A stretch of DNA of 64,000 nucleotides. Source: Chrysomallon squamiferum (lineage: Eukaryota > Mollusca > Gastropoda > Neomphalida > Peltospiridae). Position 1 is the stretch's first letter; each line of letters opens with the position of its first letter. The DNA lies in contig CM022668.1 of the NCBI GenBank assembly GCA_012295275.1, forward strand, positions 12,555,522 to 12,619,521, in the 5' to 3' direction. A program made the translations under genes and the position numbers. Below the pieces are notes generated by a model. That model was given only the letters and a program-made list of their open reading frames with translations, ran no database searches and was not told where the DNA came from. Of the stretch, positions 1-64,000 are shown one piece after another.

Positions 1-185
1 CATTTATATATTATATTAATTCACAAAACCATCAACTTTAATAATACGATTTATATAAATATCTTGTGCCATGTTGCAATGTTGATGTTAATCACGTGGT
101 ATGTAATGCATTGCTTGGTGTCGGTTCTCATGCTTTACTTTATATTGCTGTGGCATTCCAGGTACACCTGAGGTATTCTCACCTG

Positions 186-609
186 TTACACTTACACCAG
201 GTAAATTTTTCTTTTACCATAACAAGCATTTATCACATTATTTTCATTTTATTTTATTTTTTTTTATTTTTTACCTGTGGGATAGCTTTTATGTGTATCT
301 ATCTATTATGTTAGTGAATTTTCTATTATCTGTATTGACTTTTTTTTTTTTTAAATTACTTACCTGTTATACTGATTCCAGGTAAATCTTTCTTGTAAAG
401 GTTTTATCACATTATTCTTACCTTCATTTTATTTAATTTTTTACCTGTTGGACTGCTTTCATTTATATCTGTCTATCTATAGCTTTAGTGAATTTTCTGT
501 TGCCTATATTGATCTTTTATTTTTTTATTACTTAACTGTTAGACTTACTCCAGATAAATCTTTCTTTTATCCTAATGTGTGTGTATGCACAGACACACAC
601 ACATACATG

Positions 610-640
<31 letters not shown>

Positions 641-700
641 TTTTCTGCAATATTTTTATTTTTGATTACTTACCTATTGGATTAATTTCAGGTAAATCTT
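186..700. repeat. Degenerate tandem repeat, ~140-180 bp units, with CCAG|GTAAATC cores
   Basis: About four diverged units are recognised by a shared core near 200, 380, 560 and 690: 'acttacctgttrkactkattcCAGGTAAATCTTTC', followed by T-rich sequence and 'gctttcatttatatctgtctatct'. The core joins an acceptor-like TTCCAG to a donor-like GTAAAT. The last unit contains a (CA)n tract at 590-637. It lies in what is probably a MYLK intron. No coding signal is seen. Confidence 0.6.
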
Positions 701-1328
701 TGTTTTGCATTATCAAACATTTTTTTTTTTAATTATTTTTTCTTTCTTTTACGTTTTTACATTTTTTTATTATTATTATTTTTTTTTTTATAAATAATTT
801 ATCTGTCTTGCTGTCTGTCTCATGTGTACTGTTTATGGTGATTTAGTATAAATTTATTTTGCATTTCTTACTTGTCAGTGCTGTATATCAATCATATATT
901 ATTACCAGATGGTATTAGGTTTCTAGTCATAAAAATCCACACAAAGAAAAACATTGATCAGCTGTCAATACATGAGAATATTCACGTTCTTTGAAAATGA
1001 TATAATGTTCAGCTATTAACATAAAACAAAAAAACAAAACACCCAAAATCCCAAAATTTAAAATTGTGTAGGATCTTTTTTTATGATTGTAGTAATGTTT
1101 TGTTTAAATTTTTTATCATATATGTAGCGTTTTATTTTTATAGTTTTTAATAATTTATATAATTTTTTTAATTTGTAATATATATATATATATATACACA
1201 TACACACAAACATATATATATACACTCAGACATACACACAAACATATATACATGTACTTACCTAAACAGATAGAAAGAGAGACACATATTATATTTTTAT
1301 TTTTATTTTTAGCATTTTCTGTTTTCTT

Positions 1329-1402
1329 TCTCTCTCTCTCTCTCTTTCTCTCTCTCCCTCCCTCCCTCTCTCTCTCCCTCACTCTCTCTCTCTCTCTGTC
1401 TT

Positions 1403-1453
<51 letters not shown>

Positions 1454-1490
1454 TATCCCTCATTCTCTTATTTTTTTCTCTCTCTCTGAT
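1329..1490. repeat. (CT)n microsatellite with CCCT interruptions
   Basis: Long pyrimidine-only tract on the + strand, interrupted by CCCT, CACT and CTGT. The rest of 700-2350 is AT-rich with a (CATA)n tract at about 1966-2003; no exon could be supported there. Confidence 0.9.
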
Positions 1491-2350
1491 ATCTTTTTAT
1501 TCTAGTCCCTTCTTTTGATTTTCTTTTGAAGACAAAAAAAAGAAATTTGTACTTACCTAAACAGATATCACAGAGTTCATTTTTTATAATTCTGCCCTCT
1601 TATTTCCTTTAATGACTTTTTTTTTTTCTTCTTCTAAAAGCAGTGTTATGCATTTTTCTCTTTGTGTTTAAAACTTTTAATGTCAGGGACATTAAAGACA
1701 CATGCCATTATTTTCTTTCTTTACATTAAGGCTGTTCTTTATTTATGTAAATTTAAAATGTTACTGGAGAAAAGGGTGGAGCTTTAAGATTTATATGTCT
1801 GCCGATATTGAAAATATCTCCCAGTAATTAATTTTTTTTTTTTTACAAGCATGCACACATACATGCATAGATGCAAACATATATCTGTATATCTACACTA
1901 ATAATATCGCCCGAAATTTAAAAAAAATAAATAAAAGATTTTCCGAAAACTACTATTATGAGCACATACATACATACATACATACATACATACATACATA
2001 CATAAACACATATTATATAAATATCAAACATAAATACATACTATACATAAACATGCTGACATACACATTATGATACATTTTCACACACAAATGCATGCTT
2101 GCACATGTGCATATGCTGTACTAACAAACATTTGTAATGTGTGAAATATAGTTTTAGTCATTTCAGTAATTGAAAATATTCATAAATGTGATTTTATGTT
2201 CTTTCTTTGATAAATATGTAAATAAAATATAACATACGAGAGGAGAGGCTGAATGTATGCAATCTGTGTGCCTGTGTGTGAGTGTATGAGTTTGTGTGCA
2301 AGAATGTAATATATAGCTGATTAGATGCTTTTTTAAAATCTGTTTTGAAT

Positions 2351-2405
2351 CTCTATCTCTCTCTTTCTCTGTCTTTCTCTCTGTCTCTCTCTCTCTCTCT
2401 CTGTC

Positions 2406-2486
<81 letters not shown>
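2351..2486. repeat. (CT)n microsatellite forming the polypyrimidine tract of a MYLK exon
   Basis: Nearly pure CT dinucleotides with a few CTGT variants run to within about 10 bases of the acceptor CACAAG at 2491-2496. The tract therefore serves as the polypyrimidine tract of the first MYLK exon in the window. Confidence 0.9.
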
Positions 2487-2487
<1 letters not shown>

Positions 2488-2496
2488 TTTCACAAG

Positions 2497-3601
2497 GTAA
2501 TTTTATAAACATGGTTGTTTTAGAAGATGAACTGCCCTTTGAACCTCACGAAGTGAAAATATCACCATCTCGTGTTTTTGAGGATGAATATGACCTGATG
2601 CATGAAGTGGGAAGGTACTGAAATAGCTTCAGTTGAATACTGGTTACTTACACACACACGCATGCACACACATATGTTCACATTTTGTTCCATCAGTTGA
2701 AAGATTAAAATATATTATTATTTCTTTTTTTTTTACAGACCTGTTTAAATTATGTATTTAATAACACCATCACTTTTGTACATAAAACTAAAAAAAAATT
2801 GGACTTCATGAAAAGTATCAGTATGACTCATTTTGGCAGACAGGGTCATATAATATTAACATATTATTAACATTAGGCGTTAGGCAATTATATAATCTCA
2901 AAAGATATTACTGATATACCCTTTACAATTCTGAGACTTTATTTCTTCCAGAGGTAAATTTGGGAATGTGTACCAATGCAAAGTCAAGGAGACTGGCAAA
3001 ATCTGGGCTGCCAAAATTGTTCGATGCCGCGAGAAAGATAAGGAAAATGTGCGGCATGAAATTGAGATAATGAATGCACTGGCTCACCCCAAGCTCCTGC
3101 TTTTATGGGATGCCTTCGAGGCTCCCCGTAAAATGGTTCTAGTGATGGAGTAGTAAGTATTTGAAGACAATATTATAACTGTTATTGGTTAGTTTTAATA
3201 TTCTGTTGTCATGCAAAGAATGGATGGATGGATGGAGGAAGGGATAGATGGGTAACAGAATAGACAGATGGATTAATAAATGGAATGATGGATGGATGGA
3301 TGGACAAATAGAGTGATGGATGGAAGGCTGGATGAATGAAGAAATGAATGATTTAAAGAACAAATTACAGAACAAAACTGTTATTAATTAAGGAAATAAT
3401 GACAACAGTTTATTTTATAAATCTATTTAATTGATGCAGAACAATATATAAACCTTTATAAAGATGTGAAATGTAATCAGAATCTTTACAATATATGTAT
3501 ATATATATATAGGCACACACACACATACAGATATATGTATGTATGTATGTATGTACATGTATGTATTCATATTTGCATGTGTGTGTGTGTGTGTGTGTGG
3601 G

Positions 3602-3633
<32 letters not shown>

Positions 3634-5290
3634 CAAACACACATTATGTGCACTCACATGCACTCACAAACACACATATATATAGTCAAAAATGCATATA
3701 TACATGCATACATATATATATATATATCTACAGAGAGAGAGACAAATATGTATATACATACATACACACTCACACACACACACACACACACACACAGACA
3801 TATAGAGAGAGAGAGAGAGAGAGAGAAAGAGACAGACAGACAGACAGACATTTTTATTAAAATACTGATGCTTTTCACAGTATTGGAGGTGGAGAATTAT
3901 TCGAGCGTGTCAGCAGCGACGACTTCTGTCTAACCGAGCGCGACTGCATCCACTTCATGCGACAGATCTGCAGCGGCGTTGCATACATGCACACCAAGGG
4001 CATCATCCACCTTGACCTCAAACCGGAGAACATCCTCTGCATAGCCGAAGACAGCAACCTCATCAAGATCATTGACTTCGGCTTGGCCCGTCACTTCAAT
4101 GAAGGGGAGAGCGTCAAGGCGATGTTTGGAACACCGGAGTTTGTTGCCCCTGAAGTTGTCAATTACGATGAGATTAATTTCGCGACTGATATGTGGAGTC
4201 TGGGAGTCATTTGTTACGTCTTGTAAGTTTATAATTATATTTGTATTTTAGTGTAAAGGGTTGAAGTATATAATTATATTTGTATTTTAGTGTAAAGGGT
4301 TGAAGTTTATAATTATATTTATATTTTAGTGTAAAGGGTTGGAGTTTATAATTATATTTGTATTTTAGTGTAAAGGGTTGGAGTTTATAATTATATTTAT
4401 ATTTAAGTAAAAAGGTTGAAGTTTATAATTATATTTATATTTCTGTACAAAGGGTTGAAGTTTATAATTATATTTATATTTAAGTGAAAAGGGTTGAAGT
4501 TTATAATTATATTTATATTTAAGTAAAAAGGTTGAAGTTTATAATTATGTTTATATTTAAGTGAAAAGGATTGAAGTTTATAATTATTTCAGTGTAAAGG
4601 GTTGGAGTATATAATTATATTTGTATTTGAGTGTAAAGGGTTGGAGTTTATAATTATATTTGTATTTTAGTGTAAAGGGTTGGAGTTTATAATATTATAT
4701 TTATGTTTCATAGCACATAAATCTGTGCATGATGCTTGCTCAAAGTTCACTAATTGCATATTCTGTCCAGGTTCTATATTACCTCATTGTGTTTACAGAT
4801 TATCTGGGTTGTCTCCCTTCATGGGTGACAATGATGCAGAAACACTGTCAAATGTTACCTGTGGAGAATTTGATTTTGATGATGAAGCATTTGACGATAT
4901 TTCTGAGAATGCAAAAGATTTTATTCAGCGTTTGCTTGTTAAAGAAAAAAGGTAAGTAGATATTTTTTTAGAAAAGTGACATTTATTTTAACGAAATGAA
5001 ATGAAAATTCAGATAAATATATTATTTACATTCATTATAGTTGATGTTTATTTCAGAAAACAGATTTATTTTTACAAAGTAAATGTTAAAAAATAATAAT
5101 ACACCTGTATTTTTAAATAATTAATACCTGTATTAGTTAAAACAATATTAAAGAACATTAAAAACACACATTGAAATATATGAAATATTAAATAACATTT
5201 TATGACATTTTTTTCAAAATTAATATAAATAACAAAGATTTTATTTTAGAAAATTAAAGACAGTTCAATAACATCAAAAACTTGCTGTCA

Positions 5291-5338
<48 letters not shown>

Positions 5339-6631
5339 CACACCTGGTATTAATTACAGGTAAATTTTATTTCAGAAAGCGAATGACAATTCAGGACTGT
5401 CAGAGACACACCTGGCTGACTCAAGATGAGCGCCGAGTCCGATTGAAAAGACTCAACACGGAAAAACTTAAACGATTCATGGCCCGTAGAAAGTGGCAGG
5501 TATAAATTAAATAAATAGTTTACCTTTACCTGTAGCATACACAGCTTATATATATATATGACATAGTGATTTTGTTGCAGGTTTAAATTAAATAAATCTA
5601 TTACCTTTACCTGTAGCATTACACAGCTTATTATACACTTATATATATATATATGTTGTAGTGATTTTATTGCAGGTTTAAATTAAATAAATGTATTACC
5701 TTTACCTGTAGCATAAAAAGCTTATTATACACACACACATATATATATATGTGTCATAGTGATTTTATTGCAGGTTTAAATTAAATAAATATATTACCTT
5801 TACCTGTAGCATACAGAGCTTATTATACATACATAGTGATTTTATTGCAGGTATAAATTAAATAAATATATTACCTTTACCTATAGCATAAAAAGCTTAT
5901 TATACATACATAGTGATTTTATTGCAGGTATAAATTAAATAAATTTATTACCTTTACCTATAGCATAAACAGCTTATTATCCATATATATGTATATATAT
6001 ATCACAGTGATTTTATTGCAGATGTGGATAGTTAAACATATTTCAGAATTCATTTTAATTAATATCAAAGAATATAATAACCAATCAAATATTTTTTTCT
6101 GATAAAATATTTCATAAATTAATTTCATTAAAGGATATAATATGATGTAAGTATTAATGGAAATATTTCATTTTTTTTTTTTTTGAGAAATTATCATTAT
6201 TATTAAAGATTTTATTCTGTGATGTATTTTATAAATTATTTAAATCAGTGAAAGACATATTTTTCTACATATTTTATAAAATATATACTTAAAGGTTTTA
6301 ATATTCTTTATTATTTTTATAAACTATTTAAATAGGATATTATATTCCATTACATGTTTTATAAATTATTTAAATCTTTAAAATTTATAATATCCTGCAT
6401 TTTATAAATTATTTAAATTAAAGTAATAACCTGAAATAGGAAAACAGTAGGTAACACAGGCAAGATACAGGTGTGTTGGGTTGCCAGGTAGGTTACAGGT
6501 GTGTTGGGTAACTAGGTGAGTGGGCAGGTGAAAAGGCTTTAATTAGGCAAGCTGGTGACGGTAAACTGCTTCTCTGCTTTGATCCTTTTTCAGTGTCATG
6601 TTTGAAAAACCAATTTATAAAATATTTTCTA

Positions 6632-6662
<31 letters not shown>

Positions 6663-9587
6663 AATAGTAACGAAGTAAGTAAATAAAAGTAATAAATTAA
6701 TAAATAAGTAAATAAAATAGTAACAAAGTAAGTAAATAAAAGTAATAAATTAATAAATAAATAAATAACATAGTAACGAAGTAAGTAAATAAAAGTAATA
6801 AATTAATAAATAAATAAATAAAATAGTAACTAAGTAAGTAAATAAATAAATAAATAAAATAAAATAGTAAGTAAATAAGTAAGTAAATAAATAAAAGTAA
6901 TAAATTAATAATTAAATAATAAGTAAATTCATTTACTGTATAATAAACTAGATTTCAAAAATAAATAAAAAATAAAATAGTAATATAATAAATAAATGTA
7001 ATATATTAATAAATAAATACAAAGTGCTAAATGAAGAGTATTTAATTTACTATATAATAAACTAGTTTCTACGAATAATAAATAAATAAATAATTAATTG
7101 AAGTAATAGTCATAAAATTACAAATTAATTAATAAATGGAGATAATACTAGTGGTAAAGTTCACTACAATTCACTACTTTGTAATAAACTAGATTTCTAC
7201 AAATAATAATAACAACAACAACAACAACAACAACAATAATATAATAATAATAATAATAAATAAATATTAATACTAAATAATTATAATGATAACAATGATG
7301 ATATTATAATAATAATAATAATAATAATAACAGATAAATACAGATAGATAATTAAAAAATAAAATAGTAAATATATACAGATATATAAAGTGATTCAATT
7401 CAGTGCAGTTCAGTATTTATGAATAAAATAAAATAAAACCCAAGTAAAATAAAACAAATACAAACAATTTAAAATTAATTAATTTAAAATTAAAATATAG
7501 CTGTTGATTTAAGCAAATTTAATTTGAAAAAGATTATCATTATTAAAACACTTTACTGTTAAAATTAAATAATGACACAACAAAAATATATACATTTTAA
7601 ACAGCTTGTGTACTTAGAAATATGTAAACATTAATAAATACACAAAAATTATATTTGTATTAAAAGTCCTTATTAGCACGTTTGATTTTTGAGAAATAAT
7701 ACATTTAAATAATTAAATATATACTTCAAATATTCTCCTTTACCCCTCAAATATTACTGTTAAAAATATATGCATTTTCTGATTACCTCCCTTTATCTTA
7801 AACTTTGAATATATATATCTCTGATATTTCTGAGTTGTATTTAAAGTGTACCTGTATGTCATGAACAATTAGCTTACAAATGTGTTACTGAGCACAAACC
7901 TTTGATAATAATAAAGTAACAGTCTTTCTAAGACACATGGAAGTAACAATTTTCCTTTGTAATATGACATCAGTTTGTGCACAGACATGTAAAAAATGCC
8001 TGGCAGACTGAGTAAATTTTATGACAGAAATTAATACATTCAGTCTGTCAGCATTTTTTTTTATTTCTGTGTAACAAAAAGATGTTAATAACTTTGGAAA
8101 AATGTAGCCTCATTCATTTGTGTCTTAGATATTTTATTGTCAACCTTCATTATTAGAAAAGATTGGTTGTCAAAAATTAAAACATTAAGAAGTGTATAAA
8201 TTGTCAACCTTCATTATTAGAAAAGATTGGTTGTCCAAAAATAAAACATTAAGAAGAATATAAATAGTCAAGCTTCATTATTACAAAAGATTGGTTGTCT
8301 TAAATAAAACATTACGAAGTACATAGACTGACACACTTCATTATTAGAAAAGATCGGTTGTCAAAAAATAAAAAAATAAGAAGTATAAAAATTGTCAACC
8401 TTCGTTATTAGAAAAGATTGGTTGTCAAAAAATAAACAACTTTAAGAAGTATATAAATTGTCAACCTTCATTATTAGAAAAGATTGGTTGTCAAAAAATA
8501 AACAACATCAAGAAGTATATAAATTGTCACACTTCATTATTAAAAAAGATTGGTTGTCTTAAAATAAAACATTACAAAGTATATAAATTGTCAAGCTTCA
8601 TTATTAGAAAAGATTGGTTGTCAAAAATTTCGGCTGTCTGTTCATGCCAGTAGTACAGGTGCATTTTAAATCCTTACTGTCCCATTCTGACTACCTTGGT
8701 TTGTTGTTTGGCCCATGCAGTGCATGCTTGCTTTTTCCATTGTGCAGAAAACTGGTACTGCAATACGAGCGCTGGGCCGCATGGCATCGTTGCAACGCTT
8801 GTTAAGTTCCAACCCCAGCAGCAGCAGTGGCAACACCGCCTCTTGTAGTTCGACTGGGAGTAACAGCGCAAGCACTGGTTCCCTCTCAAGTCTCAACCCG
8901 TTTTCATCTCCAATTAACAAGGTACACGAAGATGATGCCGACGCTTCAGAAAAGGCAAAGAGAAGGGAGATAACTCCAGGAAGCCCCAGCCCCAGACAGG
9001 GAAGGGAGATGACTGGGGAAGAAAAAGATGAAAATGTCTTCACCGAACAGTTCTCCAAATCGAGGAAGCCTACTCAGGTGTCACAAGAATTCGTTAGCAA
9101 AAGGGAGATAACCGGTAACGGGGACCATTTTTTCAAAGCGGTGCCAACGGAGAAAAATTCCCAAAGTGAGTCAGGTCATAGTTTAGACTGCACTGCCATT
9201 TCTGCCGCAGACAAATTGAATCCCACTGCTCAAAAAAACAATGGACACATCACAAACGGATTCGACACCAACTCGAAAAGTTCAGATTTGCGTCCAAAGT
9301 TTGTGAAGAAGATGGTCGACTGCCAGGCATTCAAAGGCGATGTCGTCAGGTTTGACATCAAGGTTGCTGGCAACCCGTGTCCCTCGATATCGTGGTATCA
9401 TGAAGATGAGGTGGTAGTCGAGGACCACAGACACATTGTTGAAATCGGTGGGTATGGGCAGTGGTCGCTGATTATTCGCAAAGTGACCGAGGATGACGAT
9501 GGAGAGTACACGGCGAAGGCTACTAATTCATGCGGGGAAATTTCCTGTTCTGCCGAGCTTATTATCTGCGGATCAGGAGCATTCTGA
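2497..9587 (+). CDS. MYLK: Myosin light chain kinase, smooth-muscle type; 5'-partial: kinase, calmodulin-binding and C-terminal Ig domains
   Basis: Ca2+/calmodulin-dependent Ser/Thr kinase that phosphorylates myosin regulatory light chain in the actomyosin cytoskeleton. Exons: 2497-2614, 2952-3152, 3881-4222, 4799-4951, 5376-5499, 8748-9587; all introns are GT-AG and all phases agree, giving 591 in-window residues. Seen: Gly loop GRGKFGNV across the first junction, WAAKIV lysine, catalytic HLDLKPEN, DFGLA, FGTPEFVAPE, then ARRKWQ joined over a 3.2-kb intron to KTGTAIRALGRM, the MLCK calmodulin-binding helix. A Ser/Asn-rich linker and a C-terminal I-set Ig (telokin-like) domain follow, stop at 9585-9587. 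The Ig domain has its Trp (ISWY) but lacks both usual cysteines (RFDIKV, YTAKATN). The first exon opens in mid-codon after an acceptor, so earlier Ig/Fn3 exons are expected upstream; the ATG at 2511 could start a short isoform but is more likely internal. Identity is near certain; paralogue assignment is inferred. Confidence 0.95.
3220..3850. repeat. GGAT-type tetranucleotide and compound TA/GT/CA/GA microsatellites
   Basis: Positions 3220-3345 hold degenerate ATGG/GGAT tetranucleotides. Positions 3490-3850 hold TA, GTAT, GT, TA, CA, GA and GACA runs in turn, ending about 20 bp before the next MYLK exon. Open frames on both strands here are low-complexity ([12 protein letters not shown]) and are not genes. 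Confidence 0.85.
4223..4705. repeat. 39-bp minisatellite starting at the MYLK exon donor
   Basis: About twelve units close to 'GTTTATAATTATATTTGTAT' + 'TTTAGTGTAAAGGGTTGGA'. The first unit is the splice donor itself: the exon ends at 4222 and GTAAGTTTATAATTATATTT begins the array. Later units carry GAAGTTTATAATT or GGAGTTTATAATT at the same place. Each unit also contains TTTTAG followed by TGTAAAG. Confidence 0.9.
5500..6021. repeat. ~75-100-bp minisatellite with acceptor-donor composite cores, starting at a MYLK donor
   Basis: About six units, beginning at the donor GTATAAATTAAATAAAT of the exon that ends at 5499. Each unit runs through TTACCTTTACCTRTAGCATA, AGCTTATTATAC, a short TA stretch and GTGATTTTATTGCAG, and then restarts with GTATAAATTAAATAAAT or GTTTAAATTAAATAAAT. 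The last unit ends TTTATTGCAG at 6021 and is followed by ATGTGG instead. Confidence 0.92.
6630..7375. repeat. AAAT-rich low-complexity tract with higher-order ~55-bp repeats, then CAA/AAT tracts
   Basis: The segment 'AAAATAGTAACGAAGTAAGT' + 'AAATAAAAGTAATAAATTAA' recurs about four times between 6657 and 6850, inside simple AAAT. CAA and AAT trinucleotide runs follow at 7206-7330. Intronic to MYLK. Confidence 0.75.
8136..8632. repeat. ~64-bp minisatellite upstream of the last MYLK exon
   Basis: About eight units of 'TTGTCAACCTTCATTATTAG' + 'AAAAGATTGGTTGTCAAAAA' + 'taaaacattaagaagtatataaa'. The array stops about 115 bp before the acceptor at 8747. It is distinct from the arrays nearer the 5' introns. 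Confidence 0.9.
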
Positions 9588-9639
9588 AGAGTTTTTTTGG
9601 GTTTTTTTTGGTAAATCATCCATGCATAAAAAGAAAAAT

Positions 9640-9866
9640 CGGCCAAGTGTGAATTTTGAAAAAAAAATCAATCGGAAGTTAGATGAAAATTGTGCAGATG
9701 TGAATTTAAGATCACTCGAGCATGAATTTTTAAGCCTTTTGAGCGGTTAAAGTGAAATTTGTTCAAGCAGGAATTGAAACTATTCCTTGCATGAATTGAA
9801 AATCCTCCGAGTGTGAATTGAAAATCGCCCAAGCGTGAACAGAAAACGTCATCCAAAAAGTGAAAT
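9640..9866. repeat. ~25-30-bp degenerate minisatellite in the probable MYLK 3' UTR
   Basis: About eight imperfect units of the type 'CGAGTGTGAATTGAAAATC', starting about 55 bp after the MYLK stop. The best-preserved units lie at 9770-9840. Being this close to the stop codon, they are probably transcribed as 3' UTR. Confidence 0.65.
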
Positions 9867-9920
9867 GAACAGTTGGTTTGGTTTTTGTTCATCCCACCGA
9901 ACATTTTCTAAACAGAATTA

Positions 9921-9951
<31 letters not shown>

Positions 9952-10237
9952 CCAAAAAAAGAAAAGAAATATCTCCAATATACTGACTTGCCAGTCGCCT
10001 GGTTTTTATTTTTACCCAATCATGATGCAAATTTTTATTGGTGCTTTGTACTTATGTCTAGGGAGATTAATCAAAATTTTGTATGTGTTCTCTTCCTTAT
10101 TATTTTTTCCTTTTTGCTATAATATTTACCTTTTTTTTTTTTAAAGATTTGTCACAATGTACATAAAGTAGAACTGAAACAGTTTTACTATATATTTAAT
10201 TCTTTACGTTTTTAAATAACATATTTATTATTATTAC

Positions 10238-10279
<42 letters not shown>

Positions 10280-11818
10280 CATCATTATTATTATTATTAC
10301 TATTATTATTATAAGTATTTTTATGGTTTCACTATAGTGAGCTTTTAATATTTATGTATTGATATGTTTTTTGTTGCAGTTTTATTTTGTTTATCAAATG
10401 AAAATGAATTGATTTACAATTTTATGTTGTTCCCATTTTGTATTATTTCTGCAAATGCTCACCATGTAATATATTGCCATATTTTATAGGAGCCATTTTT
10501 TATTCTGTCAAAAATTGTAGGAGCTATTTTTGTTCAGTTACTGATTGTAGGATCCTTTTTTATTCTGTCAGCTATGTAAGAACCATTTTGTATTCAGTTA
10601 AAAATTACAGAAACCGTTTTAAAATTCCAGATTTTTCAGTTTATCCAAAATTGATTTTAATTTAACTCCTACAATTACAATTAAAAAGGCAAATCAATTT
10701 AATTATTATTTATGTATAAAAAAAAAAAGGTGAAAACCATCTTATACAGTTCTTTTATTTATTGTTCTTTTTTTTTTTTTTATTTTATTTTACTACAAAT
10801 TGCAGGTAAAAAAAAAAATTAAATAAAAAATTAAATAAAGTTTTAAATTATTAAAAAAACAAAAACAATATGCATATTTTAGAGAATAAAAAGATGGTGA
10901 AACTGTTTCTTGTAGGTGATTTTCTTGTACAGTGTATGTTTTTAATGTTTTCTGTGAAACACTCCCAAAATTTAAACTTTTTTCAGTGGATGGGACCCTT
11001 TTGAATCTTTTTCTCATCTGGTGATCTATCTTCAGATTTGAGTCTTTGGAAAAATTACGGTTAAAGGCATCTGACTCATTATATGTTGTTTTTTTTAAGG
11101 AATTTGAGTCATGAGTTTTTTTTTTTTTTTGTCTTCTGATTCTCTTGAAGAGTCACTTTTAAATGATTCTGAAGACAAATTAAAGAAAATGTTTGAGACA
11201 AAAAAAGGCTCCCTCTCATTGATTTTTCGTGACCCTCATTTCAGCCCTGATGGGTGTTTCAAGCAAAACATTGAACTAGAATAAAACAAAACACAGTGTT
11301 AACCCACAACTTGTTTATATCCTGACATCAACTGCAATCTGAGTATTGTCAGTTGTAATATTCTTTTTTTTTTTTTTATTTTGATGGGTTTTTTTTTTTA
11401 ATTATATGAAATAACTGAGGTTAAATATTTTGCATGAAGATCTGTATCTGTAGATAGGCAGAAAATTTAATTTTTATGTTCATATTTTAAAATTTCTATT
11501 TTGTTTTTTGTTTTTTTTTCTTTTATATTTTGCTTCATTGGTATTTTTTTAATGTTATTTCTGTAATAATTATGCATAATAATGATGTAAATTTGTTGGA
11601 GACGTGCAGAATAACAACAATGGAATTTGAATAAGATCATGTATGAAGATACCATGTTTATATCCTCCGTGATATAACTTGTGTATATCATCTGTGATAT
11701 AACATGATATGTTAATCAGATTTGTTAAGTGTGATATTTAATATAAATTATTACACAGATAATTTCATTATCTTTAAATATAAAAAAAAAAGGTTTCTTT
11801 TAACTTAATTTTCTTACT

Positions 11819-11856
<38 letters not shown>

Positions 11857-12049
11857 TTTTAATTTTTAATTTTATATACATATAATATTATATTTTGTCC
11901 AGATTGTCACTTTAGAAATGAACATACACTGTACAGAAACGATAATAAATTTATATTTAACACCAAATCTGTTTTGTTGTTTTATATACCAACAGTATAG
12001 TGATATAAATATTTACCAACAGAGTTATTTCCCTTCTTCATTTCAAATT

Positions 12050-12114
<65 letters not shown>

Positions 12115-13822
12115 ATTCTTTCCCTTCTTTTTTTTTCTGTGGGTCTGCTTTTTAAAAATTACTTCCATGAGATATATCTACCACTGGAAACACAGGTAAA
12201 AGCACTTTCTGGAATGGGAAAAAATAATGATGAATAACACTTAGCAACATTGATCCTACAGCCATATCATTCATGAAAAAAGCTTTAATGAATAAAAATT
12301 AACAGTTTGGAATTTTTTATTTTTTTTTTTTTTTTTTTTTACCTGATTAAATATACTCAAGGCTAATTAGTTGAAACAACCTCGAGACAAAACTTGTTTA
12401 TGAAGCATTTAAAAAGTGAAAATTAAAATCAAGACTGCAGTATAATGGTTGCCTGCAGCAATGGAGAACAGAAATTTATCCGTAATAAAAATTGTGATAA
12501 ACAGTTTACTGAACACATTTTTTTTTTTTTTTTTAAATCCAATCTGATAAAGCAAAACAAAATCCAAATTTGATGTCTTACACAAAAATGTATTCAACAA
12601 ATATTCAGACAATTTGATTGTCTAAATATATATTATTAGGTATCATCCTAGGATTATTTTAGAACCAGAAAACCACTAAAATATGATATCCTAAAGTAAC
12701 TACAGCAATTTGAAGCAAAGTGTGGGTCATATAATTAAAATTTTCAGTTCTCACAGATGAATAATAAGGTAGTATATATTTCTATAAAAATTATAGAATC
12801 TGTGTATGTGTTTGTGAATGTGTGTGTATTCATACTTCACTTTAAAAGGTTAATTATTCTGATAATATCTATAATTTGTCACAGTTTGGTACAGTGTTTA
12901 AAAATATATATATAAATAAAATAATAATACCTTTCGCATTCCTCATTACAGCTGTTCATTATTGACATCATTGTCCTGTAAATATTGACTTTGCTAATTT
13001 AGACATCTGTGACATAAAAAAAAAGTAAAAAGGAAGTAGATTTAAAATGCATCATTTATATGTAAGCATATAATATTCATAATAATAACTATCGATTATA
13101 AAACATTTAGAGTGCTGGGTTTTTTTGGGGATCTCATTAAAAGTTATTATTTTTTTCATTTAGACCTTCTTTGTCTTTTTCTTTTAAGTTACTTTGAATG
13201 AGCAAATTAAAGTTAATTATTCAAAATGTGCAACAAAGATGGAACAACTTCGTATGAAATTAAAATATGAAATAATATATGAAATTAAAAAAAAGAAAGA
13301 TTTTTTTTAATAAAAATGTTAATTATTTTATTAATTAGTAAATAGTAGTAGTAGTGACAAAAAAACACTGTTTAGATGTTATCACTTTAATCTTAATAGA
13401 AATGGACAATGCACTTATGCTACTTTTAATCAGCATTTTTCATCAGTATGAGAAATATATCTTTCGTGAATTGAGTTTTGATAGAAAACAATGAACTGCA
13501 CATGAAAGGAAGAAGATGTTCGTGGGTTAGCACAGTTTTTGCTTTAATGATCAAGTGATGGACCATAATCAAGAAGACTTTAAGAATAAAGATTGTTATG
13601 AAAGACATACATGTGTATGGACAAATGGTGGATAGAAGAAAGAAATTATAAAAAAATTGTTTAAAAAAAAATAAAAAAATATTACCTTATAATGGAGATT
13701 GCTCCCTTGGTAAAAACTCCACAATAAACATAAAACAGAAAATTGTCCAGTTTTAAGATTTTAATGCTATACATTTTTCACAGGTGTTATTTTAATCAAC
13801 TTTTTGTGCACATTTTCAGCTG
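9867..13822. other. AT-rich 3' UTR/intergenic stretch with no gene recognised
   Basis: Poly-T runs, an (ATT)n tract, (CT)n at 12052-12109 and A/T-rich unique sequence. The stretch near 12015-12040 contains TTATTTCCCTTCTT, like the AAGGGAAATAA cores of dispersed mollusc repeats. I see no exon with coding composition and could not choose a MYLK polyadenylation site. Confidence 0.5.
10478..10632. repeat. ~30-bp minisatellite, five units
   Basis: Units of the form 'TTGTAGGAGCCATTTTTTAT' + 'TCTGTCAAAAA' drift to 'TTACAGAAACCGTTTTAAAA'. They lie downstream of MYLK, in 3' UTR or intergenic DNA. An (ATT)n tract lies at 10228-10316 just upstream. Confidence 0.7.
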
Positions 13823-14509
13823 TTATTTTCTGTATACATGTTCTTTTACAGATTTGCCACAATTACAATACCAGTCAGAAAAGAAATTCCAATCTTCAAA
13901 CATGTCGATATGTTCAAATGTTTTGAGTCTATGTTGTCGTACATCTAACAGCATTTCTTTCGAACTGTGAAATATGATATGATCTTTAACATCATCTATT
14001 TTAAAACAAATAGCTTCTTCACCAGAAAACTCGTAACTTAATTTTATTCTGTATACTGATGTTTCTGTAACTATCTTTGTTTTTAACTGTGTATTTATCT
14101 CACGGTTTGAAATGCTGTAAAATGAAACATCTTTCACAAGAACAGTATCATGAGTCTGAAAATAATAATGACAGTCTTTAACATCAAATACAGACTTCAG
14201 TTCTTTCTTATGTTGCATCACGTAATCCTTTATGTGTTCACATGAAGCATCATATATCAAGTCGCAGAAATAGTTATCTTCAACACTGTATTCTTCCATA
14301 ATGCTATCATCGATAATGGAAGCATGACCAGTGGTCAGTCTTAACTTTTTTTCATCCAAACACATGTTGATAAAATCACATATCGCACAGTCTGCTTTTT
14401 CCATGTAATTAACAAATCTGAAATCATAGTTTTCGTCAAATGAATAATCTTCTTTTCTTCTTATTCCAATGCAGCTCACTATATATAATGTTTTATTCCA
14501 GAAATCCAT
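13823..14509 (-). CDS. Unrecognised intronless ORF, 228 residues, cysteine-containing
   Basis: The longest uninterrupted frame in the window apart from the MYLK 3' exon, and not low-complexity: it uses all amino acids and contains ordered acidic/aromatic stretches. Visible features are three cysteine clusters (CAICDFINMC near residue 42; CDLIYDASC near 80; WYCNCGK near 214) and many Asp/Glu/Phe/Tyr residues. There is no signal peptide or membrane segment. I recognise no family, and the cysteine spacing matches no zinc finger I can name. The start ATG at 14507-14509 sits 10 bases after a TTCAG that could be an acceptor, so a 5' UTR intron is possible. The gene is convergent with MYLK. It could be a lineage-specific gene, a retrocopy or a fragment of an old mobile element. 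Moderately sure it is coding, unsure of everything else. Confidence 0.5.
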   Translation of the reverse strand: MDFWNKTLYIVSCIGIRRKEDYSFDENYDFRFVNYMEKADCAICDFINMCLDEKKLRLTTGHASIIDDSIMEEYSVEDNYFCDLIYDASCEHIKDYVMQHKKELKSVFDVKDCHYYFQTHDTVLVKDVSFYSISNREINTQLKTKIVTETSVYRIKLSYEFSGEEAICFKIDDVKDHIIFHSSKEMLLDVRQHRLKTFEHIDMFEDWNFFSDWYCNCGKSVKEHVYRK

Positions 14510-14822
14510 GATTGTTAACCTGAACGAAATGATGAAAGTGATTTAATTCACACAGGAACATGTAGTATAAAATTTTAAAAAAGTTCCAAATATATATCAG
14601 AACACTAAAAAAAAAAAAAACTATTTCAGGAAATTGTGAAATACATAAGTGGTTTATTTATTTAAAGCGCAGTTTTTTTCAAAACCATGCAGAGTGGGTT
14701 CACATGCCCTTTTATTTTAAACTTTGACCCCCCTCTTGGAAACTCCCCCAGGGTATGCTCTACAAACCATTAATATATATATATTTATAACCATACTATG
14801 TTTTATATAATAACAAAATAAT

Positions 14823-14865
<43 letters not shown>

Positions 14866-15336
14866 CTATGTATAATAAAGTTACGTACATACACATGTAG
14901 ATGCATGTATGCATTATACATACATACGTACACATATGCATAAATATTTTTACTTACATAAATAGAAATGTAAGTACTTACATACATGCACATAAAATAA
15001 ATGCATAAATAATAACTGAGTAGTTTAATGGAGTAGTTATTACCATAATGTATAATAATAAAGACATAAAAACTATATAAAAAAAAAATGAAAATCTTAA
15101 TACATGCAGTGTAATATTAAAATAACTGATAACTGTTACAGAGGTGACATGTAATTTAATAATCTTCAGCATTAATCATTACATCTGTTGCAATAACATG
15201 AGGATTAAGTCTTCATAAATGAGCTATTTTGAAGAATAATAATTATTTTTGAAAAAAAAAAAAAAAAAAAAACCAATACATAGTTCGTTTTTCAACCATT
15301 TATTTTCAAAATCAATATATTATATAGCATTCTTAG

Positions 15337-15464
15337 CAGGAGCATAACCAGGTTTGAAAGCTAAGGGGAGCTGGAACATAAATTTTTAATTTTTTTAAAA
15401 ATAGCGAATATTTTTTAAACTCATTTTTCATTCTTATTTTGTATTTAAAATCAGAACACAATTT

Positions 15465-15513
<49 letters not shown>

Positions 15514-15772
15514 TATATATATATAACAAAAACAAAGGGTGTTATTTATTTATTTTAATTTTTAACCTAAGGTGAAAACAAAACGAAGTAAAATGTCTGA
15601 TGCAACTGCAACTAGAACTTTCGTCTAGGCTTCACTACAGCAGTATCTGTTACTTTATTACATTTCACGTCGGTAACTTATTGTCTTTCAGTGTGGAGGA
15701 AAAGATAACTCCGTCTACACTTGCCCGCAGCCGAGCTAAGGCAGTTCAAAACAATGGGATTTTGGTCGATAA

Positions 15773-15835
<63 letters not shown>

Positions 15836-15982
15836 TTTTTTTTTAAAGTAGCAGCAGCAGAAGAAATAAAATCAATAAAAAAAAAAAAAAAAATAAAATA
15901 AATATAAATATAAATAAAAATAAAATAGAATAAAATAAAATAAAATAAATAAGCTCCCCTTCTCTCATTAGCTACGCCACTG
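15337..15982. mobile_element. Non-autonomous hAT-type element, old
   Basis: The left end reads CAGGAGCATAACCAGG...AAGGGGAGCT. The right end, on the - strand, reads CAGTGGCGTAGCTAATGAGA followed by GAAGGGGAGCTT. The CAGTGGCGTAGCTA tip is typical of hAT terminal inverted repeats. The interior is about 600 bp with TA and AAT microsatellites and no transposase. Flanking octamers ATTCTTAG and ATTGTATT agree at only 4 of 8 positions, so the target-site duplication is worn or the boundaries are slightly off. Confidence 0.6.
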
Positions 15983-16468
15983 ATTGTATTGTTCGTATTA
16001 TTCTTTCCCATAATTAGAAAGATTATATGATAAATAATTATGTAAAAATAATAATAATAATAATAATAATAAAATAAAATTAAAAAAAAAAAAAAAAATG
16101 ATGGGAAAAGAAATTAAAGTTAAACAAAATAATAATAATAATGATGGCAATGACGCGAGAAACAGACGTCACAAATTTTATTGTAAAAATCGATAACAAA
16201 CCCACTACCACCCCCCAAAAAAAACTTCAGTAATAATAATGAGAAGAAGAAGAAAAAAACAAAATAATATCATATTTACTTAGTTTATGTGCTTATGTTT
16301 AGTTAAGCTAAATCTGGTGACAATCAATGAATTTAAAAAAAAAAAAAAAAGAAGATTATCACGTTTTTTACACGCTTCCTGTAAATGAAATTAATACATG
16401 ATTTGGTATTAGCAGAAGGGAAATGGAAAATACAAAAGTGAATATGAAACATCATAACAACATGTGTG

Positions 16469-16470
<2 letters not shown>

Positions 16471-16536
<66 letters not shown>
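16471..16536. repeat. (GA)n microsatellite
   Basis: Uninterrupted GA dinucleotides over about 66 bp. The neighbouring 16000-17600 is A-rich, with AAT tracts and a poly-A tract at 17466-17520, and no gene is seen. Confidence 0.95.
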
Positions 16537-16540
<4 letters not shown>

Positions 16541-17639
16541 TGTTCATGCGTGTATATCTTGTGTGTGTATGTAGGTACGTATATATCAATATTTAATACA
16601 AAACTCGCTAAGGTTACTTTGACCTCCAGCCCTTATAACAAAGCTTTAGAATAACAAAACAATTAAACAGTTTTTTAACGGAGTAAACAATAAAACCCAA
16701 CATACACACAAACATAAATTTGCAGTGTACGAGATATTAACTAGCAGCAGGCTATATGATCGATCGATAAAAAAAATATATAATAATAAAATAAAAAACA
16801 AATTTGTTTTAAAAAATTAAAAATAAATAAATAAAATAATTAAAAGAAAAAGAAATAAAGAAATAGATAAAGGCCTATTCACTAACATGTATCTATTGTT
16901 GCATATCAACGATTAACAGCGTTGATTGTCTTTGTCAGTAACGGATCCATTGTTTTCAGAAAGGACGCCATTTTAGTGAAAGATAATAGATATAACTGAG
17001 AAAATGCCTGCAGTTATCGTAGTTCTTTAATAGCATTACAAAGATTAGCGATATTTTATTATTGTTGCTCTTATCTTTTTGCTATTTTGTTATTCTTGTT
17101 ATCGTTACAGCTAGTGTTGTTATTATTATTTCTGTTGTTGTTATTGCTGCTATTATTATTGTCGTTATTTTTGCTATTTTGGGGTTGTTGGTTGTTGTTA
17201 TTATGTGTTTATTTATTTTTCATTATTATTAATAATTAAAAATGGCGTTTAACTTCTATCAAAAATACATGACAAATAATTCAAGGAGCTAGAGACGAAC
17301 ACAACGAAAATTAACGAATTTAAAAATATACATTAAACGGCAACACACATTTCACATCAGCAATCTACTTAGATCTTTTATCCAAAATCTTTATTTATAA
17401 TTAAACAATAACAAGAAAAACCAGTTAAACAAAAACTGCATTCTTAAAATATTTTATAAATAGGAAAAAAAAAAAAAAAAAAAAAAAAAAAATTAAAGAA
17501 AAAAAAAAAAAAAGAAAAAAAGACGATGAAGAAGAAAACAAAAACGAAGAGGAAAATATTAACGGAATAATTATAAAGTGATTCACTCCATTTCAGGGTA
17601 CTAAGTTTCTGTTTAAATCATTATTAACATAAATTTCGT

Positions 17640-18020
17640 ATTCATTTTTGTAACTTTTCGTATTTGCCGCCGTTACACTGATGCAACCGGCTGCTGGGTG
17701 ACAATATTTGAGGACGTGCTATAGTACACGTACACAGTAGTTTATTAAAGACTTCCAGATATTTCATTTCGCAACGTGTATGTACATTTATATGATACAT
17801 AGTCACATATGACACAAGTCAACAACATCTTCTGATACTACGGACGCGTGGACGCCTGTTGATATAACCACAGCGACGACGGCTTATGCAATCTCGGCGA
17901 ACGTTTTCATTGGCTGGCTTTCTGGTGTGATCCAAGAGCCCGTGTACCGGTTGGCCCCGAACGAGCATAACGCACCTCTATCGGGCGAAGTTGACAGTGG
18001 CACGTTCGTGGTGGTTCGTT
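17640..18020 (+). promoter_or_regulatory. Probable desaturase promoter / 5' UTR region with NF-Y and SRE-like sites
   Basis: This stretch stands out as GC- and CpG-richer than its surroundings (GACGCGTGGACGCC, CACAGCGACGACGG). It holds ATTGG at 17909-17913, an inverted CCAAT box. Eight bases later comes CTGGTGTGAT at 17922-17931, whose reverse complement ATCACACCAG matches 8 of 10 bases of the sterol regulatory element ATCACCCCAC. It is the only promoter-like stretch upstream of the desaturase on this side, whose first coding exon follows an acceptor at 23245 and so needs an upstream noncoding exon. AAAGG|GTAATT near 18102 is a possible donor. Assignment is inference. Confidence 0.45.
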
Positions 18021-20009
18021 CTGGATTAAAAAAAAAAAAGAAGAGAGCATCTAAATGATAGTCAAGCATTTCGAATTTTCGTGAAAAAAAAATATTCAAA
18101 GGGTAATTATGTATTCTGTAATGTAGCAGTTGTGTTATTATTTTTCTTGTTTTGCATTATATCTCTTTTACGATTTCTTTTGTTACTAGTAAATGTTTTC
18201 ATCCTTTTAGACTTTTTCTTTTTAATATGTAGATCGCAAAAAAAAAATCAGTGTTTAACACTGACATCTGTTCAGACTATAAAAATTGTGATTAATTAGT
18301 GATAAATGAAGTCATATATTATTTGCAGTGAAAATCATAAATCATTATTAAGTATTTGTAGCATTTGTCGTGCACTTTTTCTATGAGTTTGTGTTGATGG
18401 TTTTAGTTTAGGAACACGAGTTATCGAGATGTATCTTATTTTCGAAACTCAAACGTGTACCAAAAGGACAATGATGTTAGTACTAAAAAAATTAATTAGT
18501 GGGGAAGGAAATGAAAAAGTTATAATAATTTAAAACATTTTCGAATTTAATGAACTTAAAAATACATAATAAATATTTTACTCATAAAACATCGATGAAC
18601 GTGATGACGTAATGTCATTGACAAAGATGAACATTTTCTGTTTTATTTAATAAGTTGCATTCCTTTTTTTTCTTTTTTAAAATTATAATTAAGTGGAGAA
18701 TATTTTTGACATTTGCTTAAAATTATTATCTTTAATATTATGCAGTATCTGCACATTTATTTTAACCTCAAGAGTACTTATTTTGATGGTGCAAAACTAT
18801 AATTATATATAAAAAAATTGTGTTTAAGTTATAGTTAGCTTTATTTTCACTGTCTAAAGCTATTTTATATAAGTATAAATATAAAACCAGCATTACCAGA
18901 CATACAGACATGGTGTTATACAGAAGTATTCAATCTAGACGTGCTTATTCTTCATTTTATTTAATATCTTCTTTTTGCACAATAAAATGTATGTAGGTTA
19001 TTTGTCATGCATCATAAGTATCAGTCACTGAACCATAAGACATTCTGTGAAATAGGTAATGAAATCAACCATGACAGAGGACAGTGAAAGTTCAGAATTG
19101 GTGTGGGTTTTTGCAGTTTGTTGTAGTCAGTGTTCCAGTTTGGTTTTTAACTAACATTTCTAACCTTTGAGCCTCCCAATCACCCATACAACACATGTAG
19201 CCCATCCCCGATTTATCCCAGGCAAAATGGCTGAAATATGCTATATCCACTATTAGTTAAAAAAAAACACTTAACCATTTGTGCCTTAGAAATACATTAA
19301 TTTTCATAAGATAATTAACATAATGCAACAAAAATGGTTCAGTTTATTTATGATTCATAATATAATAAAATTTTAACTCTTCAAGTCCAAAGGGATAAAT
19401 TTTTTTTATATTTGATTATGTAACTGATTAAAGAAATGCAATAAAAATAATTAAAGTTTATTTATTTAATAATCTTAAAGTGTCATGATTACAGAATTTT
19501 ATTTCGTCTTGTTAAAGGAACGTTGCAGAATAGCACATTTTTTATTTCCCCTTTTTTTATAACCTGTATGAAATTTGTTTTTTTAAATTACTATTCATAA
19601 CTTAACCTTCGTAAATAATTTAGTAAAAACTAACTGACAAATATTAATTAGTATAATACAAAAAATCATTAACAATTGCTGCTGTTTTCTTAACGAAAAG
19701 GTTCATAATTATAAAACGTCAATTTTACCAGTTTTATGCAAGCAGTTATATAGTAGTTCAGCAAACTAAACAATATTAAAGACGTGGTAATATTAATAGG
19801 GTAGCCAATGAACGTTTTATTCATTTGACACTGCAAATCATTCTGCATTTTTTCGAGACCACTTCACAGTTCTAAAATACATCACATACTTTTGTTGATA
19901 TGTATTTCACAATGTTAAATTTGAATGTCCCCGATGTTGATATCAAATTAGCTGGTTTTTTATTGTGTCATTGTTATTTGTGAATGACTCTGGTTTGAGG
20001 TATTACTGG

Positions 20010-20290
20010 ACCTCAGTATCAAACCGGTATGATGCTACTATTGCACTAATTACCATTCCAAACACAGCTCTAAAATGATCAATCCTAGTTGGTGCTGTTG
20101 TCAGGATATTTACTATTCCAACCAAAGCTCTTATATGATAAATCATCCTTGTTGCTGCTTTTAGACTATTGTTCCAAATATCTTTTATATTATAAAACTT
20201 CCTTAATGCTGCTATAAGGCTGTTTATTTTTCCAACTAAATCTTTCACATAGTCAGTCTTCCAATCATTCTGTTTGCTATTCAAATCAAA
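20010..20290. repeat. ~60-bp degenerate tandem repeat, about four units
   Basis: Units carry 'attCCAAACACAGCTCTAAAATGAT' and 'ccTwGTTGsTGCTGTT' spaced about 60 bp apart. An open frame of 93 codons on the - strand exists because the unit length is near a multiple of three. Its residues repeat with the DNA, so I read it as a minisatellite, not a gene. Confidence 0.6.
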
Positions 20291-20324
20291 ACTGTGTGAT
20301 GAGGCTGTGAAATGAAATTGATAT

Positions 20325-20420
20325 GCATACCTGTTTATGGGAAGGTTTGTACAAAAGATCCTTTGCTGCTAACTGAACAAATACTTGGGTGAAAAAATCC
20401 AATAATAATCTCCTGAACGC
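20325..20420 (+). repeat. Diverged copy of a dispersed mollusc repeat
   Basis: Contains TATGGGAAGG then ACAAAAGATCCTTTGCTGCT + AACTGA, resembling the mollusc-wide core 'TGGGAAGGTGCATATAAAAG' + 'ATCCCTTGCTGCTAA'. Other likely copies lie at 23785-23860, 32180-32290, 38925-39062 and 53555-53640. The family is recalled, not searched. Confidence 0.5.
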
Positions 20421-22214
20421 TGGTTTTATCTTGTTGTTTATGTTAATTTAACTAATTGTACCACAACTTGACTGAAGATCATTAATAACATTCTTTATTG
20501 AATTGCATTTAGTAATGAGCAGAGGGCCATGAAAGTTGTGCATGAACTTTAGACAAGAAATACATCAATAACTTTAATGTTCTATGTGCTAAACTTTCCC
20601 GTTGATCTTGCTGAATATTCTCACAAATTGATTATCAATATTTTTTTCTTCACTTTTTGAAGGTCAGATGACAAGTTAGAGAACATTAGCTTATCATAAA
20701 TGACATTTTAAAAGCATTAATATTTGAAAGTTGAAAGCAGTGTAATAAATATAAGCATTAAAATAAGATGTTAATATGATATTAACCTTCTGAATATTAT
20801 AGATACAGATATATATAAAGATATTTGTAAATAAAAAAAAAAATTATTTGTGAAAATTCATGATGTATGTCTTGCATTATGGCAAGGAATATGGAACAGT
20901 TTTAGAAGTGATGAACAATTTTTAAAAATCCATATTTTCTTTTTCCATGCAAATTAAACAATATCGACAATGGGATTTGCTGGTTAAGTCTGATTACTGA
21001 TTCTTTCATTTTTATCACCATGAGAAGAGAGAAAATCTGAATTTACTGAAATGGCAGAGTTTAAGTAGAGATTAATTTCATTCTGAAAATCACATTGATT
21101 TTATTATAATTTAGAAATATTAATTTTTTCTTTTAAATGTTGTTGTTGTTGCTGTTGTTGTTTGTTTATTTTCATACATCAACAGCTACAGACTGTCATG
21201 TTTAATTTTTGTTTTATAATGAGAATGAATCTGATTATATTCTAATAATTTATAAAAGAATGTATTATTTAAATGTTGTTTCAGCAGACTGACCTAATAG
21301 GTATTATGTACTGAATTATTATGCCATAGTAACCATTGGATACTCATTAGTTAACAGCAAAGGATCTTTTTATATGAATCTTACCATATTATATTTTGAT
21401 ATTAACATAGACTGTAACATAATTTGCCACTGTATTTGAGACATATAGCTGTGTTTGGATATGGGATAATAAGTTAATAAGAGAATTAAAAAATATTGAT
21501 CCCTGAATGATTGTGACTGAGTTACAGTTTCTGTTTCAGTGGTAATGAAGTTAATACAATTTAAGTTCATTTCATTACAAAAACTTTGTGAAAAAAACTA
21601 TTATTTATAAACATCTGTTTCTGTATTTTCCTGCCTATGAATTGTGAATGAAGTAATGATTTTAATAAATTGTAAAAAGTAACCAATTTATTTCATTTTT
21701 TTTTAATATTACTGTAATTGAAATCCTTAGATAACAAAGTTAATTGTTACAATTTCGGCATCCAGCTTGGAAATTAATCACATAATATTTGGAATAATGT
21801 AACAAATTGACACTAGTAAATTGCCATATATCTTAATCAAGGTACATATATGTGATAATGATGATACTCAGTATGTGCTAATTATAGACTAAATTACTCT
21901 GCAAATCAATAACAGGTAGCCTATATATAGTTAGTCATTTCATTCCAACTGATGGAGATTTGTCTAATAATTACATCATCTATGCTATATAGCTTGGTTT
22001 TCTTCTTCTGGCTGGGTGTGGTTAGGGGTATGAAGTGGTACCAGTAGGTTTCTTTTCATATTATCCAAACAGAAAATCACGAGTTAAAATTAAATTAACC
22101 ATGAGTACAAAAGTATACAAGAGTTTCATTTTAATGGATAATTCAGTTTAGTAGTATTTTCATAAACACAATTATTATTTTATTTTCAATTATTATTTAA
22201 TATTATTACATATT

Positions 22215-22312
22215 TATACTCTTTTATTTATTTTATTTTATTTTATTTTATTTTATTTTATTTTATTTTATTTTATTTTATTTCATGTTATTTTATTTTA
22301 TTTTATTGAAAA
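22215..22312. repeat. (TTTTA)n microsatellite
   Basis: About 19 near-perfect pentamer units, followed at 22352-22375 by a short AAAAT run on the same strand. Apart from repeats listed separately, 18100-23245 has no recognisable exon and is probably the long first intron of the desaturase. Confidence 0.9.
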
Positions 22313-23100
22313 AGATAACATGAGAATAAAAATAATGATCCCCTTCAAAAAAAATAAAATAAAATAAAATAAAACATAAATATAAATAAATAAAACAATT
22401 AAAATAAATTGATAAATAGGTCATCTAACACATGTCACTACTGATCATGTCACAGCTTTGGTCTCATGCCAGACTTTTCACTGTGAGATGTTTATTGTCC
22501 ATGCATTGTTATCTTTGTAGTAAAATGTGAGCTGTTTGATACAATCATTGTTCTTATTATTATCTGATAATAAAAAAGCAGAAAAGATTTTAACTTTATA
22601 ACTGAGTATGTATCTATCACCTTTGGTCTCATTCCAGACTCTTTTTTGTTGTTGTTGTTGAATGTCATTGGACAGTAGATATATTACAGACCTTAGCATT
22701 TTCATTTAATGTCTGATATATGTGAATCTTTTTAATTTTTTTATATATTATCATCATCATTATTACTTAAGTTGCTACTATAACAGACTGAATATCTGGT
22801 ATTTGAAAATTACTTTTATTTATTTATTTATTTATTTATTTATTAAGCATTTGAGGTCATTATACCATGCATTTCTGCATTTGGTTGATGGCCTACAAAG
22901 TTTGTTTTAGGCACACAGAATTATTAAGAATATTAAATAAAAACTGTCTTCAAATTGTTCATATATCATTAGCATTGATTTTGAAATCTGCAGTACTTGC
23001 TTATTTTATTTTCATAATTTTTACCTTGGAAAATGTTACTAAAGATACTACAGACATACAGATATGTATATCTGAATTTAGGATTTTGTATATTATCTGA

Positions 23101-23154
23101 TTTTAAAATTGTTTTGCTTCAGTAAAATATTACTGAAACAAAACAATTTTAAAA
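23101..23154. other. Near-perfect palindrome (25-bp arms, 4-nt loop)
   Basis: Left arm 23101-23125 and right arm 23130-23154 are complementary at 24 of 25 positions, separated by AATA. It lies about 90 bp before the acceptor of the first coding desaturase exon. The RNA would form a strong hairpin, but it is short for a microRNA precursor. Confidence 0.9.
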
Positions 23155-23283
23155 CCTATCGCTTTCCTTGGGCAAGAACAACTGTTTGCATCAAACGCTA
23201 GCATTTGCTTAAATATTAAGATTTTTGTAACTGAATGATTTCCAGGAGAGACAAGAAGAAGAAGAAGCCAGCAGACTGTAAAC

Positions 23284-26200
23284 ATGGGGAAGGGAAGCCA
23301 AGGAATGGTGAACGGGATTGAGAAGGAGATTAAAACATTTACTCGGGAGGATGTAAAGAAACATGACCAGAGGGACGACAAGTGGATCGTGATCCAGGGA
23401 GAGGTTTATGACATAACTAAGTGGGCTCGAAGACATCCAGGTGGAAGCAGACTCATCAGCCACTTCGCTGGGCAGGATGCCACAGTAAGTAAAAATACTG
23501 GTAGTTTGTTAATGTCCTCTGATGAGAATTGAACCAGGATACCCTGTATGAGAGTCCAGTATTCTAACTTAGAGAGGTAGAAAGGATATTATATAAAACA
23601 GATACTTCTATCCTTCCAACATAGATATGTATATAAATATAACTCTGTCCATTCTTACATATACATATCCATCCACCCTTTTGCATGCACGCACACACAA
23701 CACACACACTCAGAGTAATGTAAATGCTGATTATTTTAAATCAAGTAATTAATGATCATGCTTATGAAAGAATGTGATATATGTACAGTCTATGGGAAGG
23801 TATATATAAAAGAGCCCTTACTGCTAATTACTAAAAATAGTCCATAGAATGGCAATGGCACAATTCTTTCATGCTCTCTCTCTCTCTCACAGACATGCAT
23901 GCACACACACACACACACACACTCACAAAACTGACAAAAATCATTAATATTAAATCACACCATTCATTCTACTTTGTTCGTAATACATTTGGATCATTAT
24001 TCTTAATACATTAATGATTTATTTATTTCAGGATGCCTTTCGAGCTTTCCACAACAACCTGACTGCAGTCAGCAAGTACCTGAAACCCATACATGTAGGA
24101 ACTCTACCTGAGTCAGAGCAGAATGACAGCGAACTGCAGAAAGATTTCAGAGAGCTGAGAAAAACAGCAGAACAAATGGTGAGAGATGTTAATGTTAATT
24201 ACACAGATGTCTGATTCTCCTCTTCATAAATTAATGTAGCTTTTTGTAAATGCTTTTTTCATTAATTCTTGCCTTGAATGAAGATATAAAATTAATTCAT
24301 TTTCTTTAGTGTTGTCCCTAAATAATAATAATAATGGTAACAGTAGTAGTAATAATAATAATAATAGTAATAATAAAAATAATAATGATGGTAATAGTAA
24401 TAAAAATAAAAAAAATAAAAGTAATAACTAATAATAATAATAATAAAAGTAATAATAAAAGTAATAATAAAAATAAAAGTAATAATAACTAATAATAATA
24501 AAAGTAATAATAAAAGTAATAATAAAAATAAAAGTAATAATAACTAATAATAATATTAGTGATAATAGTAATAACAACAGTAATAATAATAATAACAAAA
24601 GTAATAATAATAGACAGCTATGGACTAGAGAAGCAAAGAGGTAATTAAATCTCATATTATGAGGCAGCCCACAAAAACTGGCCATGTTTCACATCAGTGA
24701 AAATAAACAACAGAAAATCAATTCTGATAAATTAGTCTTTTAAAAAAAAAACCCCAAAACCCCCAAAACCTTTTTATCTTTCATTTTCTCTTGTTTTTGT
24801 TTTGTTTCCCAGGGCCTCTTCAAACCAAACCCACTGTTTTTTGCAATGCATCTTGGTCACATTTTGCTGCTGGAGGTTATGGCGTACCTCATCCTTCGGT
24901 ACTTCGGAACAGGCTGGTTGCAGCTCTGTCTCTCCATGGCTTGTTTTGTTGTAGTAGAGGTAATGTACAATATGTTTGTGTATTACACGGGTTTGTGGTT
25001 AATAACAAAGGGGCATTCTCTGTATGTTGAATATATTTGATATGTTTGTAATAGATATTTTTTTTTTTTTTTTTTTTTACCTATGTTACATAGGTTGGTG
25101 GTTTACAGCTGCATAAAATGTCACTGTTTTGTTTGGATATGTTTCATGTGTTTGTAGTAGTAATGGATTTTTTTTCATACACTACATGTTTGAAAATGTT
25201 TTGAAATGTTTGTGTTAATTGTCCTTGATATAGTTAGAGCTATATACATCATGGATTGTCAGATACATTTGCAATAGTCATTATTATTATTTTTGCAATT
25301 GTTATAGTTATTATTATCATCATAGCCACTATTTATTATTATCATCATTAATTTGTTCATGTTATAATTATAATTATTGTCATCATTTTTGTGTTTCAGC
25401 ATTTTTATTAGTTAAATTTTAAAAATCTTTTATGATGTAGGTGACAATAAATTAATGTGACAGCTTAAATTATTTTATTTTTGAACCTCTATAAGTCTAT
25501 TCAACCTTTTTTTCATGATGGTTAAAATGAAAAATATATAAAGAAAAGAAAGGGGAAAAGGGCTGGGAAAATATTTACATTTCAGAACTTTCTGTTGTCC
25601 ATACTTAATCAACTCTAATATTATTATATTATTAGATCCATAATTTCTTTAATATTTATACTTGATAATAAGATTGAAAACTGTCATGGATGGACCATCT
25701 AAACTAAAAGTACTTAATGAGAATCAAGCGCATTTTATTATTGACAATTCAAGATAGCTATGCAACTTCAAAGCTTGTAAACTAATTATGTGATTGACAA
25801 TTTAAAATAAATATAACAGATATTAACATCAGGGGATCCAGGCTACAGATAACTGAAGTTTTGTTGAATATCTACAGAAGTTAGTGGGAGACACTAATTT
25901 CGTATCCAGGTTATTCAGAATCGTGTACACTGACACATTTTGAATTACAAACAGCTTAATCGTGTTGATGTTGGAGTTGTAGCTGATGTAGTAGAGTAAA
26001 CAAGGACACAAGCCTTGTGTGTGTGTGTGACCCCTTTGTAAATAGATTTAAATTTATTTGTTTAAATGTTTTTATTGCAGAAGCATGTTGATTTTTTTTT
26101 TTTTTTCAATTAATCTGCATGCCTTATGTACATATATATATAATCATTAATTAATATATGATATAGAGAAATGTAGTTTGATTTCCACTGAACAAAATTC

Positions 26201-29200
26201 TCTGAATTTCTGATATTTAATAAAAATGTATTCCAACTATTTTATTGTATAAAAATAAATAAAGGAGCAGAATTATGTTTATTGAAAGTAATTTAGACCC
26301 AGGATTTACATGTATTGAAATTATTTAGACCCTTTATTTTCTGTATTGAAATGAATTTAGACCCTTTAATTCTGTATTTATATGCATTGAAATATATTTA
26401 GACCCAGTATTTTCTGAATTGAAATATAGTTAGACCCAGTATTTTCTGTATTGAAATGTATTTTGACTGTATTTATATTTACTAAAATTAAATTATACTC
26501 TTTATGTGCATGCATTGAAATGAAATTAGACTCACAATTTACATAAAATGAAGTTAGTTAGACCCTGTTTTTATGTGTGAAACTGCCCTTGTTAGTCTTG
26601 TTGTTTTTAAAATGTGTGGATATTTAATTATTAATTTATCTTTTTCTTTAATATGTATATAGATATATATATATATATATATATATCATTTTTGTTTTTT
26701 CTTTGTCACTGCTTATTTTTTCTAGGCACAAACTGCCTGGATTCAGCATGATTTTGGTCATCTTTCCACTTTTAGTAATTTATTTAGTAGCAAACTGGAT
26801 CATCTTCTCCATTATTTTGCAATGGGATTCATTGAGGTAAACTGCAGTGCGTGGTGCTGGCTGTTTGTTTGTTAGTCTGTGCATGCTGCACTGTTTTACT
26901 TAGTCATGTCTTTACCAGAAGTGACAGGATTCGGTTTATTTCAGTTATCTTGCTTGTTAAAGCTTGATTTTAAAACTAATTGTATTACATATTTTAAAAG
27001 TTACTTGTACGCTTTAATGTAGAAGTAACTGATTTTTGAATTTTAATTTTTTTTTTTTTTTTTTTTTTTAGAATTATGCATACATTAATTCATTTTTTTT
27101 TTTCATTTAATATTCATTAAACATTTAACAAACAAAAATATATATATATATATATATAGTTGTCAATTCAAAAGCATTTTAATTGTAAAACCAAAATTGC
27201 TCTGTAAAGTATTTTAGTTGTATTATGGCTACTACTGCTGCTACTGTTGGTATTATTATTTGTAATACTAGTAGTAGTTGTAATAGTAGTTTATATTTTT
27301 ATTATTTACTTATTTATTTTATTTAAGTTTTAAATCCTGTAATATAATTTTTTTTATTTTTTTTTTTTTTTTTTAATTTTTTTTTCTTATGGTCATTAAA
27401 ATACAGATTTATTCTTAAAATGATTCAGAAGTTTTAGTTACTTATAAAAATAAACACAAATTTTACAATATGAAAAAAGCTATGAACCAAACGATAATGA
27501 AAATTATGCCACAACAAATAATCAGAATCCTGTCATTTCTGGTTCGCAAATGCATGCATTTTCTGGACAGATTTTCTTCTTTTTGTTTTTAGGAAAGTTT
27601 CACAAAATAATAGAGAAAAATATGGTTTATATTTAGATAGATTCCACTTGGGAGCCATTGCTTTATAAAGTTTCATTCTTTTGTTTTTGGTTTTATCTGT
27701 AAACCTTTATTCAGGGATAACCAAATTTAGATGGCTGGGTTTATGCTTGATAATTTTATATTACCCACATATATGAAAACAGTACTAAAATTGATTCCTG
27801 AAATTAGACCAATTTTCTTTAAAAAAAAAAACAATAAGCATTAAAGAACTGTTATTGTTTTTCAAAAATAAATGTCTAAAAACAATTTTTAAAGAAGTAC
27901 ATTCAAGGATTTTAATTTGAGAATATCATTCTTGAAGAGGAATTTAAATTATGTAACTTTGAAACAATAAAACAATCCCTAAATAAATAAATTCATTAAA
28001 ATTAAAAACCCAAATAATAAAATAAAAAATAAAAAATAAAAACGTGAAAAAAAACTGATAAACAATGGTTATTCATCTGGAAATACTGTTCATTATCATT
28101 ATTATTACATTAATAAAATATTGTGAAACTTTACGAGCACATTTAAATTTTTATCCCAATGCACCCCATGCTTGTGAATGCGCTAAAGTTGGCACGCAAT
28201 CAAGCTGGTTTGTTTTCCTAATTCAAAATTTCTGCTGAATTTTTTTTCCTTAAACTTCTCACATTAAGATTTTTTAAAAGCTTACATTCAGGATAGCTAT
28301 TTGCAAATTAAATTGTTACTTTTCAAAATGTATAAGTGATAAAAATAGGATGGGTTGGTCACTGATGGGAAATGGAATATTTTTTATTTTTTCATTTTCC
28401 TTCGTAAAGAAATAGACCAAAATACAACTGTAGAAATGATACCTGAATTTTCAGTTCCAATAACACTAGAAACAAATAATGCAAAAACCAGATATTTAAT
28501 AAAAAAAAAAAAAAAAAAAAAAAAATAAAATCTGAAACCACTAGCCTTTTATTTATATTTGATACTTTAAAAAAAAAAAAAAAAAAAAATCTCTTTAGTA
28601 CTGTGCATTCTTCAGTTGTTGAAGAAAATTTAAATTACAAACAAAGAAGAGAGAAATCAAAACTGAATCTAAATTAATGTTAGACACCGTATCTTTAAAA
28701 GATTAACCCTCAAATTTGATTTTCTTACTATTTTGCTATTTATATATATTTTTTATATTTTTTATATTCTGCATGTTTTCAACTCAATCAGAAGACAACC
28801 ATCATGGCTTTTATTTGATGATCGTGGTTCAGCAGTTGATAGAAATAAATGGTTGCCATAATAACTTGTCCCCAACCATTGTGATATTTATTTTTATGTT
28901 GCATGCATATATTCATTTTAGGTTTTTTTTTTTTCTCATTTTTTTTCTTTCTTTTTTTTACCTTTTTGTCATAAGTTCATCCAATTTGCATTCATGCTGT
29001 GAAGAAAAAGGGACTGTTTATTTTTCGGAAGAAAAAAGTTTTTGGAATGGTGGTGTTTTTTTTTATATATATATATTTACTATTTATTTATTATCATCTC
29101 ATTCAGTCATTCATAAATCCATCAAATTTGTTAGGCAGTGAAGAAGTCAACCTTCGTTGTTGTTGTTTTTTTTCAGAAGAAAAACAAAACTTTGAAGAAT

Positions 29201-31025
29201 TGCATTTTTAAACATTCACATCTCTTCTCTTTTCCATCCTTCATAAATCCATCGAATTTGTATGCAGGGAAGAAATCAGTCATTGTTTTACAAGATACCT
29301 GAAACAGTGCCTTCTCTATTTATTATTCTTATTTATTCTTTCATGAAACCCAAATGCAGTGAACCATGAAGGTCATAAACCTAATCAAAGGCATCACAAA
29401 TGCATCCACTTCTTTACCCTTTACAGAAAAGAAAAGAAAAGAAAAAAAAGGAAAGGAAACTGGATTGATCATCAGAAATGATGACAAGGTTTTTGAAGAA
29501 ACGACCATTTCGGCCATCTTTGTTCCCGACTGTAACAAAATATTTCTTATAATTTGAAATTGTTCCCCTTATACTTACAGGGTCAGGTCGGATGGATTCA
29601 ACATGACTTTGGCCATTTATCAGTTTTCCCTAAATCTTACATGGATCATTTCTTTCACTACTTCACTGTCGGATTCATAAAGGTAACGTTTTAGTGTCTA
29701 CAGGAGCAAAAAAAAACAAAAAAAATTAAACTATGTAAAAAATTAAAAAAAAAAAAATTAAAAATTAAGAAATCTTTTTTAGAAAAATTTAAAAAAGATG
29801 ATAAATGTTTTTTTATAAATTTAAAAAAAAAAAATTGAAATTTAAATAGAAAAAGGAAAATAGTTTAAAAAATAAAGATTAATAGATAAATAATAAATAC
29901 AATTTATAATTTAAAAAAATAGAAAAAGAAGATAAATAAAAATAATTATAATTTAAAAATTTAAAAATTAAATGGAAAAGTATGCTATATTTAGAATTCC
30001 CCCCATTAACAACAATAATATAGCCAAACTGCATGTGTAGTTTGCAGTAGAAAATATTTTAACCTATTCGATATATTTAGTACATTTACTAATTTTATGT
30101 AATCACTGTACAGCATTTAGTTGTAGTGTAAATTAACATTAAATTTGTAATCCCTTGAATAAGCAGATAATTAGCATATATCTCAGTTGTTTTTGGCTAT
30201 AATATTTTAGTTAATAGGAAATATCTGTTATAATTAACTAGAAATTAGCTTAAAATAAATTCAGTTAAAATTAAGTTAAACTATAGTTATACTTGAGACT
30301 TAACTTACAATACGGTTTTGACGAAATTGAAATAAAATTAGTTAAAATGAACTTAAAATTTAGTTATGTTTAATATAAAATACAATGAGATTTAATCAGT
30401 TAAAGTAAAATTAGTTTCAAAATACAATAATTATTGTGTGTTTTCTAAGGTGTCAGTTTTAATGGGTTTTTTCAATACGAAAAATATCTGAGCAAATTTT
30501 TCTTTTTTGTTTCAATGTTTTGTAATTATAATTTTTCGTCTAACTGAAAAATATTACATTGAGTTATTGATTTAATTAGCTTATTTACATGATTTATTGA
30601 TTTGTTGTCAATTAATTTAATTATTAAAAGTTTTGTTTTTTATCGGTACACTGACTGATTTTTAAAATCCGTTTACAATATTCAACTCAGCACATATTTC
30701 CTGTCATTCCCTTTAAAACTAAGGCACCTGTGGGCACACAGAAGCACAGTTTTACCCAGTACATTCTGCTTCATGCTTGATTCTAAATGCTTTGCTTTGC
30801 ATAAACTGGGCACATGTTATTAAGAATAAACATTATAATAACCCTGGTGATGTGTATTAACATTGTTATTAACCTGGTGTAATATGTAAAACATGTGACT
30901 ATGAAAGGTTTATTAATTTGTATGAATATGTTTATGTGTATAATTTATAATTGGAAGTATTTAAGAAAAGGTGTATAAATAATAATATACAGCTTGTGAT
31001 ATGTGATATGCTGTATTTATAAATT

Positions 31026-31072
<47 letters not shown>

Positions 31073-32078
31073 CACACAGACACAGACACACCTAATATAA
31101 CAGTAATATATTATTATTGATATTTATTATTAATTTTATTATTTTTAGTTTTACCATTTAAATTTAAAGCAGATTTGTCACTTTTCTCAATTAATTTTGA
31201 TACTTCGTACTGGACAACAATTTCACACAGAGATAAACTAACTGACCTTTGTTTTAAAAATACAAACTGAACTTTTTGCAGAATTCATTGGCTTGAGGCC
31301 AGATTGTTTTCAGAATATATCAGAAAATGTGTAATATTTGAAACAATGATGATAATGGTGGTGATGTAGTCACCTTTGTTCAATGAGCTATTTAAAATAC
31401 TGCAGTTCTAGTTCTGTTTTACTTGCTTCAAAACATTTTACGTAAAATTAAAAAACAAAAACAAGATGCCCTAACCTGTTGTATTATCAGTAGATACAGT
31501 AAGTGGTTATAGTTTGATGAAGTATTCATTTGTGTGAGATTAGGCAGGTTTCTTCTCTTGAATTTCAGTACCAAGTGTTGTGGTGTGTATTAGATAATAA
31601 GGGTCTAACACCAGCATGTTTTTGTGTGTACATGTGAGCTAATAGATTAAGATTAATTGTTGGTCTGTGTTAGTGTGTGTGATTTTAATGGTTACTGTTT
31701 GATAAAGAATTTCAGCGTTGTCAGCTCAAGCAAATTTGTTTTTCTTGATTTGTCTTGAGTAGTTTAACTAAACATTTTGTTTGTGTAAATGTGAAATTCA
31801 GAAAATAACAATAGTTGTATCATGGTGGTGTGTAAGTGATTGTGTGCGATTTTAATGTGAATTTGTATTTGTCAGCATGATCTGTTGAGATAAAATGTTT
31901 TCTATACTTACATATTTAGGTCAAACTTTTATATATATTCATATTTTACAAACACCCCCCCCAGTATACATTTACAGGCACACAATCACAACACGCACAA
32001 ACTCGCACACACACTCCAAATCATACATAAGCACATGTTTACATGCTTAAATTGTAATATTTATTTATTTATTTTCAG

Positions 32079-32110
<32 letters not shown>

Positions 32111-34016
32111 ACAGACAGACACAGACACACAGCCACACACACCTGCACACAGTCATCCATTGTTCACCTGTTGGTACATTTTTCATTCCATCCAAAGCCC
32201 TATAACATATTGTTTATTATCCTTTCAATGGGAAGGTCCTTCATAAATTATTCCTTATTGCTAATTGATAAATGTAGCTTACTGAATAGTTGCAGTGGAT
32301 GTTCTTTCATTTAATTCGCAAACAAACAAACAAACAACAAAAACTTATTTTAAATGTAATTTTTTTTTTTTTACTATATTACGAAAATCTTCAGATATTT
32401 ATCAGGAGTTTATGAGTCAGATGATTCTAGTAATAGCATTTCTTGACCTACTGACCTATTTGTTGAATCGGGCTTTTACTTCCTGACTGCAATTGCTGCA
32501 ACCATGCAGACGATTTCATGACTTTTTTCTTTATTCACAGCTCATTAATATTTATGAGCTAATTTTACACAGTCAACATTAAGCATGAGCTTCATAAAAT
32601 TGCTTTTTGATGACATAAAAAAAAAAAAAAAAAAAATGATAAATTTTATCTGCAACAGCTGTTATCCTTGGTTTGACTTTTAATAAATAATTTATTGCCA
32701 GTTAATTAAACTGTTGACTGAATAATTAACTTTTAGATATTTTATAGGCGGGGAAACATTAATTTCATGGAAAATGAAATGATAATAAAAAAATAATAAA
32801 GTTAATGGATGGTACATACACAAACAGAATGGAAAGAATAATGGATTTAGTTTGTAATTGAATTTGGTTTGAAATGGTTTCTCCATTATTTGCGTTGAAC
32901 AGGAAAATGTGGTAAACAGGTTTATCAGTTATCATCTGGATTAATACATTCACAATAAAAGATTTGCTTTAAAGTCTGTAGATTTTTCAGAGGTGTCTGA
33001 AGTTCAGAATTAACCTCTTACATTACATAACAGCAGAAAGGCTTTTAATCCAGTATCCAAAGAGTCAGAGTACAATGTTTTGTACCCAGGTTGTTCAGTT
33101 TGTAAAGCTTTGACTGGTTAAAATAAATTAAAAGGACATCCTTTATTTCACTGCAGCTTAGACTTGGGATATTGCTACTGTGTGTTTGGCCAGTCTAAGG
33201 GTTAAATTTATAACAGGATCTAAGATGAGGTAGATACATCATCAATGAATAGTATATATCTAGTATGAGATGTAGCAACAATCTAGATGTAATACATGTT
33301 GTTTTTTAATGTAACAGTATAACATATAGACCTTATACAGTAAAGAAAAACAATCTGTAAAATGACATTACACCATATACAAAATAGCACACAAGCCACA
33401 TAAAATAAACAAAATAACACACAGACCATATATAATATTCAGAATAATACACAAACCATATACACTATACAAAACAACACCATATGCAATATGCAAAACA
33501 ACATCAGACCATATGCAATATATAATATAACAGACCTTGTACAATATAATCTGTAAATAACATGAAGTAAACAAAAGAGCACACGAGAATATTCTAGACA
33601 TCAATGTTACGCAATAACAAAAACATTTCGATCCTGATCTGACCTGACCTGACCTGGCCTGACATAATATCAGTAATAAATAAATATAACTGGGTGACTT
33701 TCACCTTGGTGCAGAAGACCCATCATCACAAACTGTTGTGTTGATGATTTATAGCTTCTGCGTAGTTTAATTAGTGGAGTGATATCTGCGATAAACACGT
33801 CTTCAGATAACAGAACCAAGTTAAAGTCCTGTTTGTCGGACAGTTTGTGTGTACCTGTGTCTGTGTGCGTAGTTTCTAGAAGACTGATCATTGGTCAGGT
33901 GTTAACGATCCATGGATGTTAAATGTTGTACTAGTGTGAGAAATTAAATGGAGATAAAAAAAAATTTACGAATTCTTTATTTTTTATTTATTTATTTTTT
34001 ATGGGGTGTATTTATG

Positions 34017-34057
<41 letters not shown>

Positions 34058-35141
34058 TTTTAATAACAGTGGGTGTTTTGAATATTAAAAAATAACAATT
34101 TTTATAATATTTCTTAGTCTGGTTTATATATTTGTTTGTGTTTATAGTTTGGTGTATGTATGTGTGTGCATGTGTTTATGTAAGTATGTATGCGTGTTTG
34201 TATGTATGTATGTGTGTGTAAAATGTGTATGTAATGTGTGTGTGTGTGTGTCTGTGTGAATGAATGTGTGTATTATTATTGTATATTTGTACATATAGTT
34301 GTAACATGATACTCTATTGTTTTCTCTTGAGACAAAGTTCAATTATTGAAGTTTTATCACCGACCAAATAACCTATAATAAATGTGCCAAATCCTAGAGC
34401 TAAACGTGCAGAATATCATGAATAAACATCGATTCAAGTTGTATGAATGTGCTGTAAGTGAATGACTGAATATATTAGATATATATAGATAGATAGATAG
34501 ATGTTATTCATATTGTCGATGAATCACTTGTTTGCATAATACACAAACTATCTGTATGTATATAGGTTCTGTGTGTGTGTGTGTGTGTGTGTGTATGTTT
34601 GTGTGTGTGTGTGTGTGTTTGTGTGAGTGTGTGTGTGTGTGTTGGTTGATTAGTGTGTTAATGTGTTTTACTATTTGTGTGTTTTTTCTCTATGTATGTG
34701 CATGCATGCCTGCATTACACTTTGTTTGGGATCTAAAGGTGTTTTACTATTAAAAAATTTTTTTTTTTTAAATTATATCTTGGGGAAAGTATTACATTTG
34801 ATTAAGTTTTACAAAAGCTGTAATGTAAGTACTTAGAGGCAGCATTCATTAAAAAGCACATAACACATTTATCATACTATCACGCATACACACCACATGC
34901 ACACATAAACATACGCATACAGAGATACACATACTTGCACATACAACATACATGCAGATAGACTTTGACTGATAAAGGGCCAAAGATAAGGTAATTAATT
35001 TACCAAACAAAAAAAACCTATAGTTGGCTATAACTAAGATATACTAATATTACACATCATTAATGTATGCATTTGTTTAGAATTTCTTTCTGTAAACAAT
35101 GAACACAGAAAACTTTCTATTGATAATTATATATATGTATG

Positions 35142-35176
<35 letters not shown>

Positions 35177-37192
35177 GTATGTATGTGTGTATGTATGTAT
35201 GTGTGTGTATGTGTGTGTATGTGTATATATATACATTTTAAATATTTCATTTGAAATGTGATGAACAATCCACAAAATTTTTAAAAATATTCTTTAAACC
35301 TTTGATTAACATATTCATGGAATTCATTGTTTTTTACCAGTTTTATGCTGCATCATTACTTTGGTATGTTGGAGCATTCTTACACATTTTATCAAGCTAA
35401 TGAATTCTGCAATTATATAACTGGACATAAAAAATTAAAACTGACATGAAAAAATAAAGTGACAAATCTGTTTGGAAGTAAATTGTTATGAATGATTGCT
35501 ACAGATTAAGGAATTTCATACTAGCAAATAACCTATATATATATATATATAATAGTGTCTGTGTGTACACACATGTATTTTATGTAACAGACACACACAT
35601 GCACTCATACACAGATACATATGTATAGCTACAATATAATGAAAATACATTATTAATGAAAATATTATAAATATTTTGAAACATAATTAAATTTAAATAA
35701 TTTGTTATAAATTAGTATAAACCTGAGGATTATTTTAACTAATATTTATTTATTGTTTCGACTGAGATGAAAGTACAATAATTCAAACTGAAAAATAATT
35801 TGTTTTAATGATTTTAAATTTGCAGGGTGCTTCTCCTTCATGGTGGAATCACATGCACTACCAACACCATGCCAAACCCAATGTGGTATGTACTGCCTTG
35901 TATTTAATTTACAGTTGGAATAATCTTGTTTGACATTTTATATTTGTTTCTTGTTAAATTATATTGATGTTTCAAGATGTTTTGTTTTGATTTTTAGGTG
36001 TTATTTTTATTTATTTATTTTTACTTAATAAATATATATATATATTTCTATTAAAACTCTTCTTTTTTCTGTTTGAAATGTAAAATATATTTTATTTTAT
36101 TTTATTTTATTACAATTTAACAGTTTTATTTTTCTTTTCTACAGAAAATGGATTGGTCAATTCTTATTATTATTACTGTTACTATGATTATTATTGTTGT
36201 TGTTGCTGCTGTTGTTTTTGTTTTTATTATAAAAAGTGTTTGATGACATTCATATGTTTCTTTGAAAATCTAGCATAAGTTTCAGTTTTCCTTTACATTA
36301 AGCATTTAAAAAAAAAAACACAAAAAAAAACACAAACTTTTTTTGGGGGATTTATTTTCAGATTGGGAAAGATCCTGATGTGAGGATAGAGAAGCTGTTT
36401 GTTGTTGGAAAAATAATGCCTGTTGAGGTAAAAATTTATTATTAAATAAAATGTTTGACAAAGAACAGTATGTTTTTTCTTTCTTGCCCATTATTTTCAA
36501 GCAATAAGATCAGTTTTATTTGTAATCTTTTCATGAAAATGGGCAATAAAATGTAAAAAAAATATTTTTTTCAATTTTTCAAACATTTATGATTCACGAA
36601 GGTTTGCTGCAAAATAAGTAATATATGAATATTATGAATATATTGGTGCCAGGAAATTTAGAGAATGAATTCAGTGTGTGATTTATGACAATCTGTTGAA
36701 AATTTAATTTAACTGAATATGTTAATACTAAAATATATATAAATTTTAAATATATTTTTATATAGGTTGTCGTATTTATTTTTAAACTAAAATATATATA
36801 AATAGAACCATTTTATTTATTTAGTTATCTCTTTAATTTGAGTAACATATTTTTTAAATGTAAAACTAATTTTATTTATTTTATTAGATTGCAAAAAGCA
36901 AATCAGGAGGAAGCATGCCGTACAACTGGCAACACAGATATTTCTTTATAAGTAAGATTTGTTTTTTTTTTTCTCATTTCTAATTACTATTCTTACTTCC
37001 TACGTAATTATTTTTATATGAATACAAGTTTCATAATAAAACTGACAACAGCACCAGTTAAATAAAGGATATTGAAATTTCACTGTTCATTCACCGTTTT
37101 ATATATATATATATATATGCTGCTGTAATACTGCATTGTTTATTTCAGGATCATTTAGCATTGTTTATCATTATATATTAAATGTTCTGTTA

Positions 37193-37224
<32 letters not shown>

Positions 37225-39289
37225 TTTTATTTTATTTTATTTTATTTTCAGTTGGGCCACCACTTCTGTTCCCGGTGTATTTCCAGATTATGCTTTTCAG
37301 ACATATATTTACAAGAAAGTTGTGGTTGGTAAGTATCGTTTTATATATATATATATATTGGTAATAGAAACTAGATATTTATTTCATCCTTGACTGTTAA
37401 TTTGGGAGTGGGGGAGTGAAAAACAGAATTAAAGTGTAGTTTTATATTTTTATTCAATTCTTGATTTTATTTGCAGATTTGTTATTTATTTATAGTTATT
37501 GTTATAATTATTATCATTGAATCATTACTGATACTATTTTCATTATTATTTAAAGTTATTACTGTTACTAGCACCATTATTATTATTATTATAATTAGTA
37601 CTACTGTTATCATTACTACTATTGTTATCATTATTTTTATTATTATTATTACTACCACTATTAATACTATTGTTATTATTAATTATTATTTATATTTTAT
37701 TATAACCATTACTACTATTACTACTACTATTATTAATACTATGTTATTTTCATTATTATTATTATTACTTGTATTACTGTTACTACTATTTCTGCTGCTA
37801 CTACTATAACTACTATTACTACTATTGTTATTATTATTAAAGTGTTATTACTTTCATTACTACCATTATTACAATTACGATTATTATTATTATTATTAAT
37901 ATTGTTACTACTTCTACTATTAATACTATTTTTGTTACTATTTTCAGGATTTGGCTGTGGTGATTGCATTCTTTATAAAGTTTTTCTACTTGTATGCTCC
38001 TTTACTGGGCTTTGGTGGAGCAGTTGCTTACTACTTCACCTTCAGGTACCGTTTGTTTCAAATTTAACATATCTATGCATGTGTGTGTGTGTGTGTGTCT
38101 ATATATAATATATGTACATGGGTGTGTGTGTGTGTGTGTGTGTAAATATATATTACAGATTCACAAATGTGTATTATATTTCAAAGCAGTTTATTAGTTT
38201 TGTTATTTATTGCAATTTCATAACTGAAAAAAACATTGTTGGAATTTTAGTATTCACAATTTACTCTGAATTCAGTTAAAATTATTTCTGATTAAATTAT
38301 ATATATTTTTTTTATTTTATTTCCTGGCTTTAATTTCATTATAGTTACTATTAATAACATTGCTGTCACTTCAAGTTGTTTGAAAGCATCTGATTCACGT
38401 AATTTAATTTCATTATAGTTGCTATTAAATAACACTGTCGTCACTTCAGGTTGTTTGAAAGCATGTGGTTCACCTGGGTTTCCCAATCCAACCACATCCC
38501 CATGGAGATCAAGCATGAGGAAGATGAGCCGTGGGTGATTGCACAGCTTCGTGCATCATGCAACGTCGAGCCGTCGTTCTTCAACGACTGGTTCACCGGA
38601 CATCTCAACTTTCAGATTGAGCATCAGTGAGCTACATTTTTCAGATTATAAATCTTAATTTTAATTTTTAAAACTGTTCCGATTTCGGATTTGCAAGTGT
38701 AGTGTATATAATGGTTAAAATGTGTAATTTAAATTTAGAAAATAACATTAAATTTTGTTTTAATTTTTGTTATGAATATGAAAATAAAAAAACTCTCTGT
38801 CTCTGTTTCTCACTCCCTTTCTCCATCTCTCTTCTCTTCTCTTCCTCTCTTTTTGCTTTCTTTCTCCTTCTGTCTCTCATCTTTATCCCCTTTCTCCTAC
38901 TCCCTATGTCTTTTTCTACTTCATACCTATTCACCATTCTGACAGTACCTCAAGTTCATCAAAAACCATGTATGTACTTTCCTGACTGTTGAAGTCTGCA
39001 TATAAAAGATTCCTTATTGCTAACTGCATAACATCAATAGGTTTCCTCTCGTGTGTAGATTAAACAGTGGTTTTATTTCACCTTATTTTTCAGCCTGTTT
39101 CCTACAATGCCCAGACACAATCTGCACAAAATCACACCACTGGTGAAATCTATGTGTGAAAAACACGGCTTGGAGTTCAAAACCAAAACTCTGTACAGGG
39201 CATTTGCTGACATCGTCAAGTGAGTATTCTTGTATATATATCCTTGTAAGTATCCTAGTATGTGTTATTGTTTATATCCTTGTAAGTAT

Positions 39290-39333
<44 letters not shown>

Positions 39334-39512
39334 TTGTATCCTAGTATGTTTTGTTTGTATCCTAGTATGTATCCTTGTTTCTAACCTTGTAAGTATCCTA
39401 GTATGTATTATTGCTGTTTATATCCTTGTAAGTATCCTAGTATGTATTCTCGTATATATATATATCCTTGTATCCTAGTATGTATTGTTTATCTTTGTAT
39501 CCTAGTATTCTC

Positions 39513-39546
<34 letters not shown>

Positions 39547-39824
39547 TTGTAAGTATCCTAGTATGTATTCTTGTTTCTAACCTTGTAAGTATCCTAGTAT
39601 GTATTCTTGTATGTATCCTAGTATGTATTTTTGTGTCTGTAAAAACAAAATTTGATTCTTGGTTTACAATGATATTGACTTATTAATGTAACATGTATAG
39701 TGTTGAAATTTATGGTGTTCTGTTTTCGTATTTCAAAATTATTTTTTAATCTTTACTTTTCAGGACACTTGAGCATTCAGGACAACTTTGGTATTCCACG
39801 TACAAGGCTTACCACAGTTCCTAA
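23284..39824 (+). CDS. FADS: Front-end fatty acyl desaturase with N-terminal cytochrome b5 domain, alternative exon 4
   Basis: ER-membrane enzyme that puts a double bond between an existing one and the carboxyl end of acyl-CoA in polyunsaturated fatty acid synthesis. Exons: 23284-23484, 24032-24178, 24813-24959, 26726-26836 (4a) or 29581-29682 (4b), 35826-35885, 36362-36427, 36888-36951, 37252-37328, 37948-38045, 38450-38626, 39094-39219, 39764-39824; GT-AG and phases agree. The product is 444 residues with 4a or 441 with 4b, usual for the family. Seen: cytochrome b5 haem motif HPGG near residue 52; histidine boxes HDFGH (exon 4), HYQHH (exon 5) and QIEHH (built across the 38626/39094 junction); hydrophobic spans in exons 3, 8 and 9; C-terminus LEHSGQLWY. 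The start ATG follows an acceptor at 23245, so the 5' UTR is split. Delta-5, -6 or -8 specificity cannot be read from sequence. Confidence 0.95.
23519..23573 (-). repeat. tRNA-derived SINE-like fragment
   Basis: Read on the - strand it resembles the A-box and B-box half of a tRNA-derived SINE: TTAGAATACTGGACTCTCAT, then GGTTCAATTCTCATC (a B-box GGTTCRANTCC-like core). It sits about 35 bp inside desaturase intron 1 of the coding part. It is truncated and diverged, and no full tRNA can be folded. Confidence 0.45.
23785..23860 (+). repeat. Diverged copy of the dispersed mollusc repeat
   Basis: Reads CAGTCTATGGGAAGGTATAT then ATAAAAGAGCCCTTACTGCT + AATTA, the same core as at 20325. Followed by CT and CA microsatellites, a usual neighbour of this repeat type. 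Confidence 0.55.
24320..24615. repeat. AAT/AGT-rich trinucleotide tract
   Basis: Interrupted AATAAT with AGTAAT and ACTAAT variants, arranged in places as a higher-order unit of about 60 bp. Intronic to the desaturase. Confidence 0.85.
26270..26585. repeat. ~35-45-bp minisatellite upstream of exon 4a
   Basis: About eight units of 'TGTATTGAAATGAATTTAGA' + 'CCCAGTATTTTC', recognised by ATTGAAAT and TTAGACCC. The array ends about 140 bp before the acceptor of desaturase exon 4a. Confidence 0.8.
26726..26836 (+). CDS. Desaturase alternative exon 4a (histidine box I)
   Basis: 111 bp, phase 0 at both ends, acceptor TTTTTTCTAG and donor GAG|GTAAAC. Encodes 37 residues beginning [16 protein letters not shown], with the catalytic HDFGH box. 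Homologous to the exon at 29581-29682 (about 20 of 34 aligned residues identical) but three residues longer just after the box. Either exon joins in frame to VVVE upstream and GASPSWWNH downstream. Confidence 0.88.
28965..29275. repeat. ~120-bp degenerate tandem repeat upstream of exon 4b
   Basis: Three units marked by 'TTCATAAATCCATCRAATTTG' (first copy TTCATCCAATTTGCATTC), GAAGAAAW and TTTCAGAAGAAAAA-like sequence. The array ends about 300 bp before exon 4b. Confidence 0.55.
29581..29682 (+). CDS. Desaturase alternative exon 4b (histidine box I)
   Basis: 102 bp, phase 0 at both ends, acceptor TATACTTACAG and donor AAG|GTAACG. Encodes 34 residues beginning [16 protein letters not shown]. 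It lies 2.7 kb after exon 4a and 6.1 kb before the next constant exon. HLSVF is closer to the usual family sequence than HLSTF of 4a. No stop codon or lost splice site marks either exon as dead. Confidence 0.9.
31029..31090. repeat. (CA)n microsatellite
   Basis: About 20 CA units then CACAGA variants. The long intron 29683-35825 otherwise holds simple repeats and AT-rich unique sequence with no extra exon seen. Confidence 0.95.
32180..32290 (+). repeat. Diverged copy of the dispersed mollusc repeat
   Basis: Shows TTTCATTCCATCCAAAGCCC, ATTATCCTTTCAATGGGAAG + GTCC and ATTCCTTATTGCTAATTGAT, matching in order the TTCCAGCCA, TATCCTGTCTGTGGGAAGG and TCCCTTGCTGCTAAT parts of the family. Preceded by a (CA)n tract. 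Confidence 0.5.
33362..33560. repeat. ~34-bp minisatellite in a desaturase intron
   Basis: Units of 'CACCATATACAAAATAGCAC' + 'ACAAACCATATA' type; about six diverged copies, later ones with ATGCAATATGCAAAACAACA. Confidence 0.65.
34565..34650. repeat. (GT)n microsatellite
   Basis: Interrupted GT repeat. Further GTAT/GTGT tracts lie at 34150-34260 and 35135-35230 in the same intron. Confidence 0.9.
37540..37935. repeat. ATT/ACT trinucleotide tract leading into desaturase exon 9
   Basis: Nearly 400 bp of ATT/ACT/GTT triplets that run up to the acceptor TATTTTCAG at 37947. Frames made only of Leu, Ile, Thr or Asn here are artefacts of the repeat. Confidence 0.9.
38925..39062 (+). repeat. Best-preserved copy of the dispersed mollusc repeat
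   Basis: Shows in order ATTCTGACAGTACCTCAAGT, ATGTATGTACTTTCCTGACT, GCATATAAAAGATTCCTTAT + TGCTAACTG and AGGTTTCCTCTCGTGTGTAG. It ends about 30 bp before the acceptor of the desaturase exon that completes the third histidine box. Confidence 0.6.
39220..39645. repeat. Donor-anchored minisatellite in the last desaturase intron
   Basis: Begins at the donor GTGAGTATTCTTGTATATAT and continues with about ten short units of 'CCTTGTAAGTATCCTAGTAT' + 'GTATT', separated by TA runs. Most units therefore contain a consensus-like GTAAGT. Confidence 0.9.
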
Positions 39825-41045
39825 TCGAACTCCAGAGACAAAAACATCCTCTGCTTTTAAGACTGTTTGGTTTAGACACCCCAGTTTGTGACAGAATTAA
39901 AAAAAAAAAAAAAAAAAAAAAAAACTTAGTTTATAATCTTGCCCTATGTTTCATCAAAGCTATTAGTATCATATAATTTATAATGTAGCTAGACAGATGT
40001 ATGATGTTTGATGTTTTTTCTTAACTTTTTTTTTTCTTTAAACATTTTTGCGACTTTTGCACCCAGTAATTTTTCATTTGAAAAAAGTTTTTACACACAT
40101 TGGATTTGTATTTTTGTAAATTTATATTGATGTTGACAAAAATCGTCCATGAATGATATGAGGTTTTTTTTCTAACTTGATGAAAGTGTGTAACTTTGGG
40201 AACAAATTAAAGAGTAACTTAAATATTTTTTAAAAATTATTATTATTACTTTTCTAAAAAAAATTTGGTAGAATTTCTTGAACTTTTGAATGTATGTTAT
40301 TACTCCGAAAGAATGAGTGAATGATTTTTTTTTTATTATTATTATTTAATGTACATTTTTGTACACTGATTTATAAAATCATAAAAAAAAAATTAATCAG
40401 TCTGTTACTAACAACACATAAGGCTAATATTTTATTTTTATTTTTAATTTTTCCTTATTATAATTATACTTAGATCTCTTAAAATTAATTTTTTTCTTGC
40501 TATTTTCCCAGTGCTATTTTTTTATATATAGAGAATTGATCATGTTTCAGATTTCATCATTGTAATGTTTTTCAATTCTGGGCTGCAAAAGTAAAACAAA
40601 AAAATCATGGAAAAAAAAAATGTATATATTATTAGCAAATTGAATTTAATTTTTTCCAAAATCGACAAATTATAAAATTAGGCTATTTTATAATTTATTG
40701 ATGAATCACGCATGTTTTGAAGATTTGAGAACTCTTTTTTCTTTCTTTTTTCATATAAACAAATGATTTTGTGTTGCAAGTTTATGTTCCTGACTACTAA
40801 ATTTCGTTTTTAGCAAATAAAAATTGATAATAAAATAAACATCAAAATTCCAGAAGCCGGTAGTTTTTGAATGAAAAATATATATATTTGTTAATGTAAA
40901 CAGTCTGTTGATGGATTGAGAAAATGTTTTCATTGTTCAGTATATATATTTTTTTTTGATAAATATATTTATATATATATATAACCTTGAGGTGTGAGTT
41001 AAAAATGTTGTGATAAAAAAATGTGTTGTATTTAAAATAAATAAA
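39825..41045 (+). terminator. Probable desaturase 3' UTR and polyadenylation signal
   Basis: AT-rich sequence after the stop at 39822-39824. A strong candidate signal is AATAAATAAA at 41036-41045, followed about 25 bases later by a GT/T-rich stretch (TGTGTTAGTGTGTTTTTTTC) like a downstream cleavage element. Other A-rich sites exist, so the true end is uncertain. Confidence 0.4.
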
Positions 41046-42737
41046 TTTCTTCTTTTCCCCGATTATTTAGGTGCTTATGTGTTAGTGTGTTTTTTTCTCT
41101 TTTTTTTTTTTTAAACATGTTGTCATTGGTAACCGAAATCATGAATGTTTAATGTTGTAGCATTTTAGAGAGGAAAAGAAAATTCCAGATTTAAGTACAT
41201 GCAATACGCAAATTTAATACACACCGGTGATTAGTTTGTTTAAGCATTTTTTTAATAGAAATGTTTTTTTTTTTTTTTTTTTTTCTTCTTCTTTATTATT
41301 ACAAAAGAATAGACTGATATAATTTGTAGTTGGAACTTGCAATTACAATTAGTTAAATTTTTATTTTTTTATATTATTACTATTATTTTAGTTAAATCAT
41401 TGTTTTGTATAGTTACATTTCATAATATGAAAATGATTACATTTTTTTTTTTATTAGTTTATTAGTTTTCTGTTCAATTAAATTTTTATTTAATTAGAAT
41501 TAATAATTTATTTTCCATTATTAAATTAAATGAAAACAGTAATATGGGTATAAAGATTTTTGATATTTAATTGTTAGTATATTTGTAATTGTATCAAACG
41601 GGTACCTATAGTTTATTTCCTATAATATAATGTTTTTAAAAAAAAAAAAAAAATTGTATTATTAGAATGAACAAACTGTTAAAATTAATTTAATTCAAAC
41701 AGAATTATCAGAAGTTTATCACATCAGAATTTATTCCTAAAAATTATCTTTATTAAATTTCTAATGAATGTTAAATAAATTGAAACTGTTATAGTTGTCA
41801 AACTTTCAAACCTTAAATGTTTTATCATGTCAAATGGAGATCTATAATGAGTCTTAAGAAGTCAATAAAATACACAGAATATTAAAATTAATAATCATGT
41901 AATTAATTATATTAAATGGGTACTTTGTGAGATGTATATTTTTCTGACTGCAATTAAACACTGGACATTTTTCTTTGTTGTTTTTCTTTTCAGTATTTAA
42001 AAACCACACCTCATACAGCAGGAATAACTAATAAATATTTTATCTACAAATTTTAAATATTATCCCTACAGATATATAAAATATTACAATTTTAGAGGGC
42101 ACATTTGGGGTCTTTGGATAAACTGACATTGTGAAAAGCATGTTATCGCAAGAACTTTATATTCATATTAAAGATTGCCAAGAGGAAGTTCTCAAATGTA
42201 ATTTACATAAATGTGATTAAATAAACTATCATGATTTCAGCATAGTTAAATTTTTTGTATCATTTAATCAGTTGAAACAACAATTTAAATGTGTCATGAA
42301 AAGGCAAATCCTTTATTCATAAATGTGAACAGCAGATTTCTTTATTTTTTTTTTTTTTACTACTATTTAGCCAAAAATCAATAGTTTGATAATTTTGAGA
42401 TGAGGAAAATTCTTCATGAAAATGGATGAAAATAAATATTTAAAAATTTTTTTTAATCTCAATTTCAGATGTCTTATATCTAAAAAAAAGAAACCCCCAA
42501 AATTTACTTAAAAATAACTATTGCAGTAAAAATTAAAAACTCCAATGAGAAATGGCACTTTAGTGACTTCTAAAATTAATCACTTTGAAATAGTTGTATA
42601 TTCTCGCAAACACACTTAAACAGCAAACCAACAGATACAGACAATTTCTACATCAGTAAAGATTTATTTCTTCAAACTTTTTACATTTCATTTTTATCAA
42701 AAAGGAAGGGGGAAATCAAAAATCTTTCGTCCTCACC

Positions 42738-42781
<44 letters not shown>

Positions 42782-43019
42782 TCATGCTGAGATAATTTTC
42801 AGCACCTATCAAACATCCATAAATTCATTTTGTGCCAGCTTTTATATTAAAAACAACAACAATAATAATATTTCACCTTATCTTTGTCATTTTTTCATAT
42901 CTAGAAGGCTTCAAAAAAACAGAATCGTTGAGTCATGATTTGGGATGTGTCATCTGCCCGATACATATGCAAATAATGATGGGTAATGGGTAATAATAAT
43001 AATAAAGTCTAAAAGGAAA
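41046..43019. other. AT-rich intergenic stretch between convergent FADS and COPS8
   Basis: No exon seen. Contains (CT)n at 42738-42779 and poly-T/poly-A runs. AATAAA on the - strand at 42663-42668 is a possible COPS8 polyadenylation signal. Confidence 0.4.
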
Positions 43020-43329
43020 TCAGTTTTCCAGAAATGATACATAATCCGTTAGAACAGCTAATTGGTGTTCACTGATCAGTGGAGGACTTGGAGGAGGATC
43101 TGAAATAGAAAATAAAATGATTCAGGCACACGCAGTATGTGACAGTGGATTCGTTTTAAGTTCATGCATGCATAAACTGGGAACACTTTTCTGAAAAATT
43201 CTATCACTACAGTTAAATAGTTAAAACAAACATGGTTGATTATGATATTTATTATTATTATAATTTCTTTTTTTTTGATTATCATACTGTCAAAATCATT
43301 ATCATTATTTCATTATTATTATTTATTTA

Positions 43330-43393
<64 letters not shown>

Positions 43394-43827
43394 ATTTGAA
43401 GTATTTCAAATGCTTATTACTGTATTTTTATAAATATCTTATGATAGAAAAACTGGCCTTAATAACATACAACAATAAAAAAGTAAAAAAAGAAATGAAA
43501 TATCAATACTGACACAAATTGTTTTCATAAATTGAACTTAAATAAATAAACAAATTAAAATAAATAAATAAACAAATAAAATAAATAAATAAATAAATTA
43601 AAATAAATAAATAAATAAATAAATAACATGTAACAGTCACTAACCTGGTTTTTTAGGACTAACAACTTGTGTTTTACTATCTACTTTCCATCCCCTTGAA
43701 GAAGCAGCTGTTTGAAATAAAAAAAAATTACAAAAAATTGTAAATATGAATTTAACTGTTATTAAAACAACACTAACTGTAATATTACACACATACATAT
43801 ATATACACACACATATATATATATACA

Positions 43828-43869
<42 letters not shown>

Positions 43870-43899
43870 TACACATACATAATTCATACATACATAAAC

Positions 43900-43940
<41 letters not shown>

Positions 43941-46669
43941 CATACATATATACACATACATAATTCATACATACATACATACATAAACACACACACATAT
44001 ATATATATATACACACACAGACACATATATACGTATATATGTCATGGAATTCAGATTGCATAACCAAATTTGTTACTTCAATCAAGTATCCGCTCTTTTT
44101 ATGTTTAAGCGATGAAGTCAGATTGCGTAACTTTAATTATTACTACAATCACATCTGCTCTTTTTATTGTTTCCACTAATTTTTCAATCCATGGCATTGT
44201 TATAAAAAGGCTAGAATTTTGGTAATTAAAAAAGGGAAGAGAACAGAGCAGAGCGAAGTGAGTGAGTGCGAAAGAAACGGTCAAGATGAGAATTCAGTCA
44301 GGCGGGGAAACCAAATGTTTTACATAGATTTCTGTCAATTTAGGGTTTATATTCCTTGATAGGTGCTGTTAAAGCATCTTGTTACCCTAGAGTGAGCCTT
44401 AATAAAACATACAAAGTGTTTAAAGGTGTGAGCCCTATGACAACACACACACAACACACACACACGTAAATATATATATGCTCAGAGGAGAAACAAAAAG
44501 ATTTTAAGAAGATAGAGGGAAAGATGATAGCATTTTAGCTCCAATTTCATTTGGCCAAAATTGAATTCTTGCAATTATTTATTTATTTTTTTAATTTTAT
44601 TTTATTAAAAAAAAAAATGTATTTTTATTATTATTATTATTATTAATATTATTTAAATTACATTTTAATAATCTAAGCAGTTTGTTTTTTTTCCCTCATA
44701 TTTTTTTAATACAATGTTGGGATATCTCCATTTTTCAGGTAGCACGAGATCACAATAATCAAGATATCACTTTGTTCTTACCTTGTAAAGCTTCTGAGAC
44801 AGGCAAACCCACAAATGGTGCTAAAACATCGGCAGTTATTGTTGCATATGCCAATCCTATTAAATCAAAAGCTCTTTTACGAGTTGTTTCTGAAAAAAAA
44901 ATAACAAAAAATAACAACACTGGCTTGTAGTACGATAATTTTTCTTTTTCTTATACTTTTTTTTACTTCTCCCAAATTTAATTTATCCAAGCAGAATGAT
45001 GTTAAACATACCTATCATGGCTGTCATAAAAGGCTTAATGTAATCTGGCCATTCTTTTTTTAAAGTTTCGTACACTCCTGGATAATCTCTCTGCAACATC
45101 TTCTGACCAACTGCCCAGATTAATGCAAGTTCTGGATTAGCCTGGAATTAAATAATTAAAGATTTTATATAAACAGAACATCCAAAATAATTACAATAAA
45201 TAAATAAATAAATAAATAAATAAATTCTTTTAATAAAGGGATAATCTGAAATATATGAAATAATATTAAAGTCAATTAGTTTTTATCTAATTTCATTTTC
45301 ATACACTCACATAAATGTTCAATTTTTTTTTCATTTCATATTTTTATATAGACAAATTAAATCCTTTTTGGACTAAAGGAAGAAAAATAGCCATAAGAAT
45401 ATTATTCTTATACATTATTTTATTCCACTATATATATATATTTTTTTTTTTTAATATGGCAAAAAACAAAAAAATAAATAAAAATAATAAATAAATAAAT
45501 AAACAAATAAAAACAAAAGATGTAAATATCAATTAAAGGAATATCTTTATAATACTTTCTTTAATATTAAAAAATATTAAATTTAATTTAAAAAATAAGA
45601 AAATAAATAAAAGATATATAATAAAGGAATACAGTAATTAAAGGAAATATAGGAAATTATTGTATTAAGACATCTGAAGACTGAACTCACTGTTTTGATT
45701 GGGGCTGGGGTTCTTTTCCATACCAACTTAGCATTACATCTGCAATAACATATTTCAAAAAATTAAAATAATAATAAAAAGGCTGAATAAAACTGGAAAA
45801 TAATATTACTATTTTATAAGCCTGATATTTTAAAACATGTATTGTAAAGGTATTTTTATTTAATTATCAAGACAGCAAAAAGTTTTATTTTTCCATTTAA
45901 TTAACAGATATCTTATATTTGTGCTAGTGTTTTGTAAGGAAATAATTATTACTTTTAATATATTGTACCATTAAATATACTATAGCTGTCAGAATCAGCT
46001 TCCCATCTTATTAATTATTTTATGTTTCTTTATGTTATCTAATTTAGAAATCAATTTATGTATGATAGGTATGTAACAAAAAAAACATCTTCTGGCAGCA
46101 GAGAAAGATGGCCTGATTTTTGGGATGCACAATCACTTTCCTTGAAGGGGGTTTCCTCATACAAGCCTTTGCTTCGTCGATATCTTTATTTCTTTTTGGC
46201 TATTTCTTGTGTTATGTAAATTTATTGGTAAATTATATTTTTAAAAATGATATCACATGCAGTATCATAGTATGACATATGTTAACTGGAATCTTAAATT
46301 GTTAACGTTAATTTAAAATAATTGTCTACAGGAACCACTAAATAAATACAAATACTTACGTATCATTTAAAAGAAGATAAAGTGTTAATAACTGTCCATA
46401 AATCTGAGCTGTCGCCACACCACCAGGTGACTGAATAAATAAATTAAAACAAATTAGGAAAATATGTGGTAAAGCACATCAAGTTCAACAGTAATTATTT
46501 CTTTAACAAAAAATGTGTGAATGATATCGACTGAACATGCTACTACAGAGAATATATATGTTGATCTTATTGTGAGAAACGGTCTTATTTAAAAATACAA
46601 CACCTCTAATTCTTGGTTTTCTAAGTCATTTAGCAAGTGCACAAAATTCATGCTGTCATCCGACGCCAT
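43020..46669 (-). CDS. COPS8: COP9 signalosome complex subunit 8
   Basis: Small PCI-family subunit of the COP9 signalosome, which removes NEDD8 from cullin-RING ligases; acts as a scaffold and has no catalysis of its own. Exons in transcript order: 46669-46604, 46430-46360, 45739-45691, 45141-45012, 44889-44782, 43707-43645, 43099-43020; GT-AG throughout, phases agree, 188 residues. Seen: [22 protein letters not shown], near-identical in pattern to vertebrate CSN8, then [63 protein letters not shown] and C-terminal [10 protein letters not shown]. It is about 20 residues shorter than the vertebrate protein, in the stretch between PKKP and the final PP...LTDYV. Head to head with MPND. Very confident. 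Confidence 0.93.
43318..43395. repeat. (ATT)n microsatellite
   Basis: Near-perfect ATT triplets in the last COPS8 intron; AAAT-type repeats follow at 43540-43628. Confidence 0.95.
43785..44042. repeat. Compound TA/CA/CATA microsatellite with an internal duplication
   Basis: TA runs alternate with ACACATACATAATTCATACA, a block present twice (about 43870 and 43950). Frames of Ile/Tyr/His here are artefacts. Confidence 0.9.
44043..44175. repeat. Imperfect tandem duplication, ~67 bp
   Basis: Two diverged halves share 'TCAGATTGCRTAAC', an 'ACTWCAATCA' block and 'CCGCTCTTTTTATGTTT'. The following 44180-44330 is more GC-balanced than its surroundings and unlike the microsatellites, but has no recognisable identity. 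Confidence 0.55.
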
Positions 46670-46680
46670 TTTACTTCCGG
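46664..46680 (-). promoter_or_regulatory. ETS site and YY1/TISU-like start context of COPS8
   Basis: On the - strand the start codon lies in AAAATGGCG, a YY1/TISU-like context, immediately preceded by CCGGAAGT (ETS/GABP consensus) at 46680-46673. This arrangement is typical of housekeeping promoters with very short 5' UTRs. Confidence 0.5.
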
Positions 46681-47645
46681 TTTTGTCCTGAAAGTATGCA
46701 ATTGTTTGAACCTATTTTCGAAAACTTTGTTTAAAATAAACGCAAAACGATGTGAATAATTGGTTTCCAAAATTGAAATTATTATGCTTAAAATATAATA
46801 TCTTATAATTATTACTAATAAATTGGAAATTATGATATATTTACTGCTTCGTAGGTCAGAGGTTACAGGAAGCACATGTAAACAAAGAACTTTCTGCTAT
46901 TTTTTAACTCGTTCTAAGTTCATATTCGGATGTTTCAAAGAGTATGGCGGTTTTTGTGTAGTTCATCTATTAAGTTTTTATAATATATTGATAAATAATC
47001 ATATAATGTTAAACCGTTGGGTTAATACAGCTTTAAATTGACGCATCGATTTGTTGTTTGTCATTTGACATATTTTTCGTCTGTTCACAATTATAAATAC
47101 ATCCAAGAGATTTTATTCAGGTAATTTTTGAATATTTAAAACATGGCTAGGACTATTTTGCGTTAACAGAAATAATCATTAAAAGTGGGTAATTATGTGT
47201 TATCAGTCTTCCCATTTGTAGCCTTTTTTAAAAATTATTATATTTTAATTTTACTAATTTACGTTTTTGAAGACATTGACATTCTACTCTAGAAAAGAAA
47301 CAACTTGAACAAGTTCAAGTGAATAATAATTATGTTAAAATATATCTCTTTTTTTCAATGATACAGTATTTTTTGGGTACTTTATTTTAATTAATTATTA
47401 TCAAAGGAGAAATAATAGTAACAACAACAACAACAATAATAATACAATTTAACAATAGAGACAGTGAAATGCAAATAGATAGTGAAATAGAAATTGACAG
47501 TAAATCCTCTATTACTGATAAATAACTGACGAAAATAATATATGAATACTGTACAGATTAAATAAATTATGTGTATATATATATAGATATATATAATTAT
47601 TATTATTATGATTATTATTATTACCTCTTTTTTTTTTTTTTTCAG
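46670..47645. promoter_or_regulatory. Shared divergent promoter region of COPS8 and MPND
   Basis: Under 1 kb separates the two start codons. Besides the COPS8 ETS/TISU motif it holds AGGTCA-G-AGGTTA (46853-46865), a DR1 nuclear-receptor-type element, and TATGGCGG at 46941-46948 on the + strand, which could mark the MPND transcription start. ATTCAG|GTAATT at 47120/47121 is a possible donor for the untranslated MPND exon needed before the acceptor at 47645. All inferred from motifs. Confidence 0.4.
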
Positions 47646-47655
47646 GGTCTGAAAA

Positions 47656-48273
47656 ATGACATCAAAACAGGGTGAAGGTGACAATGCTGAAGAAAAACAA
47701 GGGAATAGTTCGGGAGAGGACACGTTCGAGATTGACAAAGCTCGACAGGCAATAACTGGGCGCAGTGTAACACTTTCGACTTTACTACAAGACAAAATCA
47801 TCGAACCAGGGGAGGGTGTTTTGTCTATTGACTATCTTGTGAGTTTTCTTAACTATATTTTAATTCTCAAACAGTATTTCCCATTCTAACAAATCTTTCT
47901 GTTTAGCACCAAGGAATTTCCTGTCTGAACCTTACAATCCATGTAACATTTGTTGACATACTAGTACTAGAACGCCGGTTGGAATGTGAAAGAGCTAATT
48001 TGGCACAATAAATAGGATCTATATATATATATAATTCATTATTACTATTATTATTATTATTATTCATATATGTATTATTATTGTTATTATTAATATAATT
48101 ATTATCATTGCTGTCAACAATATTATTATTTCTTGTTTGTTATTATTGAATTATTATAATCTTATTATTATTATTATTATTATTAACAACATCATTATTA
48201 TTGCTGGTGCTCTTAATCATTTTAATCGTCATCACCATCATTATTAGTATTATTATCACAATTTTGTTGTTAG

Positions 48274-48318
<45 letters not shown>

Positions 48319-51300
48319 TGTATTTTAGGGACAGAAGTTTGTAGCTGATCTTCTTCCGAATGGTAAAATCAAAGGGATGCAGTCCACTGAATTGTTTCTT
48401 ACTCCAAGTGCTTGGGCGATTCACTGTAAAAAGATGGTGAACCCAGATAAAAAATCTGGTTGTGGTTGGGCATCAGTATGTATCTTTTAAAAATAGATGT
48501 TTTATATTAAAATTATTTATAATTATATAACAATGGTTTAGCTCGAATATATAATTTAATAGGCATTATCTTACAATAAATAAATTGTTTTTCTTAGAAA
48601 ACTTGTTGAGTGAGATGTTACTGGAGATCAGGAAAAAAATAATAAACATGTTTTTGTTATTATTAAAAAAAAAATAATAATTTTGTATTCAGGTAAAGTA
48701 CAGAGGACACAAACTAGATGTCTGGAAATCAAGATGGTGTCGCAAACAACGTCCTAGCAGTCCTTACGCTTCAGTGACCCAGAAATCCCCGGCCAGCTAT
48801 AGGTCCAACAGCCCATTTGCATCAACCAATCAAAAGTCGCCTGCCAGCTACAGGTCAAACAGCCCGTTCATGACAGCCAATCAGAAGTCACCTGCCAGTC
48901 ACAGGTCAAACAGTCCATACGCTTCTGCTGCTCTTAGAACTAACAGTCCAAATGTTTCATCTGTAAGTTTGTTAATAGAATGAAGATGGTGGTGTTTATA
49001 TTTTTTTCATTATTAAGTTACATTTTATAAAACATAAATTAAGAAAAAGAATGTGTTTGAAAATGTGGAGAGAGTGGGAGAGAGATTAAGAGGGTGAAAG
49101 AAAAAGGAAAAGAGAGAAAGAAATTGAAAAAAAAGAAGTGAAATGTAGAGATATATTGACATAATGTGTCACAGAAATATAAACAGATAACAAGTTCTTG
49201 ATAAAAAAAATACAATTTATTTTACAGGATAAATCAGTTGTGTACTGAAGTAATGGATTTATCTCTTAAGTATTGTGTCCCATTAAAACACCAAAGGCAT
49301 AGTCTATTGTTTTAATATAGGATTGTTACAAATACTTTTGGTAGGATGTTATTTATTACAAGTTGTTTCAAGACTATTCTGAAATTTAAAATTACCCAGT
49401 TTATTATAATATCAAAATAAATAATTTGTTATTTACTTTGATTTAGTCTCCTCTCTCTTCTCTTGGTGAAAATGGAGTCAATGGCGACCATGGATCAAGG
49501 GGAACAACTCCAAACACAAATGATGAGAATGCAAAATGTGACTCCATACCATGTCCTGCCCATATAACCTCACTGAAAAATGGTTCTTCAAAGTAAACAT
49601 TTAAAACTGTTATAACAATATTTGTTTAGCTGTTAAGTGATGTTAAAATTTTCCCAATTAATTTTTTTTTTATTTATCTCACTTTTTTAATATTTAAGGC
49701 ATCTATAGACATGAGAAAAAATTATTTGTTTATTTTATGTTTTTCAAAATGCATGGATCCAGTCTTTGTTAATAATAAAGTTTTACAGCAGGATTAAAAA
49801 TCCACTTTATCTTAGTAAAATAAGACACAAAACATTAATTGGAACACAACTATTACTAAGAAATGTATTTAATTTTTGAATGTATAGTAAGATCATGACT
49901 TAATGTGGATTAAATGTTGCAAATCCTTGCAGCTGAAATAAAAATCCATTTTTGATTTTAAAATGATAGATGATGTTTTTAAGTAAAAATGATAAAACTT
50001 TCTTTCATTTATTTTGGCCCTTACCTTCGTTTCTTCCTTCTGTCATATCACAATGTCGAAAACTCTTCTCTATTGCTGTTTTTTCTTACTGTGCTCAAAA
50101 CTGGATGTCATTTGAAGAAGTTAACTAACTTATTTTTACATTTCTTTGTCTTTGACATTGTTTTTAGGTCTCTCATTACCATATATCCAGAAACTGTCCA
50201 AGAAGAAGGTAGGAAAAATATTATTCCTCTGAATTAAAAATATATTCTTAATTTCATTAGATAATCATTTTCAGACCTATTATCACATATTTTTGGAAGC
50301 AGTAATAATGCTATTTTCTAACATTATCTGTAACTCACTGATAAATAATTTTTGACTATGCAGTAAATTATTTTAGCATTACAATTTTAAAAGTTATTTT
50401 TGAATAATATATATTTTATTTATATTAGTTTTAGGGATCTCTCATTCTTCGCATCATTTTAACATCAGCGTTTTAAATTTAAAAATTTTTTAAGTATAGT
50501 GTAATATTTATATGTTTATTTTTAGCTCTGAATTTATCTATGTCTGGTCCTCATGCTAAGAAACCAGCCTCGGCCATTGAGGTAGATAAAACAGATGAAA
50601 ACAAACCTGCCTTCGCTGATAAGGTTCACATTCCAGGCAGTCAGACGCTGTGTTGTCGGCCATCTTTAAAATATTCATCACTTGGGAAGAGGAGTAATGA
50701 TATGTATGTTTGTTTTTTATTTTATAAAATAAACAACAAAAACAATAACAATAATAATAACAAATAAATAATTATTATTGTTGTTGTTGTTATTATAATT
50801 TTTTATTTATTTATTATTATTATTTATTATTTAATTATTTTTTATTTTTTATTTTATTTTATTTTTTTAAATTTATTTTTTTATTTATTTTTTCTTGTTG
50901 TTAAAAATATTTACAGTTCAGAATTGTTATTTTTATAAACTTTGAAATACACACAAATATATTCTGTTTTTTTTTTAATATGGATTTTAAATTTTAACTT
51001 TTAAAATTTAATTTAGAAATTAGTATTATCTATTTATTTTAAGTATGGATCAAGGATTTGTATTTTAAATTTAATTAGTCGTACATTTTTCATTTGTTTT
51101 AAAGATTTATAAACATGGTGGGGTTTTTTTTTCTTTTTCTTTTTTTTTTTTTTTTTTTGAGTCAAAAAAAAATTATGTTGGAGTCATAAATTTAAACTTT
51201 GATTTATGGATGTTTAATTTATTTGCAGAGATCCAAACATTCTTGTTGAATGTGAGCGTTTTTCAAACTATGATAAAATCCAGCCATTTACAGTTACCAT

Positions 51301-51943
51301 AACAACCAATGCAATGATTGTAATGGTGAGTTACGTCCTCTTTGAGAACCTAAAATTTAAAATTTAAAATTTACAAAAAATTATGAATGCAAAATTTAAA
51401 TTAAAAAAAAAAAAAAAACATTCATGGAATGTAAGACTGGTATAGTAATTTATAAAATGATTTGTTATCAGTATTAATGTAAAATATTTTAATTTGTTAT
51501 ATTTTTATAGACTTTAAACCAAGAAAAGTATAAAAAAAACAAAATTAATAATAATAATAATAAATAAATAAAAAAGAGAAAATTTGATATTTAAAAATAA
51601 GTAACAATATCAATATTCATAATAAATAACAATTATTTTTTTAAATTACTAAAAAAATATAATTCAATTTTAATAAAATATGTTAAACAGTACATATGTT
51701 TATTTCTGCAGGACTATCACAGTCACATGACCGCCAGTGAAGTGGTGGGGTATCTGGGGGGGAAGTGGGACCCTCAAACACAGCGTAAGCAATATTTATT
51801 TTAAGTTTGCAGAATAATGCTTCTGTATTGATAATCTTTAGAGTTTTTACATATATATACGTGTCTGTGTGTGTTTGAGTATGATTGTGCATATGTGTAT
51901 GTGTGTGTGATAATGTGCCAGTATGATGTTGTATATGTGTGTG

Positions 51944-51984
<41 letters not shown>

Positions 51985-52073
51985 GTCTGTCTGTTTTCTA
52001 TCTTTGGTCTTAAGAGACTGTTAATATTCAACGCTTTTTGTTTCTTTTAAGCTGTTATTGAATTTGGATTCTC

Positions 52074-52106
<33 letters not shown>

Positions 52107-54853
52107 AATCCAATCTATATGACTTTATCATATACAGTTGCCATTTATTTTTTTACTTTTTTTTTTTTTATTAATATTATTGTAGATAATCTAAAATTTC
52201 TACTGCTGTTTCAGATATCACAATTCTAGAAGCGTTTCCATGTCGATGTCGCCTTGGTGACAAGGACCGAGCCCCATCTACAGAAGAAGAGGTTAGAGTC
52301 ATTAAAAAAATTTAATATATTTTTAATTAATTAATTAAATTTTTTTTTTTTTTTTAATTTTTATCGTTATATTTATTATCAGTTGAATGTGAATGAAAAT
52401 TTTCTTTCTTTTAAATTTTTTTTTTTTTCTCTCTCTCCACAGATCCGACAGAATATGAGTCGAGCTTGTCTTCAGCTGGTGGGGTGGTACCACAGCCACC
52501 CCCACTGTCAGCCCGACCCCTCCCTGAAGGATATTGACTGTCAGATGTCCTATCAGCTGAAGATGAAGGGTTCTGGTACAACTTATCATCCGTGTTTAGG
52601 TTTTATTGTCTGTGAGTAACGTCTTTGATTATTTTATAAACTTTATTTATTATACATGTGTGTGTGTTTATTTTTATTTTTAAAATTATACATTATTATT
52701 ATTAAGAAGTCAGAACTGTTTATAATCAATTTTAAAAAAAATTATGATAATGGAGGTTTACAAATTTTCTTGTTTTGTATGTATCTTTGGAGAAAATATA
52801 CAGTTCATAGCAGAATGATAAAAATGTGCACAATGCTTTATTTGAAAAAAATAAAAATTTTGAAAAGAAAAAAGAAAAGAAAAATGATTGGCTGCTGTTT
52901 TTCATGGTCAGCTGAGGAGGATTATCTTTCTTTGAGTGATCTTCTGTACAAATATTGACTTTTCTTTTAACTTCTGCTGTTAATGAATTCTGCTCTCTGA
53001 ATTTAAATACAGTGTGCAAAAATAAAGTTATCTTACTGAAGATGTGCAGTTAATAAGTAAATGCCTCATTTCTGGCAGTCAGGATTATAATATTGAGTTT
53101 AAACTGCATTCTAGGTCCTGAAAATTCCAAAGATGGAAGCTTTAGATATTTCATGAATACCTTTTTTTTTTTTAATAACTATGTTTCTAAACCAGAAATG
53201 TTTTATATGTTCCATCAAAACCAAATAAAGGTAATTTTTCATAAAATCTTTGACTCAGTTTTGTTTTATTTTAGTTTTAGTCATTTTTAGAAAAGTTAAT
53301 TATGGTGTTTTGTTTCTTTCAGCAACATATGATGTGAAGCCTAATAAAAATGATGCAGTTTTTCAAGCTTTCTGGGCCATGCCACCTCCTGAGGTATTTT
53401 AACACTGAAACATTCTCAATTTAAATTAACTTCCACAGAAGTAACAGAATGTTATGCAGTTTATACACTCCACATGAAATCTCTCTAGATTTTTTAATTT
53501 TATTGCCTGTGAATATCTCAGTTTGACAGTTAACACAAAGGTTAGTAGGTCTGAGTTTTACTGTTCCAGGATCAGTCTCCCTTTGGGAAATAAATCAATT
53601 TATTTCCCATTCTAGCCAGAGCTCTTACTTTGCTTCAAATGATTGTTATTTTGTTGTTCTAGTATATCATTTCTAAACTGTTTCATTATTAAATAATATT
53701 ATGTTATTTTCACACTATGTTTTATAACTTGAACAGTTATGAACTGGAGAACTGTTTGATTCAAATCTTTTTTTTTTTCTTTTTTTTTAATACAATTGAT
53801 ATTCATGAATTTCATTTAAATTTCAAAAATATATATTTAAATCTTTATTATATATTATTATTCTTTTTTTTTTCAGCAATATCCAGATGGTTATGGTATT
53901 CCTATGAAGATGAAGTATTCCATATATCAGAACACATCTCTGTCTGAAGAACTCTTATCAGAAATGGTTCGTACAGCTTAAAATTGTTAATATCCCAAGT
54001 GACAAATGTGATCTTTTATTTATTATTATTGTTATGGTTTTTATATATATATAATATATGATATATATTTTTTTTAATTTCAGAAAAAGATAACAGATTT
54101 CTATAGAGATGCCCCAGACAGAGTTAGCTTTCTTGAAAAGTGGATAAACAACAAAACATTTATTGAAAAATTAAAGGTAATTTTATATATTAGTTTATTT
54201 ATATACTGTTTTATTTTAATTTTTTTTTAAATAATAATTTAAATAGTTACAAATCATTAATATTATTTTGTATATTTTTAAGACATCCAGTACTTAATGT
54301 CTTGTTGGGGGTTTTTTCTTTATATTTTTTGTTTATTCATTTATTTTTTTATATTAATATTAAAAGTTGATGTTTTATCATATAAAATAAAAAACAATGT
54401 TTTTATTATTTTGTTCCATTATTCTATTAAACCAAAATTTATTTAATTTTTATTACCCATAAACTGATGTATTTTATTAACAATTCCACTCTGTCAAAAT
54501 TTATGTTATTTTGGTTTATTATCAGTTAAAGTAATTGTTTTATTTAATTATATCAATATCAAAACATTTCAATAAAAAAAAAACAATTAAAAAAAAAAAT
54601 AATCTCTAACATTTTGTTTGGCTTTTTCAGACTAGCACAACTAAAGTAATTAAATTTCTAAACTGAAATATGTAACTGCATAATATAAAAATTTAAAAAA
54701 TATTAATGATTAGTATCTATTTAATGTAACATTCAAAATCTTGGTCATTTCTTTTATGATCAGTCTTCCTTGTCGACCAAACTGCCAAGTGACCAGGTGG
54801 AGAAAGGGACATTTCTGGACTACGTCCAAGAACTGTTGCTGCCCAAGAAATGA
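47656..54853 (+). CDS. MPND: MPN domain-containing protein: N-terminal RAMA domain and C-terminal JAMM isopeptidase domain
   Basis: Exons: 47656-47838, 48329-48475, 48693-48962, 49447-49592, 50168-50208, 50526-50703, 51229-51325, 51712-51784, 52215-52291, 52443-52611, 53323-53393, 53877-53966, 54084-54176, 54764-54853; 574 residues, phases consistent. N-terminus (about 34-128): RAMA-type domain, VTLSTLLQDKIIEPGEGVLS, FLTPSAWA and GCGWASVKYRG. Middle: low-complexity linker with 17-residue repeats rich in Ser-Pro. C-terminal half: MPN domain with glutamate in SEVVGYLGGKW and a complete JAMM motif HSH-x7-S-xx-D (YHSHPHCQPDPSLKDID), so a zinc isopeptidase is expected. In mammals MPND has been linked to N6-methyladenine sensing with ASXL1 (established literature). 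Longer than human MPND mainly through the linker. The donor at 53967 (GTTCGT) is weak, but family similarity fixes the frame. Starts from a shared region with COPS8. Confidence 0.94.
48030..48320. repeat. (ATT)n-rich tract before MPND exon 2
   Basis: Interrupted ATT/GTT/ATC triplets, running almost to the acceptor GTATTTTAG at 48328. Confidence 0.9.
48761..48930 (+). repeat. 51-bp coding minisatellite in MPND exon 3
   Basis: Three full 17-codon units of the form KSPASYRSNSPFASTNQ, plus partial units before (SSPYASVTQ) and after (RTNSPN). The reading frame is kept, with two Ser-Pro sites per unit. Confidence 0.92.
51945..51985. repeat. (GT)n microsatellite
   Basis: Nearly pure GT tract in the MPND intron between 51784 and 52215; frames made of repeated Thr-His on the other strand are artefacts. 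Confidence 0.9.
52820..53000 (+). mobile_element. Partial copy of the 57580 hAT-type element family
   Basis: ATGTGCACAATGCTTTA, GGTCAGCTGAGGAGG and TCTTCTGTACAAATATTG occur in the same order and spacing as ATGTGCACAGTGCTTTA, GGTCAGTTTCTGAGAGG and TCTTCTGTACAAAAATTG inside 57697-57880. Terminal repeats are not clear, so it is a truncated or very worn copy in an MPND intron. Confidence 0.6.
53555..53640 (+). repeat. Possible 5' portion of the dispersed mollusc repeat
   Basis: CCAGGATCAGTCTCCCTTTG then ATTTCCCATTCTAGCCAGAG resembles the upstream half of the family (GGATCGATCCCCGTCGGTGG, then TATTTCTCGTTCCAGCCAGT). Very diverged. Confidence 0.35.
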
Positions 54854-55600
54854 CCAGACTTGGGTAAAAGACTTGACCTGTTTGGACTGAATAAGTGGCA
54901 GATTAATTTTGATGGAGCAGGTCAATACATAGGATTTACAATGGGGCATTTATAACTCTGCGAAAAAGAAAGAAGAAATTTGCTACTGTTAAAAATAACA
55001 CTGGCTGTAGTTGTCAGAGTTATTTAACATAGTGATTGTAAAGATTGAGAAGTGAATGTGTAAAATGATAAAAAGTGGATGTCTGATTTGATGAAGTGAC
55101 ATTCTCAGTGAAGTGGCAAATTGGATTGATGATGCATTTTTGGATTTATATACTGTTCAGTATGGATTACTGATGAAGTGACATTCTTTACCCATGAAGT
55201 GACAATCTGTATGAAGTGGCATATACCAGATAGATGAACTTTGGATTGACATAACATTCATTATGGATTATCTACTGATTTGTTGAAACGACAATCTGGA
55301 CTGAAGATGCAAGTGTTTGCTGATGAAGTGATGGTTCAAACTGATGCTGGTTTAGAATGATGAAGAGGAAATCATTACAGAAGAAGTGGGAGTACACATG
55401 TATAAAACATTTATGAAGTAATTTGTATTGATAAAAATAACAATATAGATTGATAAATTGGTAACAGTATATTTTACAGTATTGACTGATGAAATAACTG
55501 GACTCCTTGTTTTGTATTTTAATGGTATTTACAGATGAAGTGAGTCCAGACTGATAAAATAATAGTATTCACTGACGAAGTAACAATCCAGGCTTCTCTA
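54854..55600 (+). repeat. MPND 3' UTR with degenerate 'TGATGAAGTGACA' repeats
   Basis: Between about 55070 and 55600 the motif ACTGATGAAGTGACAATC and close variants recurs about ten times at irregular spacing of 25-70 bp. Sequence directly after the stop is probably 3' UTR. No clear polyadenylation signal could be picked among the A-rich sites. Confidence 0.6.
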
Positions 55601-55988
55601 GTCACCCATCTTGACCAGATTAATCAAGAAAGTTCTAACCATTAAATCACTTACTCATCATTACATTTATTATTAGCATTAACCTCTTTATTACAAGAAC
55701 AGTTGCCCTTAATAGTGGATAATAACTGATTGTGACAGAACATTTGATTTAAAAAAAAAAAAATTATAAATAATAATTGAAAAAATCATAGTTTTCTGGC
55801 AGAATGATTTTGAATGAGGCCAACAGAGTTTTAAGATTTCTGTACACATATTTTTTTTACTAAAAAAAGATTATTTGAAAATGATTCTGGGTTGTGAACA
55901 ATTACATAATAATAATATTGTTCAAAGAAAGTGCATCTTGTATAATTACACACATACACATGCAGGCACACATGCACCTATCTATATC

Positions 55989-56023
<35 letters not shown>

Positions 56024-56791
56024 TTAGCAATCTCCTGCCCATGTCTATGTTACTGAGATCCCAGTCTACCTCCTTCAGTTATAACATCAGGATAATACCA
56101 TCCCTAGTCCTTTTTATCCACTGAAGATCCAGATCCAGTCATTATTCAGCATTGTAACATCAAAATTCAGAACTCGATCCATCTGCATAATCAGAACATT
56201 CTAGACCTTGATCTGTTTATATAAACTCAAAATACCAGTCCTGGATCCATATAAATATTTAAAATCCCTTTTCTTGATCCGTGTAAACAATATTGGCCCT
56301 TAATTTGTATAAAATTAAAATCTAGGTTCTTCATAAAAAACCTCTTCTTGATTTTTCTATATATTATTTCTTGATGATCATTTTTATGTTCAGTTTTGAA
56401 AATTAAAATTGATGTTTCATCATCTTTACTTAATACGTAAATTTTGTCCTACCCATTATGTTAGGACTGTGTAACTTGTCTTATTAATGTGATTATATAT
56501 TAATATGTGTTTGTTATGTGCAATAATACTTACACTGCCAGGAAATTTATATTTAGCTAATTATTTTGATTTGTATTGATTTCTCTTGACTGGGCTGGAA
56601 AAATATTAGTGTTTTATTTTTTTTTTTTTTTTTTTTTTTTTTACATGGCCAGTAATTTCTGTAATACTCTTGTTCAGAGTTTTATTTTATTACATGGTTC
56701 CTATACATCTTCAGAATCCACACAAGTCGAACATTTGTGAAAGGTTGTCAAACTTAATTACTTAAATATCTTCAAGTTTCAGGAAAATAGA

Positions 56792-56837
<46 letters not shown>

Positions 56838-57579
56838 AGAGAGTGAGAGAGAGAGAGAGAGAGAGAGATCTTCTTAACTTTCTGATAAAATTTTGTGTGG
56901 GAACCATGTATTAAAATTAATACACTTTACATACATATATGACCATATCACATGAAAACTGTTCATTTTTTATATTTTATTTTTAATATAAATTAAAGAG
57001 AAAAAAGACAAAGGCACATTTTATTAGATAGTTACATACACACAAATGCACAGTAGCAAATACACAATTTAATTACATAACTTGGTATATACAGCATAAT
57101 GAATTTTGTAATTTTGTAATTGTATATTATTTAATCTATGCAATTTTAATGTGTTGTTTATTCAGATTTGTCTATGGTTGTGAGTCTGTGTTTTATATAT
57201 ATATATATATATTTAGTATACAGCAATATCTATGTAAGTACATGTAATTGTTAGTGCAATCTGTACAGCTGGTGTATAATGGGTTCAAACCACAGACATG
57301 ATTCCTAGTTAACTGAAGATGTAATGTTATCTAAAATAGACTGCTAACTTTTAACAGTGTGTTCCAGAAACAATACAGAGAGTAAAGTTCTGTTTTCAGA
57401 TATCCAATACAGGAATAATTAATTATGAATATCAGAAATTTAATTTTAAATGTCCTATTTTTTTTTCCTCTGAAAAAATCTATTTTGTTAAATATTAAGA
57501 CATAGGTAATGCTATCTAAATGCAAAAAAACTGGAATTAAAGTTTATGTAGATGATACCCATATATTGTTATACTGGAT
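55601..57579. other. Intergenic AT-rich stretch
   Basis: No exon seen on either strand. Contains a (GAGAGT)n/(GA)n tract at 56795-56869 and several degenerate 'AGATCCAGATCCAG'-like stretches near 56110-56290. Confidence 0.45.
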
Positions 57580-57959
57580 CTGAGGTTTTCAAACTTTTCT
57601 TTAACTGTACCCTTTGAGAAAATATTTGTTTGATATGTACCCCTTTCCTAATATGACAGCAGAGCAGCTTCAATATGGACACTTAATATGTCAGCCATAT
57701 GTGCACAGTGCTTTAACTGGATAAAATATAATCCAAAATAATAATTTTTGAAATTAATATAAAATTTGAAAAATGATTCAGGACCATTTTTTGAATATTC
57801 AGGTCAGTTTCTGAGAGGTCAGGCAAGAATGATTAACATTCTTTAAGTGGTCTTCTGTACAAAAATTGTTTTTATTTTTTGCATCTGCCATTACTGATTT
57901 TTGCACACATAATCCCTAGTGTATCCAAAGGGATATGTGTACCAGTTTGATAATCTCTG
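57580..57959. mobile_element. Non-autonomous hAT-type element with target-site duplication
   Basis: Ends are inverted: left CTGAGGTTTTCAAACTTTT, right (- strand) CAGAGATTATCAAACTGG; near each end is a GTACCC/GTACAC and CCCTTTG block. Flanking octamers TACTGGAT (57572-57579) and TACTAGGC (57960-57967) agree at 5 of 8, fitting a worn 8-bp duplication. The tip resembles hAT (Charlie-like) CAGNGGTTCTCAAACT termini. No transposase frame. Confidence 0.7.
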
Positions 57960-58402
57960 TACTAGGCTAATGAAAATGTAATAATATTTATGATGCATCA
58001 GACAATCTGAGACAACAGTGTGTTGTGACTGTTAAAGTGGTCACTATGGATACAAGGGAAATCAGAACTGTGACTGCTGTGACATCACAAAAGGTTAAAA
58101 TAATGGCTGTTCATAACCAGAGTGTGCAGATACAATAAAACAAAACCAAATGAAATGAAATGAAATAAAACTAATATGTGTAATTTAGAATGATATTATT
58201 TATTGTAAAATGATTTAATTTATATTGGTTCCCAATTTATTGTTTTTATATATAATACCCCATCATCTTGCAATAAAGTGATTTTTCCCTAATCCTGGTT
58301 GTTGTTGTTTTTCTATCTTTAGTTGTATTTTTTATATGTATTGATAGTGTTACAAGAACATGATATTCATTAATGTATTTCACTGAAATGAACAGTCTAA
58401 AC

Positions 58403-58687
58403 CAGTCATGGGCAAACTGCAGTCCACATAGCTTTCTGAGTGGCCCACCTAATTTCACAAGGAAAATAATGTTAATTCAAATTTTATAAAATGAGTCTAT
58501 TTTGAATCTACTAATATACTAAAACACATTTTTTTTTTTTTTTATTACAACAGTTCCTGAAGTAAGTGAAAATGAAAAATTTCTTAAAATAAACTCTACA
58601 TTAAAAACACAAAATCACCTAAATTAGCATCCGAGGATGAGCCATGTCTCATGTAGCCTGCTTCTTGAAAAAGGTTGGCCATGCCTG
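58403..58687. mobile_element. Second non-autonomous hAT-type element with target-site duplication
   Basis: Left CAGTCATGGGCAAACTGCAG, right (- strand) CAGGCATGGCCAACCTTTTT. Flanking octamers GTCTAAAC (58395-58402) and ATCTAAAT (58688-58695) agree at 6 of 8. The GGGCAAACT + GTGGCCCACCTAATTT pattern is characteristic of hAT miniature elements. 285 bp, no coding capacity. Confidence 0.75.
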
Positions 58688-59317
58688 ATCTAAATACACA
58701 GAGTAAATTTCTGTTTGAACAGCTTGTCTGCCCCTGTCTCCAGCCTTTCCAAAACATGATGATAAAATAAACATGAAGCTATATAAAAGCTACTGTTTTG
58801 GTTTGTTTTATACAAAAATTTTTTTTTTTTAAATATGTACAAAATCGTAATTTTTTTATTTTATCATTTTTTTTTTTTATCATACTTTTTTATTAGCAAA
58901 GTATGGTTGCCAGCAAAAACAATCACAAAGAAATATGAAAAATATTTTCAGATTTATTATTTTATTTCTTCATGTTAAGAATAAATTAAAAATATTTTTT
59001 TTTAAATATAAATATATATATATACACACACACATATATTTTTTTTTACACATATTTTATCATCATGCTTCAAACATTACACATTTGAACAATGTAAAAA
59101 ACAAAACTGAAAGTGACATTTTTTCTCCTTTATCATAATTAATTCCATTCTATTTCTTTCATAATGCAGCCATGATAATAATTAATGAACTTGATTTGCT
59201 TTTATGCTGGTTTTTTCATATTTTCAGTGACATCATTAGCACTGTCTTTGATTACTGTCTTACTAGAAACAGTACCTCTGTAGTTCTCTCTTTTCTCTAC
59301 ATGTCTCAATATTTTTG

Positions 59318-59965
59318 TCACAATTTAGTACTGCTGTGAACATGGTTTGCATACTCTGGATTTTCCTTGGCATACTTTTGGAGGTAACTACATGTAAGTT
59401 TCATTTTAACATTTTTTGATGAAAAAAAGTCAAATGCAGCCTGAAAAAGATTAACATTTTTTTTTTTTTTCTTTTAATTTTTAAATTTTAAAAAAAATGA
59501 AGAGGAAATTTTAATAAGACCCTATGAAGATTATATCTGATTTTTTTATTTATATAGAAACACTGAATAAATATAATTTAATTTAATTTTTAAACTGGAA
59601 AAAATGCATTAAGATTAAAACATTTAATTTTGAAGTCAGTGGGTATTTTGAAAGAATTATACAGGCATTTTTAATTTATAATAAGATAAGGATCATTAAA
59701 TAATAATTATTTTTCATAAGTTTTTTTTATTTATTTATTTATTTAAAAACACCTAAAATTATAATAAATTAATATTAAATTTTGAAGTGTAACATTTAGC
59801 CTTTGATCTAAAAAAATAAGTAAGTGTTTAATTTGTGGGGGGTTTTTAACTTCAGTATACAGTGAAACTACCTATTATAATATAATATAATATAATATAG
59901 TAAATGCTGATAAAACAATTTTTTAAATTACTATTACCACAGTGATATTATATCTATAAAATAAA

Positions 59966-60029
<64 letters not shown>

Positions 60030-60729
60030 ATTAATGTTACATGTGATTTTAAAATAACTTTAATTTTACCTTTGCCAACAGTTTTGCCACACCCTTCCCT
60101 CTGAAGACGGGTGGGACCTCTGTGTGGTAGAGATCAGCTACGTCATCACTTAACCACTCATACTGCAAACAAGCTTTTTCTTTATCTGAAATAATTCGTA
60201 TTCTATAATTAATCATTCATTATTTTGTATTTGTTAGTTCTGAAATAACGTTTTATAATTAATACGTTCAAATAAATTAAAAATTAAAATAATAATAAGA
60301 AGAAGAAAGAAAGAAAGAAAGAATTTGTTGTTATTATTATTAATAAAAAATTGGAATTAACACGATGATCCGTGAAGGATATACACATTACATGAATTTA
60401 TTTTTTCTTTATTATTATTATTATTATTATTTTAACTCAAAATTGCTGTTGTTGTTGTTGTTTTCCTGTCTTTTTTCATTATTATTCAAATTTATTTAAG
60501 AATGAAATGTAATTTCTTTTACAACTGTGTGCGTAACACAAGTTGTCTGAACTTTAATCTCTTCATTCACAATTCAGTTTAAATTGGTAAACTACGCCCA
60601 CAGTAATAAACATACAAATGTTAATGATAACTGTGCTGTCATAAGCATACCATTATTTATTTTGATGAAAAATTCTTTATTTTCTGGGTTGTGACAAACT
60701 GATAATTCTGAATCTAAACTTGAAGTCAT
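59318..60729 (-). CDS. NATD1: NATD1-like GNAT-fold N-acetyltransferase domain protein
   Basis: Exons in transcript order: 60729-60651, 60185-60070, 59440-59318; GT-AG, phases agree, 105 residues. Seen: VCHNPENKEFFIKINNG (N-terminal strands), ACLQYEWLSDDVADLYHTEV, PPVFRGKGVAKLLAK (the acetyl-CoA-binding RGxGxA loop) and AAFDFFSSKNVKMKLTCSYL, QKYAKENPEY. This is the whole small-domain family, close in length to vertebrate NATD1. The substrate is unknown for the family. No in-frame stop separates the chosen ATG from upstream sequence, and CTTAG about 30 bp upstream could be an acceptor, so the start may lie in an earlier exon. Confidence 0.91.
59955..60028. repeat. (ATT)n microsatellite
   Basis: About 24 near-perfect ATT units in the second NATD1 intron. 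Confidence 0.95.
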
Positions 60730-60779
60730 AACTATTACTTTCCTATTTGGACTAAGGAAAAATGAAAGTGGTCTTTAAA

Positions 60780-61600
60780 TAAACTAAATTAGAGTTATCT
60801 GTCACTTGTAGCAGTTCGAGCGCATTGCCAACGTAACAAAATACTGTTTAGTATAATTGTTTGAGATGGATAAAAAAAAATAATAATAAATAAAAATTGT
60901 AATTCGATGACATCATTTATTGGTATTTTTAGAGAGAAAAATAAATAAAGTAATTTATATTCGCAAGAGTGATAGAAAAACAGCAACGCAAGATGACTTC
61001 GTCCATTTATAAATTTATGACGTTATATAATCATAATGCGTCACTTAGAAACGATTTCCTTTATTTCAAGCACTCAAATGTCTATTTTGGCCCACAGGAA
61101 AGAGAAAGGAAAGGGAACGAATGAGTATTCATTCATTCCTAAGAGAGTAATAGAACAAGTAAGTGTAATGCATTACATACATTTGATTCATTTATTTTTG
61201 TTAACTGAGTTTACGCCGGACGTCTAGAAATATGGCGTCATATAATCGTCTCTCTTTGGAAACGAGTCAAGTAATTGTTACTGAAAACTGTTAATGCAGT
61301 CTTTCAGCATTTATCATTAAGTAATTCTATTTTTATACATTTAATAATTTAATGGACTATAGAAATAATCAGATTATAGCTCGTTTAATTATTACTAATT
61401 GTTGAAGATCGCAAATGATGCTGGCGTTTTTACATCCGTAGATCTTTGTCCAGACAAATGTATTCACTTACCCGCTTAAGATAAGAAACAAAAATATTTG
61501 TAGTTCATTTTATTACGCCGACGGCACTTCTGATCATAACGTACGAATCTGAATCATTTAAAGAGGTTACGAATAGTTTGACAATAAAACCATAATGGCG
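60780..61600 (-). promoter_or_regulatory. Likely NATD1 upstream region
   Basis: Slightly CpG-richer than its surroundings, with CRE/AP-1-like sites TGACGTTA (about 61018), TGCGTCA (61038) and GGCGTCAT (61234). Two stretches (61016-61054 and 61230-61266) share the pattern CGTyATATAATC...CTTwGrAAACGA, suggesting a worn duplication. Assignment rests on position only. Confidence 0.25.
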
Positions 61601-61632
61601 TATATATATAATATACATATACATATATTGAA

Positions 61633-61669
<37 letters not shown>

Positions 61670-64000
61670 ATTATTATTAAAGTAAACAATCAGTATGAAC
61701 TTTTAGTGTATTCAGCTGTTTATTTTTTTATACAGTTATTTATTATTAACGTTAATAACTTGATGCCTTATTGTAAATATATTTTTTTTACCAATTTGCT
61801 GTATATCCATTTATTAAAAAGTGTTGTTGTTGTTGTTATATAGCTTCAGATAAATATCAGTTTAGAATATGATTCGTTTTTTAACGTCAAATTTTATCCT
61901 GTAATGTGGTGTGTATCTTATGTTTGTATCAATTTACATATATGAATGAGGTATATATATATAGATATATATATACACACACACACACACACAAATAAAT
62001 AAAAACTGACACAGTAATCCCTATTGTTCTTTATCCAAATATGTAAATAGGATTAATGATTCATACTCATAGGATACCAAATAAAAAATAAAAAATAAAA
62101 AACTGAGAATTTATAAAAATAAATAAATAAATAAATAAATAATTAGGTGTTCATCATTCCCAACATAGTAATTATACTATTCACACTTCATTTTGTTATT
62201 TCTCAAAAAATTCCTATTTCTCTGATATATAATTTTCTCATTTCCAAAACAGGCCTTCTTAAGAAATGACTAATTTCCATACCTGAATTTGTCTATTTAT
62301 TTTTATTATTTAAATTGTAGTAGCAGCATTATATATAACGGAATACAAAGAATAAATATAACACAAAAATGAACAGAGAAATGTTTTTTTTATTTAAATA
62401 AATAACAATAACTGTAAACAAGGAACCTTTTTTTTTCTTCTTCTTTTCTTTTTTTCTGGTACATTAACATTATTATGACATCACATTTTTGAAACAGTAA
62501 AAAGTAAGAAATATTAAAACATGCATATAAACAAAATAACAGTGAGCAGACCGCATCAATGATAAAATCAGTAACAGAAATAATATAAATGGAAATCTGA
62601 CTATGCAGGTAACAGCACAGGTTATTTCATATGTCTGTTCTGATTGATATTTTAATAATAACTTTAGTCTATATTACCTATATTCAAGTTTTCAGTCTTC
62701 ATGTATATATATATATGTGTGTGTGTATTTGAAACCTTATTGATAATGATTAAGATGTATTCTTTCTCATGATACATTTAAAATTTTTAACAAGTCAGTT
62801 TATTCTTTACTATATCAATCAATCATTGTGGGTTTTTTATAGAATTTAAATGGCTTTTACAAGTACTTAATGATCTTTAAAAAAAAAAAAAATCGAGGTA
62901 ATTTTGCTTCTATCCAAATTTTTGTTTTTGAGGATATTACCCAACTTGGTAGTAAAAAGAAAGATTAATTTTATTTATACAATAACAGTTCAGTAAATAG
63001 TAAAACAAAATTTCTAAGTTTTGATTTTTCTTGATACAGTAAGTTGTATGAAACAAACTGATTTGACATTTCAACAAGTCACATGGTGTGATTGCTTCTT
63101 TAGCAAACATTCTGATCTATAGCCAGTATATGAAATTAGGGAGGGGGGTCAAGAAGGGAGAGAAATGGGAGGAGGGGTTATTCTCTTACTTTAAGAATTG
63201 TAAATTTCCAACATGGTATCCTAGCAACAGTTGTTTTCTTTAATATCATAAGGGGAGGTAACAATATTAATGAAATTAATAATTATGGACATCTTGGAAA
63301 TAAAAAAAAATAATTAAAAAAAACAAAACAATTATATATATATAATAAGAAATGAGAAGAAATTAACCATATAATATCAAAAAGGAATTCAATTAAATCT
63401 GGAAGGAATATGGTATAAAATCACTGAATTTTGTCAACATAATAGAAATACCAATTATACAGTGTGATCATATCTCATAGAGATTGGATTATTTCCCATT
63501 ACAAAGATTATCTCCCTTCGTTCCAAGTTGAATACTATAGTTTCTGGGTTATTTATTGTGAAATTTATAAATATATTCAGTTAACTTTTTCTTTTTCTTT
63601 GAAGTTTTCTAAATTTTCAATTGTTTTTTATAGGATTTAAAAATAGTTTAAATTTTTAAAAACTACAACTACAGAATAAAATAATTTCTTTTTTTATTTA
63701 ATTTTAAGTGAAAGCACTTGTGCTGGTAATATTAATAAATAAATAAATAATAATAAAATATAAAAAAAAATACAAATAAAAATAATAATAATATTAATAG
63801 TATTAAGACAAAAAGAATATATTAAAAGATAATTAGAGATTAAAACACAAAAATTTTTAAACTTTTAAAATAAATAAAATCATTTTTTTGCGCATATTCT
63901 AATCAAAATACGCACACCATAATTAGTTCTAACAATATTCCTTTTAATACGAATACTGGCATTAAAAAGATAAACATTTAAAAAAAAAATTTGTGCTGCT
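61601..64000. other. No gene recognised
   Basis: ATT, TA, CA and AAAT microsatellites and AT-rich unique sequence. GATTATCTCCCTTCGTTCC at 63507 resembles, reversed, the GAAGGGAGATAA core of dispersed mollusc repeats. No exon-like frame could be tied to a known family. Confidence 0.4.

Follow-up and report, generated by a model that had tools for sequence, protein, structure and literature searches.

Predicted mutually exclusive exons for histidine box I in a front-end fatty acyl desaturase gene of Chrysomallon squamiferum

In the 64,000-nucleotide stretch of DNA analysed here (the window), one front-end desaturase gene of Chrysomallon squamiferum probably carries a mutually exclusive pair of fourth exons, 4a and 4b, from which two full-length enzymes would be produced. 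The spliceosome would place one or the other, 4a or 4b, between exons 3 and 5, yielding two proteins with the cytochrome b5 domain and histidine boxes II and III in common and with a different box I segment, together with the 20-odd residues that follow it. Both forms are presumably made in this snail, rarely together. The range of long-chain polyunsaturated fatty acids that an animal can make depends on its front-end desaturases, and new desaturase activities are usually attributed to gene duplication. If true, a splice-swapped catalytic exon would offer a second route, with two enzymes per locus that could be switched by tissue or diet.

Results

The gene is complete in the window and consists of 12 exons plus a second exon 4, making 13 exons, all on the + strand. 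Exon 1 (23284..23484), identified by its open reading frame, GT donor, tblastn and Pfam Cyt-b5 matches, contains the start codon and the cytochrome b5 domain with its HPGG motif. Exon 2 (24032..24178) was placed by its AG/GT borders, frame and homology, and exon 3 (24813..24959), the last one ahead of the alternative pair, has a phase 0 end and a donor (gtaatg) without G at +5. After an intron of 1,766 bases (24960..26725) comes exon 4a (26726..26836), which is separated by 2,744 bases (26837..29580) from exon 4b (29581..29682); both encode histidine box I. A third intron of 6,143 bases (29683..35825) leads to exon 5 (35826..35885), with histidine box II (HMHYQHH). The gene model continues with exons 6 (36362..36427), 7 (36888..36951), 8 (37252..37328) and 9 (37948..38045), with exon 10 (38450..38626), which reaches histidine box III (QIEH, the last histidine being finished by exon 11, 39094..39219), and with exon 12 (39764..39824), the last coding exon, containing the stop codon.

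The predicted proteins have 444 residues with 4a and 441 residues with 4b. Both forms matched the Pfam domains Cyt-b5 (88.6 and 88.9 bits) and FA_desaturase (PF00487; 116.5 bits with 4a, 122.2 bits with 4b). The expected HDxGH, HxxHH and QxxHH boxes are all present, as HDFGH, HYQHH (within HMHYQHH) and QIEHH. All 53 matches to solved structures fell within the first 99 residues, which correspond to the cytochrome b5 part, and no Rfam family reached its gathering score in the window. The gene is classed by sequence as a front-end fatty acyl desaturase of the Delta-5-type clade A, with its activity predicted. Clade A contains the Delta-5 enzymes that have been characterised in molluscs (PMC4550275, PMC10970445), and in the tree of our own sequence set the nearest row after Gigantopelta was a Haliotis discus Delta-5 desaturase 2 record.

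The initial annotation had described 4a and 4b as homologous exons with phase 0 at each end, and on recheck their coordinates, phases and splice borders were all right. Exon 4a (111 bases, 37 amino acids) runs from GCACAA, preceded by tctag, to ATTGAG, followed by gtaaac; exon 4b (102 bases, 34 amino acids, three fewer than 4a) runs from GGTCAG, preceded by tacag, to ATAAAG, followed by gtaacg. The length of 4b is also the commonest exon-4 length among the homologues listed. The two exons are adjacent homologues that share their phase and keep their splice sites intact, as is expected of a mutually exclusive pair. Their likeness stood, with a small correction of the figure: 21 of 34 aligned residues are shared (62%, instead of about 59%). 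In the whole 404.6-Mb genome, 4a and 4b retrieved each other at E values of 2.5e-7 and 1.1e-7, which excludes chance likeness. The remaining genome matches reported were to the single exon 4 of each of two paralogous genes; with one match reported per paralogue, no second exon-4 copy was seen in either. Within the window, neither a third exon-4-like stretch nor a second copy of any other exon was found, in line with the statement of the initial annotation that every other exon is single copy.

Of the 34 codons that align between 4a and 4b, 13 encode a different residue, 12 show only silent differences and 9 are the same. By the NG86 method dN was 0.30, while dS was saturated and gave no computable value. 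Both exons retain the residues that are invariant in exon 4 across an alignment of 59 sequences, and the box I H, D, G and H were present in every one of the 115 homologues that have 30 or more exon-4 residues. Purifying selection has left its mark on the differences between 4a and 4b. The earlier proposal that the duplication is old and selected is borne out by the silent codon differences, the saturated dS and the occurrence of the 4a type in Gigantopelta, and the sequence comparison places the origin of 4a before the split from Gigantopelta.

Annotated isoforms of other molluscs indicate that one exon or the other is used at this position, although database isoform models may be partly computational. 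In Biomphalaria glabrata, isoforms X1 and X2 (P0006 and P0013) agree at 410 of 410 residues in the rest of the protein and at 17 of 34 within exon 4. In Gigantopelta aegis, the closest relative found, a protein annotated as isoform X2 (P0001) contains an exon 4 of 37 residues that is 81% identical to 4a (30/37), in a protein that is 84% identical overall and outside exon 4. Against P0001, 4b was the least similar stretch of the protein (none of 341 other windows of the comparison was as low), whereas 4a was ordinary (114 of 335 other windows). The 4a exon is conserved in Gigantopelta; 4b had no counterpart from an equally close species in the comparison set. Because the Biomphalaria isoforms differ only in exon 4 and the Gigantopelta X2 isoform carries the 4a type, the one-or-other use of the exons proposed in the initial annotation is indirectly supported. 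Exclusivity may be less than strict, as forms without exon 4 are annotated in molluscs: 4 of the 120 homologues listed (P0057, P0059, P0063 and P0095, all named bivalves) lack it, and there are such records for Magallana gigas, Crassostrea virginica and Mytilus galloprovincialis. A search with the 4b region alone gave 3 matches. A short-fragment search for partial transcripts gave 37, the best of them 54% identical over the whole query; none of the 7 inspected matched the gene beyond single exons, P0150 being a short-type exon 4 that runs into an intron and P0157 an exon 5 that runs into introns unlike those of this gene.

Exons 3 and 5 join in phase 0 and, since the lengths of 4a and 4b are multiples of three, the frame is kept with 4a, 4b, both or neither. 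Among safeguards against double inclusion we looked for a short intron, a frame break, mixed splice-site types and RNA pairing, and saw none: the 4a–4b intron is probably too long for steric hindrance to prevent splicing across it, all sites are GT-AG, and no convincing competing pairing between intron flanks was obtained (15 pairs, 350-base flanks, 40 shuffles each, lowest z −2.03). Such a safeguard is not strictly part of the definition of mutually exclusive exons, and trans-acting factors are another possible one.

This freedom of joining speaks for a rival reading in which one exon, probably 4b, is standard and 4a an optional or leaky cassette, with mRNAs containing both or neither also made, and the exon-4-less bivalve forms fit such a scheme. 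However, adjacent box I copies were found in none of the 120 homologues listed, the only record with two copies being P0002, a 740-residue fish record in which they lie 308 residues apart; the Biomphalaria isoforms exchange one exon cleanly for the other, and a protein with two box I segments would probably be hard to fold. We consider cassette inclusion unlikely. That one of the copies is a relic or non-functional exon, kept by chance or rarely spliced, is very unlikely: 4a has unusual residues at two positions that are highly conserved in the family (T versus V in 107/115 and E versus K in 113/115) and lowers the FA_desaturase score slightly, but its box I residues and both splice sites are intact, its identity to the Gigantopelta exon is close to that of the rest of the protein, and the 4a type is used in the annotated Gigantopelta isoform.

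In general, desaturase genes could plausibly duplicate in tandem, and 4a might in principle belong to a different gene, nested or partly lost. Nothing in the window supported this: whole-protein tblastn on both strands gave no additional desaturase exon, the phase of 4a fits exons 3 and 5, and the Gigantopelta 4a-type exon lies inside the same, 84% identical protein, so that we regard a separate gene as extremely improbable. The high heterozygosity of 1.38% given in the genome paper (PMC7142155) could suggest two alleles or gene copies collapsed into one locus by the assembly, yet a protein identity of 62% is much too low for two alleles, the remaining exons occur once each and the swap recurs in another species; the chance of such an artefact is negligible.

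A single origin of the gastropod exon pairs was also considered, and was not proven by the exon-4 tree or the AU test. In that tree, 4a grouped with Gigantopelta (support 98/90) and P0012 with Biomphalaria X2 (98/84), with the bootstrap not settled in either case. With 35 columns, a clade of 4a, Gigantopelta and 4b was not rejected by the AU test (p 0.30), which gave p 0.057 when the two Biomphalaria exons were made a clade. When exon-4 length (long or short) was mapped on a tree built from the remainder of the protein, it required 6 changes, or 3 when only rows labelled as gastropods were counted, a pattern that isoform choice, repeated indels or gene duplication could each explain.

Discussion

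The preferred reading, a mutually exclusive exon 4 pair, may have consequences for function. Residues of one stretch of rat Delta-6 FADS2 have reportedly been tied to substrate specificity. Because the exon 4 segment carries the box I histidines and directly precedes the stretch matching those residues, we infer that the swap may tune acyl-substrate choice, activity or tissue use. A natural pair of box I segments on an otherwise identical enzyme would also be a clean tool for the determinants of substrate and double-bond position.

More tentatively, the pair might belong to a splice switch of Delta-5-type desaturases that is old in gastropods, and perhaps in molluscs, yielding two enzymes tuned to different acyl substrates, such as dietary C20 polyenes and bacterial n-7 monoenes in this vent snail. 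In some snail lineages each exon type may now reside in a duplicate gene of its own and, equally speculatively, some mollusc Fad sequences published as "recently duplicated" (Aplysia Fad 3/4, abalone Delta-5 1/2, oyster 2/3; PMC4550275) may be splice forms of one gene. If so, mollusc Fad surveys that count transcripts as genes could need rechecking.

The initial annotation knew of no description of such an arrangement. We found no paper on it in the open-licence literature, but annotated isoforms with the swap are already in databases. The Biomphalaria desaturase-like X1/X2 and Gigantopelta FADS2-like X2 isoforms come from a related gene with the same exon position swapped; they exist as annotation, with no discussion found, and a common origin with 4a and 4b was not settled by the exon-4 tree. 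Primate FADS1, FADS2 and FADS3 belong to the same enzyme family and are likewise 12-exon genes with splice variants, in which parts are missing, an intron is retained or the transcript is otherwise altered, with regulatory effects; a doubled box I exon is not mentioned in the available part of that source (PMC4728637). The mutually exclusive exons 6a and 6e of COQ-2, in helminths, annelids and molluscs, similarly replace part of the core of a single lipid-pathway enzyme with homologous alternatives, and edits in C. elegans showed that their swap decides between ubiquinone and rhodoquinone (PMC7434440). COQ-2 is of another enzyme family and its exclusivity and function were proven by reads and gene edits (PMC7434440), whereas the desaturase pair is predicted from sequence and its exons differ in length (37 and 34 amino acids). 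Among fatty-acid-modifying enzymes, the omega-hydroxylase isoforms CYP4F3A and CYP4F3B also arise from alternative exons, but these are unrelated exons of a P450 and not of a di-iron desaturase.

The 12 exon positions found here equal the 12 coding exons of the oyster and limpet clade A genes (PMC4550275), a count that is not universal, since a clam clade A gene has 10 exons according to the text of its description and 11 according to the table (PMC10970445). The three introns flanking the 4a/4b pair are unusually long (1.8–6.1 kb, versus 300–634 bases in the other nine), a feature absent from the initial annotation.

A Desaturase Gene With Two Versions of Exon 4

The window (C4:12,555,522-12,619,521, from a genome of 404.6 Mb in 22 contigs) carries a complete front-end desaturase gene, modelled at positions 23284-39824 of the forward strand, with GT-AG at every intron. 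Joined through exon 4a (26726-26836) or exon 4b (29581-29682), its exons produced open frames from ATG to stop of 444 and 441 residues, respectively, and Pfam matches to Cyt-b5 and FA_desaturase were well above the cut-offs in both products. Each exon 4 is phase 0 at both ends and encodes the same 10-residue box-I stretch plus sequence beyond it. Identity between them reached 21 of 34 aligned residues, and the 34 codons comprised 9 identical, 12 silently different and 13 residue-changing ones (dN = 0.30, dS saturated), which confirmed the paired homologous exons reported in the initial annotation. Its statement that the other exons are single copy also held, as neither a second copy of any other exon of the gene nor a third exon 4 was found in the window.

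The conserved box-I residues are present in both forms. Exons 4a and 4b differ in the residue ahead of the tryptophan (A vs. G), in the segment past box I (a 12-residue stretch vs. VFPKSYMDH) and in the last exon residue (E vs. K). Among the matches listed, 4a is the less typical, carrying T instead of the V found in 107 of 115 homologues and E instead of the K found in 113 of 115; the Gigantopelta aegis protein is off-consensus at the same two sites (A and Q, respectively). Exon 4b is also unusual among these matches, with P where K occurs in 76 of 115.

The introns flanking 4a and 4b measure 1,766, 2,744 and 6,143 bases, and the remaining nine 300-634 bases. A genome search with either exon, in which the best candidates only were scored, recovered the query itself and its partner. 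It also hit two paralogous front-end desaturase genes, with one exon 4 apiece, both on the window's own contig, at C4:9.24 Mb (locus L014) and C4:15.58 Mb (loci L012 and L017/L018). In the former, the only exon 4 found lies between introns of about 729 and 301 bases; in the latter, the intron past exon 4 is about 507 bases and the preceding one about 0.5 kb.

Annotated and Possible Exon 4 Swaps in Relatives

A full-length search listed 120 of 2,498 homologues, of which the best (P0001, 84% identical) came from Gigantopelta aegis, described as a peltospirid vent snail. This record, named 'isoform X2', has a 37-residue exon 4 identical to 4a at 30 of 37 positions, and matches the remainder at 341 of 407. 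The clean swap of exon 4 foretold in the initial annotation is itself annotated in Biomphalaria glabrata, whose X1 and X2 forms (P0006 and P0013) agree at 410 of 410 residues outside exon 4 and 17 of 34 within it. Alternative use of 4a and 4b is likely, backed as it is by annotated isoforms of two other snails; most likely, exon 3 would be joined to 4a or 4b and then to exon 5.

Sliding-window identity was compared in ten pairs. Exon 4b was the stretch least similar to P0001 (0 of 341 other sliding windows equally low), and 4a was ordinary (114 of 335). Exon 4 was also exceptional between P0012 and P0017 (0 of 344), two records placed among pulmonate snails on the tree, and between the oyster records Saccostrea X1 and Magallana X2 (P0021 against P0019), with 22 of 34 residues shared in exon 4, 0 of 333 sliding windows as low and a remainder 91% identical. 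The last pair points to an alternative exon 4 that may exist in bivalves too, as a lead only. Saccostrea-Ostrea (4 of 291) and P0012-Bradybaena (5 of 344) were nearly exceptional, and Magallana-Ostrea (63 of 291), Arion-P0017 (291 of 344) and the Nucella (76 of 338) and Babylonia (66 of 303) pairs were ordinary. Over 1,925 pairs with 60-98% identity in the remainder, those with <25 exon-4 or <300 other shared columns having been dropped beforehand, exon 4 diverged about as much as the remainder (mean difference -0.02, s.d. 0.09).

Number, Length and Age of Exon 4 Types

Exactly one HDxGH motif was found in 115 of the 120 homologues listed and two in one, a 740-residue fish record (P0002) with the motifs 308 residues apart; two adjacent box-I copies occurred in none of the 120. 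The four records lacking the motif are all bivalve and lack exon 4. Together with the divergent Saccostrea X1 exon, these records point to a possible alternative exon 4 in bivalves.

Among the 115 listed homologues with at least 30 exon-4 residues, exon 4 encodes 34 residues in 101, 35 in 11, 33 in 2 and 37 in 1. Eleven of the 12 long forms are gastropod-named, and the twelfth, P0014, clusters with Littorina. On a rest-of-protein tree of 74 rows (P0002, P0027, P0045, P0057, P0059, P0063, P0094, P0095 and the unlabelled rows after P0078 omitted), long and short forms were intermingled among gastropods, with six length changes in total, at least four of them forced by well-supported branches and three among labelled gastropods. 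This pattern fits two old exon types, one shown per record, but also fits repeated indels or gene duplication. In both Nucella (P0010/P0011) and Babylonia (P0092/P0007), one record has the long type and another, from a different contig, the short type; the two records diverge across the entire protein and look like paralogous genes, so the exon types may have been parted between duplicate genes in some lineages. A mollusc Fad survey considered Aplysia 3/4, abalone Delta-5 1/2 and oyster 2/3 recent gene duplications, one of the Aplysia pair bearing the name 'isoform X5' (PMC4550275); some of these may be splice forms.

An exon-4 tree was built from 35 columns and 33 rows, of which 31 came from the 120 listed homologues; its bootstrap had not settled. 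Judged from this tree, 4a predates the divergence from Gigantopelta (support 98/90). With the same 35 columns and unsettled bootstrap, Biomphalaria X2 grouped with P0012 (98/84), and X1 was placed with Arion, P0017, Elysia, Aplysia and others in a group of eight rows (94/87), so the Biomphalaria pair looks old as well. On the 35-column data, a single clade of 4a, Gigantopelta and 4b was not rejected (p 0.30), and uniting the Biomphalaria pair gave p 0.057. Mutually exclusive splicing in mrp-1 arose independently in different lineages (PMC7434440), which cautions against presuming one origin for the desaturase exon pairs.

Proposed Splicing and Function

As regards safeguards against double inclusion, the frame would be unbroken, the 4a-4b intron is long (2,744 bases) and every site is GT-AG; no paired intron elements stood out among the intron flanks compared. 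With no frame break, short intron, mixed sites or flank pairing seen, a choice governed by splicing factors would be the remaining option. Five of 12 donors (exons 3, 4a, 4b, 6 and 9) lack G at +5. Predicted U1 pairing of the donors of exons 3, 4a and 4b (-8.0, -6.9 and -6.8) was no weaker than at the other donors (-4.5 to -11.0), and the missing G is therefore a hint at most.

Arg216, Trp244 and Gln245 of rat Delta-6 FADS2 presumably lie just past the exon-4 segment. Homology modelling and mutation reportedly placed these residues, together with Leu323, close to the substrate site (PMC7072455). An effect of the exon swap on substrate or activity would be plausible. The closest working parallel is COQ-2, a lipid-pathway enzyme whose core is remodelled, and whose substrate is switched, by mutually exclusive exons; comparable splicing is reported for molluscs (PMC7434440). 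For primate FADS genes, alternative transcripts are described, with a doubled box-I exon unmentioned in the excerpted text (PMC4728637). No mollusc desaturase with mutually exclusive or alternative exons was found in the titles and abstract beginnings listed by searches of open-licence papers.

Other Features of the Window

A 239-residue open frame (13823-14542, reverse strand) and an open frame with short repeats of the type QKSPASYRSNSP (48681-48983, forward strand) had no Pfam match at E 0.01. The forward-strand open frame at 52335-52619 had a JAB/MPN ubiquitin-protease match (26.9 bits, cut-off 22.5; GWYHSHPHCQPDPS). At 3861-9587 of the forward strand, a protein kinase exon (Pkinase, 130 bits) is followed further along by an immunoglobulin I-set domain (74 bits) in an open frame, and the two are perhaps parts of one gene of the myosin-light-chain-kinase/titin-like kind.
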